From contig JAJYRE010000015.1 in the NCBI GenBank assembly GCA_021794235.1, positions 1 through 47,233 of the forward strand: DNA of 47,233 nt. The letters run 5' to 3'. The stretch is from Nanobdellota archaeon (lineage in GTDB: Archaea; Nanobdellota; Nanobdellia; Parvarchaeales; Parvarchaeaceae). The stretch's first letter is position 1; every line of letters starts with the position of its first letter. This document shows positions 1 to 47,233 of this stretch, one piece after another. The notes below the pieces were generated by a model, which was given only the letters and a program-made list of their open reading frames with translations, had not been told where the DNA came from and searched no databases. The position numbers and the translations under genes are program-made.

Positions 1-1059
1 AGCCTTTGGCAGAAGTTTCTTGAGCGTCGCGGAGTCACCGGTCCACTTGTAGTATTTTATCAGATCAATTATGAAAAGCGCCGGTGCGTCCATCGGGAAA
101 ACGTTTCCACCGATGACATTCGGAAGTCCATTTTCTGTTACAGCCTCTGCTATTTTCTCCAGAACATCCTTTACAAACTTTGCATTGTTCATAGAAAGGA
201 AAGACGGCAGGACAACGAGGGCGTCCCTCGTCCAAAATTCGTTGAAGTATGGAAATCCGGCGTATATCCCCTTGTTCAGCATATCCGCATACGAGTAAAT
301 GCTGTCTATTACGTCCTTGTAGAATCCGTTATCAATGAAATTCATGCCGCTGTATGCGGCGGCTGTGGCGTTTATCAGGTCTCCGTGCTCCTTGCTGTGG
401 TACAGCCTGTTCTTTACAGCCTTGTACAATCCGTCCCTGTCCATGTCCTCCAAGGAGAGTACTATTGTGAACTCCTCGCCGCTTCTTAGTTTTGCGGTTA
501 TCCTCCCAGGGACGTACCTGTTCTGTACACTGCCGTCGTCCAAGTATCTGGTTATCCCCTTCTCCAGCGAGTATCTCCCTGGCGAGTGTATTCCGTAAAA
601 TTCATTTTTTTCGAATTTTCCTTTATCGAATAGTATGAACGCCTTCAGGCCGTTGATTTCCGTCTTGACTTTATAATCGTCCTCAGTCGAGGTTTCATAC
701 TTTTTACCCTTATTGTAGTTCTCGTTCCTGTCCCGTATGTTTATTCCTACTTCCGCAGACGCCTCGCATTCGAACCTCGGCTTTATCGTCACCATTATGT
801 TTTTATCGGTGCATACCACTTCCTCATCCACTGTGCCCTTGGATGTCTTGAATTCCATCTTTGAGAACTGGGAGTTGTAATACTGAAATCCGTCTATGTT
901 CTTCTCGGATAGGAATTCCCCATCTAGCTCAAAAGCGAAATAATCGAAGTACTTGGTGCGCCCGTTCCAGACCCCGCACCACTTGGAACCGAATTCCCCG
1001 TTATTGAACCTAAAGAGAAAAGTCCCGTTCTTTGATAGAACATGAAGTAAAGGTGCCAT
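1..1059 (-). CDS. Glycogen debranching enzyme / amylo-alpha-1,6-glucosidase, N-terminal part (cut by window edge)
   Basis: The minus strand is open from an ATG at 1059 to base 1 (353 codons, no stop), so the C-terminus lies outside the window. The first ~220 residues are beta-rich, as in the N-terminal domain of archaeal/bacterial debranching enzymes. Around residue 265 begins an (alpha/alpha)6-type catalytic region with the signature GFPYFNEFWTRDALVVLPS, which matches the GDE_C motif (G-[YF]-P-[WY]-F...GRD). The family hydrolyses alpha-1,6 branch points in glycogen in the cytosol. This fits the glycogen synthase and GH57 genes 16 kb away. A TATA-like box lies about 28 nt before the ATG, so the mRNA is probably leaderless. 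Family assignment is fairly secure; the exact specificity is inferred. Confidence 0.85.
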   Translation of the reverse strand, partial: MAPLLHVLSKNGTFLFRFNNGEFGSKWCGVWNGRTKYFDYFAFELDGEFLSEKNIDGFQYYNSQFSKMEFKTSKGTVDEEVVCTDKNIMVTIKPRFECEASAEVGINIRDRNENYNKGKKYETSTEDDYKVKTEINGLKAFILFDKGKFEKNEFYGIHSPGRYSLEKGITRYLDDGSVQNRYVPGRITAKLRSGEEFTIVLSLEDMDRDGLYKAVKNRLYHSKEHGDLINATAAAYSGMNFIDNGFYKDVIDSIYSYADMLNKGIYAGFPYFNEFWTRDALVVLPSFLSMNNAKFVKDVLEKIAEAVTENGLPNVIGGNVFPMDAPALFIIDLIKYYKWTGDSATLKKLLPKA

Positions 1060-1082
1060 ACCTAATCTAGGCTGCGATGATT

Positions 1083-1092
1083 AAAATATTTA
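1083..1092 (-). promoter_or_regulatory. TATA-like box for the debranching enzyme gene
   Basis: On the minus strand AAATATTTTA is centred about 28 nt upstream of the ATG at 1059, the archaeal spacing for a leaderless start. The box is almost symmetric and could also serve the divergent phosphoesterase gene if that starts at the GTG at 1109. Confidence 0.5.
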
Positions 1093-1165
1093 TCAGGTAT
1101 TTATAGGCGTGCACTGTATAGATAATAAAATATTTTGTGAAAGACTATTATATTGTGCAGACAGA

Positions 1166-1861
1166 ATGGAATTAGAAGACTTTCCTTTTAAGACACATAA
1201 GGGGATACCGGCGGCATTTTACAAGGATTACGCTATAATAGGGGATATACACATCGGCTTTGAGCGCAGATTCGGCGCCGGCGGCTTCAATGTCTGGGAC
1301 AAGACCAAGGAGATTTTCGATGGCATAGTCGCACTCGGGTCAAAAAAACTGATAATACTCGGGGATTTAAGGGACGACTATACTGAGATAAGACCCGATG
1401 AGGGAGGATTGCTGTTTAAGTTCCTTGGAATGCTCTCGGACAGGTTTGAGGAGATAATAATAACAAAGGGAAACCATGACGGGGGCCTGATAAAACTCAC
1501 CTCCAGGCTCGCTAATGTCAGGCTCGAGAGGGAGTTTATGCTGGATAATGTCGGGTTTATGCACGGCCACAGCATGCCTTCCAAAAAGTTCGCAGAGAAC
1601 GTGAGCACCGTATGCTTCGGACACCTTCACCCGTCTTTGGTAGTCAGGGATTCGAACGGGGTGCCTTACAAGAGCGACTGCTGGCTGCTGATGGACGTTG
1701 ACCTGCCGAAGAAAACGTATGCCGTGTGCACCCTAAAGTACGGCGTGTGCTTCCCGAAATTCAACAGGTATATAGGCAGTACTGACAGAATAGACGATAT
1801 AGGGCTCATGAAGTACTGCACAGTCACCAGAAGACTGACTACCGATTTGCTGCTGGTATAG
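1166..1861 (+). CDS. Metallophosphoesterase, archaeal ICC-like (COG1407 type)
   Basis: A 231-aa calcineurin-type phosphoesterase. Metal-binding motifs appear in order: GDIHIGFE (D-x-H), LGDLRDD (GD), KGNHDGG (GNHD), MHGH and FGHLHPS (GHxH). Archaeal homologues of this size are predicted phosphohydrolases of unknown substrate, often linked to nucleic-acid metabolism. The frame is open upstream to a GTG at 1109 that would add 19 residues. The ATG at 1166 was chosen because the protein then begins close to the first beta strand, as in the family. The gene is divergent from the debranching enzyme and stands alone. Confidence 0.85.
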   Translation: MELEDFPFKTHKGIPAAFYKDYAIIGDIHIGFERRFGAGGFNVWDKTKEIFDGIVALGSKKLIILGDLRDDYTEIRPDEGGLLFKFLGMLSDRFEEIIITKGNHDGGLIKLTSRLANVRLEREFMLDNVGFMHGHSMPSKKFAENVSTVCFGHLHPSLVVRDSNGVPYKSDCWLLMDVDLPKKTYAVCTLKYGVCFPKFNRYIGSTDRIDDIGLMKYCTVTRRLTTDLLLV

Positions 1862-1919
1862 GCACCTTTGTGTATTATCAAAACAAAGTTATTAAAGATA
1901 AACAGATTCTATAAATAAT

Positions 1920-2855
1920 ATGAATCCGACAGAATTTTGGGCGTTTATAATAGGCGTCGCAGCAATCATAGCCCTTTTCTTCATGAGTCTTATAATAAGC
2001 AGTCTTTACTACGTTTTCCTGCTCGTGCTTTTCGTAGTGGCAGTCGCCGTGTTCTTCGTGACAACCGTAAAGAAATACACCCAGTTCGAAAGGGGAATAA
2101 TCTTCAGACTCGGCAAGTTCAACAGGATAGCCGGACCTGGCTGGGCAATAGTGGTACCTTTCTTCGAAGAGGAATACAAGAAGGTGGATGTGAGGGTCAA
2201 GATGCTCGACATAAACTCGCAGGAAGCATTCACTGAAGACGATATAAAGATCATGATAGACGGAACCATATACTACCAGATAGTCGATCCTGAAAAGGCG
2301 ACACTGCAGATAGACAACTACGGACAGGGCCTAGCGACCCTTGTTCAGTCATCGATAAGAAACGCAATGGCTTCGCTTAGCATGAGGCAGGTGTTCGGAA
2401 ATCTTGATAAACTCAACGATATACTGGCAGACGCCATAAGGCACACCACCTGGAGGTGGGGAATAGACGTACCCTCTGTCCAGATAAGAACCGTAGCACC
2501 GCCTTCGGAGGTCATACAGGCTATGCAACAGCCGGAAATCGCAGCAAACCTTCTTCAGGCGCAGAGGTTCAAAGCGGATGCACAGAAGATAGTTATAGAA
2601 GCGATAGGAGAAGGGGGGAAATCACTGGACGACAGATCTATAATGTACCTTTATCTTCAGGCTCTTAAGCAGATGGGCGAATCTAGCTCTTCGAAGATAG
2701 TACTGCCGATGCAGTTCATGCAGAATGCCGGCAGTATGCTCGGTGGAGTAGCCGGGTTATCGGCAGCCGGAATGGCTTCGCTCGGAGGACAGCAGAACGT
2801 CCAGAATGTAATAGACAAGATAAAGGACAAGATAACGGAATCCGCCCAGAAATGA
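1920..2855 (+). CDS. SPFH/band 7 domain protein (stomatin/prohibitin-like)
   Basis: A 311-aa protein with two closely spaced hydrophobic segments at residues ~8-50, then a band 7 domain. The stretch YTQFERGIIFRLGKFN and the following GPGWAIVVPF are the classic stomatin start. A helical coiled region with EIAANLLQAQRFKADAQKI-like features follows, then a Gly/Ala-rich tail and a charged C-terminus. Family members are membrane-anchored scaffolds that oligomerise and often associate with a membrane protease (NfeD). No nfeD partner is adjacent here. A TATA-like ATTAAAGA about 27 nt before the ATG suggests a leaderless, single-gene transcript that ends before tRNA-Thr. Confidence 0.88.
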   Translation: MNPTEFWAFIIGVAAIIALFFMSLIISSLYYVFLLVLFVVAVAVFFVTTVKKYTQFERGIIFRLGKFNRIAGPGWAIVVPFFEEEYKKVDVRVKMLDINSQEAFTEDDIKIMIDGTIYYQIVDPEKATLQIDNYGQGLATLVQSSIRNAMASLSMRQVFGNLDKLNDILADAIRHTTWRWGIDVPSVQIRTVAPPSEVIQAMQQPEIAANLLQAQRFKADAQKIVIEAIGEGGKSLDDRSIMYLYLQALKQMGESSSSKIVLPMQFMQNAGSMLGGVAGLSAAGMASLGGQQNVQNVIDKIKDKITESAQK

Positions 2856-2909
2856 GTCCTAACGCCCATTCAGAAAAATTTTAATATTATTCCCGAATTA
2901 GCTTTAGAT

Positions 2910-2981
2910 GCCTCTGTAGCTCAGCGGTAGAGCGTCTGCCTTGTAAGCAGAAGGTCGCGAGATCATCACTCGCCAGAGGCT
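2910..2981 (+). tRNA. tRNA-Thr (anticodon UGU) with atypical T loop
   Basis: The cloverleaf folds completely: acceptor GCCTCTG/CAGAGGC, D stem GCTC/GAGC with a GG-containing loop, anticodon stem TCTGC/GCAGA with loop CTTGTAA (anticodon TGT at 2942-2944), T stem GCGAG/CTCGC and discriminator T at 2981, with no encoded CCA. The T loop is ATCATCA instead of the usual TTCRANY, so the T54-A58 pair is replaced by A54 and T58 while T55 and C56 remain. A TATA-like TTTTAATATTA is centred ~27 nt upstream. Discriminator U is shared with the second tRNA-Thr in this window. Confidence 0.92.
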
Positions 2982-3074
2982 TCTTATATTCAGGCTATAC
3001 CGCCTGCGTCCGCTTTTAAACTTTGTTTCCCCCTCACACTAAAATTATTAATTGAACATTATAGATAGTTATTT

Positions 3075-3707
3075 ATGGATATGTATGAAGTAGTTGAACA
3101 CCTTAAGTCCGGATCCGCGGGGCAGGACGGAACTTTCACAGTGGTAGCAATAAATTACAAAGAACCGACTTATATTAAATTCAAGAGTTCCCAGGATTTT
3201 AAAGTGGGGCAGAAGGTCAGCATCGACAAAAATGCCGTTTTTTCGGACGGAAAACAGGTCGGAGAAGTACAGACTACAAAGCGTGCCAATGACGTAAAGA
3301 TAGATACCCGTTACGACATAAAGTACACCGGCGGCTATTCTATGGACGGGAAAAAGGTGTATCTCGACGAGCATTTTCCTAAGATAATAAATGTGGATGG
3401 AAAAGAAGTGGATACCGTGGAGAGCATAGACAGGCACCACGAAGTAACGGAGAAATGGCTTATAGACGATGCATACGAGTACGCTTACGCCCATGAATTG
3501 GCTACAAAGATAGAGCGAGAGTACGTGGAATCGCTCGGGGTGAACTGGGACGATTACTGCAGGGAAGTCAACAAGCAGCTGCATCTTGTGTACGCAGGCA
3601 AGGCCGAGAAGACGCCAGCGGATCTGGATCTGGCACCCTATTTCTATTCCAGGGACGAGAAGGCCCTCAAAGAGATAAGGGAGACGAAGGGCGAGAAGAA
3701 AGCCTGA
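3075..3707 (+). CDS. Conserved hypothetical protein with HExxE-like motif (possible zincin-like domain)
   Basis: A 210-aa soluble protein. Residues 1-75 look beta-rich. From about residue 80 the pattern YDIKYTGGYSMDGKKVYLDE leads to HHEVTEKW and, one helix later, AYAHELATKIEREYVES. This arrangement (Gly-Tyr-Ser-x-Asp-Gly, a His-Glu helix, then Ala-His-x-x-Ala-x-x-x-Glu) resembles small uncharacterised bacterial proteins and is suggestive of a metal-binding, metallopeptidase-like helix pair. This is inference from memory of the pattern, not a search. The C-terminus is charged and Lys-rich. The stop lies 9 nt before tatD, so the gene is probably co-transcribed with tatD and the RNase Z gene. 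Confidence 0.6.
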   Translation: MDMYEVVEHLKSGSAGQDGTFTVVAINYKEPTYIKFKSSQDFKVGQKVSIDKNAVFSDGKQVGEVQTTKRANDVKIDTRYDIKYTGGYSMDGKKVYLDEHFPKIINVDGKEVDTVESIDRHHEVTEKWLIDDAYEYAYAHELATKIEREYVESLGVNWDDYCREVNKQLHLVYAGKAEKTPADLDLAPYFYSRDEKALKEIRETKGEKKA

Positions 3708-3716
3708 TCATAATCG

Positions 3717-4463
3717 ATGGAACCCAAGTTTGTGGACGTACATGCGCACCTAAGCGATCACGCATTCGACGGAAACGAAGATATGTTCGCATTGATGGAA
3801 GACGGGTATATAGTTCTAAATTCGGGAGAGAACCACTCGGATAACCTGAGAGTTATAGAGTTGAACAAAAAATATCCGAACATACTTCCTTGTGTCGGAC
3901 TTCACCCCAATTATCTGTCGAATCTGGGAAAGGAAGAGGTGGACAGGGAGATTTCCGACGTCACGAAGGATGTAGAGGCGGCGTTCGCCGTCTCAGAGAT
4001 AGGGCTTGACTATAAGAACAAGGACCGGGCCCAGATATCCGGGCAGAAGAGAATATTCAGGACGATGCTTGAACTCTCCGAAAAATTCGGTAAACCGTGC
4101 ATAGTGCACAGCAGGAAGGCGATGGACGACGTTCTCGATATCGTTTCATCCTTTAAGACCAAGGTGGTACTCCATAATTTTGAGGGAAACCTTTCCCATC
4201 TTTCCAGAGCTGCGGAGCTCGGACTGGGTGTAAGCATATCTACGGGGTTCATCAAGTTCAAGAAGGACAATGTTGTAAAAAAAGCCGGAATAGATAGTCT
4301 GTTCGTCGAAACGGATTCTCCAGTTCTAAGTCCTGATCAGAATACAAACACCCCTCTTAATCTGAAGGTTATACTGGAATACATATCGGATATCAGGGGC
4401 ATGGAGTTTAACGTATTAAAGGACACGGTATATAATAATTTTGAGAGGTTTTTTTATGATTGA
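3717..4463 (+). CDS. tatD: TatD-family metal-dependent hydrolase (deoxyribonuclease)
   Basis: A 248-aa TIM-barrel amidohydrolase-fold protein. Metal ligands appear in the usual order: VDVHAHLSD (H9, H11), the VGLHPN loop, VSEIGLDY (Glu), CIVHSRKA (His), VLHNFEG (His) and FVETDSP (Asp). TatD proteins are Mg-dependent 3'-5' exonucleases or DNases. The protein is slightly shorter than the bacterial enzymes (~260 aa). Its end overlaps the RNase Z start by 8 nt, which indicates translational coupling. Confidence 0.88.
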   Translation: MEPKFVDVHAHLSDHAFDGNEDMFALMEDGYIVLNSGENHSDNLRVIELNKKYPNILPCVGLHPNYLSNLGKEEVDREISDVTKDVEAAFAVSEIGLDYKNKDRAQISGQKRIFRTMLELSEKFGKPCIVHSRKAMDDVLDIVSSFKTKVVLHNFEGNLSHLSRAAELGLGVSISTGFIKFKKDNVVKKAGIDSLFVETDSPVLSPDQNTNTPLNLKVILEYISDIRGMEFNVLKDTVYNNFERFFYD

Positions 4464-5373
4464 AGGAACGTTTTTAGGGACTGCATCGGCTTTTCCAACG
4501 GCACTGAGAAATCATCCGTCAATTTATCTATCTATCGATGGTACGCACCTTCTCCTTGACTGCGGAGAGGGGACACAGAGGCAGATAAGAAAAGCGGGGT
4601 TGAGTCCGTCAGTAGACTACATATTTATAACGCACTGGCACGGCGACCATTCGCTCGGAATCGGTGGAATAATACAGAGCCTGAATATGATGAGCAGAAA
4701 GGACCCGGTGTTCGTTTTCGGTCCTGCCGGCACAAATGCCAGACTTGATCACCTTATGAAGACCTACCAGTTCCATTCCGCCATAAAGGTTGTTCCGAAG
4801 CCGCTGAACGCCCCGACGGAGAAACTGGTCATCACAATAGGCGATTACGAAGTGTATGCGGTAAACGTTAAGCACGCGGTGCAGTGCATAGGATACCGGA
4901 TACGCGGCAGAGATACGCTCAACCTGCGCGAAGACATGCTTAAAAAATACGGCATAAAACCCAATCCTCTGCTTAAGAGGCTAAAGGAGGGGAAAGACGT
5001 CACAATAAACGGTAAAAAGCTGAGTTACAAGAAGTTCACTTACGTAAAGAGGGGCAAATCTCTAGCTTACCTGACGGACCTATCGTATTCCGACAAAGTA
5101 TACAGATTTGCCAGGGATGTGGATGTCCTGATAATAGAGGCGACATTTTCTTCTTCTATGACAGAGAAAGCCGGCTCATACCTCCACCTCACGGTTGAAC
5201 AATCCCTTAAGATCGCTAAGAAGGCCAACGCAAAGAAGGTTTACCTAGTCCATACGAGCCAGAGATATGATAATGAAGACACACTAAGAAAGGATGCCGA
5301 AGCTGCGAAGGCAAAACTCGGACTGGATGCGGAGGTAATCTTCCCTAACGACCTGGACAAGCTGGAAATATAA
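4456..5373 (+). CDS. rnz: Ribonuclease Z (tRNA 3' endonuclease)
   Basis: 305 aa, the normal length of the short form of RNase Z. The metallo-beta-lactamase motif HWHGDH (residues 60-65) is intact, preceded by LLLDCGEGTQRQ. Further on come a His in HAVQCIGYR, LAYLTDLSY (Asp), the ATF-SSSMTEKA-HLT region (histidine box) and the terminal LVHTSQRY. It cleaves tRNA precursors after the discriminator, fitting tRNAs here that lack an encoded CCA. The frame opens at a TTG at 4441, but the ATG at 4456 gives the canonical start. The gene overlaps tatD by 8 nt. Confidence 0.93.
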   Translation: MIEGTFLGTASAFPTALRNHPSIYLSIDGTHLLLDCGEGTQRQIRKAGLSPSVDYIFITHWHGDHSLGIGGIIQSLNMMSRKDPVFVFGPAGTNARLDHLMKTYQFHSAIKVVPKPLNAPTEKLVITIGDYEVYAVNVKHAVQCIGYRIRGRDTLNLREDMLKKYGIKPNPLLKRLKEGKDVTINGKKLSYKKFTYVKRGKSLAYLTDLSYSDKVYRFARDVDVLIIEATFSSSMTEKAGSYLHLTVEQSLKIAKKANAKKVYLVHTSQRYDNEDTLRKDAEAAKAKLGLDAEVIFPNDLDKLEI

Positions 5374-5382
5374 AAAAGAAAG

Positions 5383-5390
5383 GTATATAA
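5383..5390 (+). promoter_or_regulatory. TATA-like box upstream of small ORF/GTPase gene
   Basis: GTATATAA lies just after the RNase Z stop. A transcript starting ~27 nt downstream would begin near 5414, leaving a short leader before the 30-codon ORF at 5452 and the GTPase gene at 5555. Confidence 0.4.
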
Positions 5391-5451
5391 GTGAAATTGT
5401 TTTTATCTCTAAAATAAACGCGGATACCGCAGAGTAATAAACGTAAATAAA

Positions 5452-5544
5452 ATGGAAACAGAACTGGAAACTAAGGAAGAAATCATAGAGACGACGGATG
5501 AGCGCCTCGCTGATTACTACAAAAGTGAAGAAGACTCGGAGTAA
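5452..5544 (+). CDS. Possible acidic miniprotein (30 aa)
   Basis: A short open frame with ATG, 30 codons and TAA. The product is strongly acidic (about 13 Glu/Asp residues) with no hydrophobic segment. It lies between a TATA-like box and the GTPase gene, ending 10 nt before the GTPase ATG. The position suggests either a genuine leader miniprotein or a chance frame in the 5' leader. No family recognised. Confidence 0.35.
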   Translation: METELETKEEIIETTDERLADYYKSEEDSE

Positions 5545-5554
5545 ATAAAAGCAT

Positions 5555-6580
5555 ATGGACTCATTAACCGCGAGTGTGATAGGGCCGTACAAAGCCGGAA
5601 AAAGCACTCTTGTTAACAAATTACAGCAGAAAAAAGGCGCGGAGGAGGACGTATCGTTCTATTACTTCAAGTATTCGAACAAAAACGTTACTCTTATAGA
5701 TACGCCCGGCGACATGGACGTTCCTACGACAATAGCCTCCGTCCTCAGCATTTCGGATGCCATAATATTCTGCATATCCCCCGATATAGGCATAAACTTT
5801 CAGGTCGGGGAGCAGATAATAATGGCCAGCTCGCTCGGAATAAGCAAGGGGCTGTTCTGTATAACAAAAACCGACATTTCGACCAGCGGAGAGGTGGAGA
5901 AGCTGGAAAGCAGCATAAGGGCCCTTATAAAAGGCACTTCTCTGGAGAACATAGAAATAGTGCCTATAGATATACACAACGAGCAGAACATAGCCGACAT
6001 ACGCGCAAGAATCTCCGCCATACCATACGACTCTTCAAACGTGCAGAAACCATTCAAGATACTGATAGACAACGCATTCGAATCCAAGGGGATGTCGATA
6101 GCGGTGGGTACAATGCCGACCGGAAAGATAGCAGTGCACACGGAGGGTGTAATCGCCCCGACGCCGTTTACCAAAGACATCTCGATAAACTCAATACAGA
6201 TAAATCAGATCGAAGTGCCATCAGCGGAGGCCGGCGACAGGGCAGGTGTAGCCATAAAAGGGGTATGGCCTTGGGACCTTCCAAGAGGCGTAGAGATAAG
6301 ACAGAAGAACAGTTTTAAGGACGTTAAATCCGGTGAGCTGAAAATAGAAGTCCCCCCGCTTTACAAGCAGCCCCTTGTGGATGGGTCGGTGCTTACACTT
6401 ATATGCAACTGGCAGAATGTCAGCATAACCCTGTCGAATGTAAAGAAGGAGGGCAACACTCTAACCGCATCATTCGAGGCGGATAAGAATTTCTGCTTTA
6501 ACGGAGACGATAAAATACTTGTGATAAACAAGGATCTTCCTATAAGGGTACTAAGGGTAGTCGGAAAGGCAACAATCTGA
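5555..6580 (+). CDS. EF-1A/SelB-like translational GTPase paralog
   Basis: A 341-aa protein with an N-terminal GTPase domain: P-loop GPYKAGKST (residues 10-18), DTPGD (49-53) and TKTD (104-107) where NKxD is usual. Two beta-barrel-like segments follow (about residues 165-250 and 260-341), the arrangement of EF-Tu domains II and III. It is shorter than true EF-1A (~420 aa) and SelB, and lacks an obvious switch I RGIT motif. It resembles the small archaeal EF-Tu-like GTPases annotated as SelB-like in organisms without selenocysteine. The role is unknown; ribosome binding is an inference. Confidence 0.7.
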   Translation: MDSLTASVIGPYKAGKSTLVNKLQQKKGAEEDVSFYYFKYSNKNVTLIDTPGDMDVPTTIASVLSISDAIIFCISPDIGINFQVGEQIIMASSLGISKGLFCITKTDISTSGEVEKLESSIRALIKGTSLENIEIVPIDIHNEQNIADIRARISAIPYDSSNVQKPFKILIDNAFESKGMSIAVGTMPTGKIAVHTEGVIAPTPFTKDISINSIQINQIEVPSAEAGDRAGVAIKGVWPWDLPRGVEIRQKNSFKDVKSGELKIEVPPLYKQPLVDGSVLTLICNWQNVSITLSNVKKEGNTLTASFEADKNFCFNGDDKILVINKDLPIRVLRVVGKATI

Positions 6581-6631
6581 GTCCGGAGTTCCAATAATCT
6601 TTAATACGAAAAGGTCATTGCATATAGTAGT

Positions 6632-7615
6632 ATGCCACATCCGGAAAATTTGGACGGTGAGATAAGAACCGATTACAGAACCGGCAGCAAGGTATTCTTT
6701 TCATCCATACGCAACAAGAAACCCATGGATTTCACACACAACGACTCCAGTTGGACATCCGATGTATCCAAGTGCCCCTTTGAACCCGGACGTGAGGACC
6801 TAAACAAGACCATAAGCTACATAGGCGGCGATGAGAGTTCTTGGAGACTCAGGACGATAGAAAACAAGTTTCCACTCATATTTCCCGGCCCCGGCTTCCA
6901 TAGCTCAATAGAATTTTTTGAGAAGTCGACCCCGTTCGGTTACTCGGAAGTCCTCATAGAGAGCCGGCAGCACGAACTGCCATTCGAAGAGATAAGCGAG
7001 GATGACCTGGTGCTTTGGCTCGATACAGTAGCAGACAGGGAGGAGGAGCTGTATTCCAAGGAGCACATAAAATACGTCTATATGTTCAAGAACGAAGGGC
7101 CGAGAAGCGGGGCGAGCCTGTTCCATCCACATAGCCAGATAATGGCTTTTTCAGAGGTCCCTCCCGTCATCTCATCCGAGATCTCGATGATAAAAAAGCA
7201 TCTGGAAGAAAACGGTGCGTGTCTGTACGAATACGCGATGGACAAGGAGAAAGAAAGAACCCTCCTAGAGAGCGATAGCTGCGTAGCGATAGCACCGTTC
7301 GGGTCCAAGTTCAGCGGAGAGTCGGTGATTATGCCAAAAAGGCACGTCAATTATTCCGCCGGGCTATCCAGGGACGAGAGGATCGGTATCGTAAGAATGA
7401 TCAAAAAGATACTCATAACAAACAAGAAAATCTTCGGACGAGTTTCCTACAACATGCTATTTCACGAGATAAAATCAGAGGAAGACTTTCATTTTCACAT
7501 AGAGATATGCCCGCGCGTGATAACCTTTGCCGCTGTGGAATTCTTAGGTTTTTTTACAAATCAGATTACTCCGGAGCGCTATAGAGAATTCTTTATGGAT
7601 AACTCCGGCGTATAG
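6632..7615 (+). CDS. galT: Galactose-1-phosphate uridylyltransferase-like protein (GalT 1)
   Basis: A 327-aa GalT/HIT-superfamily protein. EIRTDYRTGSK opens the protein, SKCPFEPGRED carries the N-terminal Cys, and FHPHSQ (H165-P-H167-S-Q169) is the catalytic HPHxQ motif with nucleophile H167. FHFHIEICPR is the C-terminal His cluster. The family transfers UMP between hexose-1-phosphates through a uridylyl-His intermediate. With a second full GalT (45041-46030) and a degenerate third copy (30933-31742) in this window, one or more may act on other sugar phosphates. The gene converges on a small membrane-protein gene with a 4-nt gap. Confidence 0.85.
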   Translation: MPHPENLDGEIRTDYRTGSKVFFSSIRNKKPMDFTHNDSSWTSDVSKCPFEPGREDLNKTISYIGGDESSWRLRTIENKFPLIFPGPGFHSSIEFFEKSTPFGYSEVLIESRQHELPFEEISEDDLVLWLDTVADREEELYSKEHIKYVYMFKNEGPRSGASLFHPHSQIMAFSEVPPVISSEISMIKKHLEENGACLYEYAMDKEKERTLLESDSCVAIAPFGSKFSGESVIMPKRHVNYSAGLSRDERIGIVRMIKKILITNKKIFGRVSYNMLFHEIKSEEDFHFHIEICPRVITFAAVEFLGFFTNQITPERYREFFMDNSGV

Positions 7616-7619
7616 CTAA

Positions 7620-8006
7620 TTATTCGCAAGATGCGTCTTCACGGCTTCTATATCCTTCTATCGCGCTCTTGGCTTTCCCGTAAATTTTTTCGGCAGCCTT
7701 TTTCGTCGCGTATAAGTCTATGTAACTGATTCCCACCGCAAACGGGTAAAGCAACGGTATCGAAACCGCCGCGTGCTGGATGTATACAAAATCGAACATA
7801 TATGTCGGGATCAGGCCGGCAGATCTGGCTATTTCAAGCGCGGTATACATCTCAGGGATGGCTGCCGCAGCAGAAACGCCTATAAGTTTCTTATGGGATT
7901 TAACTTCGCTTACCAGGTTGTCAAGGCTATTCTTTACTCTCATCTTGATCGGCAGCTTGGGCTTAGGCACTTCCGTGATTCTGCCGTCTGATTTTTCATA
8001 GGTCAT
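7620..8006 (-). CDS. Small hypothetical protein with possible membrane segments
   Basis: 128 aa. A charged, Lys-rich N-terminus (residues 1-40) precedes two moderately hydrophobic stretches (about 40-65 and 70-100), then a charged C-terminal helix. No family recognised. The ATG at 8006 is preceded on the minus strand by an A/T-rich TTAAATAGTA-like box about 25-30 nt away. It stands alone between convergent galT and divergent ndk. Confidence 0.6.
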   Translation of the reverse strand: MTYEKSDGRITEVPKPKLPIKMRVKNSLDNLVSEVKSHKKLIGVSAAAAIPEMYTALEIARSAGLIPTYMFDFVYIQHAAVSIPLLYPFAVGISYIDLYATKKAAEKIYGKAKSAIEGYRSREDASCE

Positions 8007-8077
8007 CTCCCTATATGATTTTTACTACTATTTAAGCGTTTAAAAACACATTTATATGTGCCAGGCACAGTGGAAGC

Positions 8078-8088
8078 TTTAAATTATA
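8078..8088 (+). promoter_or_regulatory. TATA box for ndk
   Basis: TTTAAATTATA is centred ~28 nt before the ATG at 8110, consistent with a leaderless transcript. Confidence 0.5.
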
Positions 8089-8109
8089 TGCTATCATATA
8101 GAATTAATT

Positions 8110-8655
8110 ATGGTAATGGAAAAAACACTTATAATGATAAAACCAGACGCTATAGAAAGAAAACTGGCCGGAACGTTACTTTCGTACTTCGAGAAGGCAG
8201 GATTCGAAATAGTCAGACTAAGGAAGGGAAGACTGTCCGAAAACATAGCAACAAGACTTTACAGGGACACGGAAACCCAGCTTACAGGAATGGGTAACAA
8301 GACCCTTGAGTCTATGAACTCTGCGGGATTCTCAGATGAGATAGATAGGATATTCGGATCACAGGAGCCTTACGAGATAGGCAAGAAACTTGTCCAGTGG
8401 ACCAGAACTTTCATGACATCAAACGATGTTATAGCCATGATACTGCAGACGGATGACGCGGTTCAGAAGGGCAGAGACCTGATAGGAAAGACAGACCCAT
8501 CCAAGGCCGTAAAGGGAACTATAAGGGGAGATTTTGCAGACGATTCAATACTCAATGCAAACAGGGAAGGCAGGGCCACCAGAAACCTTGTCCACGCTTC
8601 AGACGCCGAGGGCGCTGCTATAGAAGTAAAACTCTTCGAAGAAGAGTTCTTTTAG
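8110..8655 (+). CDS. ndk: Nucleoside-diphosphate kinase
   Basis: 181 aa; transfers the gamma phosphate of ATP to other NDPs. TLIMIKPDAIERKLAG is the canonical N-terminus. The phospho-accepting His is H162 in NLVHASD, a variant of the usual N-x-x-H-G-S-D in which Gly is replaced by Ala. The protein is ~35 residues longer than typical NDK (~145 aa). The extra length is a helical insertion around residues 58-95, between the N-terminal ferredoxin fold and the WTRTFMTSNDVIAMIL segment. Alternative start: a second ATG two codons later. aIF5B follows after 44 nt. Confidence 0.93.
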   Translation: MVMEKTLIMIKPDAIERKLAGTLLSYFEKAGFEIVRLRKGRLSENIATRLYRDTETQLTGMGNKTLESMNSAGFSDEIDRIFGSQEPYEIGKKLVQWTRTFMTSNDVIAMILQTDDAVQKGRDLIGKTDPSKAVKGTIRGDFADDSILNANREGRATRNLVHASDAEGAAIEVKLFEEEFF

Positions 8656-8699
8656 ATAACCGGTTCAATCATTCATAATCCTGATTGGAGAGAAACACT

Positions 8700-10415
8700 A
8701 TGAGATCACCTATATGTGCATTTTTAGGCCACGTAGACGCCGGCAAGACCAGTATAATGGATTCTATAAGGGCGACTTTTTCGGCCTACAAGGAGACAGG
8801 AGGCCTGACCCAGAATATAGGTGTTACCGAGGTGCCTACAGACAGAATAGAGGAGATGGCCGGAGCCCTTCTTAAAAAATTCAATGTTCAGATAAAGACG
8901 CCAAGCATAATATTCGTAGACTCACCCGGCCACGAAGCCTTTGTCACACTCAGGCAGAGGGGTGCGTCCATAGCAGACCTTGCGATACTCACTGTGGATA
9001 TAACTGAGGGAATTCAGAAGCAGACGATTGAATCCATAGAGATACTGAAATCGTACAAGACACCCTTCCTGATAGCGCTCACAAAGATAGACACCGTGCG
9101 CGGATACCCTGGAGCAAAGAATTCATCGTTCATAGAACTTATGGCCAGATCCAGCCAGGACTTTACGCAGAATCTGGACGAAAAGCTTTACAGGCTGGTC
9201 GCCGACCTTTCGAACTACGGTTTTCAAGCCGAAAGGTTTGACAGGGTAAAAGACTTCACAAAAGAGGTCGCGATCATCCCGCTCGCATCAATAAACAGCG
9301 TGGGTGTAAACGACCTGCTGGTGATGATAATAGGACTCAGCCAGAGGTACATAGGTCTTGAGGAGCAGACCAGCAACAGTGCGGCGGTCATAGAGGAAAA
9401 GCTGGTGAAGGGCATGGGAAAGATATACGACGCCATAGTATACTCCGGTGAAATATCTACAGGCGATAGGGTAATAACACAGACCATCGACGGCATACGT
9501 GAGAATAAGGTAAGGGGGCTCATGAGGCTCATCCCGATGGTTGAAAGCAGGGAGAACTTCGGCAAGTATGAGAATATAAAATCTGTCCGGGCCGCTACAC
9601 CCGTCCGGATCATACTCCAGGAGCCCAATGTTCTCATAGGCACTTCGATTACGGTCTTCGGCAGCGAAGAGGAAAAAGAGAGGATAGTAAACGAATTCAA
9701 GCAGACGGAAGAGGGATACAATAATGATGAGATAAAGGGAATAGTCGTTTGTGCGGATTCCCTCGGCAGCATAGACGCCATAAGGAAGATAGGGGAATCA
9801 AAGGGGATAGGCATCGGTAAGACAAAGATAGGCGAGCCCTCCAAGAACGATATCCGTGTGGCGAGGCTGAACGATGGCATAATGCTTTGCTTCAATGTTC
9901 CTGTGCAAAAAACCACCGAATCGATGGCAAGACAGGAAGGCGTTACCGTGCTGTCAAGCCAGTCGATTTACAATCTTTTCGAGAGGTACGATGAATTCAT
10001 AAGCGGGAAGAGGAAGGCCGAGATGGAGGACATACTCTCTTCAGTCCGCCTGCCGGGAAAGATAGTTTTCCTGAAGGGGAATATGTTCAGAAGATCAAGC
10101 CCGTGCGTATTCGGAGTGGAAGTACTGGCAGGTGAAATAAGGCAGAATTACAGGCTTATTAAGAGCGATGGCAAGAGGCTGGGCATCATACAGGACATCC
10201 AGGGCGACAAAAGGAAGCTCGACAGGGCGACGGTAGGCCAGAAGGTGGCGATAAGCGTAGAAGACGCGGTGTACCAGAGGAACCTGAACGACGGTGAGGT
10301 ACTGTATACGGATATAGACATACCCGACATAATCAAATTCGATGACATCTCGCCGAAGCTGACAGACGATTACAGGGATGCGATGGCTGAGATAAGGAAG
10401 ATCAAGGGTCTGTGA
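8700..10415 (+). CDS. infB: Translation initiation factor aIF5B (IF-2 family)
   Basis: 571 aa. The GTPase domain has GHVDAGKTS (10-18), GGLTQNIG (switch I region), DSPGHEAF (switch II) and TKID. It is followed by beta-barrel domain II, the alpha/beta/alpha domain III (with VVCADSLGSIDAIRKI) and domain IV, the archaeal/eukaryotic IF5B order and length without a long N-terminal extension. It promotes subunit joining and Met-tRNAi placement. The frame opens at a TTG at 8685. The ATG at 8700 is preferred because GGAGAGA sits 6-13 nt upstream as a ribosome binding site and the product then starts directly at the G domain. Confidence 0.95.
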   Translation: MRSPICAFLGHVDAGKTSIMDSIRATFSAYKETGGLTQNIGVTEVPTDRIEEMAGALLKKFNVQIKTPSIIFVDSPGHEAFVTLRQRGASIADLAILTVDITEGIQKQTIESIEILKSYKTPFLIALTKIDTVRGYPGAKNSSFIELMARSSQDFTQNLDEKLYRLVADLSNYGFQAERFDRVKDFTKEVAIIPLASINSVGVNDLLVMIIGLSQRYIGLEEQTSNSAAVIEEKLVKGMGKIYDAIVYSGEISTGDRVITQTIDGIRENKVRGLMRLIPMVESRENFGKYENIKSVRAATPVRIILQEPNVLIGTSITVFGSEEEKERIVNEFKQTEEGYNNDEIKGIVVCADSLGSIDAIRKIGESKGIGIGKTKIGEPSKNDIRVARLNDGIMLCFNVPVQKTTESMARQEGVTVLSSQSIYNLFERYDEFISGKRKAEMEDILSSVRLPGKIVFLKGNMFRRSSPCVFGVEVLAGEIRQNYRLIKSDGKRLGIIQDIQGDKRKLDRATVGQKVAISVEDAVYQRNLNDGEVLYTDIDIPDIIKFDDISPKLTDDYRDAMAEIRKIKGL

Positions 10416-10418
10416 GCA

Positions 10419-11579
10419 TTATTTTTCCGACTCTGCCGCCATTATCTTTTCCATCGCTTTATTGAAATCCGATATCATCCTTTTCTCATCGTGCCTCTTG
10501 GACCTGATTGCACCGTTTACGAGTTTTTGGTACAGCGATTTGTTCAGAATCTTGTTCATGGCTTTAGCTATCTCCTGCGGTTCAGCCTCTACAAGCATGC
10601 CGTTCCTGCCGTTTTGAATAAATTCCTTAGGTCCACCCTCGTTTACGGCTATTACAGGCTTGCCGTAGGCCATGGACTCCAAAGGAACGAGGCCGGTGTC
10701 CTCATTCACAGCTAGAAACAGGGTGGCGTAGCATTCACCGTATAATCTGGCCAGTTCTTTTTCCGTCATGTTGCCCTTTACTATAACGTTTTCGCTGCTC
10801 ATGGAATTTATCGATTCGAAGTATTTCTTGTCTTCGGGGAATCCGCCGAGCACTAGTTTGAATCCTTTTTTCGGCAGTTCCGAAGCCCGGAATGCCTCAA
10901 CCGCCAGATGCTGCCTCTTATAAGTTATGAATCTGCTCGGATAGAATATTATCTTTTTGTGCGATTTTACCGCTTTTATCCTGCTGTAATCTATGGACGG
11001 GCTTATCTTGAATATCCTGTTTCCATCTATCAGCCTGTAATCTATCAGTCTTCTTCTCACCTCATCACTGAAAACCATCGCGTATCCTATTCTCCCCCAC
11101 GCCCTTTTCTCCATAAATCTGTAGAACTTCGCGGCTATCGGGAGAACCAGCCTGTTCTTTGCACCGGTTCTGGAATAATATCCGTACATCGTATGGGCCG
11201 CCCTCAAGGGTGTGTGCGATATAGCGATTGTCGTGGGGTGTCTGTTGCGGAAAACCGCAAGCTCCGATATTCCCGCCGTAGATATTATGAACGCATCATA
11301 GCTTTCCAACGAGGGTATCTTCGAGGTCAGAAGCGCGCCGAAGAGGCTCAGTCCCCTGGTGAAAAAATCGCTGCTCTTGGCTTTTCCTATCACTTTGATA
11401 TCAAAGTCGCCGAATTTTTCGAATGTTTTCTCCTTGTCGTACATGAATGTGAATATATCTATATCGTATTTTTTGTCCTGCAGAAGGTTCAGGACCATCC
11501 TTTCGACCCCGCCCTTGCTTTTTATCCATGGAACCAGAAGCGCTATTCTCGGTTTGCCTATCATACTATCATCTTGCAT
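10419..11579 (-). CDS. Glycosyltransferase, GT4 type (GT-B fold)
   Basis: 386 aa. The N-terminal half contains PWIKSKGGVERMVLNLL (acceptor-domain Gly-Gly loop). The C-terminal half has FYPSRFITYKRQHLAVEAF, LVLGGF and the donor-site signature NEDTGLVPLESMAYGKPVIA...GGPKEFI (E-x7-E motif). Such enzymes transfer a sugar from a nucleotide-sugar in the cytosol or at the membrane face. The substrate cannot be read from sequence. Protein or lipid glycosylation is plausible given the many N-glycosylation sequons in secreted proteins in this window. It is convergent with infB (3-nt gap) and divergent from the pilin-like gene. Confidence 0.85.
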   Translation of the reverse strand: MQDDSMIGKPRIALLVPWIKSKGGVERMVLNLLQDKKYDIDIFTFMYDKEKTFEKFGDFDIKVIGKAKSSDFFTRGLSLFGALLTSKIPSLESYDAFIISTAGISELAVFRNRHPTTIAISHTPLRAAHTMYGYYSRTGAKNRLVLPIAAKFYRFMEKRAWGRIGYAMVFSDEVRRRLIDYRLIDGNRIFKISPSIDYSRIKAVKSHKKIIFYPSRFITYKRQHLAVEAFRASELPKKGFKLVLGGFPEDKKYFESINSMSSENVIVKGNMTEKELARLYGECYATLFLAVNEDTGLVPLESMAYGKPVIAVNEGGPKEFIQNGRNGMLVEAEPQEIAKAMNKILNKSLYQKLVNGAIRSKRHDEKRMISDFNKAMEKIMAAESEK

Positions 11580-11584
11580 TTCGA

Positions 11585-11614
11585 ATTATATATATCTCGA
11601 CTTTATCTAGTATT
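11585..11614. promoter_or_regulatory. Overlapping divergent promoters
   Basis: TTATATATAT (11585-11594) is centred ~27 nt before the plus-strand ATG at 11617. TATAATACTA read on the minus strand (about 11602-11611) is ~26 nt before the minus-strand ATG at 11579. Both genes appear to be leaderless and share a 37-bp intergenic region, so each transcript starts inside the other's core promoter. Confidence 0.5.
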
Positions 11615-11616
11615 AT

Positions 11617-12297
11617 ATGAAAACTAGCAGGGCCCAGTATACCACAGAATACGTCATAGTGCTGGGGATAGCCATGACAATAATAGCCTCTGCGCTTTTC
11701 TACTCGCTGTACTTCTATACCTCCTATTTCAGCTCATCCACATCCAATCAGCTGTCTACGGCTGCGACCCAGCTGGTGAAGGCCGCCGATTACGTATCTG
11801 CGCAGGGTATAAACTCCAAGACACTGATTGCGGTTACCTTCCCGACGCTGACTGTGACATCTTCATTTTTCTGCGGCCAGCTAGTACAGATCGACAGCGG
11901 GCATTCATCGTATATCGACAGGGCCAATGTAAACATATCAGGTCTCATGCCGTTCAATTCCGGGCTCTACCACGCGTATGTCGTGTACAATGGTTCTATG
12001 GCGGATGTCGGTATAAACCTCCCCCTCTCCCTGGTAACCGGAACGTTTTCTTATTCATCCGGGAGCATACTCTATGGTATCAACTTTCTTGACAGAAACG
12101 GCAACAGCCTGCCCGGTGTCAACTTTAACATCTCCGTTTACTCAGGATCCGGCGTCTACCTCGCAAGCGGGACGGGCACCACGTCGTCAAGTACCTATAC
12201 CGGTCTGATATCCGTGCCATCCGGACAATCCGTCTACGTCATAAGGATATTTCCATCCACATATCAGGAGTTCTTCTCAACATGCGTATTCGCCTGA
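11617..12297 (+). CDS. Class III signal peptide (pilin-type) secreted protein
   Basis: 226 aa. The N-terminus SRAQYTTEYVIVLGIA fits the archaeal class III prepilin motif (cleavage before Q, Glu at +5), followed by a ~25-residue hydrophobic helix. The remainder is Ser/Thr/Gly-rich beta-type sequence with several N-x-S/T sequons, expected outside the cell. It would be a type IV pilin-like or other membrane-anchored surface subunit after processing by a prepilin peptidase, which is not in this window. The gene stands alone. Confidence 0.8.
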   Translation: MKTSRAQYTTEYVIVLGIAMTIIASALFYSLYFYTSYFSSSTSNQLSTAATQLVKAADYVSAQGINSKTLIAVTFPTLTVTSSFFCGQLVQIDSGHSSYIDRANVNISGLMPFNSGLYHAYVVYNGSMADVGINLPLSLVTGTFSYSSGSILYGINFLDRNGNSLPGVNFNISVYSGSGVYLASGTGTTSSSTYTGLISVPSGQSVYVIRIFPSTYQEFFSTCVFA

Positions 12298-12342
12298 TTT
12301 TCGGCTTGATACTTTTATAAGCCCGTTCTGTTTAGCATCATT

Positions 12343-13362
12343 ATGGACATTCAGGAACGCGTGGATCTCATAAAAAGGAACACTACAGAAGTGATAACCG
12401 AGAATGAACTGGTCGAGCTTCTAAGGACAAAGAGCAATCCGTCCATCTACATAGGCAGGGCCACTACGGGACCTCTGCATCTCGGGCACTTGATAGCAAT
12501 AGGGAAGCTGTTTGATTTTGCGAAGGCAGGCGTAAAAACAAAGATACTTCTTGCGGACGTGCACGCGGCTATGGACGATCTTAAGGCGAAATGGGAGGAC
12601 CTCGGTGCGAGGGTGGATTACACCAGAAAATGCATAGAGCTGGCATTCAACTGGAAAGACGGCGCCCCAGAATTTGTAAGAGGTTCCGATTACCAGCTTA
12701 ACAAGGATTATCTTCTGGATGTACTGAAGGTATCCACTATGAGCACAGTCGACAGGGCCATGAGAGCAGCGTCCGAAGTCACAAGGATGAAAAATCCAAA
12801 AGTGAGTGAATTGATATATCCTATAATGCAGTCTCTAGATGAGCAGTATCTCGACGTGGATATGCAGTTAGGGGGATCCGATCAGAGACACATATTCGTA
12901 TTCGCCAGGGAGTACCTCCCCATGCTCGGTTACAGGAAACGTGTTGAGGTAATGACGCCCCTGGTGTCATCGCTGCTGGGTCCCGGAACCAAAATGAGTT
13001 CTTCTATACCCAACAGTCACATAAAAGTGTATGACTCCGAGGAGAGTATCAAGAAAAAAATAAACGGTGCGTACTGCCCGGACGGAGTGGCGCAGGACAA
13101 CCCTATACTGCAGATGGTGAATTTCATAGTGTTCCCAGTCGACGGCAGATTCAGGGTTTCCAGACCGGAGAAGTTCGGCGGCGACATAGAATTCAACTCC
13201 TATCCGGAGCTGGAGAAAACATATACCGACAGAAAACTCCATCCGATGGACTTAAAGAACGCCGTTTCTGAGTACCTGATCGAGAGACTGAAGCCCGCAA
13301 GGGAATACTTCGAGAAGCACAGGGACATTCTGGAGAGCCTCGGTCCGGAATTTCTTCCGTGA
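12343..13362 (+). CDS. tyrS: Tyrosyl-tRNA synthetase, archaeal type
   Basis: 339 aa, class I aminoacyl-tRNA synthetase. The HIGH motif is PLHLGH, the second signature is GTKMSSS (KMSKS variant), and QLGGSDQRH is the Tyr/Trp-binding region. The C-terminal segment PMDLKNAVSEYL is typical of archaeal TyrRS. Length matches the archaeal enzyme (~305-350 aa). A TATA box CTTTTATAAG (12311-12320) lies ~27 nt upstream of the ATG. Confidence 0.92.
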   Translation: MDIQERVDLIKRNTTEVITENELVELLRTKSNPSIYIGRATTGPLHLGHLIAIGKLFDFAKAGVKTKILLADVHAAMDDLKAKWEDLGARVDYTRKCIELAFNWKDGAPEFVRGSDYQLNKDYLLDVLKVSTMSTVDRAMRAASEVTRMKNPKVSELIYPIMQSLDEQYLDVDMQLGGSDQRHIFVFAREYLPMLGYRKRVEVMTPLVSSLLGPGTKMSSSIPNSHIKVYDSEESIKKKINGAYCPDGVAQDNPILQMVNFIVFPVDGRFRVSRPEKFGGDIEFNSYPELEKTYTDRKLHPMDLKNAVSEYLIERLKPAREYFEKHRDILESLGPEFLP

Positions 13363-13403
13363 TTCGACAAACCTTTATATAGAAGCATTCTTCTAATCAG
13401 TAA

Positions 13404-13775
13404 ATGAAAAAATTACTGGACTGGCTTTCTGCGGTTTCTGAGTACAGATTGGACAACCTGCCGGCGAAGAGCGGGCAGGAATGGATGGGCTACATAGAAA
13501 AAGCAGCCGCAAAATCAGGCCTTCTGACGGAATACAACGTCCTAAACATGTACAGAGAGAATTTGAAACTGAACATATACACATTAGGGAGGAAAATCCC
13601 CTTTACCGATATGCAGACGCAGATGCTTAGACTGCAAATAGACCTCGACGACCGCGCAACGTATAATACTCTGGTATTTGTTGACAATCCCATGTCGAGT
13701 ATGAAGAAGACAAAAGAGACATTTTCCAGGCTGAGTGATAGTCTCGACTCTATTATTAGAGAGGAGACGAGCTAG
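13404..13775 (+). CDS. Hypothetical protein, 123 aa
   Basis: Soluble, mainly helical protein without signal or membrane segment. The start is supported by a TATA box CTTTATATAG (13373-13382) ~26 nt before the ATG. The ATG is followed by a Lys-rich start and a Trp-containing helix, then a mixed alpha/beta section. No recognised motif. It stands between tyrS and the tfb gene, with separate promoters on both sides. Confidence 0.65.
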   Translation: MKKLLDWLSAVSEYRLDNLPAKSGQEWMGYIEKAAAKSGLLTEYNVLNMYRENLKLNIYTLGRKIPFTDMQTQMLRLQIDLDDRATYNTLVFVDNPMSSMKKTKETFSRLSDSLDSIIREETS

Positions 13776-13854
13776 TTTCAGCCGCGCATTTGGAAAAATT
13801 CCAATAAAGCATAGCTTTATATACTAGTTCTATCTTTACTATATAAAGGTTATT

Positions 13855-14778
13855 GTGAAAGTTGTATCAAATAAGTATGTTACTAAATGCCCCTCTTGCG
13901 GGAGCGATTCTGTTGTTTACGACAAATCCACCGGAGAGTTAGTCTGTCAGAAATGCGGCTACGTTTTAGAGAGCGATACGATAGACTACGGCAGGGAGTG
14001 GCGTTCTTTCGAAGATGAAAGAGAAGAGGGAAAAGGCAGAATGGGTTCCCCGCTTAGCTATGCCAAGTACGATAAAGGCACCAGTACGGTGATAGGTAAG
14101 GCAAGCGAATCAATAAAATTATCAAACACCAACAGGCGTACTTTCTACAAATTGAGAAAATGGCAGCCTAGGATATCAACAGCATTTGAGAGAAACCTTA
14201 AATTTGCACTTACAGAGCTGAGGCACGCGAGCAACAGGCTTCACGTATCCAGCATAATACAGGAGGAGGCGGCAAAGATGTACAGGGAGGCCATAACCAG
14301 GAGACTGGTGCGTGGCAGATCCATGGAGAGCGTCATCGCAGGTGCACTTTACGCGGCTGCAAGAAAACACAGCAGGCCTATAAGCCTGGATGAGATATCT
14401 GAGACATTCAACGTTGAGAGAAAGGAAGTCGGCAAGGCGTACAGATTACTGTGCAGAGAACTCGGAATAAAGATACTGCCGACATCACCTAGCGATTACA
14501 TATACAAGTTTGCATCAGAGCTCGGAGTGTCCAATAAGACCGTGTCCGATTCGGTAAAACTGCTTAAGGAAGCGGAAGAGAAGGGGCTGACAAGCGGCAA
14601 GGGTCCTATGGGTATAGCCGCAGCCGTGCTTTACGTCGCGACCCTGATAAACAAGGAGAAGAAGACGCAGAGGGATGCAGCAAGAGCCGCCGGGATAACC
14701 GAAGTCACTATAAGAAACAGATACAAGGAACTTTACAACGCACTCAATCTTAAGGAAAGATACAAGATTGAGGATTAG
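13855..14778 (+). CDS. tfb: Transcription initiation factor IIB (TFB)
   Basis: 307 aa with a GTG start. The N-terminal zinc ribbon has C12/C15 and C31/C34, followed by the B-reader/linker (YGREWRSFEDEREEG) and two cyclin repeats (about residues 110-200 and 205-300). The second repeat contains KGPMGIAAAVLYVA and the DNA-binding helix TEVTIRNRYKEL. It recruits RNA polymerase to TBP-TATA complexes. TTTATATAC is found ~35 nt upstream. The stop is 20 nt before trm1. Confidence 0.95.
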   Translation: MKVVSNKYVTKCPSCGSDSVVYDKSTGELVCQKCGYVLESDTIDYGREWRSFEDEREEGKGRMGSPLSYAKYDKGTSTVIGKASESIKLSNTNRRTFYKLRKWQPRISTAFERNLKFALTELRHASNRLHVSSIIQEEAAKMYREAITRRLVRGRSMESVIAGALYAAARKHSRPISLDEISETFNVERKEVGKAYRLLCRELGIKILPTSPSDYIYKFASELGVSNKTVSDSVKLLKEAEEKGLTSGKGPMGIAAAVLYVATLINKEKKTQRDAARAAGITEVTIRNRYKELYNALNLKERYKIED

Positions 14779-14798
14779 GCGTTAAACCACCAGATTCT

Positions 14799-15836
14799 AT
14801 GGAAGTTTTCCGGGAAGGGAAAATTTCTTTCACCGCAGAAAACAAGCAGACGAGGGACGCAGAGGTCTTCTTCAATCCCGAAAGAAAATTCGACAGGGAC
14901 ATGAATGTTCTTCTTCTGAACACCATCGGGCGAAAAGAACTGTCGGGTATAGACGTTTTCGGCGGAAGCGGAGTGCGCGGACTCAGGCTGTGCAGCGAGA
15001 CCGATTCCTTCTCAAGTTTTGTTATAAATGACATCAAGACATACGAGAGCATATCAAAGAACATCGAAGATAACAAAGATGTTCTTAAGTGCGGGATAGA
15101 GTGTACAAACTTCAACGCTATAGACCTCGGTGCAAAGGGAAAGCGGTACGATTACATCGACATAGACCCGTTCGGATCTCCGATACGGTATTCCGTTGAA
15201 GCGATACCCTCGCTCAATCTGGGCGGGATAATCGCAGTAACTGCGACGGACACGGCTGCACTGTATGGAAAAGCCAGGAAGGCCTGCGCGGTGAAGTACG
15301 GGGCTTTCTCCTACAAGACGCAGTATTTCAGGGAAGTCGGCCTCAGGATAATGATAAAGCGGATGGAAGAGGTCGCAAACCTGTTCTACAGATCGATAAC
15401 CCCCTTATTCTTTGATGTTAGGAAGCACTACGTGAGGGTATACCTGAAGCTAGGGAGGGTAAACCTCTCCAGAAAGATAGGATACATATACCAGTGTTCT
15501 AGATGCCCATACAGATCGGTCGAGGAGGGGTCGAAATGCGGCCACTGCGGATCAAAGCTGGTAAGGATCGGTCCCCTATGGCTGGACAAAACGTTTGACA
15601 AAGGGCTGGTGGAGAAGATGCATGATTCAACGGACGACGGGAAGATCGGGAAATATCTCGGAGTCTTGAAGGATGAGAGCGACATTCCTTTCTTCTACAC
15701 TACGGCTGAGATATCTTCGTTCACCAGAACCGTTGAGAAGCCGGTGGAATCATTCGGCAGCAGAACGGTACTGGACAGCAAAGGATTCAGAAGCGATCTT
15801 GATATCGATAGGATACTTGAGATGGCGAAGAAATAA
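14799..15836 (+). CDS. trm1: tRNA (guanine26-N2)-dimethyltransferase Trm1
   Basis: 345 aa. REGKISF and NPERKFDRDMN are the Trm1 N-terminal signatures. DVFGGSGVRGLR is the SAM-binding motif I and YIDIDPFGSPI is the catalytic D-P-F-G motif. A four-Cys zinc knuckle (YQCSRCPYRS...CGHCGSK) lies near residues 229-248. It dimethylates G26 of tRNAs in archaea and eukaryotes. Its gene follows tfb by 20 nt, so co-transcription is likely, and converges on the eL33 gene with a 3-nt gap. Confidence 0.94.
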   Translation: MEVFREGKISFTAENKQTRDAEVFFNPERKFDRDMNVLLLNTIGRKELSGIDVFGGSGVRGLRLCSETDSFSSFVINDIKTYESISKNIEDNKDVLKCGIECTNFNAIDLGAKGKRYDYIDIDPFGSPIRYSVEAIPSLNLGGIIAVTATDTAALYGKARKACAVKYGAFSYKTQYFREVGLRIMIKRMEEVANLFYRSITPLFFDVRKHYVRVYLKLGRVNLSRKIGYIYQCSRCPYRSVEEGSKCGHCGSKLVRIGPLWLDKTFDKGLVEKMHDSTDDGKIGKYLGVLKDESDIPFFYTTAEISSFTRTVEKPVESFGSRTVLDSKGFRSDLDIDRILEMAKK

Positions 15837-15839
15837 CCC

Positions 15840-16094
15840 TTAGAGTTTTACTTCTTTGGTTATAGCCTGTCCAGGCATTCCCCTTCTGAATCTGATTATT
15901 ACTCTTCCCTTGTCACCGTGGGTCTTTGTAACGACTCCCTTTATGGGGTTCTTAGGAAACGACAGCTCCACCCTCTTGCCTATGAACTTAGCAGCTTCCT
16001 CTTTAGTGTTGACGTCTGCTATCTTTGCAATAGCCTGTCTCGGGTTCTGCGTTTTTCTCCCTCTTCTGTAAGATACTATTTTTGCGTTTGCCAT
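15840..16094 (-). CDS. rpl35ae: Ribosomal protein eL33 (L35Ae)
   Basis: 84 aa, matching the archaeal L35Ae family in length. Diagnostic segments are YRRGRKTQNPRQAI, FIGKRVELSFP, IKGVVTKTHGDKGRVIIRF and the terminal GMPGQAI. It binds the large subunit. It begins 1 nt downstream of the nucleotidyltransferase-domain gene on the same strand, so the two are co-transcribed. Confidence 0.92.
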   Translation of the reverse strand: MANAKIVSYRRGRKTQNPRQAIAKIADVNTKEEAAKFIGKRVELSFPKNPIKGVVTKTHGDKGRVIIRFRRGMPGQAITKEVKL

Positions 16095-16095
16095 T

Positions 16096-17181
16096 TTATT
16101 CCGTCTTTTGTATATACTTGTTATCTACATCTGAATTTGTCTTCTTTAATAAATCTTTCTCTATTATCGGTTTTGGAACTCCGGCCTTCTCTCTGAGCCC
16201 TTCTACAACCTTGGCTATCTTCTCAACGGCTTCCTTTGTCTCTACCAGCTTCTCATCGAATTCCTTTCCGCTGATGCTTTTGGTCTCCCCGTGGTCTATC
16301 TTCTTGAACCATTTTATTACGTCTTCCACTTTTGCAACGTCCTGTGCCGTAAGAACCTTCTCCTTTTCCACCGCTATGGCCATCAGCTCCTTCGGAACCT
16401 CTTTCGGAACCGGCGGCAGGTATCCGTACTCCATTATAAGAGCCTGTCCGGCAGCCACTACTGAATTATAAAGGTCAAGGCTGAGCTTTGTCGTAAGGAC
16501 GTTCTCCGCGAGCATTATAAGGCCTTCCGAGTTCTCAAGATTGCCGTTTATGGTCTCGATAGTCGGGACTATGTTACCGGTTCTGTAAAGCAGCTGTATA
16601 GGCAGGAAGAATCCAGTGTCGTATACCGCCATCCCGTCCCTAAGCAGGGTGAGTATCACAGGGTTCGGTTTTATTATAGATCCCCAGAACTCCGATAGCG
16701 GGTAAGCCTGGGCGTGTATCTTTTCGGAGAAATCCCTTCCGATCTCCGCCATCTTGGTGAAAAGCCTCTCCCTAAGCTGTTCGAGCGTGAATCTCTGTAT
16801 GTCCGTGTCGTCTACTATGAACGCTATATCGATATCGGATGTAGTCGTCATCCCGCTCTTGGTCTTTGAGCTTCCGAACACCACTATGGATTTTATGTAG
16901 CGTCTGAAAAGGCTGAGTACTCTCAGGAAGTATGCTCTTATCGCATTTGCATCCTTTGGCGGCAGTATCTTGTTGAGGTTCTCAAGCGATAATCCCGCAA
17001 GCTGCCCAGGGGGTTCTACTTTCTCCGCACTTTCTCCCTCTCCGGATTCCAGTCCTACGAATGATCCTATGAAATCAACGCGCTCATTCAACTCGTCTAT
17101 CTTCGAAGACAGTGCGTCTATCGTTGAAAAAAGCTTGTTAAGACTAGCCTCTATCGGATTCAGGTTTTCAGTTTGATGCAT
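16096..17181 (-). CDS. Nucleotidyltransferase-domain protein (MNT-like, with helical HEPN-like C-terminus)
   Basis: 361 aa. Residues 8-38 form a predicted coiled coil and 44-60 a Glu/Ser-rich linker. A pol-beta-type nucleotidyltransferase core has GSS (103-105) and SDIDIAF (D116, D118). A long helical segment (about 225-300) resembles HEPN domains but without a clear R-x4-H motif. The C-terminus is charged and Lys/Glu-rich. MNT-HEPN pairs are usually toxin-antitoxin modules. Here both seem fused in one protein in an operon with ribosomal eL33, which argues for a housekeeping or RNA-related role (inference). On the minus strand GAGAGGTT precedes the ATG as a weak ribosome binding site, and TTATATATAA lies ~48 nt upstream. 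Confidence 0.72.
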   Translation of the reverse strand: MHQTENLNPIEASLNKLFSTIDALSSKIDELNERVDFIGSFVGLESGEGESAEKVEPPGQLAGLSLENLNKILPPKDANAIRAYFLRVLSLFRRYIKSIVVFGSSKTKSGMTTTSDIDIAFIVDDTDIQRFTLEQLRERLFTKMAEIGRDFSEKIHAQAYPLSEFWGSIIKPNPVILTLLRDGMAVYDTGFFLPIQLLYRTGNIVPTIETINGNLENSEGLIMLAENVLTTKLSLDLYNSVVAAGQALIMEYGYLPPVPKEVPKELMAIAVEKEKVLTAQDVAKVEDVIKWFKKIDHGETKSISGKEFDEKLVETKEAVEKIAKVVEGLREKAGVPKPIIEKDLLKKTNSDVDNKYIQKTE

Positions 17182-17283
17182 AATAACCTCTCAAATTTGA
17201 CTTTATGTGAATTAATGGATTCGTTTATATATAAGTCTTTATAGCGGAGAAACCATTCGATGGTGATTATCGGGAACAATCAT

Positions 17284-17292
17284 TTTATATAA
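17284..17292 (+). promoter_or_regulatory. TATA box for glycogen synthase
   Basis: TTTATATAA lies 19-27 nt before the ATG at 17311, the only such box close to this start. It implies a leaderless or nearly leaderless mRNA. Confidence 0.5.
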
Positions 17293-17310
17293 GCATCTGC
17301 TAATTATCTA

Positions 17311-19086
17311 ATGGCCGATAACTATTTCCTCGCCGAGGTTTCTTTCGAAGCCGGTAACAAGGTTGGTGGTATATGGACTGTTCTTACCTCAAAATCTGAA
17401 TACATGACCCAGAAGTTCGGAGACAACTACCTGGCGGTAGGCTTCTACAATCCCACACAGTGTGCAATAGAGTTCGTCGAGACACCGCCGCCGCAGTACA
17501 TAAAGGATGCCCTGCTCGACATAAAACTCGACGGGATTAAGATATACTTCGGAAAGTGGGCTTCGGCAAACGGCGTAAATCTCGTGCTTATAGATTCTAA
17601 GGATTTCGAACACAGGCACGTGAACGAGATAAAGAAACAGTTTTGGGACGCATTCAAGATAGACTCCCTCAATTCACCCGGCGACTATGACGAGCCTCTG
17701 GCCTGGTCCTACGCTGCTGGCGCTTTCCTGTCCTCGCTAAGCAAGGTGCTCAAGATTCCAATGGTCGCCCAGATACACGAGTGGCTTTCAGCCGGAGCGG
17801 CCCTGTACATAAAATCAAATAACATAAGGATACCCACCGTGTTCACGGTACACGCTACGGTCCTCGGAAGGGCGATATCGTTCGGGGGCGAAGATACATT
17901 CAATTTTGTAAACAGCACAGTCAGTGCAGATCCTTCGATGCCTTACAAGTACGGCGTCGCAGCCAAACATCTCACGGAGAAAGCGGCTGCACTCAACTCA
18001 ACCGTCTTCACAGCGGTCAGTAAAGTCGTTGCAAAGGAAGCGGAAGTCATACTCGGGAAGAAGGCGGACTTTGTAACCGTAAACGGAATAGACCTTAAGA
18101 ACCTTCCCGCACAGGAGGAACTGGATTCTCTGAGGGACAACGCCCAGTTGAAGTTCGAAAACTTTGTAAACGCATACTTCCTTCCATACTACAATTTCGA
18201 CGCCAAGAAAGCCACTATATTCCTTACCGGTGGGAGGTACGAGTTTTTGGGGAAGGGCTATGACCTTTTCATCGACGCGCTCGGAAGACTTGACAAGACG
18301 CTGTCCGACGACAACTATGTGATAGCTTTCATAACAGTCCCGTCCGGTACTGTCGGCATCAAGAACGAGGTCGTTGCGAATTATCTGACTTACATGGGCA
18401 TAAAATCCGCCCTGCACGAGGACATCACCAACTTCGACAGGCTGATATCCTCAAATCCGACGATACCGGAAACCTCGATAGACAGGGCATACAGCAAGAT
18501 AATAAACGACACCAGGAGAATGACGGCCCAGCTCAGGCGTCCAAAGCCGACCAATCCCCCGTTGTGCCCGCTGCTGCTCTCCTATCCGGAATACGATGAC
18601 ATGATACTCAATAAGCTAAAGGAGAACGGGCTTGAAAACTCCGAAAAGAACCACGTTAAGGTGATATACTACCCGAAGTATCTTACGGTCGGTGACGAGC
18701 TTCTTAACCTTACATACCACGAGGCGCTGTCCATATCGGCGGCAGGTTTCTTCCTTTCGAAGTACGAGCCTTTCGGATACACTCCTCTAGAGGCGGCATC
18801 TTACATGGCCGTTGCATTCACTACCGATCACGCAGGATTCGGCGAATACTACATAAATGAGATCAAGAACCCCCTAAAGGGAATATTCGTAGAACACCTG
18901 ATAAACAAAAAGAGGGATGACATTATCAATCAGATAGCACACGACATGCTGAAGATAACACTAACGAACAAGGATGAACTGCTGAGTCTGAAGCTCGGCG
19001 CTAGAGAGGTGTCTGAGAAGTTCGGCTGGGAGAAATTCCTCCCTTTCTATCTTCAGGCGTATGATGCGGCTCTAAAGCGGATTTGA
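17311..19086 (+). CDS. Glycogen synthase, eukaryote-like GT3 family
   Basis: 591 aa. Signature order follows animal/fungal glycogen synthase rather than bacterial GlgA: EAGNKVGGIWTVL (residues 13-25, sugar-nucleotide loop), AQIHEWLSAGA (H156-E157-W158), FTVHATVLGR (178-187), YGVAAKHLTEKAAA, VTVNGID and the C-terminal YEPFGYTPLEAA (second catalytic Glu region). GT3 enzymes extend alpha-1,4 glucans, typically from UDP-glucose. The regulatory Arg-cluster and phosphorylated tails of the eukaryotic enzymes are not evident. Its last 86 nt overlap the 3' end of the convergent GH57 gene. Confidence 0.88.
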   Translation: MADNYFLAEVSFEAGNKVGGIWTVLTSKSEYMTQKFGDNYLAVGFYNPTQCAIEFVETPPPQYIKDALLDIKLDGIKIYFGKWASANGVNLVLIDSKDFEHRHVNEIKKQFWDAFKIDSLNSPGDYDEPLAWSYAAGAFLSSLSKVLKIPMVAQIHEWLSAGAALYIKSNNIRIPTVFTVHATVLGRAISFGGEDTFNFVNSTVSADPSMPYKYGVAAKHLTEKAAALNSTVFTAVSKVVAKEAEVILGKKADFVTVNGIDLKNLPAQEELDSLRDNAQLKFENFVNAYFLPYYNFDAKKATIFLTGGRYEFLGKGYDLFIDALGRLDKTLSDDNYVIAFITVPSGTVGIKNEVVANYLTYMGIKSALHEDITNFDRLISSNPTIPETSIDRAYSKIINDTRRMTAQLRRPKPTNPPLCPLLLSYPEYDDMILNKLKENGLENSEKNHVKVIYYPKYLTVGDELLNLTYHEALSISAAGFFLSKYEPFGYTPLEAASYMAVAFTTDHAGFGEYYINEIKNPLKGIFVEHLINKKRDDIINQIAHDMLKITLTNKDELLSLKLGAREVSEKFGWEKFLPFYLQAYDAALKRI

Positions 19087-20233
19087 CCCTTCTGTCCAGG
19101 TCCGATAGTATATTCATGTAATTTATGTACGCTATATATGGTGAGTCATATGCGTTGAAGTACTTGTGAACATCACCGTCAGCGAACCACTTTGTGCACA
19201 TATAGTAGAAATTGTCGGAAGTCTGCAGGACCCTCCATTCATCTATCAGGCTGCTGTCGCCCGTCGCAAGCACTTCCTTCTCCATGGATTTTAGTTTCTC
19301 GAAAGCCGCGTCCTGCATCTTGTTTCCAAGCCACGCTGAGATATCTCTGTCTATATCCGCCCACGACATTATATTCGGAATGTCTATTACTCCCACCGGC
19401 TTCAGCTTTGCGGTGTCGGAGACCTTGTTGAACCCGACGCCTCTTTTTATCAGCTCTCCCGGGAGCGCTCTGAAGAATTCGAATATCCCGGTGTCCTTCC
19501 ACTGGTGTTCTCCGAACGTCTCGTAGTCCATGAACAGGTTGACCGTGTCGCCCTCGCTCTTTGCTATCCAGTCCGCATACTTTTCCGCCGTGAGGGGCCA
19601 TTCTTCCCATCTCCTTGATGAGAATCTGAACGCGATGTCGTCGCTCAGCTTGTAGTTCCTAAGCAGTACGTTTATTCCCTTGCTTGGGTCCGTGTAGACG
19701 TAGTTGGGAGACCTCCACCCCAAGCTTCTCTCCCACCCCTCCGCGATGATTGCCTTGTATCCCAGCTTCTCTACGGTTTCGGCTATGTCATTAGAATACA
19801 TTGCCTCTGTGTTTCTGAAGACCGTCGGCTTGTACCCGAAGTGCTTTATTATGGTTTCCCTATGTTGCTTTATCTGCTCCTCGAATTCTTTTCTGCCTAT
19901 CAGATACGCCAGCGAGTGGTAGTAAGTCTCATCAAGGATGTCCATGCTTCCCGTGTCAAAGAGCTCCTTGAAGGTATCGATGACATCCGGCCTGAATTTT
20001 TCCGCCTGCTCAAAGAAAGTTCCGGTGAAGGAGAAGCTAGTCTTGAATTCAGGGTATTCCTTTGACAAGTCTATCAGAGTCTTCGTCATCGGCAGATAGC
20101 ATTTATCAGCCACTTTGTTAAAGATCTCCCTGTTCTTTTCAGCGTCTATGAAGTCCTTGTTTTTGTCGAACGAGAATATCCTTCTCAGCCTATACGGCTG
20201 GTGCACCTCGAAATAAAACGTTATATTGGGCAT
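19001..20233 (-). CDS. Glycoside hydrolase family 57 (alpha-amylase-like)
   Basis: 410 aa. GH57 conserved regions are seen: HQP at residues 11-13, GTFFEQ, the catalytic nucleophile region FRNTEAMYS (E143) and MDYETFGEHQ (D236, acid/base). The family acts on alpha-1,4/1,6 glucans (amylase, branching or transferase activity). Activity cannot be told from sequence alone, but the shared end with glycogen synthase points to glycogen turnover. No signal peptide, so intracellular. The last ~28 residues are Pro/Ser/Arg-rich, unlike the family, and lie antisense to the glycogen synthase C-terminus, as if the original stop had been lost. Confidence 0.87.
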   Translation of the reverse strand: MPNITFYFEVHQPYRLRRIFSFDKNKDFIDAEKNREIFNKVADKCYLPMTKTLIDLSKEYPEFKTSFSFTGTFFEQAEKFRPDVIDTFKELFDTGSMDILDETYYHSLAYLIGRKEFEEQIKQHRETIIKHFGYKPTVFRNTEAMYSNDIAETVEKLGYKAIIAEGWERSLGWRSPNYVYTDPSKGINVLLRNYKLSDDIAFRFSSRRWEEWPLTAEKYADWIAKSEGDTVNLFMDYETFGEHQWKDTGIFEFFRALPGELIKRGVGFNKVSDTAKLKPVGVIDIPNIMSWADIDRDISAWLGNKMQDAAFEKLKSMEKEVLATGDSSLIDEWRVLQTSDNFYYMCTKWFADGDVHKYFNAYDSPYIAYINYMNILSDLDRRVKSALEPHHTPEDRKGGISPSRTSQTPL

Positions 20234-20322
20234 ACAAGTCTATAATTTGCGTCGCTTAAATTCTTTTTAAATGTCAATGTTGCTTATATAAAATACAAAT
20301 ATGTTTATATGAATGTTCGGGC

Positions 20323-20395
20323 GCCCCGATAGTCTAGCGGCCAAGGACATTGCCCTTTCGAGGCAGAAACCCGGGTTCAAATCCCGGTCGGGGCA
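20323..20395 (+). tRNA. tRNA-Glu (anticodon UUC)
   Basis: Acceptor GCCCCGA/TCGGGGC, D stem GTCT/GGAC, anticodon stem TTGCC/GGCAG with loop CTTTCGA (anticodon TTC at 20357-20359), T stem CCGGG/CCCGG with canonical loop TTCAAAT, discriminator A at 20395. No encoded CCA. A/T-rich TATA-like boxes (TTATATAAAA at ~20284 and TTTATATGA at ~20304) lie upstream. Its last bases form one boundary of the integrated element. Confidence 0.95.
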
Positions 20396-20396
20396 A
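20383..20396 (+). repeat. attL-like site in tRNA-Glu 3' end
   Basis: CCCGGTCGGGGCAA, comprising the 3' half of the T stem, the 3' acceptor strand and the discriminator, recurs exactly at 24439-24452. The tRNA remains intact at this side, as is usual for tRNA-targeting integrases. Confidence 0.85.
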
Positions 20397-20466
20397 TTCG
20401 AGAAAAGGGGAAAAGAAAATCGATAAGAGACGTCAGAGTAAATTTTTAAAGCAGTTAACACTCTTT

Positions 20467-20802
20467 TTAGAGGGGTATAGTGGAGGCGAATGGTAAGACT
20501 GCGACTATGACCCAAATAATTAAAGCAAAAACACTTGATACAGAATATAAGACTGCAATATCTACGCCCATCTCTTCGTCTCGTTTATCTAGAGCATACT
20601 CTGCTGCTATCCCAAAAATTTCAGAAAGAACCCACATTATCACAGCTATAACTATTGAATATAATGCAAATTTTTGGAATGAAGGTGTTATGGTAGACGA
20701 GGAGAATAAACTTGCTATTAAAAGTATCCCTCCCAAATATAATAGATACTTATACCACTTATCTAAAATTAACTTATTAAAAAAAGATACTTCTTCCGCC
20801 AT
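20467..20802 (-). CDS. Small membrane protein of the integrated element
   Basis: 111 aa with three predicted transmembrane helices (about residues 18-34, 44-66 and 84-106) and a charged loop DKRDEEMG between the second and third. The N-terminal ~15 residues are polar. No family recognised. It lies between the tRNA-Glu attachment site and the integrase genes, on the opposite strand from the integrase. Confidence 0.6.
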   Translation of the reverse strand: MAEEVSFFNKLILDKWYKYLLYLGGILLIASLFSSSTITPSFQKFALYSIVIAVIMWVLSEIFGIAAEYALDKRDEEMGVDIAVLYSVSSVFALIIWVIVAVLPFASTIPL

Positions 20803-20845
20803 TAATCAATATGATTATCTCCTACTTTTTAATCCTTTCAAAAAG

Positions 20846-20876
20846 TCAATGCCCCATTTTGCCACTTCAATGCCCC
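20846..20876 (+). repeat. Direct repeat pair upstream of the nuclease fragment/integrase
   Basis: TCAATGCCCC occurs at 20846-20855 and 20867-20876, exactly 21 bp apart (two helical turns), ending 4 nt before the ATG at 20881. Position and spacing suggest an operator or arm-type recombinase binding site; function is inference. Confidence 0.4.
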
Positions 20877-20880
20877 TTTT

Positions 20881-21024
20881 ATGGTAAATCATAACTACAT
20901 AGCTGGCCGTCGTTTCGAGTACAAGGTCAAGCACCTCTACGAGCAGGCAGGCTATACGGTATTAAGGACGTCAGGGTCGCACGGCTTCGCAGACTTTCTA
21001 ACTGAGAGGAGAACCTATGACTGA
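20881..21024 (+). CDS. Truncated Holliday-junction-resolvase-like (PD-(D/E)XK) N-terminal fragment
   Basis: 47 aa. The pattern GRRFEYKVKHLYEQAGYTVLRTSGSHGFADF matches the start of archaeal Hjc-like nucleases (Gly-Arg-x-x-Glu-x-x-Val helix, then strand and Ser-x-Gly-Ser-x-Gly-x-x-Asp). The first acidic residues are present but the E-x-K strand that follows in the family is missing. The frame ends at a TGA overlapping the integrase start by 8 nt (20881-21024 versus 21017). Either a truncated nuclease coupled to integrase translation or a remnant. Confidence 0.55.
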   Translation: MVNHNYIAGRRFEYKVKHLYEQAGYTVLRTSGSHGFADFLTERRTYD

Positions 21025-21879
21025 AAACGACAGAAACACAGGCCTGATAGACAGATTCCTTCAGCAGTTAGACAGGGAAGGCTTCAAGGAGAACACAAAG
21101 GAATGGTATGTCACGGCTATCCACAAGTTCCAGGAGACGGTAAAACAAGACATAAGCGGGATACTGCCGGAAAACGTGGACAGCTTCTTCTCATATCTCC
21201 GCAATTCAGAGTTCACTTTTGAAACCAAAAAACATTACCTGTCAAGGTTAAGGAAGTTTGCCTTATGGTTAAATCCAGAGTTAGGGCTGTCAAAATACCG
21301 CTTTCAGTTCAAAGAGAAGAGGATACTGCCCCACGAGACTCTATCTGTGGAAGAAATCAAGAAAATGATAGATTCGGCAGAGAATATCCGGACAAGACGC
21401 TTATTTCCTTGTTATACGATACCGGCTGCCGGCCCCACGAACTGCTAAGCCTAAGGAGACAAGACGTAATGCTGGATTCTACAGGCCTTTTCGTATGTGT
21501 GCCGGAGGAGTGCAAGACAGGAGCAAGGCAGATACCCGTGATTCTAACGACAAAAAGCAATTATTACCTGGAGCAATACTTACAAGCCAACAAGATAAAG
21601 CCGACAGATAAAATATTTGATCTGTGCGTGGAATGGCTCAACCGCCTTGTCAAGACACTGGCGGGAGACCTGGCCAAGGAAAAGCACAGCTATTCTTACA
21701 TTTTCAGGCATTCCAGGGCCACGTTCCTAGCCCAGTATTTGACGGAAAGTCAGTTATGCGTCTATTTCGGCTGGAGACAAGGAAGTGACATGCCTAAGGT
21801 CTATGTGCACCTTAGTGGCAGGGATATTTTACCAGCGGTGATGGAACTGAATAGGAAGATTAAGGAGGGGCTTTTATGA
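21017..21879 (+). pseudogene. Tyrosine recombinase/integrase, interrupted by a 1-nt frameshift
   Basis: Two frames together make one ~286-aa archaeal integrase. The first (to about 21391) gives the SAM-like core-binding domain ending in SVEEIKKMIDSAENIR. The second resumes with DKTLISLLYDTGCRPHELLSL (catalytic Arg). It continues to YIFRHSRAT (Arg box, with Tyr where His is common), FGWRQGS (Trp/His position) and KVYVHLSG (nucleophilic Tyr). Adding one G at 21390-21391 restores N-I-R-D-K-T across the joint. GAGAGGAG 6-13 nt before the ATG is a good ribosome binding site. Unless a sequencing error or frameshifting is involved, the gene is inactive. Confidence 0.85.
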
Positions 21880-22085
21880 AAAGCCAAAAATTAGATGGAA
21901 TTCGAATAACTAAAATATTTTCTTCCTATTGCTTTATTCAGTTAATTTTTGTCCAATTTATTTTACTTCAATTTGTATTAAATAAAACTCTAGAAGGATT
22001 AGTGATAACTTCTCTAACATTTTTGGCTTTTGATATCTTATTTCTAGTGATAATAATAAAGAAATTAAAAAAGATATACAATTAA
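21876..22085 (+). CDS. Tiny membrane protein, element cargo
   Basis: 69 aa with two hydrophobic segments (about residues 14-34 and 40-61) and a Lys-rich C-terminus, giving a hairpin topology. The ATG overlaps the integrase stop (ATGA), so it is translationally coupled to it. No family recognised. Base composition is strongly A/T-rich. Confidence 0.6.
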   Translation: MKSQKLDGIRITKIFSSYCFIQLIFVQFILLQFVLNKTLEGLVITSLTFLAFDILFLVIIIKKLKKIYN

Positions 22086-22128
22086 TAGAGTAAGTAAAAT
22101 ATTAAAAGTAAGAGGTCATACAAAAATT

Positions 22129-22335
22129 ATGAACATACAGCAAATTTTGTTTTTGCTTGGTATAATATGCTGGGTGCTCTTAGTTGTAATAGTTTTATCT
22201 TTTATAGCAGTAGGTATCTCCAATACAAGTGTAATTTTTGATGCACTTGTTGGTGCGCTAGTCTTTTTTGGCTTTGTTTTTATAATTGCAGGGGGCGTCC
22301 TATCAAAACTTCGACATGGATTTAATAAATTATAA
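22129..22335 (+). CDS. Tiny two-span membrane protein, element cargo
   Basis: 68 aa; two transmembrane helices (about residues 7-29 and 38-58) with a short charged tail SKLRHGFNKL. Starts 43 nt after the previous gene. No recognised family; possibly a paralog in style of its neighbours. Confidence 0.55.
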   Translation: MNIQQILFLLGIICWVLLVVIVLSFIAVGISNTSVIFDALVGALVFFGFVFIIAGGVLSKLRHGFNKL

Positions 22336-22365
22336 AGTCTGTCTAGGCAGGTTCTAAGGCAACTT

Positions 22366-22563
22366 ATGAACAAAAAAGGACAAGTCGAAGTGATTTTAAG
22401 TTGGCTGCTTGTACTTATATTTGAGGGGATAATAATTGCACTTGCGGAAACAACAAATTACTCTGCTACAATTAACCTGATTATCCATATAGGTGTACCA
22501 GTTGCATTTTTGGGGAGTGATATGGCGGCTTTCCTTGCTTTAGCAGGAGTTTCAAATGGTTAA
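22366..22563 (+). CDS. Tiny membrane protein with class III-like N-terminus, element cargo
   Basis: 65 aa. The N-terminus NKKGQVEVILSWLLVLI resembles a class III signal (KG before Q, then a hydrophobic run), although the Glu is at +3 rather than +5. A second hydrophobic segment spans ~37-60. It ends before a convergent minus-strand operon. Function unknown. Confidence 0.5.
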   Translation: MNKKGQVEVILSWLLVLIFEGIIIALAETTNYSATINLIIHIGVPVAFLGSDMAAFLALAGVSNG

Positions 22564-22604
22564 TATTTTTATCAGAACTCAAGATTTAACGCCACTTAAA
22601 CTAT

Positions 22605-23066
22605 CTATCTTCCAATTTCGTTTCTAACATAACCTACTTTTTGTAATGCTGTATTAGTTTGCAAGTTATCATAATGGCAGATGGCTGCTTTAAATTTGTT
22701 TGCTTTAACACTAAAGTAAGTAGTATGTTCTGTAGCTTTTTTAGGCTTTACTTTTGTAATATAATCTGGACCAATATAATTATCTGCTGGCTCAATTATT
22801 CCATTAGTTGTTTGTCTATTACCCATTAATCCATCACCAACCTCTCCATGTAATTCTAAAGAACTGTAATCATTATGTACGGAAGTTTCAAGTGTACCAT
22901 CTGCTTTTTCTAAAACTAAACACTTAAAATTAAAGATTTTTATCCATGATATCTTCCTATCTGTATCCATCTGTTTGGGTCTTACATACCCAACAGAACC
23001 ACCTAAACTTTTTCCAAATATGCATGCCATAGGAAACTTAGAGGGGTGGTACAATTTCTCTTTCAT
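22605..23066 (-). CDS. Hypothetical protein, element cargo
   Basis: 153 aa, soluble, predicted mostly beta, with several aromatic and Gly residues and no recognised motif. Third gene of a minus-strand operon (start 6 nt after the winged-helix gene stop). It could be a structural or DNA-interacting element protein; nothing in the sequence decides. Confidence 0.55.
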   Translation of the reverse strand: MKEKLYHPSKFPMACIFGKSLGGSVGYVRPKQMDTDRKISWIKIFNFKCLVLEKADGTLETSVHNDYSSLELHGEVGDGLMGNRQTTNGIIEPADNYIGPDYITKVKPKKATEHTTYFSVKANKFKAAICHYDNLQTNTALQKVGYVRNEIGR

Positions 23067-23072
23067 ATCTCA

Positions 23073-23324
23073 CTACAGATCTCTTAGGAATCCTTCTTTC
23101 TTTAATTCATCGCACGCTTTAATCACTAAACTAGGTGCAACATTAATTTTTTCTGCAATATCTGAAATGTAAGCTTTTTTATGAGTTTTAAAGTATATTT
23201 TTATCTTATTTTTGATTTGTCCTAGTTCTTGCTCTTTTGCTAGTTCATTACTGGTCATGGCTGTAACGGCCATTGCTAGACTTATAGTATTCACCCCACT
23301 GCTAATACGTTCAGTTAGTTCCAT
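23073..23324 (-). CDS. Winged-helix DNA-binding protein, element regulator candidate
   Basis: 83 aa. Residues ~36-83 form a winged helix-turn-helix: IKNKIKIYFKTHKKAY, then ISDIAEKINVAPSLVIKACDELKKEGFL, in which the second and third helices fit a MarR/ArsR-like reading of DNA. The N-terminal 35 residues are helical. Located between two unrecognised genes with 1-nt and 6-nt gaps. A role as element repressor is inference from size and context. Confidence 0.65.
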   Translation of the reverse strand: MELTERISSGVNTISLAMAVTAMTSNELAKEQELGQIKNKIKIYFKTHKKAYISDIAEKINVAPSLVIKACDELKKEGFLRDL

Positions 23325-23325
23325 T

Positions 23326-23724
23326 CTACATCCCTATTTTTTCACCAAATGCTCTTAAGTCTTTGGCTAAACTTCTTTTTTCCTTTTCACTGCTTTCCAT
23401 AAGATTTGTTAACCTTTTGTTGAATGATGATGCCTGAATCAAAATATTTATTAGGCGTGCTTGTGCATCAGGACCCATTTTTTTACTTAGTTCCGCTAAG
23501 ACTAATGGATTTTTTTGTATTTCTTGTATAGATAAAAAATCTTTTGGATATTTTTTTTGAAGGTCTGCCAACATATCAATAGCATTAGCCGTTTCACTAA
23601 AGAGCTTAGTATAAAATACACCGAAATCTTTAATGAACTTATCCTTTGTGTCTTCTCCCTTAGAACCTCTTTCAGTCTTTTTCATCATATTATATTTATT
23701 TTTCTGCTTATTTAAAACTAACAT
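23326..23724 (-). CDS. Hypothetical helical protein, first gene of element operon
   Basis: 132 aa, Lys-rich, predicted all-helical with coiled-coil tendency at the C-terminus (about residues 95-130). An internal Met-Met at residues 13-14 is an alternative start. On the minus strand TCATATAAG lies ~25 nt before the ATG at 23724, consistent with a leaderless transcript for the three-gene operon. No family recognised. Confidence 0.55.
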   Translation of the reverse strand: MLVLNKQKNKYNMMKKTERGSKGEDTKDKFIKDFGVFYTKLFSETANAIDMLADLQKKYPKDFLSIQEIQKNPLVLAELSKKMGPDAQARLINILIQASSFNKRLTNLMESSEKEKRSLAKDLRAFGEKIGM

Positions 23725-23784
23725 TATGTTAGGAATCTTATCTTATATGAACTTATTTATATTAACAAGCTTTTCTAATTAAAT

Positions 23785-24380
23785 ATAGAAAAACTGGTAA
23801 AGAATTATGTTACATTTTTAAATTTAATCTTACTTATTTTTCTATTGACAGTGTTTATAACAGATACATTCTGGAGATTATCTGGCCCAATCAATATTGT
23901 AGGGACAGCGGTGGCAATTGCACTTCTTGCACTTTTAGAGGTTTATTTTTTAAAATAAGAGGTGACCCTAAGAAAAATCAGATTAAAGCGCTTATACTAA
24001 AATCAAAATTTAAACGGGCTTTAGAACCATCAATTTATCTTGAATTAGTTGCATTATTTACATTCGGGGTACTAGGAATATACACTGCAGTTACGACCCT
24101 TAATCAAGCCGAGTCTTTATTGTATTTTACAGCTTTTTCCCTTTTCGCCCTACCTCTTATAAACGCACCAATATTTTTAGCACATTTACATAAGAGAATG
24201 AATAGAGAGAGCACTAAGAAAAATTATTCTTTGTTATCATTTTTAGCTATTGTTATGGTGGTAATAACTTTCCTAGTTAATTATAACTCGCCCATTAACA
24301 ATCTACTTTATGATGGAGTTATATGGATTTTCGCTATAATTATGACTGTGGGGGCAGAACATTTATCTGATGTAATCTAA
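23785..24380 (+). pseudogene. Membrane protein, apparently frameshifted, no clear start
   Basis: One frame (open from 23779 to the TAA at 23956-23958) encodes a Lys-containing start and two hydrophobic helices ending LLALLEVYFLK. A second frame continues directly with a basic loop (KKNQIKALILKSKF) and then about four hydrophobic helices to 24380. Within that frame the only obvious start is a TTG at 24120, which would cut the first helix. The shift falls at a TTTTTTAAAA run (23947-23955), a typical indel site, so a single ~195-aa multi-span protein broken by a 1-nt loss is the simplest reading. No ATG was found at the front. Two separate small genes remain possible. Confidence 0.45.
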
Positions 24381-24438
24381 ATATTTAAATATCCACAAAT
24401 CCTCAGATTATCATTCTAATATGGCAGAAATGTCACGG

Positions 24439-24452
24439 CCCGGTCGGGGCAA
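24439..24452 (+). repeat. attR-like site
   Basis: Exact 14-bp copy (CCCGGTCGGGGCAA) of the tRNA-Glu 3' end at 20383-20396. Upstream GGCAGAAA (24423-24430) also matches the tRNA anticodon-stem region (20362-20369), so a slightly larger, degenerate tRNA piece may be present. Confidence 0.85.
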
Positions 24453-24523
24453 CTTCTAATAATCCAATTTCGGAAGATTATATTATATAACTTAACTTTA
24501 CCATATTCTATCAGAAAGAAAAC

Positions 24524-25558
24524 ATGGAAATCAAAAGTAAGGAAGTCAGTTGGGACGTTATCGGCGTCCGGATGTACGGGACAATCACTGGACCCTCAGA
24601 TAATAAAAAACATCCGGCAATTGTGTTTGTAGCGGGTAGCGGACCCACCGATAGGGACTGGTGCTCGCCTCTTCTGAGGGGTGAGAATGGGAGCGCCAGA
24701 CTTCTTGCTGACTTTTTTGCTGAAAACGGATTCATAACACTGCGCTATGATAAGTTCGGATCCGGTCCGCACGTTAAAGAAGATTTGCCAAAGTTAATCG
24801 GTAAAGTCAGCATGCAGATTCACGTGGATGAACTGGAAGGTGCGGTTAACGCCCTTTTATCCGAGAAAAATGTGGATAAGAAGAATCTTTTCGTGTTGGG
24901 AAACAGTGAGGGCACGATTCATGCGGTAAACTACCAGCTTCAGGCCAAGGCAAACCGGTTTAAAGGGCTTATACTGACCGGCGCTCCTGGTAGGGCAATC
25001 GGCGAAGTCGCCCGGAGCCAGATACTGAATCAGCTGAATTCATTGTCTGGTGACAGTGCTTTCAGCAGATTTTTCACAAAGATAGGCGTTATACCGGACA
25101 AGAAAAGATTTATGGAGAGCTATGACGAAGCCACAGCTAACTTCTTAGCAGGTAAATCGATACAATCTAAATTATATGGCGGAAAAGCGATAAGGAGATT
25201 GCTTCGCTCCCTGGAAAATCCGGCGAATCAGCCATTCTCGAGAGAGCTCTGGACATATGACCTTACAAAAAACATATCAAAAATCAAGTCCCCCATCTTA
25301 ATATTGATAGGCAAGAAAGACATACAGACTGACTGGAAAATAGACGGCGAAGCCCTGAAAAAAGCTACGAAGGGCAACCCAAAGGTATCCTTCGCTTTTC
25401 CGAACGATTCCAACCATCTGCTGAAGTATGAGAAGATGCCGAGGAATAGACTAAACGCCAGATATGTCGGTAGAAACTACAACTCTCCAAGGAGTTATCT
25501 CGATAGGGGTGCTTTGAATGCGATCTACAGCTGGTTGATTAAGCAGACGAAATCTTAG
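24524..25558 (+). CDS. Alpha/beta hydrolase (serine esterase/peptidase type)
   Basis: 344 aa. The catalytic nucleophile is S128 in the elbow LGNSEG. The oxyanion-region strand is VFVAGSGPTDRD (residues 35-44). The likely acid is the Asp in LILIGKKDIQ and the likely base is the His in DSNHLL. Similar bacterial/archaeal proteins are annotated as dienelactone-hydrolase or S9-like hydrolases; the substrate is unknown. No signal peptide. The TATA-like ATATTATATAAC (24480-24491) lies between the attR site and the gene, so integration did not separate it from its promoter. Confidence 0.85.
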   Translation: MEIKSKEVSWDVIGVRMYGTITGPSDNKKHPAIVFVAGSGPTDRDWCSPLLRGENGSARLLADFFAENGFITLRYDKFGSGPHVKEDLPKLIGKVSMQIHVDELEGAVNALLSEKNVDKKNLFVLGNSEGTIHAVNYQLQAKANRFKGLILTGAPGRAIGEVARSQILNQLNSLSGDSAFSRFFTKIGVIPDKKRFMESYDEATANFLAGKSIQSKLYGGKAIRRLLRSLENPANQPFSRELWTYDLTKNISKIKSPILILIGKKDIQTDWKIDGEALKKATKGNPKVSFAFPNDSNHLLKYEKMPRNRLNARYVGRNYNSPRSYLDRGALNAIYSWLIKQTKS

Positions 25559-25613
25559 TTTTAATCCGCTGCTTAATGGTTAGGTATAAATTGCTAAAAT
25601 CCCATTTAGATAT

Positions 25614-25958
25614 ATGCTGTACACAGATTTCAGGTTTTACTGGTCTATCGTGGAGTTCTTCAGTGGCCTGATAGCGTCTGTTCTTTCAGTAATAGGCATC
25701 TACTCTCTTTTCAAGAACAGGAAAACCAATACACCACTGGTTTTCTGGGGCGTGCAGGCCAAAAATTCTAAGAAACCTTTCACACTGCTTGTAATTGCAT
25801 CGGTAATGCTGGTCGTTGTGTTTATAGTGTATATAATGAGCATACTTTTATCCGATGTCAACTTAAAGCTGGCTGCTTATGTTCTTGGTACAATAACCTA
25901 CGCCACAGCAGCCGTAGTAGTCTTCCTGTGGGTGAGATATTTCGCGAGGTTTATATGA
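25614..25958 (+). CDS. Small three-span membrane protein
   Basis: 114 aa with hydrophobic helices at ~14-34, 56-78 and 84-106. Basic residues follow helix 1 (KNRKTN). The stop overlaps the ATG of the next membrane-protein gene (ATGA). No family recognised. Confidence 0.65.
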   Translation: MLYTDFRFYWSIVEFFSGLIASVLSVIGIYSLFKNRKTNTPLVFWGVQAKNSKKPFTLLVIASVMLVVVFIVYIMSILLSDVNLKLAAYVLGTITYATAAVVVFLWVRYFARFI

Positions 25959-26278
25959 ATAGCGATCTAATCGAGGCAAGCATTAACCTTGTACTTGTGA
26001 TATTTGTTTTATTCTCCATAATACGGTTCAGCAGATTCTTCTACAAGAACCCGGATGCGGGCGTCAAGAGGATAGTCCTTAACAGGAAGACGATATGGCT
26101 CTTTACAATGTTCTTTTCCCTTAATTTCGTATTCATGATAGGTTTTTTCATCATGTTGCTGCCTGGTTTTGCCAATCTAGGTCCGGATCTTTTGGCAATA
26201 CTGGTGTATCTGGTTGGTGTGGCAGCGTTCTTCTTCGGGATGTCAGTGATACTATCTAGAAAATCCAAACAAATCTAA
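25955..26278 (+). CDS. Small three-span membrane protein, partner of preceding gene
   Basis: 107 aa from the ATG at 25955; the frame is open upstream to a GTG at 25928, but the 4-nt ATGA overlap favours the ATG. Three hydrophobic helices (about 8-27, 47-70 and 78-99) with a basic loop KRIVLNRKT. The same topology and size as its neighbour suggest a heteromeric pair or an old duplication. Function unknown. Confidence 0.65.
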   Translation: MNSDLIEASINLVLVIFVLFSIIRFSRFFYKNPDAGVKRIVLNRKTIWLFTMFFSLNFVFMIGFFIMLLPGFANLGPDLLAILVYLVGVAAFFFGMSVILSRKSKQI

Positions 26279-26332
26279 TAAGCAAAATAAATCGGATAGA
26301 ATCAAAAACACCGGCTTCTCAGCTCTTGCCTT

Positions 26333-26368
26333 TTAAAAAAAGGTAAAAAAATTAAAAAATTAAATACG
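26333..26368 (-). terminator. Oligo-T terminator for the pilin gene
   Basis: Downstream of the minus-strand pilin stop (26372) the minus strand carries three T runs (TTTTTT, TTTTTTT, TTTTTTT) within 36 nt, the usual archaeal termination signal. It also separates the convergent membrane-protein operon. Confidence 0.6.
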
Positions 26369-26371
26369 GTT

Positions 26372-26857
26372 TTAACTGCCTGTTCCTGCTATTGTACCTG
26401 AGGCGTTGTATGTCTGAGTACCCAATGTTGTGGTAACATTGAATTCTACAATACCCGCTCCGGAGAATTTTACTCCAGTTGTACATGTAATCCCATCTAC
26501 AGCAACAGTAAATACGCTGCTAGACTGTACAGTAGAAGGTGTGAAGGTTGGGGTTTTTACAGAACCGCTCATTCCACTACTGGGGGTTACAAATATCTTC
26601 CATAGCTTTGCGCTAGTAGCTCCATTAGGCAATCCACCAACTGAAAATGCTACTGCAAGACTTGTACCAGTGGTACTTGCATTACATACAGTTGCGGTTG
26701 GCGTGAATGGGCTAAAGCCGCTAGATGTCGAAGATACACTACTCGAAGGGCTGAAAATACCCATCGAGTACAGGACAGCAGCTACGATTACAATGATTAG
26801 TATGGCCCAACCATACGTCATCATGTATTCCAATGCTGACTGTGCTCTTTTTACCAT
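26372..26857 (-). CDS. Type IV pilin-like protein with class III signal peptide
   Basis: 161 aa. The N-terminus KRAQSALEYMMTYGWAILI is a textbook class III prepilin signal (Q-S-A-L-E at +1 to +5), followed by a ~20-residue hydrophobic helix. The rest is Ser/Thr/Val/Gly-rich with two Cys and N-x-S/T sequons, as in DPANN pilins. It has its own strong TATA box and T-rich terminator and no operon partner, so it is probably a highly expressed major subunit (inference). Confidence 0.88.
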   Translation of the reverse strand: MVKRAQSALEYMMTYGWAILIIVIVAAVLYSMGIFSPSSSVSSTSSGFSPFTPTATVCNASTTGTSLAVAFSVGGLPNGATSAKLWKIFVTPSSGMSGSVKTPTFTPSTVQSSSVFTVAVDGITCTTGVKFSGAGIVEFNVTTTLGTQTYNASGTIAGTGS

Positions 26858-26879
26858 ATTATACTAATTTTATTATACG

Positions 26880-26887
26880 TATTTAAA
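26880..26887 (-). promoter_or_regulatory. TATA box of the pilin gene
   Basis: On the minus strand the consensus-like TTTAAATA is centred 26-27 nt before the ATG at 26857, implying a leaderless, strong transcript. Confidence 0.6.
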
Positions 26888-26888
26888 C

Positions 26889-27551
26889 TTATGCAACAGA
26901 GAAGCTCTGGCTAGCCATTATAGCCGTGTTATTGTCGGATTTAGCAACGAGCGTATAGGCTCCTGCAGGCAGTGTCGGAAGGTACAGATATGCATCGTAT
27001 ATGTATGGCGTCATGCCGTCATCCAATTTCAGCAGGGTACTATTCGGATACTGCAGATAAAGCGTGGCATTCTGCGGGAATCCGCCGACATAAACGAAGT
27101 ACGGATAGAAGTTGCTGGTGTAATTTGCGTATACGTACGCTATAGAAACGCTGTTATTGTACTGGTAAAGCGCAAGGTCGGACGGTTCGAACGATTCGTT
27201 CTGGGTCGCCGTAGTACTGGCACCGCAGGACACTATGTTCTGTCCTGCCAGAAACCTGGAAGGTATCTTCTTGTTGGCGTAATTATACACGATTATCACC
27301 CCTTTGGAGACGTTTATGGTATAATTCTGGTAAACTGTGAAGTTCTGAAGCGGCAGATACACTACCGTAGACAGGCCGCCGGCTTCCGTAACGGAGTTTA
27401 TCGAGTTAGCAACTAGAGTGCAGACTCCGTTCATCTCTCCTGCGCCGGAATTATTGGAGGATATTGAAGTGAAAAAGGCTATAAGGAAGCCTATTACGAC
27501 CAGTGCAAGCGCTACGTCTATGACGAATTCGAACGAGAATTGCGCTCTCAT
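26889..27551 (-). CDS. Class III signal peptide surface protein
   Basis: 220 aa. MRAQFSFEFVIDVALALVV fits the class III signal (cleavage before Q, Glu at +5) with a hydrophobic helix to residue ~27. The ectodomain is Asn/Tyr-rich with many N-x-S/T sequons and two Cys, ending in a beta-sandwich-like segment. It is upstream of the pilin gene on the same strand with a 31-nt gap that holds the pilin promoter. Its own TATA-like ATAAAATA is near 27579, shared in position with the divergent gene at 27605. Confidence 0.78.
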   Translation of the reverse strand: MRAQFSFEFVIDVALALVVIGFLIAFFTSISSNNSGAGEMNGVCTLVANSINSVTEAGGLSTVVYLPLQNFTVYQNYTINVSKGVIIVYNYANKKIPSRFLAGQNIVSCGASTTATQNESFEPSDLALYQYNNSVSIAYVYANYTSNFYPYFVYVGGFPQNATLYLQYPNSTLLKLDDGMTPYIYDAYLYLPTLPAGAYTLVAKSDNNTAIMASQSFSVA

Positions 27552-27604
27552 AATATATCTCTATGTTAGATACTATTTTATACTATCTGTATTCATAGAT
27601 AACT

Positions 27605-28348
27605 ATGAAATCTGAGAGCCTGGATTCCATACTTATCAGGGACCTGATGAATAACAGTCCCATGATATATCATAAGATGATGCAGGTCTCGACTTTTTCC
27701 TACCTGGAAAAGAAACACAATCCTTACTTTGTCAGAGGCGAATTCAGACTCCCCTACTGCAGGGAAGAGGAAGGTAAGAGCATAGAGGATTTCTGGGAAG
27801 CCGATCTGGCGATAAAGTACGATGAAAACGGAAAGTCGATATACGAAATAGTCGAAATAGAGACCGTTCATATCACAGACGTAGGCCGCAGGCTTTACAA
27901 CATAAGGAAGAAGGCCGACATAGTGGAGAAGATACTGGACTACAAGGACCAGGAGCACCACAACAGCGAGAAGCACAGGCATTTCCATACGCATATGAAG
28001 AACGTGGACGAGATCCGCTTCTCCGTCGCAATAGACGGGAAGTACATGCAGCAGCCGTATCTTAACAACTCAATAGATTGGGCGAAACAGAGGCTTAAGG
28101 ACGTATCGATAAAGGGGGCAAAAATCCATAATCTATATATATTGACGGATAACCTGTACGATCACTGTCCGGACAACGGTGATAAAGTGGTACTTATGAA
28201 CTATAACGCGTCTATGAAGAATTTCTGGAAGACGCCGATGTTAAATACGCTTAATACCCTCTACAGAAGATTCAGCACGGATAACAGCGGCATAGAATCC
28301 ATCTATATAGACACTCCAATGAAGTCTCCGTACAAAAAACCTATTTAA
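27605..28348 (+). CDS. Hypothetical protein (possible PD-(D/E)XK-like fold)
   Basis: 247 aa, soluble. The segment EADLAIKYDENGKSIYEIVEIET has an Asp in one strand and E-x-E-x-E in the next, followed by a basic helix, an order seen in PD-(D/E)XK nucleases. The Lys is absent, so this is only a weak suggestion. A His-rich loop (HHNSEKHRHFHTH) follows. Leaderless: TATTTTATACTA is ~25 nt upstream of the ATG. Divergent from the surface-protein gene. Confidence 0.55.
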   Translation: MKSESLDSILIRDLMNNSPMIYHKMMQVSTFSYLEKKHNPYFVRGEFRLPYCREEEGKSIEDFWEADLAIKYDENGKSIYEIVEIETVHITDVGRRLYNIRKKADIVEKILDYKDQEHHNSEKHRHFHTHMKNVDEIRFSVAIDGKYMQQPYLNNSIDWAKQRLKDVSIKGAKIHNLYILTDNLYDHCPDNGDKVVLMNYNASMKNFWKTPMLNTLNTLYRRFSTDNSGIESIYIDTPMKSPYKKPI

Positions 28349-28410
28349 GCGGACATTTCTGATAGTTAGAATATTAATAGAAATAAGTCTGTAATAATAT
28401 CTATAATCGT

Positions 28411-29334
28411 ATGGGAATAAGGAGGAAAATCAGCAATACTATTGACAGCGTGGTCGAGTACTACCTAGAGAACTATAAGAAGATGGTATTCATACCGATC
28501 GCCCTTATAATATTCTTCGGAGCCTTCATAGGGTACTATTACCACACGCACGGCCAGTTCTTCAAGGAGGACATATCACTGGCGGGCGGTACATCACTGA
28601 CAGTAACAACAAACACGGCCATAAATCCCAACCATATTGCAGGTACCATAGGCAGCATCCTTAGCCAACCCGTGACGGTTACTGTCATCCGTGCACCGTT
28701 CTCCAATTCGATATCGGGTTATTCGATTACCACAGTAAGCGGAGTAAACACCACTGCGCTGCAGAATGCGGCTTCGACGGCTCTCGGAATGCCTATAGGC
28801 AGCAACGATTCCAGCATAACGTTTGTAAGTGCGAGCCTGGCACAGAGCCAGCTCTACAGTTCTTTTATACTGCTCGGCGCAGCTTTCGTGCTGGTGGCGA
28901 TAGTATCCCTATTCTATTTCAGAAACGTATGGCAGGCGTTCTCGAATGTCATCAGCATAATAAGCGACATAATCAACATAGTAGGTGTACTAGACATAAT
29001 CGGATTCAGCTTTTCCACCGCATCCATAGCTGGTATCCTTATGATAATGGGTTATTCCGCGGACAGAAACATAATACTCGCTACAAACATACTTAAAAGA
29101 AAGGAAGCCACGATGAAGTACAGGCTCGTGCACACCATAAGGACTTCACTTACCATGGATGCAGCGGCATTGGCCACATTCCTGGTTCTTTTCTTCGGTA
29201 CCTCCAACTCCACCATACAGAGCATAGCGATAATACTGATAATAGGAGTAATATTCGACGACTTCACGGTGTGGATATTGAACGGTTCGACGCAGCTTTT
29301 CGGGCTGAAGTACAAGGAGGCCGAAAAATCTTAG
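28411..29334 (+). CDS. secF: Protein-export membrane protein SecF
   Basis: 307 aa. One N-terminal helix (~26-44), an extracytoplasmic P1 region beginning SLAGGTSLTV, then five helices. The conserved RND-type segment is SIAGILMIMGYSADRNIIL (family S-x-x-G-x-x-x-x-x-G-Y-S-V-N/D). SecDF uses the ion gradient to pull secreted proteins from SecYEG. The order secF-secD and their 4-nt gap match other archaea. The abundance of secreted proteins nearby fits. Confidence 0.93.
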   Translation: MGIRRKISNTIDSVVEYYLENYKKMVFIPIALIIFFGAFIGYYYHTHGQFFKEDISLAGGTSLTVTTNTAINPNHIAGTIGSILSQPVTVTVIRAPFSNSISGYSITTVSGVNTTALQNAASTALGMPIGSNDSSITFVSASLAQSQLYSSFILLGAAFVLVAIVSLFYFRNVWQAFSNVISIISDIINIVGVLDIIGFSFSTASIAGILMIMGYSADRNIILATNILKRKEATMKYRLVHTIRTSLTMDAAALATFLVLFFGTSNSTIQSIAIILIIGVIFDDFTVWILNGSTQLFGLKYKEAEKS

Positions 29335-29338
29335 TCAT

Positions 29339-30931
29339 ATGGCAGGCAAAAAAATATTCAAGGACTGGAGGGTTATAGTCCTAATAATCGCAGTCATACT
29401 CGCCTTTCTGGCTATACAGCCTAACATAACAGGAGTAAGCGGTGTCCAGGTGCTTTACATGCCCGTTAACTCATACATAGGCAATCTCAGCGCCAGAGGG
29501 GTAATAGGGCTTACTTCAGGATCCATAATAACAGCGATAAACTCCCATCCGGTTACTTCCGTTACACAGTTCTATTCGGTTCTAAATAACACCGCACAGC
29601 CAAACGCGACATTGTCAATAGCCTACCAGCAGGAAGTTTTCCCATACGTATACCAGTCGCACACGGCCACTATCTTCGTGGAACCTGGGTCAGTGTTCAA
29701 CTCCAGCACGATAGAGGTGGAGAGCGTACCTTACACCAATTTAAATTACGGTCTGGACATAATCGGAGGCACCCAGATATCAGTCGCACCGAACGAGACC
29801 ATAAGCAACTCTACCGTTTATTCTGCCGATGTAAGTAACCTGCAGCAGACGATTTCCAGGAGGCTTGACGTATACGGCATAGGCGGCGTATCTGTGAGTC
29901 AGGTAAACACGATCAACGGAAAGCCTTTCATCATGATAAGCATGCCCAATGTAGGAGAGAGCCAGGCTCTTTCGCTTATACAGAACCAGGGTAAATTCTA
30001 CGCAAAGATAGGAAACTATACTGTTTTCAACAGTAGCGTGAAGAACGAGACAATACTGTCGGTTTGCCTCTCATCCGGATGTCCTTTCGGAAACTTTCAG
30101 ACCCCATCAGCATCGAACGGATTCGTTTTCCAGTTCGGTATACAGCTTGCAAGCCAGGCGATAAAGAATTTCCAGACGGCCGTAGGCCGCCTTGGCCCGT
30201 CCACATCGAACCCGGGATACTACAACGAATCCATAACGCTCTACCTTAACGGAAAGCAGCAGGGACAGCCGTTACTTATACAGCAGGGCATACTGAACAA
30301 CTTCAACGGTGCGATCCAGATACAGGGTGGCGGCTCCAGCTACGAGCAGTCCCTGTTCAACATGAAGACGCTTCAGGCTGTATTCCAGAGCGGAAGCCTG
30401 CCCGTTCCCACGAAGATATTATCCATAAACTCAATATCACCCGCAAGCGGATCCCAATTCCTAAGCCAGATATATATTCTTCTTCTAATCGCCTTCGTGG
30501 TTGTATGCGCAGTCATATTCCTGAGATACAAGGATTACAAGGTGGCCTCGTTGATACTTATGACCAGTATAGCAGAGATATTCATAGTCATAGGAGTAGC
30601 TGCGGCGATACACTGGACTCTGGACATACCGAGCATGGCCGGTATAATCGCGAGCATAGGAATATCCGTTGACGACCAGATAATAATAACCGACGAGATA
30701 AGAAGGGGGTCTTCACAGGCTGAATACACCGTTACAAAGAAGAGGATAAACAGGGCTTTCTTCATAATATTCGTGTCGTTCTTCTCGTTCGCTGCAATAA
30801 TGTTCCCTCTGCTGTTTTCAACAGCATCACTGTTCTCGGGATTCGCGATAACGACAATCCTTGCGTCATTGATAGGCCTTTTGATAACCAGACCGGCCTT
30901 TGCAAGGATTATCGGAGCCCTGGAGGGATAG
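29339..30931 (+). CDS. secD: Protein-export membrane protein SecD with PDZ-like insert
   Basis: 530 aa. The N-terminal helix (11-28) is followed by a PDZ-like stretch (about 32-100), then NYGLDIIGGTQISV (D1 motif), the large extracytoplasmic P1 domain and five C-terminal helices. The C-terminal part includes IPSMAGIIASIGISVDDQIII, the SecD RND motif. In family members G-L-D-L-x-G-G normally comes soon after the first helix; here ~70 residues separate them. The next gene starts 1 nt after the stop. Confidence 0.92.
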   Translation: MAGKKIFKDWRVIVLIIAVILAFLAIQPNITGVSGVQVLYMPVNSYIGNLSARGVIGLTSGSIITAINSHPVTSVTQFYSVLNNTAQPNATLSIAYQQEVFPYVYQSHTATIFVEPGSVFNSSTIEVESVPYTNLNYGLDIIGGTQISVAPNETISNSTVYSADVSNLQQTISRRLDVYGIGGVSVSQVNTINGKPFIMISMPNVGESQALSLIQNQGKFYAKIGNYTVFNSSVKNETILSVCLSSGCPFGNFQTPSASNGFVFQFGIQLASQAIKNFQTAVGRLGPSTSNPGYYNESITLYLNGKQQGQPLLIQQGILNNFNGAIQIQGGGSSYEQSLFNMKTLQAVFQSGSLPVPTKILSINSISPASGSQFLSQIYILLLIAFVVVCAVIFLRYKDYKVASLILMTSIAEIFIVIGVAAAIHWTLDIPSMAGIIASIGISVDDQIIITDEIRRGSSQAEYTVTKKRINRAFFIIFVSFFSFAAIMFPLLFSTASLFSGFAITTILASLIGLLITRPAFARIIGALEG

Positions 30932-30932
30932 T

Positions 30933-31742
30933 ATGGGAGAATTCAGGCTTAATCCTGAAACCCTGTCGTTTAGTGTAATCGCTAAAGACAGTGTTGAATG
31001 CAAGGCGTGCTCGAATAAATCAGAGAGCATGGCGTCTTTCCCTTTCAAGAAGGATTACGTCAGGATCTACGAGGTAAAGGACACCGTGCAGCCTTCAAAT
31101 TACAGCCTAAACGGCCAGTTCTTCAAATCATCAGTAGGTCACGGATACGAGGAGATAATAGTGGATTCTCCGGCGCACGGGGACAAGTTCAACGAATATT
31201 CCATAGAGGAAACCGAGCTGCTTTTCAATATAATAGATAAAAGGGTTGCGGAGATACTGAAGTACAATATAGGAAAAAATATCTGCATTACAAGAAACCT
31301 GAACGGCCACGGCTATTTTGACCTCCTGGCCCTTCCGATACCGAAGGTGGAGGAGAGAAACTGCTTCCAGTGCGACTACGTAAAGAGGGTGGACAACAGA
31401 GAAGTGCACAGGACCGAAACAGTGTCCGCATACGTGCCTTTTACCCCCATGTCTGACGTTCAGATAAATATCACTCCTGTAAAGCACGTCTCCATAGTGG
31501 ACATAGATCCAGTTATACTGTTCGATATGTCAAGTACATTAAAAAAGGTCCTTGCACAGTTCAAAGACAACAACGTTACCGTCGCCCTTATGGAGCACGG
31601 GGACGGACACTTCCACCTGGAAGTGCACGGCGGGAAACTGGACGGATTTGAATTGCTTGGCATAGAAAGAATAACCGTTGCACCTGAAATGCTGGCAAAG
31701 GAGCTGAGAGAAAAGCTGGGATATGACAAGAAAGATAAGTAA
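30933..31742 (+). CDS. Degenerate GalT/HIT-superfamily paralog
   Basis: 269 aa from the ATG at 30933 (a TTG at 30900 inside secD is also in frame). The layout follows the two GalT genes here: N-terminal C-K-A-C, VGHGYEEIIVDSPAHGDK (GalT: GYNEVVIETPEH), NGHGYFDLLALPIPKVE at the catalytic site and GHFHLEVHGG near the end. In GalT the motif is H-P-H-x-Q. Here the nucleophilic His is Tyr128 and the Gln is Asp130, so uridylyl transfer is unlikely. It could be a noncatalytic or repurposed sugar-nucleotide-binding protein. It sits in the secFD operon and overlaps the next gene by 20 nt. Confidence 0.7.
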   Translation: MGEFRLNPETLSFSVIAKDSVECKACSNKSESMASFPFKKDYVRIYEVKDTVQPSNYSLNGQFFKSSVGHGYEEIIVDSPAHGDKFNEYSIEETELLFNIIDKRVAEILKYNIGKNICITRNLNGHGYFDLLALPIPKVEERNCFQCDYVKRVDNREVHRTETVSAYVPFTPMSDVQINITPVKHVSIVDIDPVILFDMSSTLKKVLAQFKDNNVTVALMEHGDGHFHLEVHGGKLDGFELLGIERITVAPEMLAKELREKLGYDKKDK

Positions 31743-32610
31743 ATTTACCCTGCTGCTATTTTCGGTAGTAATCCTGCTCTCCATCTCGGTTGTCTTCACG
31801 TACGTCGACGGCAACAATTCCTTCTCTTCATTGCAGTCTTCAAACAATGCGCTCGTCGGGTCATTTATGTCCGCTTATTCGATACCGAACACAACCTCTA
31901 TAGATCAGTTTTACGGAAACCAGGTTAACAACACCATCGTGGTAAACTGCAACAACGAACTGATACCGTCGTTTCCAGAGCTTCCATACGGATATCTCGG
32001 TACTCAGAAAGGCAACGAATACTCCACCATAATAAAGGATATGGGTGTGGTATCTATATGCAGTTTTCTTAACTCGAGCAAGTGCGGCGCTGCGGAAGCC
32101 AATCTCTCTGCGTACATATCCGGATTCAACAGGACAGTACTCGATCTGGAGTTCAACCAGACAAAATCTGAAATAGATTACCTATATCATGAGGTTGTGG
32201 TGTCAAACCTTACGAACCTGTCTGCAGTCAAGCCGATAATCTACGATGAGGCCCTGTTCAACACCACCGACTTCTCAAACGCTTCGGACATAGCCAATGC
32301 CCTCGTATCTATGAAGTCACTCGAACAGAACACTGCAGATTTCAAAAACGGCACAGTCGTGTCGAACGACATATACCTTTACGGGCCATTCCAGTTCAGA
32401 ACCGTTCATCTGATAAATGCCACACCCTGCGGATCTCCGAACAAAGTCTTCAACCTTATAACCAATTCTACAGAGTTTGTAAACCCCGTGTATGCTTCCC
32501 TGTACTCGTGGCTTAAGGCAAACACCACGAACATCTGCATCTATAGCGGCAGTAACCAGTGCGGCAGTGCAGTAATGAAGCAACTCGGTGCATCGTTCTA
32601 TGTCAAATAA
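31723..32610 (+). CDS. Secreted, membrane-anchored glycoprotein-like protein
   Basis: 295 aa. A basic start and hydrophobic helix (~9-28) form a signal anchor. The ectodomain has more than a dozen N-x-S/T sequons and seven Cys. No family recognised. The gene overlaps the GalT-like gene by 20 nt and the next secreted-protein gene by 11 nt, so it belongs to the secFD transcript. It may be a substrate or helper of the exporter (inference). Confidence 0.65.
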   Translation: MTRKISKFTLLLFSVVILLSISVVFTYVDGNNSFSSLQSSNNALVGSFMSAYSIPNTTSIDQFYGNQVNNTIVVNCNNELIPSFPELPYGYLGTQKGNEYSTIIKDMGVVSICSFLNSSKCGAAEANLSAYISGFNRTVLDLEFNQTKSEIDYLYHEVVVSNLTNLSAVKPIIYDEALFNTTDFSNASDIANALVSMKSLEQNTADFKNGTVVSNDIYLYGPFQFRTVHLINATPCGSPNKVFNLITNSTEFVNPVYASLYSWLKANTTNICIYSGSNQCGSAVMKQLGASFYVK

Positions 32611-33121
32611 ATCCGGTAAAAGAAAGATTTTCTATGCATATACCGGACTTATCCTGTTTCTTGTGCTTGTAACAGTGTTTCTTGTTACTAGGATAAACTA
32701 CTTCGATTCGCTCTATGCCTTTCATACGACTTACATGAACGTTTCATCTCTATGCAGTTCCGGGAAACCTTCGATGGTCCTGTTCTACGGGCCGAATACA
32801 ACGTCCGTCAACACGGAGCTGGGCGCGTTTGTAAACACCACTTCCCTTTTCGGCGTGTGGTCATCAAATCAGTTTTACAGCGGATATTTCTGCGCCTGGA
32901 AAGTAAACATAAGCGCCTTCAATCAGAACGCATCCTCGCTGGCGGCGCCGGCAAACGTTATTCCTCTATTCAACCAGCTCTCGCAGAATAGGGTGCCGCT
33001 CGTAGTATTCAACGGCGAGTACTACAAGATAGGCGGATTTACAAATTCCACCCAGGCAAATTACGATATGCTGAAGTACATATGCCTGTCGATAAATGAC
33101 AGTGCACCGCAGTGTGCTTGA
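32600..33121 (+). CDS. Membrane-anchored thioredoxin-fold-like protein
   Basis: 173 aa from the ATG at 32600 (an in-frame GTG at 32588 is possible). Signal anchor at ~9-29, then KPSMVLFYGPNTTSV resembling the thioredoxin beta-alpha start with the active-site C-x-x-C absent. Toward the end VPLVVFNGEYYKIGGFTN resembles the cis-Pro strand and Gly turn of thioredoxins. Four Cys elsewhere could form structural disulfides. It might bind or chaperone secreted proteins; redox activity is doubtful. Confidence 0.6.
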   Translation: MSNKSGKRKIFYAYTGLILFLVLVTVFLVTRINYFDSLYAFHTTYMNVSSLCSSGKPSMVLFYGPNTTSVNTELGAFVNTTSLFGVWSSNQFYSGYFCAWKVNISAFNQNASSLAAPANVIPLFNQLSQNRVPLVVFNGEYYKIGGFTNSTQANYDMLKYICLSINDSAPQCA

Positions 33122-33122
33122 T

Positions 33123-33377
33123 ATGGCCAAGAACATAAACACCGAGCTGTACAATGATATACTGGAAGCTCTGGCCGGGAAGAGACTGACAGGATACGAT
33201 ATCTACAGAATGATAAAGGAGAAACACCCGTACCTCAGTGCGAGGCTTGTGTACCATTACCTAAGACTCGGCGTAGATAAGGGCGAATTAAACGTCGAAG
33301 AATCCACCGAGAAAGGAAAATTCAGCTGGGGTGAGACCGCCAAGAAAAAGTACTATTCGATTTCCGGCGCAAAGTGA
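33123..33377 (+). CDS. Winged-helix protein, PadR-like
   Basis: 84 aa. ELYNDILEALAGKRLTGYDI..IKEKHPYLSARLVYHYLRLGVDKGELNVE has the PadR-type winged-helix layout (Leu-Tyr-Gly/Asp turn, recognition helix, wing with KGKFSWGETAKKKYY). An upstream in-frame ATG at 33096 is less likely; the chosen start is 2 nt after the previous stop. Last gene of the secFD operon, and convergent with the TtuA-like gene (adjacent stops). Confidence 0.7.
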   Translation: MAKNINTELYNDILEALAGKRLTGYDIYRMIKEKHPYLSARLVYHYLRLGVDKGELNVEESTEKGKFSWGETAKKKYYSISGAK

Positions 33378-33899
33378 TTATATTACGCCTATCTCCCGGC
33401 CCATCTTTACCATGGATATCATGCCGCCCGGGCGCCTCTCTTCGAAACCTTTTATGAACTCCAGCAGTTTCTGATCTCCGGCCGGCCTTCTCCTTTTCGA
33501 GTGCTTCATCCTTTTGGCGCCTATGAACTCGGATATTTCCGCTTCCGAAGTCGTATACAGCGGATTGAGCCTTCCAGGGGCCTCAACCTTTATCTTTGTT
33601 TTGTAGTTTCTGCTTATGAAGTACTTCAACACTTCGACAGCAAAGTCCTCCATAGTATAGTTTAAAAGAGCCACCTTTGAATTTTTGTCCTCCTTAAACA
33701 TGAATTTAATGAGTCTAAATGCCTCGGAACCGTCGTCCTTCAGTCTGTAGCCCCTGCTCTTCAGGCCCGCGGAAGTCACAACCTTGCTGACCCTCCTTAT
33801 TATCATCCTTTCGAAGTGCTTCTTGCACAGATGCTGTTTCAGGTACGGAGAATAGAATTCCGCATCCCTGCCGCAGACTTTGCATTTGTCCTGTTCCAT
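33378..33899 (-). CDS. Short TtuA/Ncs6-like zinc-finger protein lacking the PP-loop
   Basis: 173 aa. The N-terminus has a zinc module (C6, C9, C25, H28) with HLCKKHFERMIIRRV, the pattern at the start of TtuA/Ncs6 tRNA-thiolation enzymes. The middle lacks the S-G-G-K-D-S ATP loop expected around residue 55. NPLYTTSEAEISEFI followed by RRRPAGDQKLLEFIKGFE resembles the C-terminal PLR..EKE..Y / R..LN.LE part, though the family Cys pair is missing. Normal TtuA is ~300 aa. The protein appears to be an internally shortened, probably non-catalytic paralog. Resemblance is from pattern only. Confidence 0.55.
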   Translation of the reverse strand: MEQDKCKVCGRDAEFYSPYLKQHLCKKHFERMIIRRVSKVVTSAGLKSRGYRLKDDGSEAFRLIKFMFKEDKNSKVALLNYTMEDFAVEVLKYFISRNYKTKIKVEAPGRLNPLYTTSEAEISEFIGAKRMKHSKRRRPAGDQKLLEFIKGFEERRPGGMISMVKMGREIGVI

Positions 33900-33969
33900 A
33901 TTTTATAAGATGACCTGCACTTTCCGTGAATAGATATATTAATTTAAGTACCCAGTATAATTAAGGTAT

Positions 33970-34689
33970 ATGGTTGCAAAGATTATTGCGGTTATGAGCG
34001 CCAAGGGTGGTGTAGGAAAGACCACTGCGGCCGTCAATATCGCAGCGGCGCTATCTGCGAGGGGGAAAAAGACGCTGATAGTGGATGCAAACCTGGAAAC
34101 GCCGCATGTTGCAATATACTACGGTTTTGTCGGCTACAAATACTCCGTAGAGGATGTTCTCAACAACATAGTTCCAGTGGAGTCTGCAGTTTACGGGAGT
34201 GATTTCGAGAATCTGGACATTCTGCCGTCAAGAGTGTTCAAAGGACTAGGCGACGGAAATTCAAAGTACAAGATAATCAACCTGTTTTACCACCTTAAGA
34301 AACTCGAGAAGTATTACGATTTCATAGTCATAGACTCAAAGCCGTCCTTCGATCTGGATTTCGTTAAGGCGATACGTGGCGTGAGCGGGATTATAGTCTC
34401 GGGGCCGGAAATAACATCCATAATAGAGGCTAAAAAACTGAACGACGAGCTGTCCGGGAGCAATGTCAATGTGCTCGGTCTCGTACTGAACAGATACGAC
34501 AGGAAGCAGAAGGACATTGTAAACAAGGAAGACGCGGAAAAGCTCACGAACATCGACGTAGTATGGGTCGTACCGGAAGATAAATCGATCTATACCGCCC
34601 TTAAGAAGGGTGTACCGGCGGTGCTTTTGAATGGCAGACTGGGTGTATCAAAAGCATTCTTTGAAATAGCTAAGTCCTTGATCGGATAG
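33970..34689 (+). CDS. ParA/MinD-family ATPase
   Basis: 239 aa. The deviant Walker A is KGGVGKTT (residues 12-19), preceded by AVMSA; switch I is LIVDANLETP, and Walker B is FIVIDSKPSF in the SIMIBI style. Shorter than typical MinD (~260 aa). MinD-like ATPases position septum, chemosensory arrays or pilus/archaellum components. Here it is followed by a zinc-ribbon miniprotein, tRNA-Thr(CGU) and a pilin-like gene. Which process it serves cannot be read from sequence. Confidence 0.87.
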   Translation: MVAKIIAVMSAKGGVGKTTAAVNIAAALSARGKKTLIVDANLETPHVAIYYGFVGYKYSVEDVLNNIVPVESAVYGSDFENLDILPSRVFKGLGDGNSKYKIINLFYHLKKLEKYYDFIVIDSKPSFDLDFVKAIRGVSGIIVSGPEITSIIEAKKLNDELSGSNVNVLGLVLNRYDRKQKDIVNKEDAEKLTNIDVVWVVPEDKSIYTALKKGVPAVLLNGRLGVSKAFFEIAKSLIG

Positions 34690-34694
34690 CCGGT

Positions 34695-34862
34695 ATGACA
34701 ATGCGAACAGTAAAATGCCCGAATTGCGGAAATTTCAGGAAAACTTCGTCTCTCGGCGGCGTAAAATGTTTTTTCTGCGGAAAAACCTTTGAAGCAAGGA
34801 AACACATAGTCAGCAGCTCTGAATACATTAAAAAGGTAAAAAAGGATGTAGATTTTAAGTAG
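34695..34862 (+). CDS. Zinc-ribbon miniprotein (55 aa)
   Basis: A short complete frame 5 nt after the MinD-like gene. VKCPNCGNF and VKCFFCGKTF form two C-x-x-C knuckles 14 residues apart, a typical zinc ribbon. A Lys-rich helical tail follows (EYIKKVKKDVDF). Small zinc ribbons in archaea often bind nucleic acid or ribosomes. Its stop lies 3 nt before tRNA-Thr(CGU). Confidence 0.75.
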   Translation: MTMRTVKCPNCGNFRKTSSLGGVKCFFCGKTFEARKHIVSSSEYIKKVKKDVDFK

Positions 34863-34865
34863 TGC

Positions 34866-34937
34866 GCCTTGGTAGCTCAACGGCAGAGCACCTGCTTCGT
34901 AAGCAGGAGGTTGTGGGTTCGAAACCCATCCAAGGCT
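34866..34937 (+). tRNA. tRNA-Thr (anticodon CGU)
   Basis: Acceptor GCCTTGG/CCAAGGC, D stem GCTC/GAGC, anticodon stem CCTGC/GCAGG with loop TTCGTAA (anticodon CGT), T stem GTGGG/CCCAT with the canonical loop TTCGAAA, discriminator T. No CCA encoded. The gene starts 3 nt after the zinc-ribbon stop and has no good TATA box of its own, so it may be processed from the upstream mRNA. Confidence 0.95.
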
Positions 34938-34993
34938 TTCTGGAATACGGGTCTTAGGATTAGATTAATATCCTAAGAAGTAATCCTCTTAAC

Positions 34994-35425
34994 ATGATCA
35001 GGGCACAGATGTCGCTTGAGATAGTGATTATTTACGGCCTGGCTATCGTATCCATAGGCCTGGCCGTGGCGATTATCTTCACGTTTCTGCCGGCTTTCTC
35101 TCAGACTCCGGCCACCGCCACTTATTCGGGATTCCAGGGCTTTAAGATAACCGCAGTCGGCTACTATGCCCCATACAATGTATTCTACATAAAAATACAG
35201 AATCTCCTCAACGAGAACATAGAGGTGAAACTGATATCCCTTGTAGTCGGCTCCCAGAACTCTACCGGATGCGGGGGTGCTTATCTGCAGCCGCTTGACT
35301 ACTACGAGTGCAACATAACCTACTCCAATCCTGGCTCCTTCTCCGGACTGGTGTATATATACTACACTCCGACGAACATTTCATCCGCTCCTGTCATAGC
35401 ATCCCGCGGCTCCGTGTACACTTAG
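34994..35425 (+). CDS. Class III signal peptide surface protein
   Basis: 143 aa. MIRAQMSLEIVIIYGLAIV fits the class III motif exactly (Q-M-S-L-E), then a hydrophobic helix to ~31. The ectodomain has two Cys and four N-x-S/T sequons and is predicted beta-rich. Stands alone between tRNA-Thr and the eL15 gene. Confidence 0.82.
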   Translation: MIRAQMSLEIVIIYGLAIVSIGLAVAIIFTFLPAFSQTPATATYSGFQGFKITAVGYYAPYNVFYIKIQNLLNENIEVKLISLVVGSQNSTGCGGAYLQPLDYYECNITYSNPGSFSGLVYIYYTPTNISSAPVIASRGSVYT

Positions 35426-35462
35426 ATAGTTATTTATACTTCCAGATTTTAGATTAATTCCT

Positions 35463-35867
35463 ATGGGAGCATTCAAATACATAAGAGAGAATGAGAAAAA
35501 GCTGTACAAGAACAAGGAAAGAGTGAAACAGATTCTTACAGATGCGAGGAGCGGCTCCCTTGTAGAAAGAATCGAGAGGCCGACTAAACTATTCAGAGCA
35601 AAGGAAATTGGCTACAAGGCAAAGCCCGGATACACAGTGGTTAGAGTCAAGGTAGGCAAAGGAAGCTTCAGGAGAGAGAGGCCGAATCACGCAAGAAGGC
35701 CGAGTAAATCAGGAATATTCTACAATCTCAGTATAAGCAAGCAGAGGATAGCGGAGAACAGGGCTATGAAAAGATACAGCAACCTTGAGCTTTTGGGATC
35801 ATATTTCATAGTAGACGACGGACAGAACAGCTGGTACGAAGTCCTTTTGAAGGATTCTAAATTCTAG
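35463..35867 (+). CDS. rpl15e: Ribosomal protein eL15, C-terminally shortened
   Basis: 134 aa. FKYIREN, VERIERPTKLFRAKEIGYKAKPGYTVVRVKV, the basic RRERPNHARRPSKSG and YSNLELLGSYFI...WYEVLL are the eL15 core in order. Archaeal eL15 is normally ~190 aa and continues after WYEV-L-x-D with ~55 residues that contact rRNA; here the frame stops seven residues after WYEV. No continuation resembling the missing part was found in the other two frames immediately downstream. Confidence 0.85.
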   Translation: MGAFKYIRENEKKLYKNKERVKQILTDARSGSLVERIERPTKLFRAKEIGYKAKPGYTVVRVKVGKGSFRRERPNHARRPSKSGIFYNLSISKQRIAENRAMKRYSNLELLGSYFIVDDGQNSWYEVLLKDSKF

Positions 35868-35936
35868 GCGGCTGGGACGCACAGCATTGCCTTCTGACAA
35901 TCAATTATATTATAAAGAAAACGTACAATATCCTAT

Positions 35937-36443
35937 ATGGATGTAGAGCAGTTCGTGCTTTTTGAGGTATTGTTTGGGATTGTAATATCCGTCCTTCTTT
36001 TCTTTACATTCTATCAGAATTTTTCGGCTGTGCTTCCGGTCGGATGCAACAACAACGATATACTCGAAAATCAGTTCACAAGTGCACAGTATGGATATCC
36101 GAACAGGCTGGAGGGGACTCCATTGTTCCGTTGCTATGGTACCAATGCCTGTTACAACCAGTCGTCTGCTTATCAGACGTGCCTTAGCAACGAATGCTAC
36201 TACCTCAACTGGCATAACGGGCAGGGCAGCTACTCTGCAGTGCAGAACTGTATAGCAGCACCGCCGCAGACAGTGCTGAGTGCATGCAGGGTCGTATCAC
36301 CATCCAACACCGCCGATCTTTTCAGCTGCTACCAGAGTACGGTGATTGCAAACAACGCGACGATGATAGGGAACTGTGATATGAGTTCGCCGGTGTGCGT
36401 AAAGGGTGACAGTCCTCAATGTCCGCCCTGCATAGGTCAATGA
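35937..36443 (+). CDS. Cys-rich membrane-anchored surface protein
   Basis: 168 aa. Membrane anchor at ~8-28 preceded by an acidic MDVEQFV start, then a Cys-rich ectodomain with about 11 Cys, Asn-rich with several sequons, ending CVKG...CPPCIGQ. First gene of a five-gene plus-strand operon. No family recognised. The high Cys content points to several extracytoplasmic disulfides. Confidence 0.65.
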   Translation: MDVEQFVLFEVLFGIVISVLLFFTFYQNFSAVLPVGCNNNDILENQFTSAQYGYPNRLEGTPLFRCYGTNACYNQSSAYQTCLSNECYYLNWHNGQGSYSAVQNCIAAPPQTVLSACRVVSPSNTADLFSCYQSTVIANNATMIGNCDMSSPVCVKGDSPQCPPCIGQ

Positions 36444-36610
36444 TTATTATGAACAACAAAGGGAGTGTGGAGTGGAGAATAACGTGGCTGATACTCGTCA
36501 TAATAACGATCGTCGTTGCAATAACCCTGATAGTACTGCTGTTCTACGCCAGCTCAAGCGGCCCGTCCCCCTTCTCATTCTTCGGTAACCTGCTTGGAGG
36601 AGGAGTCTGA
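36440..36610 (+). CDS. Tiny single-span membrane protein, pilin-like N-terminus
   Basis: 56 aa from the ATG at 36440, which overlaps the previous stop (ATGA). Alternatives in frame are ATG at 36419 and 36449. NNKGSVEWRITWLILVIITI resembles a class III signal with Ser replacing Gln at +1, followed by one hydrophobic helix (~16-37) and a short Gly/Ser/Pro tail. Similar in size to the four tiny proteins at 41624-42262 on the other strand. Confidence 0.6.
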   Translation: MIIMNNKGSVEWRITWLILVIITIVVAITLIVLLFYASSSGPSPFSFFGNLLGGGV

Positions 36611-37506
36611 TGGAGGAGGGAATAATCCTAGCAATAATATCCATCCTGCTGGTGCTCATAGCTGGACTCGTACTGGCGACCTTTTCATTTTCAATATTCA
36701 CATCCGTGAGCACGATAAATTTCGGATTCAGATGCTTTGGCGCTTTTGCCGAGTACAATCTGATAGATTCCTTCATATCACCGCTTACGTACATTACGTC
36801 CCATTTCGGATTCGGGTCGCTTTACGTCAGTCCGACCCAGGCGGCACAGGTTCAGAACTCCTGCATCCAAGACGCCAACGTAGCCTTTAAATCCACCTCT
36901 GCTCTCGGAACAAGCGTGTTCTCGGAGGCTTCATCATGTTTTAGCCTGTTTCAAGGTGCGACATCCTCCGTAAGTAACGGCATACTAGGCAGTTCCAGAC
37001 TGAACAGGGTATTTGAGTGTTATTACGGGCAACTGAACAACCAGGTAAGCGGAGGAAACATAGATTACAGCAGTCTGATAAGGTACATGGACAGCACCTA
37101 TAACACATCCTATCCGCTTCAGGTTGTATTCATAACGAATGGCAGTGGCGGCTTTGCCAAGTACGTATCCCCTTCTAGTTCAGTCATTAATTCCACCTAT
37201 CTACTGGCTTATTTCGGCTATCCGTCCGGAAATCCCCCGCAGGACTGCAGCATTCCGTTTCAGGAGCAGTGCACCCTCACTTCCAGTTATCAGCAGCCCG
37301 TAATAAATCCGGCAAAATGCAGTTACAGCAATCAGACGGTCTCGGAGGCGTATAGCCTAGTCAGCTCTCTCAGCAACGGGAACCAGTACCAGTCCGTGAG
37401 TAATCTCAGCGGCGGATGCACCTATTACGTACCACAGTGCGGATACCTTACAAATTCGATGGTGTACCAGCAGAGCCGTATTTTCGTCTGCATACCCACC
37501 AAATAA
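36610..37506 (+). CDS. Cys-rich membrane-anchored surface protein
   Basis: 298 aa. Hydrophobic anchor ~5-33 and a Ser/Asn/Tyr-rich ectodomain with about 10 Cys and several N-x-S/T sequons. Start ATG overlaps the previous stop (TGATG). No family recognised; style matches its neighbours. Probably an extracellular structural component. Confidence 0.65.
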   Translation: MEEGIILAIISILLVLIAGLVLATFSFSIFTSVSTINFGFRCFGAFAEYNLIDSFISPLTYITSHFGFGSLYVSPTQAAQVQNSCIQDANVAFKSTSALGTSVFSEASSCFSLFQGATSSVSNGILGSSRLNRVFECYYGQLNNQVSGGNIDYSSLIRYMDSTYNTSYPLQVVFITNGSGGFAKYVSPSSSVINSTYLLAYFGYPSGNPPQDCSIPFQEQCTLTSSYQQPVINPAKCSYSNQTVSEAYSLVSSLSNGNQYQSVSNLSGGCTYYVPQCGYLTNSMVYQQSRIFVCIPTK

Positions 37507-37535
37507 TTATATAACCAAAGAGTTTATATTAGATT

Positions 37536-39032
37536 ATGCCTGAGACTCCCGGAGAGAATTTTGTCTTTATAGTTCTTGGTATAATATTCATGGTTTTCAT
37601 AATCATAGTGTTCGGAGCATTCATGTTTCTAGGATTCAGCCTGTCAAATTCTACGACGTGCTACGCCAGTTCGCAGTTTTCCAACTTCTTCTATAACGGG
37701 CTCTGCTTCACAAATTTCTTATGTTTAAGCTCGACACTGCAGGCTTACCACATCAATCCGCCTTCTTTCGGCTGTTCACCATCCACACAAACATTTTCGG
37801 GCAGCGCGTCAAATTCCAGCGTATACTCGGCGGTCGGGACGCAGCTTTCTGAGTGCTGGAACAAATACGGTGGAAGCTCCGGATTGACAGTATCGCCGGG
37901 AGCGCCACGGCTATGCGGGGTGATCAACCTTAACGTTAACAACAATATAACATTCAACAGCCTTACGAATTATCTTAAATCCACGCCTTTCACAACCCAG
38001 GTCAGCTGTATAAATCACACCGCCGTTCAGTCGTGTAACAATCCACTGTCCTCAACCAATCCCAGCGGATTCTACTGTGATATAAACAATCCTAGCCAAT
38101 GCATCGCGAACAGCAGCAACTTTTTTAGCTGTTTTTCCCAGTCTGGTTATACAGCCTTTCCGCAGGGTTATTCACTTACGACAATACCTCTTTCTAGCAA
38201 TACCGCGGTAGACACCGCCGTTAATAATCTGTCGCAATTCCTGTGCTCCGCCTCGGAAGGCTGCTCGTTCAATTCTCAGCTAAACACCTGCACAAAACCG
38301 GACGGCTCGACGATAGGCTGCACCGATCCGTTTACCAACTTCTGCAAACTTAACGGCAGCTCATCAAATCCAAATAGCAAGTACGTATGTTCTGTCGGAT
38401 ATGATTCCATAGTAAAGTCGTACACAGTACCCAGTTCATGCCAACTCAGCGAACCTGTGAAGCCTACATCCGTTGTTAACGTGTCTTACTTCAACTACCT
38501 TCTTCCGGGGCAGGTTGTACAATACAGCATAAAGAACACAACGTCGGGAAATTCGGAAGGCGTCCAGATATACAACAATACCTCCATAAGTAAATCCCAG
38601 CTTTACATAGTCTATCTGAATTCACTCGTCGGAACCAGGTTCCCTCCCTATCCCGTTAAACTGCCATCCGAATGCGTGCCTATAACATACTACTCAAATT
38701 ACCCTACAAGCGGACTGGAATACGAGTGCTCCAGGGCCATACTGACATACGGTCTACTGGTAGGAAGGGGCGGTGTGGCTGCAGGAGCAAGATTCGGTGT
38801 GACCGCCACAATCAGCACGGTAGGCTGCTCCTCAAACACTTTTTGTAAGCAATATCTGCTTACGAATGCGGCCACAGCTGCATCGGCTTTATTGCTTAAG
38901 ACCAGCGGTCTCGCACAGTGTGCCTCGTCAATTTATTATAGTCTTGCCTCAAGCGTATCTTCCGTTACGAGTAAGTCTACGACGGGATTCCTTGGGATGA
39001 ATCAGATGTATATATGCGCAGTAACAAGTTAA
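37536..39032 (+). CDS. Large Cys-rich membrane-anchored surface protein
   Basis: 498 aa. N-terminal anchor (~8-32), then a Ser/Thr/Asn-rich ectodomain with more than 20 Cys and many sequons. The C-terminal portion (~405-498) is Ala/Gly-rich and somewhat hydrophobic (LLVGRGGVAAGARFG), perhaps a second membrane-associated segment. It is the largest product of the operon and overlaps the next gene by 19 nt. No family recognised. Confidence 0.65.
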   Translation: MPETPGENFVFIVLGIIFMVFIIIVFGAFMFLGFSLSNSTTCYASSQFSNFFYNGLCFTNFLCLSSTLQAYHINPPSFGCSPSTQTFSGSASNSSVYSAVGTQLSECWNKYGGSSGLTVSPGAPRLCGVINLNVNNNITFNSLTNYLKSTPFTTQVSCINHTAVQSCNNPLSSTNPSGFYCDINNPSQCIANSSNFFSCFSQSGYTAFPQGYSLTTIPLSSNTAVDTAVNNLSQFLCSASEGCSFNSQLNTCTKPDGSTIGCTDPFTNFCKLNGSSSNPNSKYVCSVGYDSIVKSYTVPSSCQLSEPVKPTSVVNVSYFNYLLPGQVVQYSIKNTTSGNSEGVQIYNNTSISKSQLYIVYLNSLVGTRFPPYPVKLPSECVPITYYSNYPTSGLEYECSRAILTYGLLVGRGGVAAGARFGVTATISTVGCSSNTFCKQYLLTNAATAASALLLKTSGLAQCASSIYYSLASSVSSVTSKSTTGFLGMNQMYICAVTS

Positions 39033-39487
39033 ACACGGTAGCGACTTCGACGGTAGAGTATGTCATAATAGTCATACTTCTGGTGGTCTTTGTGGCGATT
39101 GGGGCTATGATTGCATTTTCGGTTTTTCATTTCTCTCTGCTTGGGATAGGCCATACGAGCCCGTCACTGACGAGCAATCCGGCGCCGTGCAATATATCAC
39201 TCCAGAACATAAGCACTGCGAGTAAACCTAATTACTTCAGGCTAACGGTTTCCGAGGGGAGCCTGGGACTTAACTACACCGTGTTTGCAGGCATAGGCAA
39301 CGCCTATGTTTCTCCGACCAGGGTAGGTAACTATGTAGTAGGATTGGGCGTTTTCTCCCAGGATTTCCAGCTGGCAGCCCCGTCCAACGTTTTTGTGGCA
39401 AATACAACCGGCAGCTCGGTAGCGGTGGACGGCGAAACTTATAATGCCGGCGGAGAATGTACCAGTATAGTCCAGATCAGCGGTTGA
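39014..39487 (+). CDS. Pilin-like protein with class III-like signal
   Basis: 157 aa. TVATSTVEYVIIVILLVVF keeps Val-Glu-Tyr and the hydrophobic helix of class III prepilins, but Gln at +1 is absent. The ectodomain is beta-rich with two Cys and sequons. Last gene of the plus-strand operon; its 3' end overlaps the convergent helicase gene by 11 nt. Confidence 0.65.
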   Translation: MRSNKLNTVATSTVEYVIIVILLVVFVAIGAMIAFSVFHFSLLGIGHTSPSLTSNPAPCNISLQNISTASKPNYFRLTVSEGSLGLNYTVFAGIGNAYVSPTRVGNYVVGLGVFSQDFQLAAPSNVFVANTTGSSVAVDGETYNAGGECTSIVQISG

Positions 39488-41009
39488 TGAAGAAATTCAG
39501 GGTACCGTCGTTGCGAAGCGTCTCCGGGTTCTCTTTTATATTCTTTATTATCTTCTTCATCTTCGATTCCTTTCTTTTCGACACCCAGTAATATCCCTCA
39601 TCGCTCGTGTCCTTTGTTATCAGTATGAATATCCTTCCGGCGTCGAACCTCCCTACTCTTCCCCTTCTCTGTATCGATCTTATCGCACTCGGCACAGTTT
39701 CATAAAATACCGCCACATCAACCCCTTTTATCGACATGCCCTCCTCGCTGACACTGGTTGATACTAGGACGTTGTAAACTCCAGCCTCGAAGTCCTTTAT
39801 TATATTGACCTGTTCCTTCTGCGATAGGCCTCCTTTCCCCTGTCCTACGAACTTCACCGCATTCACTCCCTTAACGCCCTTTATGGCGTTGTAAATGACG
39901 TCAACTGTATCCCGATACTGCGTAAAGATTATGGCCTTCTGCTCCTTATCGAACTCCTTCTCCAGTATCTCTCTGAGTTTTCCCAACTTGGGGTGCTCAT
40001 CACCGTTCTTCAGCATGTTCTCCGCGTCTTCGCACACTTTAAGGAATCCGCTGTTTGAAGCTATCTCCTTGTCGGATTTTGTTTTTCCCTCCATTATCTT
40101 CGCAGTGAAATTTACAAATGATTCAACACTCTGCGTGGACAGGAGGTTGTAGGCATGATAGAGTTTCATAAGCTTGGATGCTAATATTATCCCTCTTATA
40201 GTGTAGAAGCTGCGCTTGCCGCTTATCATCTGTTTCTGCAGGCTTTTTTGCAGCATAAGTACCGAAACTCTGGTTATCCTGTTTCTAGGCGTATCCTTGT
40301 AGAACCCGGCCTTCTGGAGGTCGTCTATGTTGCTTTTTATTACCGCGTCCAGCGAGGATATCAGATTTTTCAGGCTTTCGCTTACATCAACTCTTACCTC
40401 CTCTATCATTTTTGACTTTATGTAAGGGCGGACGTCTATGTCCTCGTCGCTTCTTATCTCTACGTTTGATATCCTTAGGTTGTTGCAGATCTGTCTTATT
40501 TTGTCGCTGTCGGAGGCGGGTGATGCCGTGAGTCCCAGTATCAGCGGGTTTCCTGCCCTGTAAACGTACTCCGATACTATTTTTACATATGCGTAGTTGC
40601 CGACAGCGTGGTGGGCCTCATCTATCACTATCACGCTGAATTCCCTGAGGTCTATCACCTTCTTCTCCATATCGTTCTCTATCGTCTGGGGAGTCGCGAA
40701 TATTATCTGCGATGTCTCATATATCCTTTTTCTGTTCTCCTTGGAGACTGTTCCGCTTACCACGTCCCCGCTCAGCTCTGATATGTGATCGAACGTCCTT
40801 CTGTGCTGATTTATCAGCGGCTTTGTGGGTGCTAGAAAAAGCGCTTTGCTCCCCGGAAACTTCTCGAGTCTGTAGTCTATTACAAGTGCGCTTATTACGG
40901 TCTTTCCCAATCCTGTAGGTAGAACAACAAGCGTGTTTTTGTCTTTTGCGCTCTCAAAAATGCTGTTCTGGTATTCTCGGAACGCTACTTTTCCCTTTTT
41001 AATGAACAT
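39477..41009 (-). CDS. Hef-type SF2 DNA helicase without nuclease domain
   Basis: 510 aa. Motif I PTGLGKT (31-37), FLAPTKPL (Ia), DEAHHA (II, from 130), LGLTASPAS (III), IIFTQYRDT (IV), SVSEEGMSIKGVD (V) and QRRGRVGR (VI) place it with Hef/FANCM helicases. Full Hef has an XPF-type nuclease plus HhH domain after the helicase (~750 aa); here the protein ends after motif VI. Hef acts at stalled or branched replication forks. It starts within the GINS stop (TAATG), so the two are coupled. Confidence 0.88.
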   Translation of the reverse strand: MFIKKGKVAFREYQNSIFESAKDKNTLVVLPTGLGKTVISALVIDYRLEKFPGSKALFLAPTKPLINQHRRTFDHISELSGDVVSGTVSKENRKRIYETSQIIFATPQTIENDMEKKVIDLREFSVIVIDEAHHAVGNYAYVKIVSEYVYRAGNPLILGLTASPASDSDKIRQICNNLRISNVEIRSDEDIDVRPYIKSKMIEEVRVDVSESLKNLISSLDAVIKSNIDDLQKAGFYKDTPRNRITRVSVLMLQKSLQKQMISGKRSFYTIRGIILASKLMKLYHAYNLLSTQSVESFVNFTAKIMEGKTKSDKEIASNSGFLKVCEDAENMLKNGDEHPKLGKLREILEKEFDKEQKAIIFTQYRDTVDVIYNAIKGVKGVNAVKFVGQGKGGLSQKEQVNIIKDFEAGVYNVLVSTSVSEEGMSIKGVDVAVFYETVPSAIRSIQRRGRVGRFDAGRIFILITKDTSDEGYYWVSKRKESKMKKIIKNIKENPETLRNDGTLNFFINR

Positions 41010-41581
41010 TATACTCCTACTGCTTTGCCGCTCTTAATGAGTATGTCGGCTACGTCCGTGTCTATTTCTATTACGTTTGGGAACCCGAAAGGCCCGTAGG
41101 ACTTGTTGTTTCTCCACACAAATTTCGGGATATCCGCTATAACCTTTATTATCCTCTTATCGGAATCGCTGTCAGTCTCTATCTTCTGGAGCCTCTTCGG
41201 CTCTACGTTTTTTACCTGGTCCAGAAGCGCTGATTTGTGCTGATTTATTATATCGAGAAGGTTGTCGAACAGGATCAGCTCCTTTGACATCATATTGCCC
41301 CTGGCCTCCTCGCTGTTTATCCCGAGGACAGCCATGTTCGATATCTTTATTATCCTAATGTTTATTATCTGGTCCAGCGTGTTAAAGGCGTTTTTTATCT
41401 GCGTGCTTATATCGTCTATCTTCTTCTGGTCGCTTATCTTCTTTGCCTCCTCCAGGGAGTTTTTGTTTATTGCTATGTACTCCTTCATCTCTCCAAAAAG
41501 ATCATCATTCAGTTTTGTCAGGGTTCTGCCGTCCTCCTGCTCCTGTCTTCTTATCCTGACGAACTCGCTGTAAGTAATCAT
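41009..41581 (-). CDS. GINS complex subunit (archaeal GINS, Gins51-like)
   Basis: 190 aa. A helical domain (about 1-130) begins ITYSEFVRIRRQEQ, then a small beta domain at the C-terminus (VIADIPKFVWRNNKSYGPFGFPNVIEIDTDVADILIKSGKAV), the order of Gins51/Sld5-type subunits. GINS links MCM helicase to the replisome. On the minus strand TTTATATTTTA lies ~25 nt upstream of the ATG, giving a promoter separate from the tiny membrane genes. Coupling with a Hef-like helicase suggests fork restart (inference). Confidence 0.72.
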   Translation of the reverse strand: MITYSEFVRIRRQEQEDGRTLTKLNDDLFGEMKEYIAINKNSLEEAKKISDQKKIDDISTQIKNAFNTLDQIINIRIIKISNMAVLGINSEEARGNMMSKELILFDNLLDIINQHKSALLDQVKNVEPKRLQKIETDSDSDKRIIKVIADIPKFVWRNNKSYGPFGFPNVIEIDTDVADILIKSGKAVGV

Positions 41582-41623
41582 ATCTATAGTGATGACAAAT
41601 TTAAAATATAAACTTAAAACCCT

Positions 41624-41785
41624 CTAATACGCTTTTGAAAAGCTGGAAAACAGGGACTTTTGGAAACCCGCAAAGGCGTTAATTATGTCGTTCACTATCG
41701 TTGTGGGTCCAATCAGGAGGATATAGGTTATCACCAGTATGACTCCAAGTACTATCGCTATTATGTAAAACCATATCGCTTCCAT
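41624..41785 (-). CDS. Tiny single-span membrane protein (53 aa)
   Basis: Complete frame with start ATG at 41785. One N-terminal hydrophobic helix (about residues 4-26), then a polar helix NDIINAFAGFQKSLFSSF. Starts 3 nt after the preceding gene's stop. Last of four consecutive tiny membrane genes. No recognised family. Confidence 0.6.
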   Translation of the reverse strand: MEAIWFYIIAIVLGVILVITYILLIGPTTIVNDIINAFAGFQKSLFSSFSKAY

Positions 41786-41788
41786 AAA

Positions 41789-41935
41789 CTATACAGGTAA
41801 AGACGGGAATTGGGGGAGGAGATGCTCCAGAGTAGACGGTGAGTAGAGCGTAAGATAAAATATAAGTACAATTATCAGGATTATCAGAGTTATTATTATC
41901 AGAAGCATGAAGTCCGATACTCCCTGGTTACGCAT
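41789..41935 (-). CDS. Tiny single-span membrane protein (48 aa)
   Basis: Complete frame. RNQGVSDFMLLIIITLIIL resembles a pilin-type leader (basic start, then hydrophobic run ~9-27), followed by a short Pro/Ser/Leu tail. Its start overlaps the end of the preceding gene by 8 nt. No recognised family. Confidence 0.6.
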   Translation of the reverse strand: MRNQGVSDFMLLIIITLIILIIVLIFYLTLYSPSTLEHLLPQFPSLPV

Positions 41936-42101
41936 AGCTGCCTGGGTTCGATCCTATCAGGGATGATATGAATCCCTGAAAGAGCGAGGATATCCTGTAC
42001 GGGGTGAAAAACTCCAGAAATATTATAATCAGGAACACTCCTATGATTATCACTATTATGTAGGCGAAGAACGCGCTTATCACTCCTCTGTTGCCCTTCA
42101 T
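41928..42101 (-). CDS. Tiny single-span membrane protein (57 aa)
   Basis: Start ATG at 42101 chosen because it overlaps the previous stop (ATGA); an in-frame ATG at 42119 would add six residues. KGNRGVISAFFAYIIVIIIGVF is a basic, Gly-containing leader followed by a hydrophobic helix, similar to class III signals but without the Glu. The tail is polar. Confidence 0.6.
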   Translation of the reverse strand: MKGNRGVISAFFAYIIVIIIGVFLIIIFLEFFTPYRISSLFQGFISSLIGSNPGSYA

Positions 42102-42262
42102 ATTCCGCCCGATAGCCACTTGAATGAGAACAGCTGCACGATTGCCGTGCTTATGTTACTGCCGCCGTGGGACAGGTATACCGCTATCGCTATACCGACA
42201 AGAAGCACTATTATCGCCAGTATTATCGCGATTATCTCAGTTATAGGCATCTGTGCTCTCAT
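42098..42262 (-). CDS. Tiny pilin-like membrane protein (54 aa)
   Basis: Complete frame. MRAQMPITEIIAIILAIIV resembles a class III signal (RA before Q, Glu at +6 instead of +5) with a helix to residue ~29 and a short polar tail with an N-x-S sequon. It begins 6 nt after the 583-aa gene stop, so the genes form one operon. Product size after processing would be near 51 aa, like minimal pilins. Confidence 0.62.
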   Translation of the reverse strand: MRAQMPITEIIAIILAIIVLLVGIAIAVYLSHGGSNISTAIVQLFSFKWLSGGI

Positions 42263-42268
42263 AGTAAA

Positions 42269-44020
42269 TCAGTATATCGTGAACTGTGAAAGGTTGTTAA
42301 GGAGTTTCAATCTCCTCTTGAACTCGTTGTACATCCCTTCCGCTTCCGAATTTGCAACGAATAACCCCACTTCTATTCCGTTCTTTATGTTACCCCTGTG
42401 GAGCCTCTTGTTCACAATCATCTCATAGTAGTCCGCGAAGTCTTTCTCTTCCTTCTTTCCACCCCTCTTTATAGGCTCACCGAGCTTTACTATCGATTTG
42501 GAAATTCCGAAGAAATCATCCTTGAACGATCTGTATATCTCGTCAAATGCGAGTGCGCTCTGCGGCTTCTTGGATTTTTCCTTGAGTTTTCCCGCCTCAT
42601 ATTCGTCGGCTTCTTTTATGTAGGCATCAAGGTCCTTCTTTATTACGTCAAGCGAATGGTATATCGCCTGATCGACACCGCTGAATACGGTCTTGTTTGC
42701 ATAGGCGATAAGTGCCTTCTGGTACAGGTACCATTCTTCCGGTGTGAAGCACATGGGAGTCAGGTTTACCCTCAAAGCCCCTTCATACTGCGGCGACGGC
42801 GGCTGCGGCAGCTCAGACAGGAACGCCTGCTTCTCACGGAACGAAAAACTTGCTTCTATCGCCGATACGACAACAGGTCCGTAATTTTTTATACGTTTGT
42901 ATAGGTATGACCTGCCCTGCTCTTTGTATCCCCTGGTTAGGAGTTTGCCTGCTATGCTCTTCAGGGCCACTTTAGAAGGGAGTTCTGGCCCTTTTTCACC
43001 GAAAAGTTTTTTGTATTCTACATCGAATTCTTTAATGTATATTTTTTTGAATCCTGTCAGATTTATTGTGAATACCGATGTTTCAAATATGTCCTGCGAC
43101 GGCGCTTTCAAAAGGTCTTTTCCCTGCATAGGGCCTTTCAGGCCTATTCTCTTAAGTATACTCATGTACTGAGACGTCCATTCGACGTACATGTTGAATG
43201 AGCTCATCTGGCTTTTCAGGTACTGCAGCAGCATCATCTTCCTGTTTTTCAGGTCCTTCCCGTTGATGTCTTTCCATCCCTCATACTCTATGTATCTGTT
43301 CTTCAGTATATTCTTGTACTGTTCGTTTCTCTGGAGGTTTGCTACGTCTTTGAGGCTCTTCACCGTGTAAAAGACGGCCACTATGTCTATGAATCCCGGA
43401 CCACCGCCCTGCGCCTGGCTGGCGGATCTCGACAGAGAAGAAAGGCTTGCCCCTCCTTTTCTTGCGTCTACGTTATCCAGAAATATTCTTTTCAGGGCGA
43501 GTTCTGCCGCCTCTGCTTTTTCCTTTTCCTTCGATTTTGAAAGGTCGTAGAACTGAAGGTTCTTATCCAGTTCCTTGAGCTCGTATGTCAGGGCTATTAT
43601 CGATTTAAGTACGGTGTTTATGCTACCTAACAGCTGCATGGTCCTGTCCTCGAGCGTCTTCTTTTTGTCGAGATATATGTTCATTAGGTTCGAAATGGCT
43701 GAAGGATCTATCGTTTCATTTGTCTTTAAGGAGCTGTAACCCAAAGATCCGAACATCTGGCCGACTGACATATACTCACTCTGGAACTGATGCCTTTTTC
43801 TTATGTCCATATTGACCGTATATCCGCCAGGATTGCCTACAAAACCAGGGTCTGGTATCTCTTCACTGTTTTTATACCTGAAATCGATTTCACCCTTATA
43901 ATGGGTTTCTACGCCGGATGCTATTGCCTTCAGTTCACCTATGTAGGCACTTACATCGGTGTCTTTAGTCTCTTTAGAATTCAGCTTTTCTACTATCTTT
44001 TTCAATTCAGCTACGTTCAT
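42269..44020 (-). CDS. 583-aa protein of unknown family, first gene of tiny-membrane-protein operon
   Basis: Soluble by sequence, mainly helical with Lys/Glu-rich segments (coiled-coil tendency ~1-30, 110-185 and 465-490) and a Gly/Ser-rich stretch (~195-215, SLSSLSRSASQAQGGG). A mixed region with aromatic residues (EALRVNLTPMCFTPEEWYLYQKAL-like, ~420) follows. No catalytic motif or Walker box was seen and no family recognised. Start ATG is followed by a Lys-rich helix. It leads the operon of four single-span proteins, so it is a candidate cytosolic scaffold for a surface structure. Confidence 0.65.
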   Translation of the reverse strand: MNVAELKKIVEKLNSKETKDTDVSAYIGELKAIASGVETHYKGEIDFRYKNSEEIPDPGFVGNPGGYTVNMDIRKRHQFQSEYMSVGQMFGSLGYSSLKTNETIDPSAISNLMNIYLDKKKTLEDRTMQLLGSINTVLKSIIALTYELKELDKNLQFYDLSKSKEKEKAEAAELALKRIFLDNVDARKGGASLSSLSRSASQAQGGGPGFIDIVAVFYTVKSLKDVANLQRNEQYKNILKNRYIEYEGWKDINGKDLKNRKMMLLQYLKSQMSSFNMYVEWTSQYMSILKRIGLKGPMQGKDLLKAPSQDIFETSVFTINLTGFKKIYIKEFDVEYKKLFGEKGPELPSKVALKSIAGKLLTRGYKEQGRSYLYKRIKNYGPVVVSAIEASFSFREKQAFLSELPQPPSPQYEGALRVNLTPMCFTPEEWYLYQKALIAYANKTVFSGVDQAIYHSLDVIKKDLDAYIKEADEYEAGKLKEKSKKPQSALAFDEIYRSFKDDFFGISKSIVKLGEPIKRGGKKEEKDFADYYEMIVNKRLHRGNIKNGIEVGLFVANSEAEGMYNEFKRRLKLLNNLSQFTIY

Positions 44021-44094
44021 AAGATTATTTGAACCTTTTTTATATTTAAGTTATATACACCCAATCGTTATAAATTAGACAGGGGTGTCAGCAT

Positions 44095-44109
44095 AAAAAT
44101 ATTTATTTT
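44095..44109 (+). promoter_or_regulatory. TATA-like box for trxB
   Basis: AAAAATATTTATTTT, centred ~27 nt before the ATG at 44129, supports that ATG over the in-frame TTG at 44108 and a leaderless mRNA. Confidence 0.45.
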
Positions 44110-44128
44110 GGCACATATCATATGCTAT

Positions 44129-45049
44129 ATGGTTGAAAAAGTTATAATTATAGGTTCCGGTCCTGCCGGATACACGGCCGCGATATATGCGGTAAGAGAC
44201 GCACTAGATCCGTTGATGATAAGAGGGTTTGAGTCCGGAGGGCAGTTAATGCTTACGAGTGCCGTTGAAAACTTCCCAGGATTCAAATCAATACTCGGTC
44301 CTAACTTGATGGATTCCATGTACGACCAGGTAAAGTCGCTTGGCTGCCGCATGATAGACGACAATGTTTCAAAGGTGGATCTTAGCAGTTATCCGTACAA
44401 GGTTCACGTCGGTGATAGGGAGTACGAAGCGTATTCTATAATAATAGCAACCGGGGCCTCCGCAAAATGGCTAGGTCTGGAAAACGAGAAGAAGCTGATA
44501 GGCAAGGGAGTCTCAGGATGTGCGGTATGTGACGGACCTTTCTTCAAGAATAAGGATGTAGTGGTTGTAGGAGGGGGCGACAGCGCCATGGAGGATTCTC
44601 TGTATCTTTCCACCCTGGTTAACAGCGTCACTCTAGTGCACAGGAGAAAGGAGTTCAGGGCGAGCAAGATAATGCAGGATAGAGTATTATCCAATAAGAA
44701 GATAAAAATAATATACGACAGCGAGGTAACCGAAGTAATCGGCGACAATCACATAACCGGTGTGCAGATAACAAACAAGGAGACTGGTGAGAAATCCGAA
44801 TTAAAAACCGGCGGCCTTTTCATCGCGATAGGGCACTATCCCAATACAGACCTGTTCAAAGGCCAGCTTGATATAGACGAAAACGGATACATAAAGACCC
44901 ACGACTTCTGCAAGGCCAGCAAAGACGGCGTGTTCGCTGCCGGCGACGTGCAGGACAGAGTGTACAAACAGGCAGTAGTAGCTGCAGGATGGGGTAGCAT
45001 GTCTGCCATAACTGCTAGAAAGTTCTTGGAAGAAAAGGGATTAGCCTGA
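44129..45049 (+). CDS. trxB: Thioredoxin-disulfide reductase
   Basis: 306 aa. FAD-binding GSGPAG (9-14), the redox pair C131-A-V-C134, NAD(P)-binding VVGGGDSAMED and the C-terminal FAAGDVQD FAD motif are all intact, in the standard low-molecular-weight TrxR order and length. It reduces thioredoxin or glutaredoxin-like partners with NAD(P)H. The NADPH-specificity motif reads HRRKEFR (compatible with NADPH). No thioredoxin gene with CxxC is in this window. Confidence 0.93.
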   Translation: MVEKVIIIGSGPAGYTAAIYAVRDALDPLMIRGFESGGQLMLTSAVENFPGFKSILGPNLMDSMYDQVKSLGCRMIDDNVSKVDLSSYPYKVHVGDREYEAYSIIIATGASAKWLGLENEKKLIGKGVSGCAVCDGPFFKNKDVVVVGGGDSAMEDSLYLSTLVNSVTLVHRRKEFRASKIMQDRVLSNKKIKIIYDSEVTEVIGDNHITGVQITNKETGEKSELKTGGLFIAIGHYPNTDLFKGQLDIDENGYIKTHDFCKASKDGVFAAGDVQDRVYKQAVVAAGWGSMSAITARKFLEEKGLA

Positions 45050-46030
45050 TAATTCCACTATATTCTGTTTAAACTCAGCAGCATAGTCCTCCGGCACTAC
45101 TGTGTTTACAAACACATTCTGACCGAGTTCTATGCCCGCGAGCTTAGCAAGTCTGGGATACACTTCCACGTGGAAGTGGAAATCACGCTCGTTTTTTATC
45201 TCGTGGAATACTATGTTGTACGGCTGCTGGCCGAATATCCTCTTGTTTATTATTATGATGCTCTTGAGCGTAGAGGCCAATTCGTACCTCTCCTCATCCG
45301 TCAGATCCAGCATGTAGTTCACGTGTCTTTTCGGCACTATCATGGATTCCCCTGCTATCCTGGACGCGAAAGGCGCAATCGTGACGAAGTTTTTACCCTC
45401 TATCATCGTTCTTGCCTTCTCCTCCTCCACAGCTTTCTCATAAATGCACTTTCCTGTCTCCCTCTTTGACTTATGGATAGTTTCTAGCTCTACTTTCTGT
45501 GTTCCCACAAGTTCCGGCCAGGCTATTATCTGCGTGTGGGAGTGCGCTATACTTGCACCGGCGGCCGCACCGAAGTTCTTAAACACCATAACACCGGCTA
45601 TGTAATTTCTGGAGTATAGGGCTTCCTCTCTCTCTATCAATATATCTATCCATCTTTTGATCCTGTCATCATCAAAATCCTCCAGTTTGACATTGTGCTC
45701 CGGAGTCTCAATCACAACCTCATTGTATCCGTATCCTGAGGTATACGCAAGTATCCCGTCTCTGCTTGAAAGAGGTGTTTCTCCGCTGAGCTCGGGGAAT
45801 TTGTTCCTTATAACCATAATCTCCCAGGGGTTGTCACCGGTGTGCATTATCTCGAGGTTTTTTCTGTCAACCGTGTTGGGTTCGAACGGGCATTTGGAAA
45901 GGTCTGTCGATGCGTCGTCTTCCTCCTCGACTTCTTTTGGCCTGTTCTGCCTTCCAGGTACTATTACGCATTTGCCGCCAGTCCTGTAGTCGGTTCGTAT
46001 TTCGCTTCCATACGGCAGGTTACTCTCCAT
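45041..46030 (-). CDS. galT: Galactose-1-phosphate uridylyltransferase (GalT 2)
   Basis: 329 aa with canonical residues: CPFEPN (N-terminal Cys), AHSHTQ (H163-S-H165-T-Q167; H165 nucleophile position) and FHFHVEVYPR. It shares the EIRTDYRTGGK start with the copy at 6632-7615, showing the two are paralogs, but has H-S-H in place of H-P-H. Convergent with trxB (9-nt overlap). Probably acts in nucleotide-sugar supply; which copy uses galactose cannot be told. Confidence 0.87.
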   Translation of the reverse strand: MESNLPYGSEIRTDYRTGGKCVIVPGRQNRPKEVEEEDDASTDLSKCPFEPNTVDRKNLEIMHTGDNPWEIMVIRNKFPELSGETPLSSRDGILAYTSGYGYNEVVIETPEHNVKLEDFDDDRIKRWIDILIEREEALYSRNYIAGVMVFKNFGAAAGASIAHSHTQIIAWPELVGTQKVELETIHKSKRETGKCIYEKAVEEEKARTMIEGKNFVTIAPFASRIAGESMIVPKRHVNYMLDLTDEERYELASTLKSIIIINKRIFGQQPYNIVFHEIKNERDFHFHVEVYPRLAKLAGIELGQNVFVNTVVPEDYAAEFKQNIVELSG

Positions 46031-46111
46031 AATTTAACTTGCGCTTTAATCTATTAATCCTTATTCGGAAACACCGGTGTAGCAATGCCTATTGTGCAGT
46101 GTGTGAAAACC

Positions 46112-46120
46112 TTTAAATAT
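46112..46120 (+). promoter_or_regulatory. TATA box and BRE of thermosome gene
   Basis: TTTAAATAT preceded by a purine-rich GAAAAC (BRE-like). Predicted transcription start near 46142, giving a ~28-nt leader with GGAGGT at 46157-46162, 7 nt before the ATG. One of the few genes here with both a leader and a strong Shine-Dalgarno motif. Confidence 0.6.
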
Positions 46121-46169
46121 CTCCTTAAGCTTTATTATTCAATATAATTTGTTATTGGAGGTACAGAAT

Positions 46170-47233
46170 ATGGCAGAATCAGTTCAACCGATCTTTATAC
46201 TACCTGAGGGGTACACAAGAACCAGCGGAAAAGATGCTCAGAGAAATAATATAGCGGCCGCAAAAGCGGTAGCAAACACCGTAAAGTCGACTCTCGGACC
46301 GAGAGGTATGGACAAGATGCTTGTTGATAATATAGGAGACATAACGATAACCAACGACGGCGTTACCGTACTGAAGAATATGGAAGTCGAGAATCCTGCC
46401 GCAAAGATGATAGTAGAGGTTGCAAAGACTCAGGAAGAGGAAGTCGGAGACGGTACAACCACCGCAGTAATAATCTCGGGAGAGCTGCTTAAGAATGCAG
46501 AATTGCTTCTGGACCAGAGCATACACCCCACTCTTATAACAAGGGGGTACAGATTGGCCGCAGACAAGGCGCAGGAGGTCTTAGAGAAGATAAAGATGAA
46601 GCTAGACATAAAAGACAAGGAGGAACTCAGCAAGATAGTCAGAACCGCCATAATAGGAAAGAGCACCGGTTCCGACAAGCACATAATCTCTCTTATAGTA
46701 GACGCCATACAGCACGTCAGCGAAGTGTCCGAACACGACAGCACTGTTGAAATAGACAACATAAAGGTTGAAAAGAAAGTCGGAGGTGGACTATCAGATT
46801 CAAGGCTGGTAAGGGGAGTTATAATAGATAAGGAGAAGGTGCACCCCGATATGCCGGATTCCGTCAGCGACGCGAAGATACTGCTTCTAAATCTTGCTCT
46901 AGAGATAGAGAAGACAAACATAGATGCACAGATAAGGATAGAAAAACCTGAACAGCTGCAGGCTTTCCTCGACGAAGAGGAGAGAATGCTAAAGGATATG
47001 GTCGATAAGATAATAGCATCCGGTGCGAACGTAGTCATAGTGCAGAAGGGCATAGACGATGCCGCACAGCACTTCTTGGCGAAGGGCGGAGTACTCGCTT
47101 TCAGAAGAGTCTCCGAGAACGATATGAAGAAGATAGGAAAGGCGACAGGCGCAAAGATAGCCGCATCCCTTGAGGATCTCAGCGGTGAAAACTTAGGTTA
47201 TGCCGGAAAAGTTCACATAGAGAAGCTGGCAGG
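46170..47233 (+). CDS. thsA: Thermosome subunit (group II chaperonin), 5' part
   Basis: Open from the ATG at 46170 through the window end (354 codons; a full subunit is ~540). [24 protein letters not shown] and [17 protein letters not shown] (the ATP-binding GDGTT with catalytic Asp) are characteristic of the equatorial domain. The apical region follows ([21 protein letters not shown], family signature). It folds cytosolic proteins in a double ring. Start supported by GGAGGT 7 nt upstream. Confidence 0.97.

Follow-up and report, generated by a model that had tools for sequence, protein, structure and literature searches.

A small integrated element and its relatives in the tRNA-Glu gene of Parvarchaeota-type DPANN archaea

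Positions 20383–24452 of the window, the 47,233-nucleotide stretch of DNA analysed here, are very probably an integrated mobile element belonging to a genus-wide, tRNA-Glu-specific family. The family is a real one, since three sister species carry the same insertion gene with different cargo in the same tRNA; it consists of minimal mobile elements and was previously unremarked, and elements of this general kind are already known from other archaea. The host is a Parvarchaeota-type DPANN archaeon, acid-loving and very small, whose genome (G000) was compared with 27 congeneric genomes in a set of 28.

The 14-bp sequence CCCGGTCGGGGCAA is repeated exactly at 20383–20396 and 24439–24452, a spacing of 4056 bp, and the left copy completes an intact tRNA-Glu, as an earlier note made from the letters alone had reported. 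With up to two mismatches allowed, these remain the only two matches in 47 kb, where 0.11 are expected and two were reached by 1 of 100 shuffles. The A+T-rich interior described in that note is also borne out (31–32% GC at 22–24 kb versus 44–49% across most of the window), and the tyrosine recombinase, winged-helix (wHTH) protein and small membrane or unknown proteins that it listed were recovered, with the addition of a frameshift in the recombinase and a short resolvase-like fragment. The features are as follows.

20323–20395, + strand: tRNA-Glu (TTC), the integration target (ARAGORN); intact, with its 3′ end supplied by attL
20383–20396, + strand: attL core CCCGGTCGGGGCAA, the repeat copy that completes tRNA-Glu
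20397–20430, + strand: left arm of the element, consensus like TCGAGAAAA.GGGGAAA, common to G011, G013, G027 and the relics in G009 and G017
20397–20496, + strand: remnant of a small membrane-protein gene (translations), longer in G027, G013 and G009, with most of the interior lost here
20467–20802, − strand: memA, a 111-aa membrane protein common to G027 (55% aa) and the relic in G017 (60%)
20881–21024, + strand: 47-aa N-terminal fragment like the archaeal Holliday-junction resolvase Hjc (Mrr_cat, weak, E 0.034)
21017–21879, + strand: tyrosine recombinase (integrase), frameshifted near 21390, in pieces 21017–21448 (N-terminal) and 21265–21879 (C-terminal)
21876–21879, + strand: ATGA overlap of the integrase stop and the first cargo start, where DNA homology between elements ends
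21876–22085, + strand: memB, 69-aa predicted membrane protein (cargo)
22129–22335, + strand: memC, 68-aa predicted membrane protein (cargo)
22366–22563, + strand: memD, 65-aa predicted membrane protein (cargo)
22605–23066, − strand: orf153, of no family, in this genome only barring one marginal match
23073–23324, − strand: wHTH protein, 83 aa, MarR/HTH_24-like, below cut-offs
23326–23724, − strand: orf132, an all-helical protein whose gene pairs with the wHTH gene; the pair also occurs in G002, G237 and G246
23845–24380, + strand: memE, a multi-TM protein split over two frames, the first open to 23958 and the second continuing to 24380
24383–24438, + strand: attR arm, consensus like ATCATTCTAATATG.CAGAAATGTC, kept in G011 and G013 and in part in G027
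24439–24452, + strand: attR core CCCGGTCGGGGCAA, the second repeat copy

Related elements lie in tRNA-Glu of three of the 27 congeneric genomes, G011 (2796 bp), G013 (3274 bp) and G027 (2179 bp). They share with the window element the recombinase subfamily, the left end and the right att arm, and differ in cargo. The integrase is found in 4 of the 28 genomes, the other 24 having none at comparable similarity, and two more (G017 and G009) hold left-end relics only. The constant head, from att core through integrase, has 41–45% GC versus 27–33% for the cargo, which is unrelated between elements and is followed by the constant att arm at the right. In 5 of 6 pairwise comparisons the integrase stop codon marks, to within about 6 bp, the limit of DNA homology. 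The elements show (i) conserved ends, (ii) a shared integrase subfamily and (iii) replacement of cargo.

The 13-bp att core is present in 23 of the 28 genomes, in single copy in 18, and is doubled only in the integrase carriers G000, G011 and G013 and in G006 and G008; in the fourth carrier, G027, the second copy has diverged. The doubling in G008 comes from two contigs with two versions of the locus. That in the sister G006 comes from two contigs overlapping on the same tRNA by exactly 127 bp, one of which stops at the 3′ end of the tRNA core, and is a population polymorphism at the att core. Most genus genomes have tRNA-Glu beside a GH57 gene in a conserved neighbourhood; in G027 the tRNA lies in a different neighbourhood that lacks GH57, yet the element is still inside it. 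With the element in 4 of 28 genomes, relics in two and the remaining readable tRNA-Glu loci uninterrupted, the segment is not universal in the genus and empty sites exist, so that integration in tRNA-Glu of a DPANN host, as first proposed in the earlier note, is strongly supported. In none of the genus genomes was there an empty site exact to the base and followed by the right flank seen in the window, because from tRNA-Glu as far as the pilin genes the locus is hypervariable across the whole genus and the flanking alpha/beta-hydrolase is unique to the window genome (absent from the other 27).

The integrase is intact in G027, G013 and G011 (313–326 aa), scores above cut-off for the Phage_integrase and SAM-like domains of Pfam and matches only XerA, XerC and XerD in the PDB. 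Its motif, R...K...YxxRH...W...Y (R165, K193, Y254-x-x-R257-H258, W279 and Y289 in G027 numbering), includes R...YxxR...Y, the catalytic signature of pNOB8-type integrases (PMC8371274). None of the four elements has its att core within the integrase gene, which leaves the gene unsplit by integration; this, together with the lack of R...KxxR...Y, sets the enzyme apart from SSV-type (suicidal) integrases. From the signature and the unsplit gene we infer a pNOB8-type (type II) integrase. Purifying selection on the integrase is evident where measurable (dN/dS 0.08–0.10). The frameshift in the window copy, like the probable one in memE, may be a sequencing or assembly error or real decay, although the flanking genes have no obvious breaks of this type. 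Because its integrase is frameshifted, the window copy is probably immobile by itself, able neither to integrate nor to excise alone.

Comparison of integrase and host sequences shows horizontal movement of the elements between lineages, because the integrase tree contradicts the host proteins. The tree groups G000 with G027 and G013 with G011, whereas the closest hosts are G000 and G011. Integrase identity is 91% between G000 and G027 and 94% between G011 and G013, against 61–69% and 65–70%, respectively, for two housekeeping proteins. For the G011–G013 pair, pS is 0.41 for the integrase versus 0.82–0.87 for host genes.

In our model, the pNOB8-type (type II) recombinase would join attP of a circular element to the 3′ end of tRNA-Glu by recombination. 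The tRNA would thereby be restored at attL, a 14-bp copy would stay behind at attR and the integrase gene would remain unsplit. The layout is a constant head of att core, left arm, small membrane-protein genes and integrase, then a replaceable A+T-rich cargo that may be read through from the integrase, and then the constant right att arm. A helper virus or plasmid, vesicles or uptake would probably be needed for transfer from cell to cell, because no replication, packaging or conjugation gene is recognisable.

Of the head genes in the window, memA has a dN/dS of about 0.2–0.4 and is therefore coding. The Hjc-like fragment adjoins the integrase start, is present in the window copy only and matches 112–122-aa Hjc-like host ORFs in the genus, which rules it out as a conserved part of the element. 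Among the cargo genes, memE probably carries a second frameshift. The orf132–wHTH–orf153 operon is most simply read as a regulator or host-interaction module. The predicted structure of orf132 is good (pLDDT 83) and yet gives no fold match in the PDB, while that of orf153 is uninformative (pLDDT 30). The third genes in G246 and G002 give no convincing alignment with orf153, which was therefore rejected as the third member of a conserved operon. Neither the window cargo nor that of G011 and G013 has a confident match in Pfam, PHROGs or PADLOC, which argues against cargo of known defence or virus genes; such matches as there were, to winged-helix and zinc-ribbon families, fell below cut-offs. 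A virus or plasmid home for the cargo was rejected, since a search of viral contigs gave no relative of orf153 and, for orf132, one weak and unconvincing match inside a 2332-aa protein.

No capsid, terminase, casposase, conjugation, relaxase or replication gene was recognised in the element with Pfam and PHROGs, in agreement, for replication, capsid and conjugation genes, with the earlier note; archaeal relaxases are themselves unknown (PMC11389934). Lacking recognised capsid and genome-packaging genes in these two databases, the element is not classed as a provirus. Nor is it classed as an integron: each of the four elements has one block of cargo, flanked by the integrase and by an att arm, in place of a cassette array.

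The earlier suggestion, a satellite or a relic derived from a virus or plasmid, is supported only in part. In its favour, the nearest integrase relative found lies in a tailed-virus contig and the copy in the window shows decay; against it, other species have intact relatives of 2.2–3.3 kb, and no helper or packaging signal was identified. It is possible, though not probable, that the element is a satellite of a tailed archaeal virus, in which case its head would derive from a temperate virus and an infecting helper would package it. A search of viral contigs with a single integrase sequence gave no match, and one with the integrase alignment as query found L238, on IMG/VR contig 3300035688_000356, and others. 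L238, at 44% identity, is the nearest integrase found outside the genus (SH-aLRT 100) and shares the YSYxFRHSRAT motif; genes for a terminase large subunit and for a tail protein lie on the same contig. The window element's lack of structural genes and its small size, typical of satellites, would suit such a lifestyle. However, integrase identity to L238 is just 42–44%, a search for the terminase of that virus gave nothing in the genus genomes and short weak matches only in 280 relatives, and no packaging, capsid-size or phage-response gene or confident PHROG match to the cargo was recognised.

We consider it unlikely that the element is what is left of a provirus or plasmid that was formerly larger and has since lost its mobility. 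The frameshifted integrase, the truncated left membrane gene, the probable memE frameshift and the left-end remnants in G017 and G009 all fit such a relic. Small size is nevertheless a property of the family, and not simply the decay of one large provirus, because intact relatives are as small or smaller, both ends are shared, the integrase is under strong purifying selection and the elements moved between lineages recently. The window copy may well be dead, though the family is small by nature.

An autonomous cryptic plasmid, with the wHTH protein (23073–23324) as replication initiator of the circle after excision, along the lines suggested for NitUzo-E2, is improbable. Weak similarity of this protein to replication-initiation families (phrog_391, E 0.0044; phrog_4221, E 0.021) is offset by equally good HTH matches to transcription regulators, and the orf132–wHTH pair is also found in ordinary chromosome contexts. 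Moreover, no wHTH or Rep is recognisable in the G011, G013 and G027 elements, so that replication is not a family trait. Finally, an ordinary host region lying by chance between two similar 14-mers is hardly credible: a single 14-bp repeat is by itself a modest observation, but all comparative evidence contradicts chance, and the attR arms conserved in three other species rule it out.

The integrated mobile element is best filed among the cryptic integrated elements (CIE), as part of a new family from DPANN: it has tyrosine-integrase direct repeats, encodes an integrase and carries no recognised capsid or terminase, casposase or conjugation genes. Interchangeable cargo and a 2.2-kb minimum are new relative to known CIE. 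The smallest of these, the thaumarchaeal NitUzo-E2, has 2.6 kb with an integrase, a wHTH protein and two hypotheticals, and most thaumarchaeal elements have att repeats of 8–26 bp, median 17 (PMC6563490, Krupovic et al. 2019). It resembles the window element in small size, short att repeats and absence of recognised replication or virus genes. Unlike NitUzo-E2, the present family has a DPANN host, four members with common ends at one tRNA, cargo exchange at the integrase stop codon and a smallest member of 2.18 kb. No published Parvarchaeota mobile element of this kind was found in the open-access literature searched.

Gene exchange should be difficult for host-dependent archaea with tiny genomes. 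A doubtful extension is a minimal DPANN gene shuttle, invariant in its recombinase head and its att arm, in which arbitrary A+T-rich cargo would be swapped precisely behind the integrase stop and moved between ultra-small cells by viruses or vesicles; inserted genes would therefore be transcribed and translationally coupled with the integrase. If true, this would be a main route by which a lineage with reduced genomes acquires genes. Because the family has a known target, intact integrases, a clear att site and four sequenced members of 2–4 kb, excision, circularisation and helper dependence are directly testable in acid mine drainage metagenomes. It is also a candidate minimal integration vector for DPANN, and its interchangeable-cargo anatomy offers a defined spot in which to seek unknown small archaeal genes.

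Other known systems share parts of this anatomy. Tycheposons are tRNA-associated. Like these and the satellites PICI and PICMI of bacteria (PMC11389934), the present family consists of small islands in which a tyrosine recombinase is combined with variable cargo, but those elements are bacterial and generally larger, and satellites carry helper-interaction or packaging functions, of which none is recognisable in the window element. With pNOB8-type elements it shares R...YxxR...Y, an integrase gene that stays intact on integration and a tRNA target, whereas pNOB8 is a large conjugative plasmid with att sites of 40–50 bp (PMC8371274) and the window element has a 14-bp att and no conjugation gene. 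The tailed-virus contig (IMGVR_UViG_3300035688_000356) has a sister integrase with the same motif, neither enzyme having a C-terminal zinc ribbon, but is larger, carries genes for a terminase and a tail protein, and yielded no tRNA or att sequence matching tRNA-Glu. Tyrosine recombinase islands also occur within the same genus (L149, L150 and L151), where the integrases are about 27–36% identical to that of the window and differ in having a C-terminal zinc ribbon and an HxxR motif, in larger islands. One island of this zinc-ribbon group (L150/L041) lies beside tRNA-Ser, and some of the group carry restriction-modification genes.

The window corresponds to contig C21 in a genome of 715 kb (25 contigs, 78% complete), and its close relatives bearing names are Parvarchaeota/'Nanoarchaeota' MAGs. 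The proposal in the earlier note of 14-bp att repeats in tRNA-Glu is borne out by an exact 14-mer at both ends of the element, and the interior is indeed A/T-rich, at ~31–32% GC at 22–24 kb versus 44–49% across most of the window.

Target and repeats in the window
20323–20395, tRNA-Glu(TTC), 3′ end completed by the CCCGGTCGGGGCAA copy at 20383–20396
24439–24452, second copy of CCCGGTCGGGGCAA

Of the 28 genus genomes, most keep the order GH57 gene–tRNA-Glu. Only three other genomes, G011, G013 and G027, have an integrase closely related to that of the window (72–88% identity), after which matches drop to ~45% or less. In these genomes, the element runs from the 3′ end of tRNA-Glu to a further att core 2796, 3274 and 2179 bp downstream, respectively. 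A left arm is common to all four first cores, and a right arm, ATCATTCTAATATG.CAGAAATGTC, precedes the second core in G011, G013 and the window, with a shorter form in G027. The left arm is also present without an integrase in G017 (together with the 111-aa membrane protein gene memA) and in G009; these stretches are relics of the element. Of the 23 genomes in which the 13-bp core was found, 18 have one copy of it. Two contigs of G006 share an overlap of exactly 127 bp, and one of them stops precisely at the tRNA core's 3′ end; such an assembler fork with two continuations would be a trace of polymorphism at the site. The anticodon region of tRNA-Glu in G011, G009, G027, G013 and G020 (loci L066, L073, L147, L148 and L017) carries an extra stretch of ~18 nt, an apparent intron absent from the window tRNA, and elements occur in both types.

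When the DNA of the four elements is aligned in all six pairs, a constant head, from the att core through the integrase, is set apart from a changing cargo, from the integrase stop to the right arm. Similarity covers the head and ends within ~6 bp of the integrase stop codon in five of six pairs, running ~40 bp past it for G013–G027. The head is 41–45% GC and the cargo, of 482–2559 bp, 27–33%. All four integrases end in ATGA with an ORF beginning on that ATG, although this overlap alone is no proof of each cargo gene's start because the ATG is part of the conserved integrase end. No cargo protein in any of the four could be assigned confidently to a family.

Cargo of the four elements
Window: small membrane proteins; orf132–wHTH–orf153 on the opposite strand
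G011: proteins of 119 and 327 aa
G013: proteins of 260 and 265 aa
G027: 64-aa zinc ribbon and 93-aa membrane protein

Homologous recombination at heads and arms could swap cargo, as could tandem integration followed by deletion.

SAM-like and Phage_integrase domains score above cut-off in the integrase, and its catalytic set is complete (R, K, YxxR-H, W, Y); R...YxxR...Y marks pNOB8-type, classical integrases (PMC8371274). In the integrase tree, the window pairs with G027 and G013 with G011. The sister of all four is the integrase of IMGVR_UViG_3300035688_000356, a tailed-virus contig by its terminase and tail matches, and zinc-ribbon integrases of the same genus are placed elsewhere. Host proteins instead pair the window with G011 (IF5B-like, 78%; TyrRS/TrpRS-like, 76%). 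Because this contradicts the integrase pairs, the sequences indicate that the elements have moved between host lineages. G011 and G013 integrases are 94% identical (pS 0.41) versus 65–70% for host proteins (pS 0.82–0.87). For window–G027 the values are 91% versus 61–69% with synonymous sites saturated, so that transfer there is argued from amino-acid identity and the tree.

Among 378 sampled class genomes, convincing orf132–wHTH matches occur only in the window, G002, G237 and G246. The last three represent three families, with the same gene order in other chromosomal contexts and a different third gene in each. The pair lies at:

L215, 131–767
L216, 9255–9862
L217, 9336–10005

This scarce, scattered occurrence would fit mobile cargo. 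The pair is an undescribed two-gene module with a changing partner; orf132 is predicted to be all-helical, and its model matched no known fold.

The window copy is probably decayed. Its integrase is split over two frames (21017–21448 and 21265–21879) and is a single intact gene in the relatives, most of the interior of the left membrane gene is gone, the multi-TM gene memE is spread over two frames, and upstream of the integrase lies an Hjc-like fragment of 47 aa. Sequencing error may account for the frameshifts, but the flanking genes have no evident breaks. Of the suggested 'satellite or relic', relic may suit this copy. The idea of a viral satellite has the virus-type integrase as its sole point in favor; in 280 related genomes, nothing convincingly related to the terminase of that virus was found.

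By analogy, the element would work by the mechanism established for islands that target tRNA 3′ ends with a tyrosine recombinase. By definition it is one of the archaeal cryptic integrated elements, of which the smallest published, NitUzo-E2, is 2.6 kb and encodes an integrase, a wHTH and two hypothetical proteins (PMC6563490). A 2025 survey of acidophilic archaea, including three Parvarchaeota genomes, gives islands of 4.2–92 kb (PMC12302457). We found no description of the present elements in the open-access papers that were searched. New are the host group, a minimum size below that of published cryptic integrated elements, and the resolution of a family whose ends are fixed and whose cargo is interchangeable.

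Across the genus, the stretch between tRNA-Glu and the class III signal/pilin genes (from 26372) is hypervariable throughout. An alpha/beta-hydrolase (24524–25558) is missing from the other 27 genomes, and 24453–26371 may be an older island adjoining the element. In G013 (L148:10963–15939), attR is directly followed by what is left of the C terminus of a second integrase, of the zinc-ribbon type, and then by a type III restriction-modification-like pair, a tandem accretion at the same tRNA. Zinc-ribbon integrases also adjoin DNA methyltransferase and endonuclease-like genes in L149 (G027:C25) and L151 (G009:C21), putative carriers of defence genes. The 10.6-kb contig L150 (G008:C48) is a candidate for a larger element of the genus, plasmid- or virus-like in kind. 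It carries a zinc-ribbon integrase next to tRNA-Ser, several small membrane proteins and a gene with the look of a RepA-like ATPase. tRNA-targeting integrases seem common in the class: 14 of 26 more distant loci (L040–L065) have a tRNA gene (Ser, Thr, Glu, Asp, Ala, Leu or Gln) inside the retrieved flanks.

Follow-up and report, generated by a model that had tools for sequence, protein, structure and literature searches.

DPANN archaea depend on cell contact, and their surface machines are mostly undefined at the gene level. A census of archaeal type IV pili recorded the assembly ATPase in nanoarchaea but could not identify the pilins that go with it (Makarova, Koonin, Albers 2016, PMC4858521), and dark-matter islands of DPANN genomes were later inferred to encode pilins of diverse kinds (Makarova et al. 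2019, PMC6393860, Fig. 2A). The locus examined here lies in a window of 47,233 nucleotides, the whole stretch of DNA that was analysed, from a Parvarchaeota-type DPANN archaeon, and it raises the question of whether two facing operons of small anchored proteins encode one surface machine and, if so, where its motor resides. The sequence-only reading had called the locus undescribed, which is only partly right in view of these two reports; archaeal type IV pili (T4P) are already known, and what is new here is a subunit set that combines tiny pilins with leaderless, Cys-rich anchored proteins.

The probable subunit genes and their ancestral order

On the plus strand, the set begins with p168 (35937..36443; 168 aa), an anchored Cys-rich protein, followed by p63 (36419..36610), a tiny class III-type pilin-like protein with the leader site KG/SVEW, p298 (36610..37506; 298 aa; Cys-rich, anchored and leaderless), p498 (37536..39032; 498 aa; very Cys-rich, anchored and leaderless) and p157 (39014..39487; 157 aa), which is pilin-like. 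The minus strand carries t54 (42098..42262; 54 aa), a tiny class III-type pilin-like protein with the motif [KR][GA]QMPxTE, then t57 (41928..42119; 63 aa, or 57 aa from an inner ATG at 42101) and t48 (41789..41935; 48 aa), both of the same type, and t53 (41624..41785; 53 aa), a tiny pilin-like protein. GINS and Hef-type helicase genes separate the two operons. All of the open reading frames were found where they had been listed, and a single N-terminal hydrophobic span is present in each tiny protein and, as the sequence-only reading had described, in each of the five plus-strand proteins; the 56 aa it gave for the second of these is an inner-ATG form (53-56 aa), the first start yielding 63 aa. 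Upstream of the set, across L15e, lies the conserved neighbour p143 (34994..35425, plus strand), a class III pilin-like protein (RA/QMSLE) that is probably also a member.

Orthologues of the window genes occur in the same order in ~15 sampled relatives, and the family-wide presence of t54 (32/32 genomes) and p498 (31/32) is accompanied by purifying selection on all nine small or anchored proteins, with a median pN/pS of 0.22-0.45; selection was measured by pN/pS only, the dN/dS values printed as 0.000 reflecting saturated dS. Together, these observations indicate that the window genes are not chance open reading frames. The N-terminal region of p498 was furthermore detected in 62 of the 378 genomes of the class.

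The facing arrangement is secondary. Two genomes of the same genus carry the single run p168-p63-p298-p498-p157-t54-t57-t48-t53, and p157-t54-t57-t48-t53 is unbroken in both other genera of the family. The nine genes are thus one ancestral unit, not two, and one inversion of a six-gene segment accounts for the two operons of the window, which the survey of relatives proposed in the sequence-only reading found to be conserved together.

Class III-type [KR][GA] leaders, which that reading had noticed in some of the tiny proteins, were recovered by a pattern test in all 14 orthologues of t54 and of p63, in 12/14 of t57 and in 10/11 of t48, the window copy of t48 having QG at the leader site. The leader of t53 is absent from the window's subgroup but retained in other orthologues. 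Proteins combining a class III leader with a hydrophobic N-terminus are t54, t57, t48, p63 and most p157 rows, and the glutamate at +5 of classic pilins is mostly missing from the tiny proteins. In distant families, short hydrophobic homologues of t54, t53 and t48 score weakly, and no secure homologue of t57 or p157 was found there. Profile comparisons suggest that the tiny proteins may be paralogues; these scores are unsafe owing to hydrophobic bias and carry no weight here.

The Cys-rich proteins are of a different kind. The cysteine columns of p168 are invariant across the class, as are cysteines of p498, and the pattern test found class III leaders within the family in 0/11 p168, 0/11 p298 and 1/12 p498 sequences, so these three may not be pilins. 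For p157, the alignment and an AlphaFold model (a helix at 13-42, then seven strands) give the pilin layout of an N-terminal helix followed by a beta-sandwich; the best fold matches of the model were generic FnIII/Ig-like domains, none at E <= 0.001, and no solved pilin was among the listed matches. Scans of the subunits against Pfam, NCBIfam and PHROGs returned no meaningful family.

The 583-aa neighbour

Next to t54 lies the gene of a 583-aa protein (42269..44020, minus strand), on which the sequence-only reading had centred its device. A scaffold or cytoplasmic hub with the four tiny proteins as its partners would fit the same-strand adjacency of the two genes in 26 of the 28 genomes of the genus. 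However, the adjacency is missing from all four genomes of the other two genera and from G023 and G027, the 583-aa gene and the pilin genes lie on different contigs in G028, G030 and G031, and elsewhere in the class the 583-aa gene belongs to a separate conserved neighbourhood, alongside genes for a nucleotidyltransferase-like protein, a TIM barrel and a coiled-coil protein. The one-step inversion explains the adjacency in the window, and the hub is largely refuted and very improbable. Judged from the sequence comparisons, the 583-aa protein is an unrelated neighbour outside the machine, and the present analysis sets the subunits apart from it.

The protein has no hydrophobic membrane span. 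It had been described as helical, and its model (mean pLDDT 76) is indeed mostly helical, with a mixed alpha/beta fold overall. A fold search with this model gave no match at E <= 0.001, no solved relative was found by sequence, no Pfam match worth keeping emerged among 35 homologues, and a contig search of the genomes with the protein as query found nothing.

Motor genes and their linkage to the subunits

No T2SSE or T2SSF gene is present on the window's contig, in agreement with the earlier remark that no assembly ATPase or platform is nearby; two motor sets are encoded elsewhere in the genome. Contig C22 carries a 746-aa ATPase with a 704-aa, double-length platform protein, whose T2SSF match falls below the Pfam cut-off. 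Contig C25 carries a FlaI/TadA-like ATPase with two platform genes, where the T2SSF match is above the cut-off, and this set is likewise unlinked to the subunits. A prepilin peptidase of the A24 type (PF01478 above cut-off) is found at C4:73771. Among 55 relatives, the motor ATPase was found in 50 and the prepilin peptidase in 52, the latter lying near the pilin genes in G030 and G031.

The connection between motor and subunits comes from distant families, in which a ~750-aa T2SSE-type ATPase and a ~690-aa FlaJ/TadC-like platform are directly followed by homologues of p168, p298, p498, t54 and t53. An ATPase of the PilB/FlaI/TadA family is linked to subunits in L077, L098, L113 and L075. Homologues of p168 stand directly behind the ATPase-platform pair in L098, L077 and L113, and motor operons include homologues of p298 in L098 and L113, t53 in L098 and L077, p498 in G053, G036 and CSMAG_1072, and t54 in G053 and G036. 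Of the first 55 genomes, eight from other families gave a p498-like match, and in six of these it lies within ~7 kb of the motor ATPase. The C22 ATPase and platform are 50-51% and 37-38% identical, respectively, to these operon versions over nearly their full length. No stretch carrying both motor and subunits was seen within the window's family, so the pairing with C22 rests on the relatives; taken together with the C22 orthologues, their operons bear out the sequence-only proposal that a filament or contact device on the cell surface uses an assembly ATPase encoded elsewhere.

Pairwise comparisons, which bear on a possible placement in subclade 4F, put the C22 ATPase nearer to a Haloterrigena plasmid ATPase (42% over 324 residues, 226 bits) than to the genome's own TadA-like ATPase (27%, 141 bits). 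In several relatives, a secreted protein of ~800 aa is encoded upstream of the motor, and a protein of 800-829 aa neighbours the ATPase in the family.

The proposed filament and its alternatives

Our comparisons of sequences make it very probable that all nine small or anchored proteins belong, as subunits, to a single type IV filament machine, similar to archaeal T4P, with its motor elsewhere in the genome. In such a machine, the A24-type peptidase would cut the class III leaders that the tiny proteins carry, and the C22 ATPase and platform would push these pilins out of the membrane to assemble as a helical bundle, in the manner of Flp/Tad pilins. p157 would contribute a beta-sandwich pilin, and the leaderless p168, p298 and p498 may make up an extracellular base or tip hardened by disulfides. 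Attachment to a host or to other cells would be the likeliest role. We give even odds to a broader proposal, in which the window supplies the subunits that had been missing for the type IV filament ATPase of nanoarchaea. The DPANN machine would then be class-wide and serve host-cell contact; it would combine several helix-only pilins of 45-60 aa with anchored proteins of up to 500 residues that are leaderless and rich in disulfides, and its genes would lie at no fewer than four genomic places in Parvarchaeota-type archaea. The locus and its relatives provide a concrete, testable subunit list, a set that searches miss because of tiny open reading frames, lost leaders and a motor at another locus.

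Other machines could be built from comparable parts. A device of the envelope or a pseudopilus, comparable to the Sulfolobus bindosome (basEF and basABC), in which small class III proteins help to place surface proteins or secreted enzymes, is unlikely but deserves consideration: as in Bas, for which pili are unseen (PMC2910488), the genes form two operons that are both small and separate and encode small class III proteins, and the large protein beside the ATPase in the family could suit it, but several putative extracellular subunits here are beta-sandwich or Cys-rich, which is more typical of filaments. Assembly by the C25 motor is improbable; it is present in the genome and as unlinked as C22, but the motor linked to the subunits in distant relatives is the full-length orthologue of C22 and only 25-27% identical to C25. 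An archaellum or a DNA-uptake machine, with which the ATPase and platform share superfamilies, is exceedingly improbable. Both readings were rejected: archaellin (PF01917) occurs in 0/32 family genomes, and the ComEC channel (PF03772) of a Com pilus in 0/55 genomes, in a search whose bacterial controls gave signal.

Among known systems, the type IV filament proposed here resembles the archaellum in its FlaI/FlaJ superfamilies, but the family lacks archaellin. It resembles the Sulfolobus BasEF/BasABC system (PMC2910488), whose substrates are sugar-binding proteins with class III leaders, in that the ATPase-platform operon stands apart from the operon for the small class III proteins, although the subunits gave no sequence match. 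Tad/Flp pili share very small, almost all-helix pilins and a TadA-like ATPase; however, the C22 motor has one double-length platform rather than separate TadB and TadC, the tiny proteins lack the Flp motif with its glutamate at +5, and the genome holds a separate FlaI/TadA-like motor. Subclade 4F of archaeal T4P (PMC4858521) has a comparable ATPase of the VirB11/FlaI family, bearing a long N-terminal extension, as well as a TadC-like platform and a coiled-coil protein. This extension contains cysteines in the distant relatives and in a haloarchaeal homologue, whereas the window genome's own ATPase has no N-terminal cysteines, and no PilA-family major pilin was recognised in the present set. 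Finally, the DPANN islands (PMC6393860) likewise hold unrecognised leader-bearing proteins beside FlaI/TadC-type genes; here, in contrast, the motor lies at a different locus from the subunits, and these are defined as a single set conserved across families.

Gene content and order of the locus

The window, contig C21 of a 715-kb genome that is 78% complete, contains as ORFs all the genes listed in the sequence-only reading. The five plus-strand proteins encoded at 35937-39487 (p168, p63, p298, p498 and p157) and the four tiny proteins encoded on the minus strand at 42262-41624 (t54, t57, t48 and t53) each carry a single N-terminal hydrophobic span, and no such span is present in the 583-aa protein (42269-44020, minus strand). 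The nine are genuine genes, since their orthologues keep the same order in genomes sampled from the genus, t54 occurs in 32/32 family genomes and p498 in 31/32 (the one without it being 75% complete), and the median pN/pS is 0.22-0.45 for each gene of the set, the tiny ones included.

In two genomes of the same genus (G023 and G027; loci L031 and L030), a single strand carries p168-p63-p298-p498-p157-t54-t57-t48-t53-GINS-HEF, the last being a Hef-type helicase gene, and the 583-aa gene lies apart from this run. The segment p157-t54-t57-t48-t53 is uninterrupted in three genomes of other genera (G028, G030 and G031) and in G029, where the 583-aa gene stands behind p298. Comparing these gene orders, with polarity set by the other genera and distant families, we infer that one inversion of t54-t57-t48-t53-GINS-HEF turns the G023 order into that of the window. 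The facing arrangement of the two operons and the seeming operon of the 583-aa protein with four tiny genes would therefore both stem from this one rearrangement, and the nine genes would form one unit that the inversion has divided.

Homologues of the 583-aa protein occur in 54 of 55 relatives. Outside the family, its gene usually heads a run that continues with genes for a ~190-aa coiled coil, a ~550-aa TIM-barrel protein (the one tested matched PF01261) and a ~280-aa protein resembling nucleotidyltransferases; the orthologue of window gene 16096-17181 is often close by. In most of the genus, the 583-aa gene and the nucleotidyltransferase-like gene are divergently oriented. These genes, represented in the window at 42269-44020 and 16096-17181, constitute a class-wide conserved run. 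No function could be read from the sequence or fold of the 583-aa protein, and no fold match was found. It may correspond to the DPANN-specific helical family NEQ484, and its nucleotidyltransferase-like neighbour to the MNT-HEPN family NEQ050 (PMC6393860, Table 1).

The motor and its linked operons

In other families of the class, subunit homologues share an operon with, and immediately follow, the genes for a ~750-aa assembly ATPase and a platform protein of ~690 aa with 8 spans. At L077 (genome G053, isolate B33_G15) the order is ATPase, platform, p168, a tiny gene, p298-like, p498, t54-like and t53-like; L098 (CSMAG_1072) and L075 (G036, Jingweiarchaeum) resemble it, and its start is present at L113. 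Invariant cysteines carry the class-wide homology of p498 and p168.

The window's genome has one orthologous pair, on contig C22: a 746-aa ATPase, 50-51% identical to the operon versions over nearly its full length and matching T2SSE above the Pfam cut-off, and a 704-aa platform, 37-38% identical to its counterparts, with a T2SSF match below the cut-off. This ATPase is more similar to one from a Haloterrigena plasmid than to the genome's other ATPase, a similarity which suggests that it may belong to subclade 4F. With the subunits on C21, the motor on C22, a prepilin peptidase gene on C4 (in both G030 and G031 it lies near the pilin cluster) and, on C25, the coiled-coil protein that is divergent from the motor in other families, the system is spread over at least four contigs. 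The motor ATPase is found in 50/55 relatives, the named ones being Nanoarchaeota/Parvarchaeota MAGs, including Candidatus Acidifodinimicrobium mancum; the group was first discovered in acid mine drainage (PMC10134863).

Across 378 class genomes, the N-terminal region of p498 was detected in 62 and p168 in 34. Many others share the layout of a motor followed by 10-15 single-span proteins, some of 40-60 aa and some with dozens of cysteines, with no detectable similarity to the window's subunits. In the single-contig genomes G037 and G049, the motor is kept and no subunit operon was seen behind it.

Several further genes surround the motors. Directly upstream of the C22 ATPase lies a gene (L067, 2982-5384) for an 800-aa predicted secreted protein without a Pfam match, a site occupied by 802-829-aa proteins in several relatives. 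In many class genomes, for example at L077 (753-2330) and L098 (464-2096), the motor is preceded by three consecutive 5-span proteins of ~170-190 aa and a divergent coiled-coil pair; none of these belongs to a known family. A second type IV filament motor on C25 (L066, 6800-10252) comprises a FlaI/TadA-like 506-aa ATPase and two platform proteins of 298 and 344 aa encoded by separate genes; apparent V/A-type ATPase genes lie nearby.

Subunit types and the nature of the system

The subunits are of two kinds. A class III leader site, [KR][GA] just before the span, is present in t54 (14/14 aligned rows), p63 (14/14), t57 (12/14), t48 (10/11), p157 (8/11) and t53 (6/13). The t53 leader appears to have been lost in the window's subgroup, whose six aligned rows begin with ME at the position following the leader in other orthologues. 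The site is absent from p168 and p298 (0/11 each) and found in one of 12 p498 rows, although some distant p168 and p498 homologues carry it; since first-start ORFs were used, the window's p168, p298 and p498 have no longer ATG, GTG or TTG start. In the p157 model (mean pLDDT 78.7), a single long helix at the N-terminus is followed by a seven-stranded domain. Such a helix with a beta domain is the usual archaeal pilin layout; the best matches of p157 were FnIII/Ig-like and weak, with no solved pilin among the matches listed.

The system is best read as a type IV filament for contact. An archaellum was rejected, with archaellin in 0/32 family genomes, as was a ComEC-dependent DNA-uptake pilus (ComEC in 0/55 genomes). 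A non-filament device analogous to the Sulfolobus bindosome, with its separate basEF and basABC operons (PMC2910488), is a less probable alternative. Pili-like links and penetrating appendages have been imaged between ARMAN and Thermoplasmatales cells (PMC4110969); because several of the appendages are the partner cell's, these images do not establish that the present machine is what was imaged. The proposed contact filament would be a variant of an already known sort, since unrecognised DPANN proteins beside FlaI/TadC genes were inferred in 2019 to be diverse pilins (PMC6393860).

Candidate major pilins are the further class III pilin-like proteins whose leaders read RAQ/RSQ...E, encoded in the window at 11617-12297 and 34994-35425 (plus strand) and at 26372-26857 and 26889-27551 (minus strand), and next to the C22 motor at L067 (9755-10240, minus strand). 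Downstream of SecD/SecF-like genes, 31723-33121 encodes a pair of anchored proteins of 295 and 177 aa that have no Pfam match. The pair is conserved near the Cys-rich set in the two relatives looked at (L072 and L080), and the copy in one relative contains ...NCASC..., a possible oxidoreductase motif. Elsewhere in the window, a low-GC stretch (~20200-24000, down to 0.31) that starts near tRNA-Glu and contains a phage-integrase family gene (21265-21879) is probably an integrated element.
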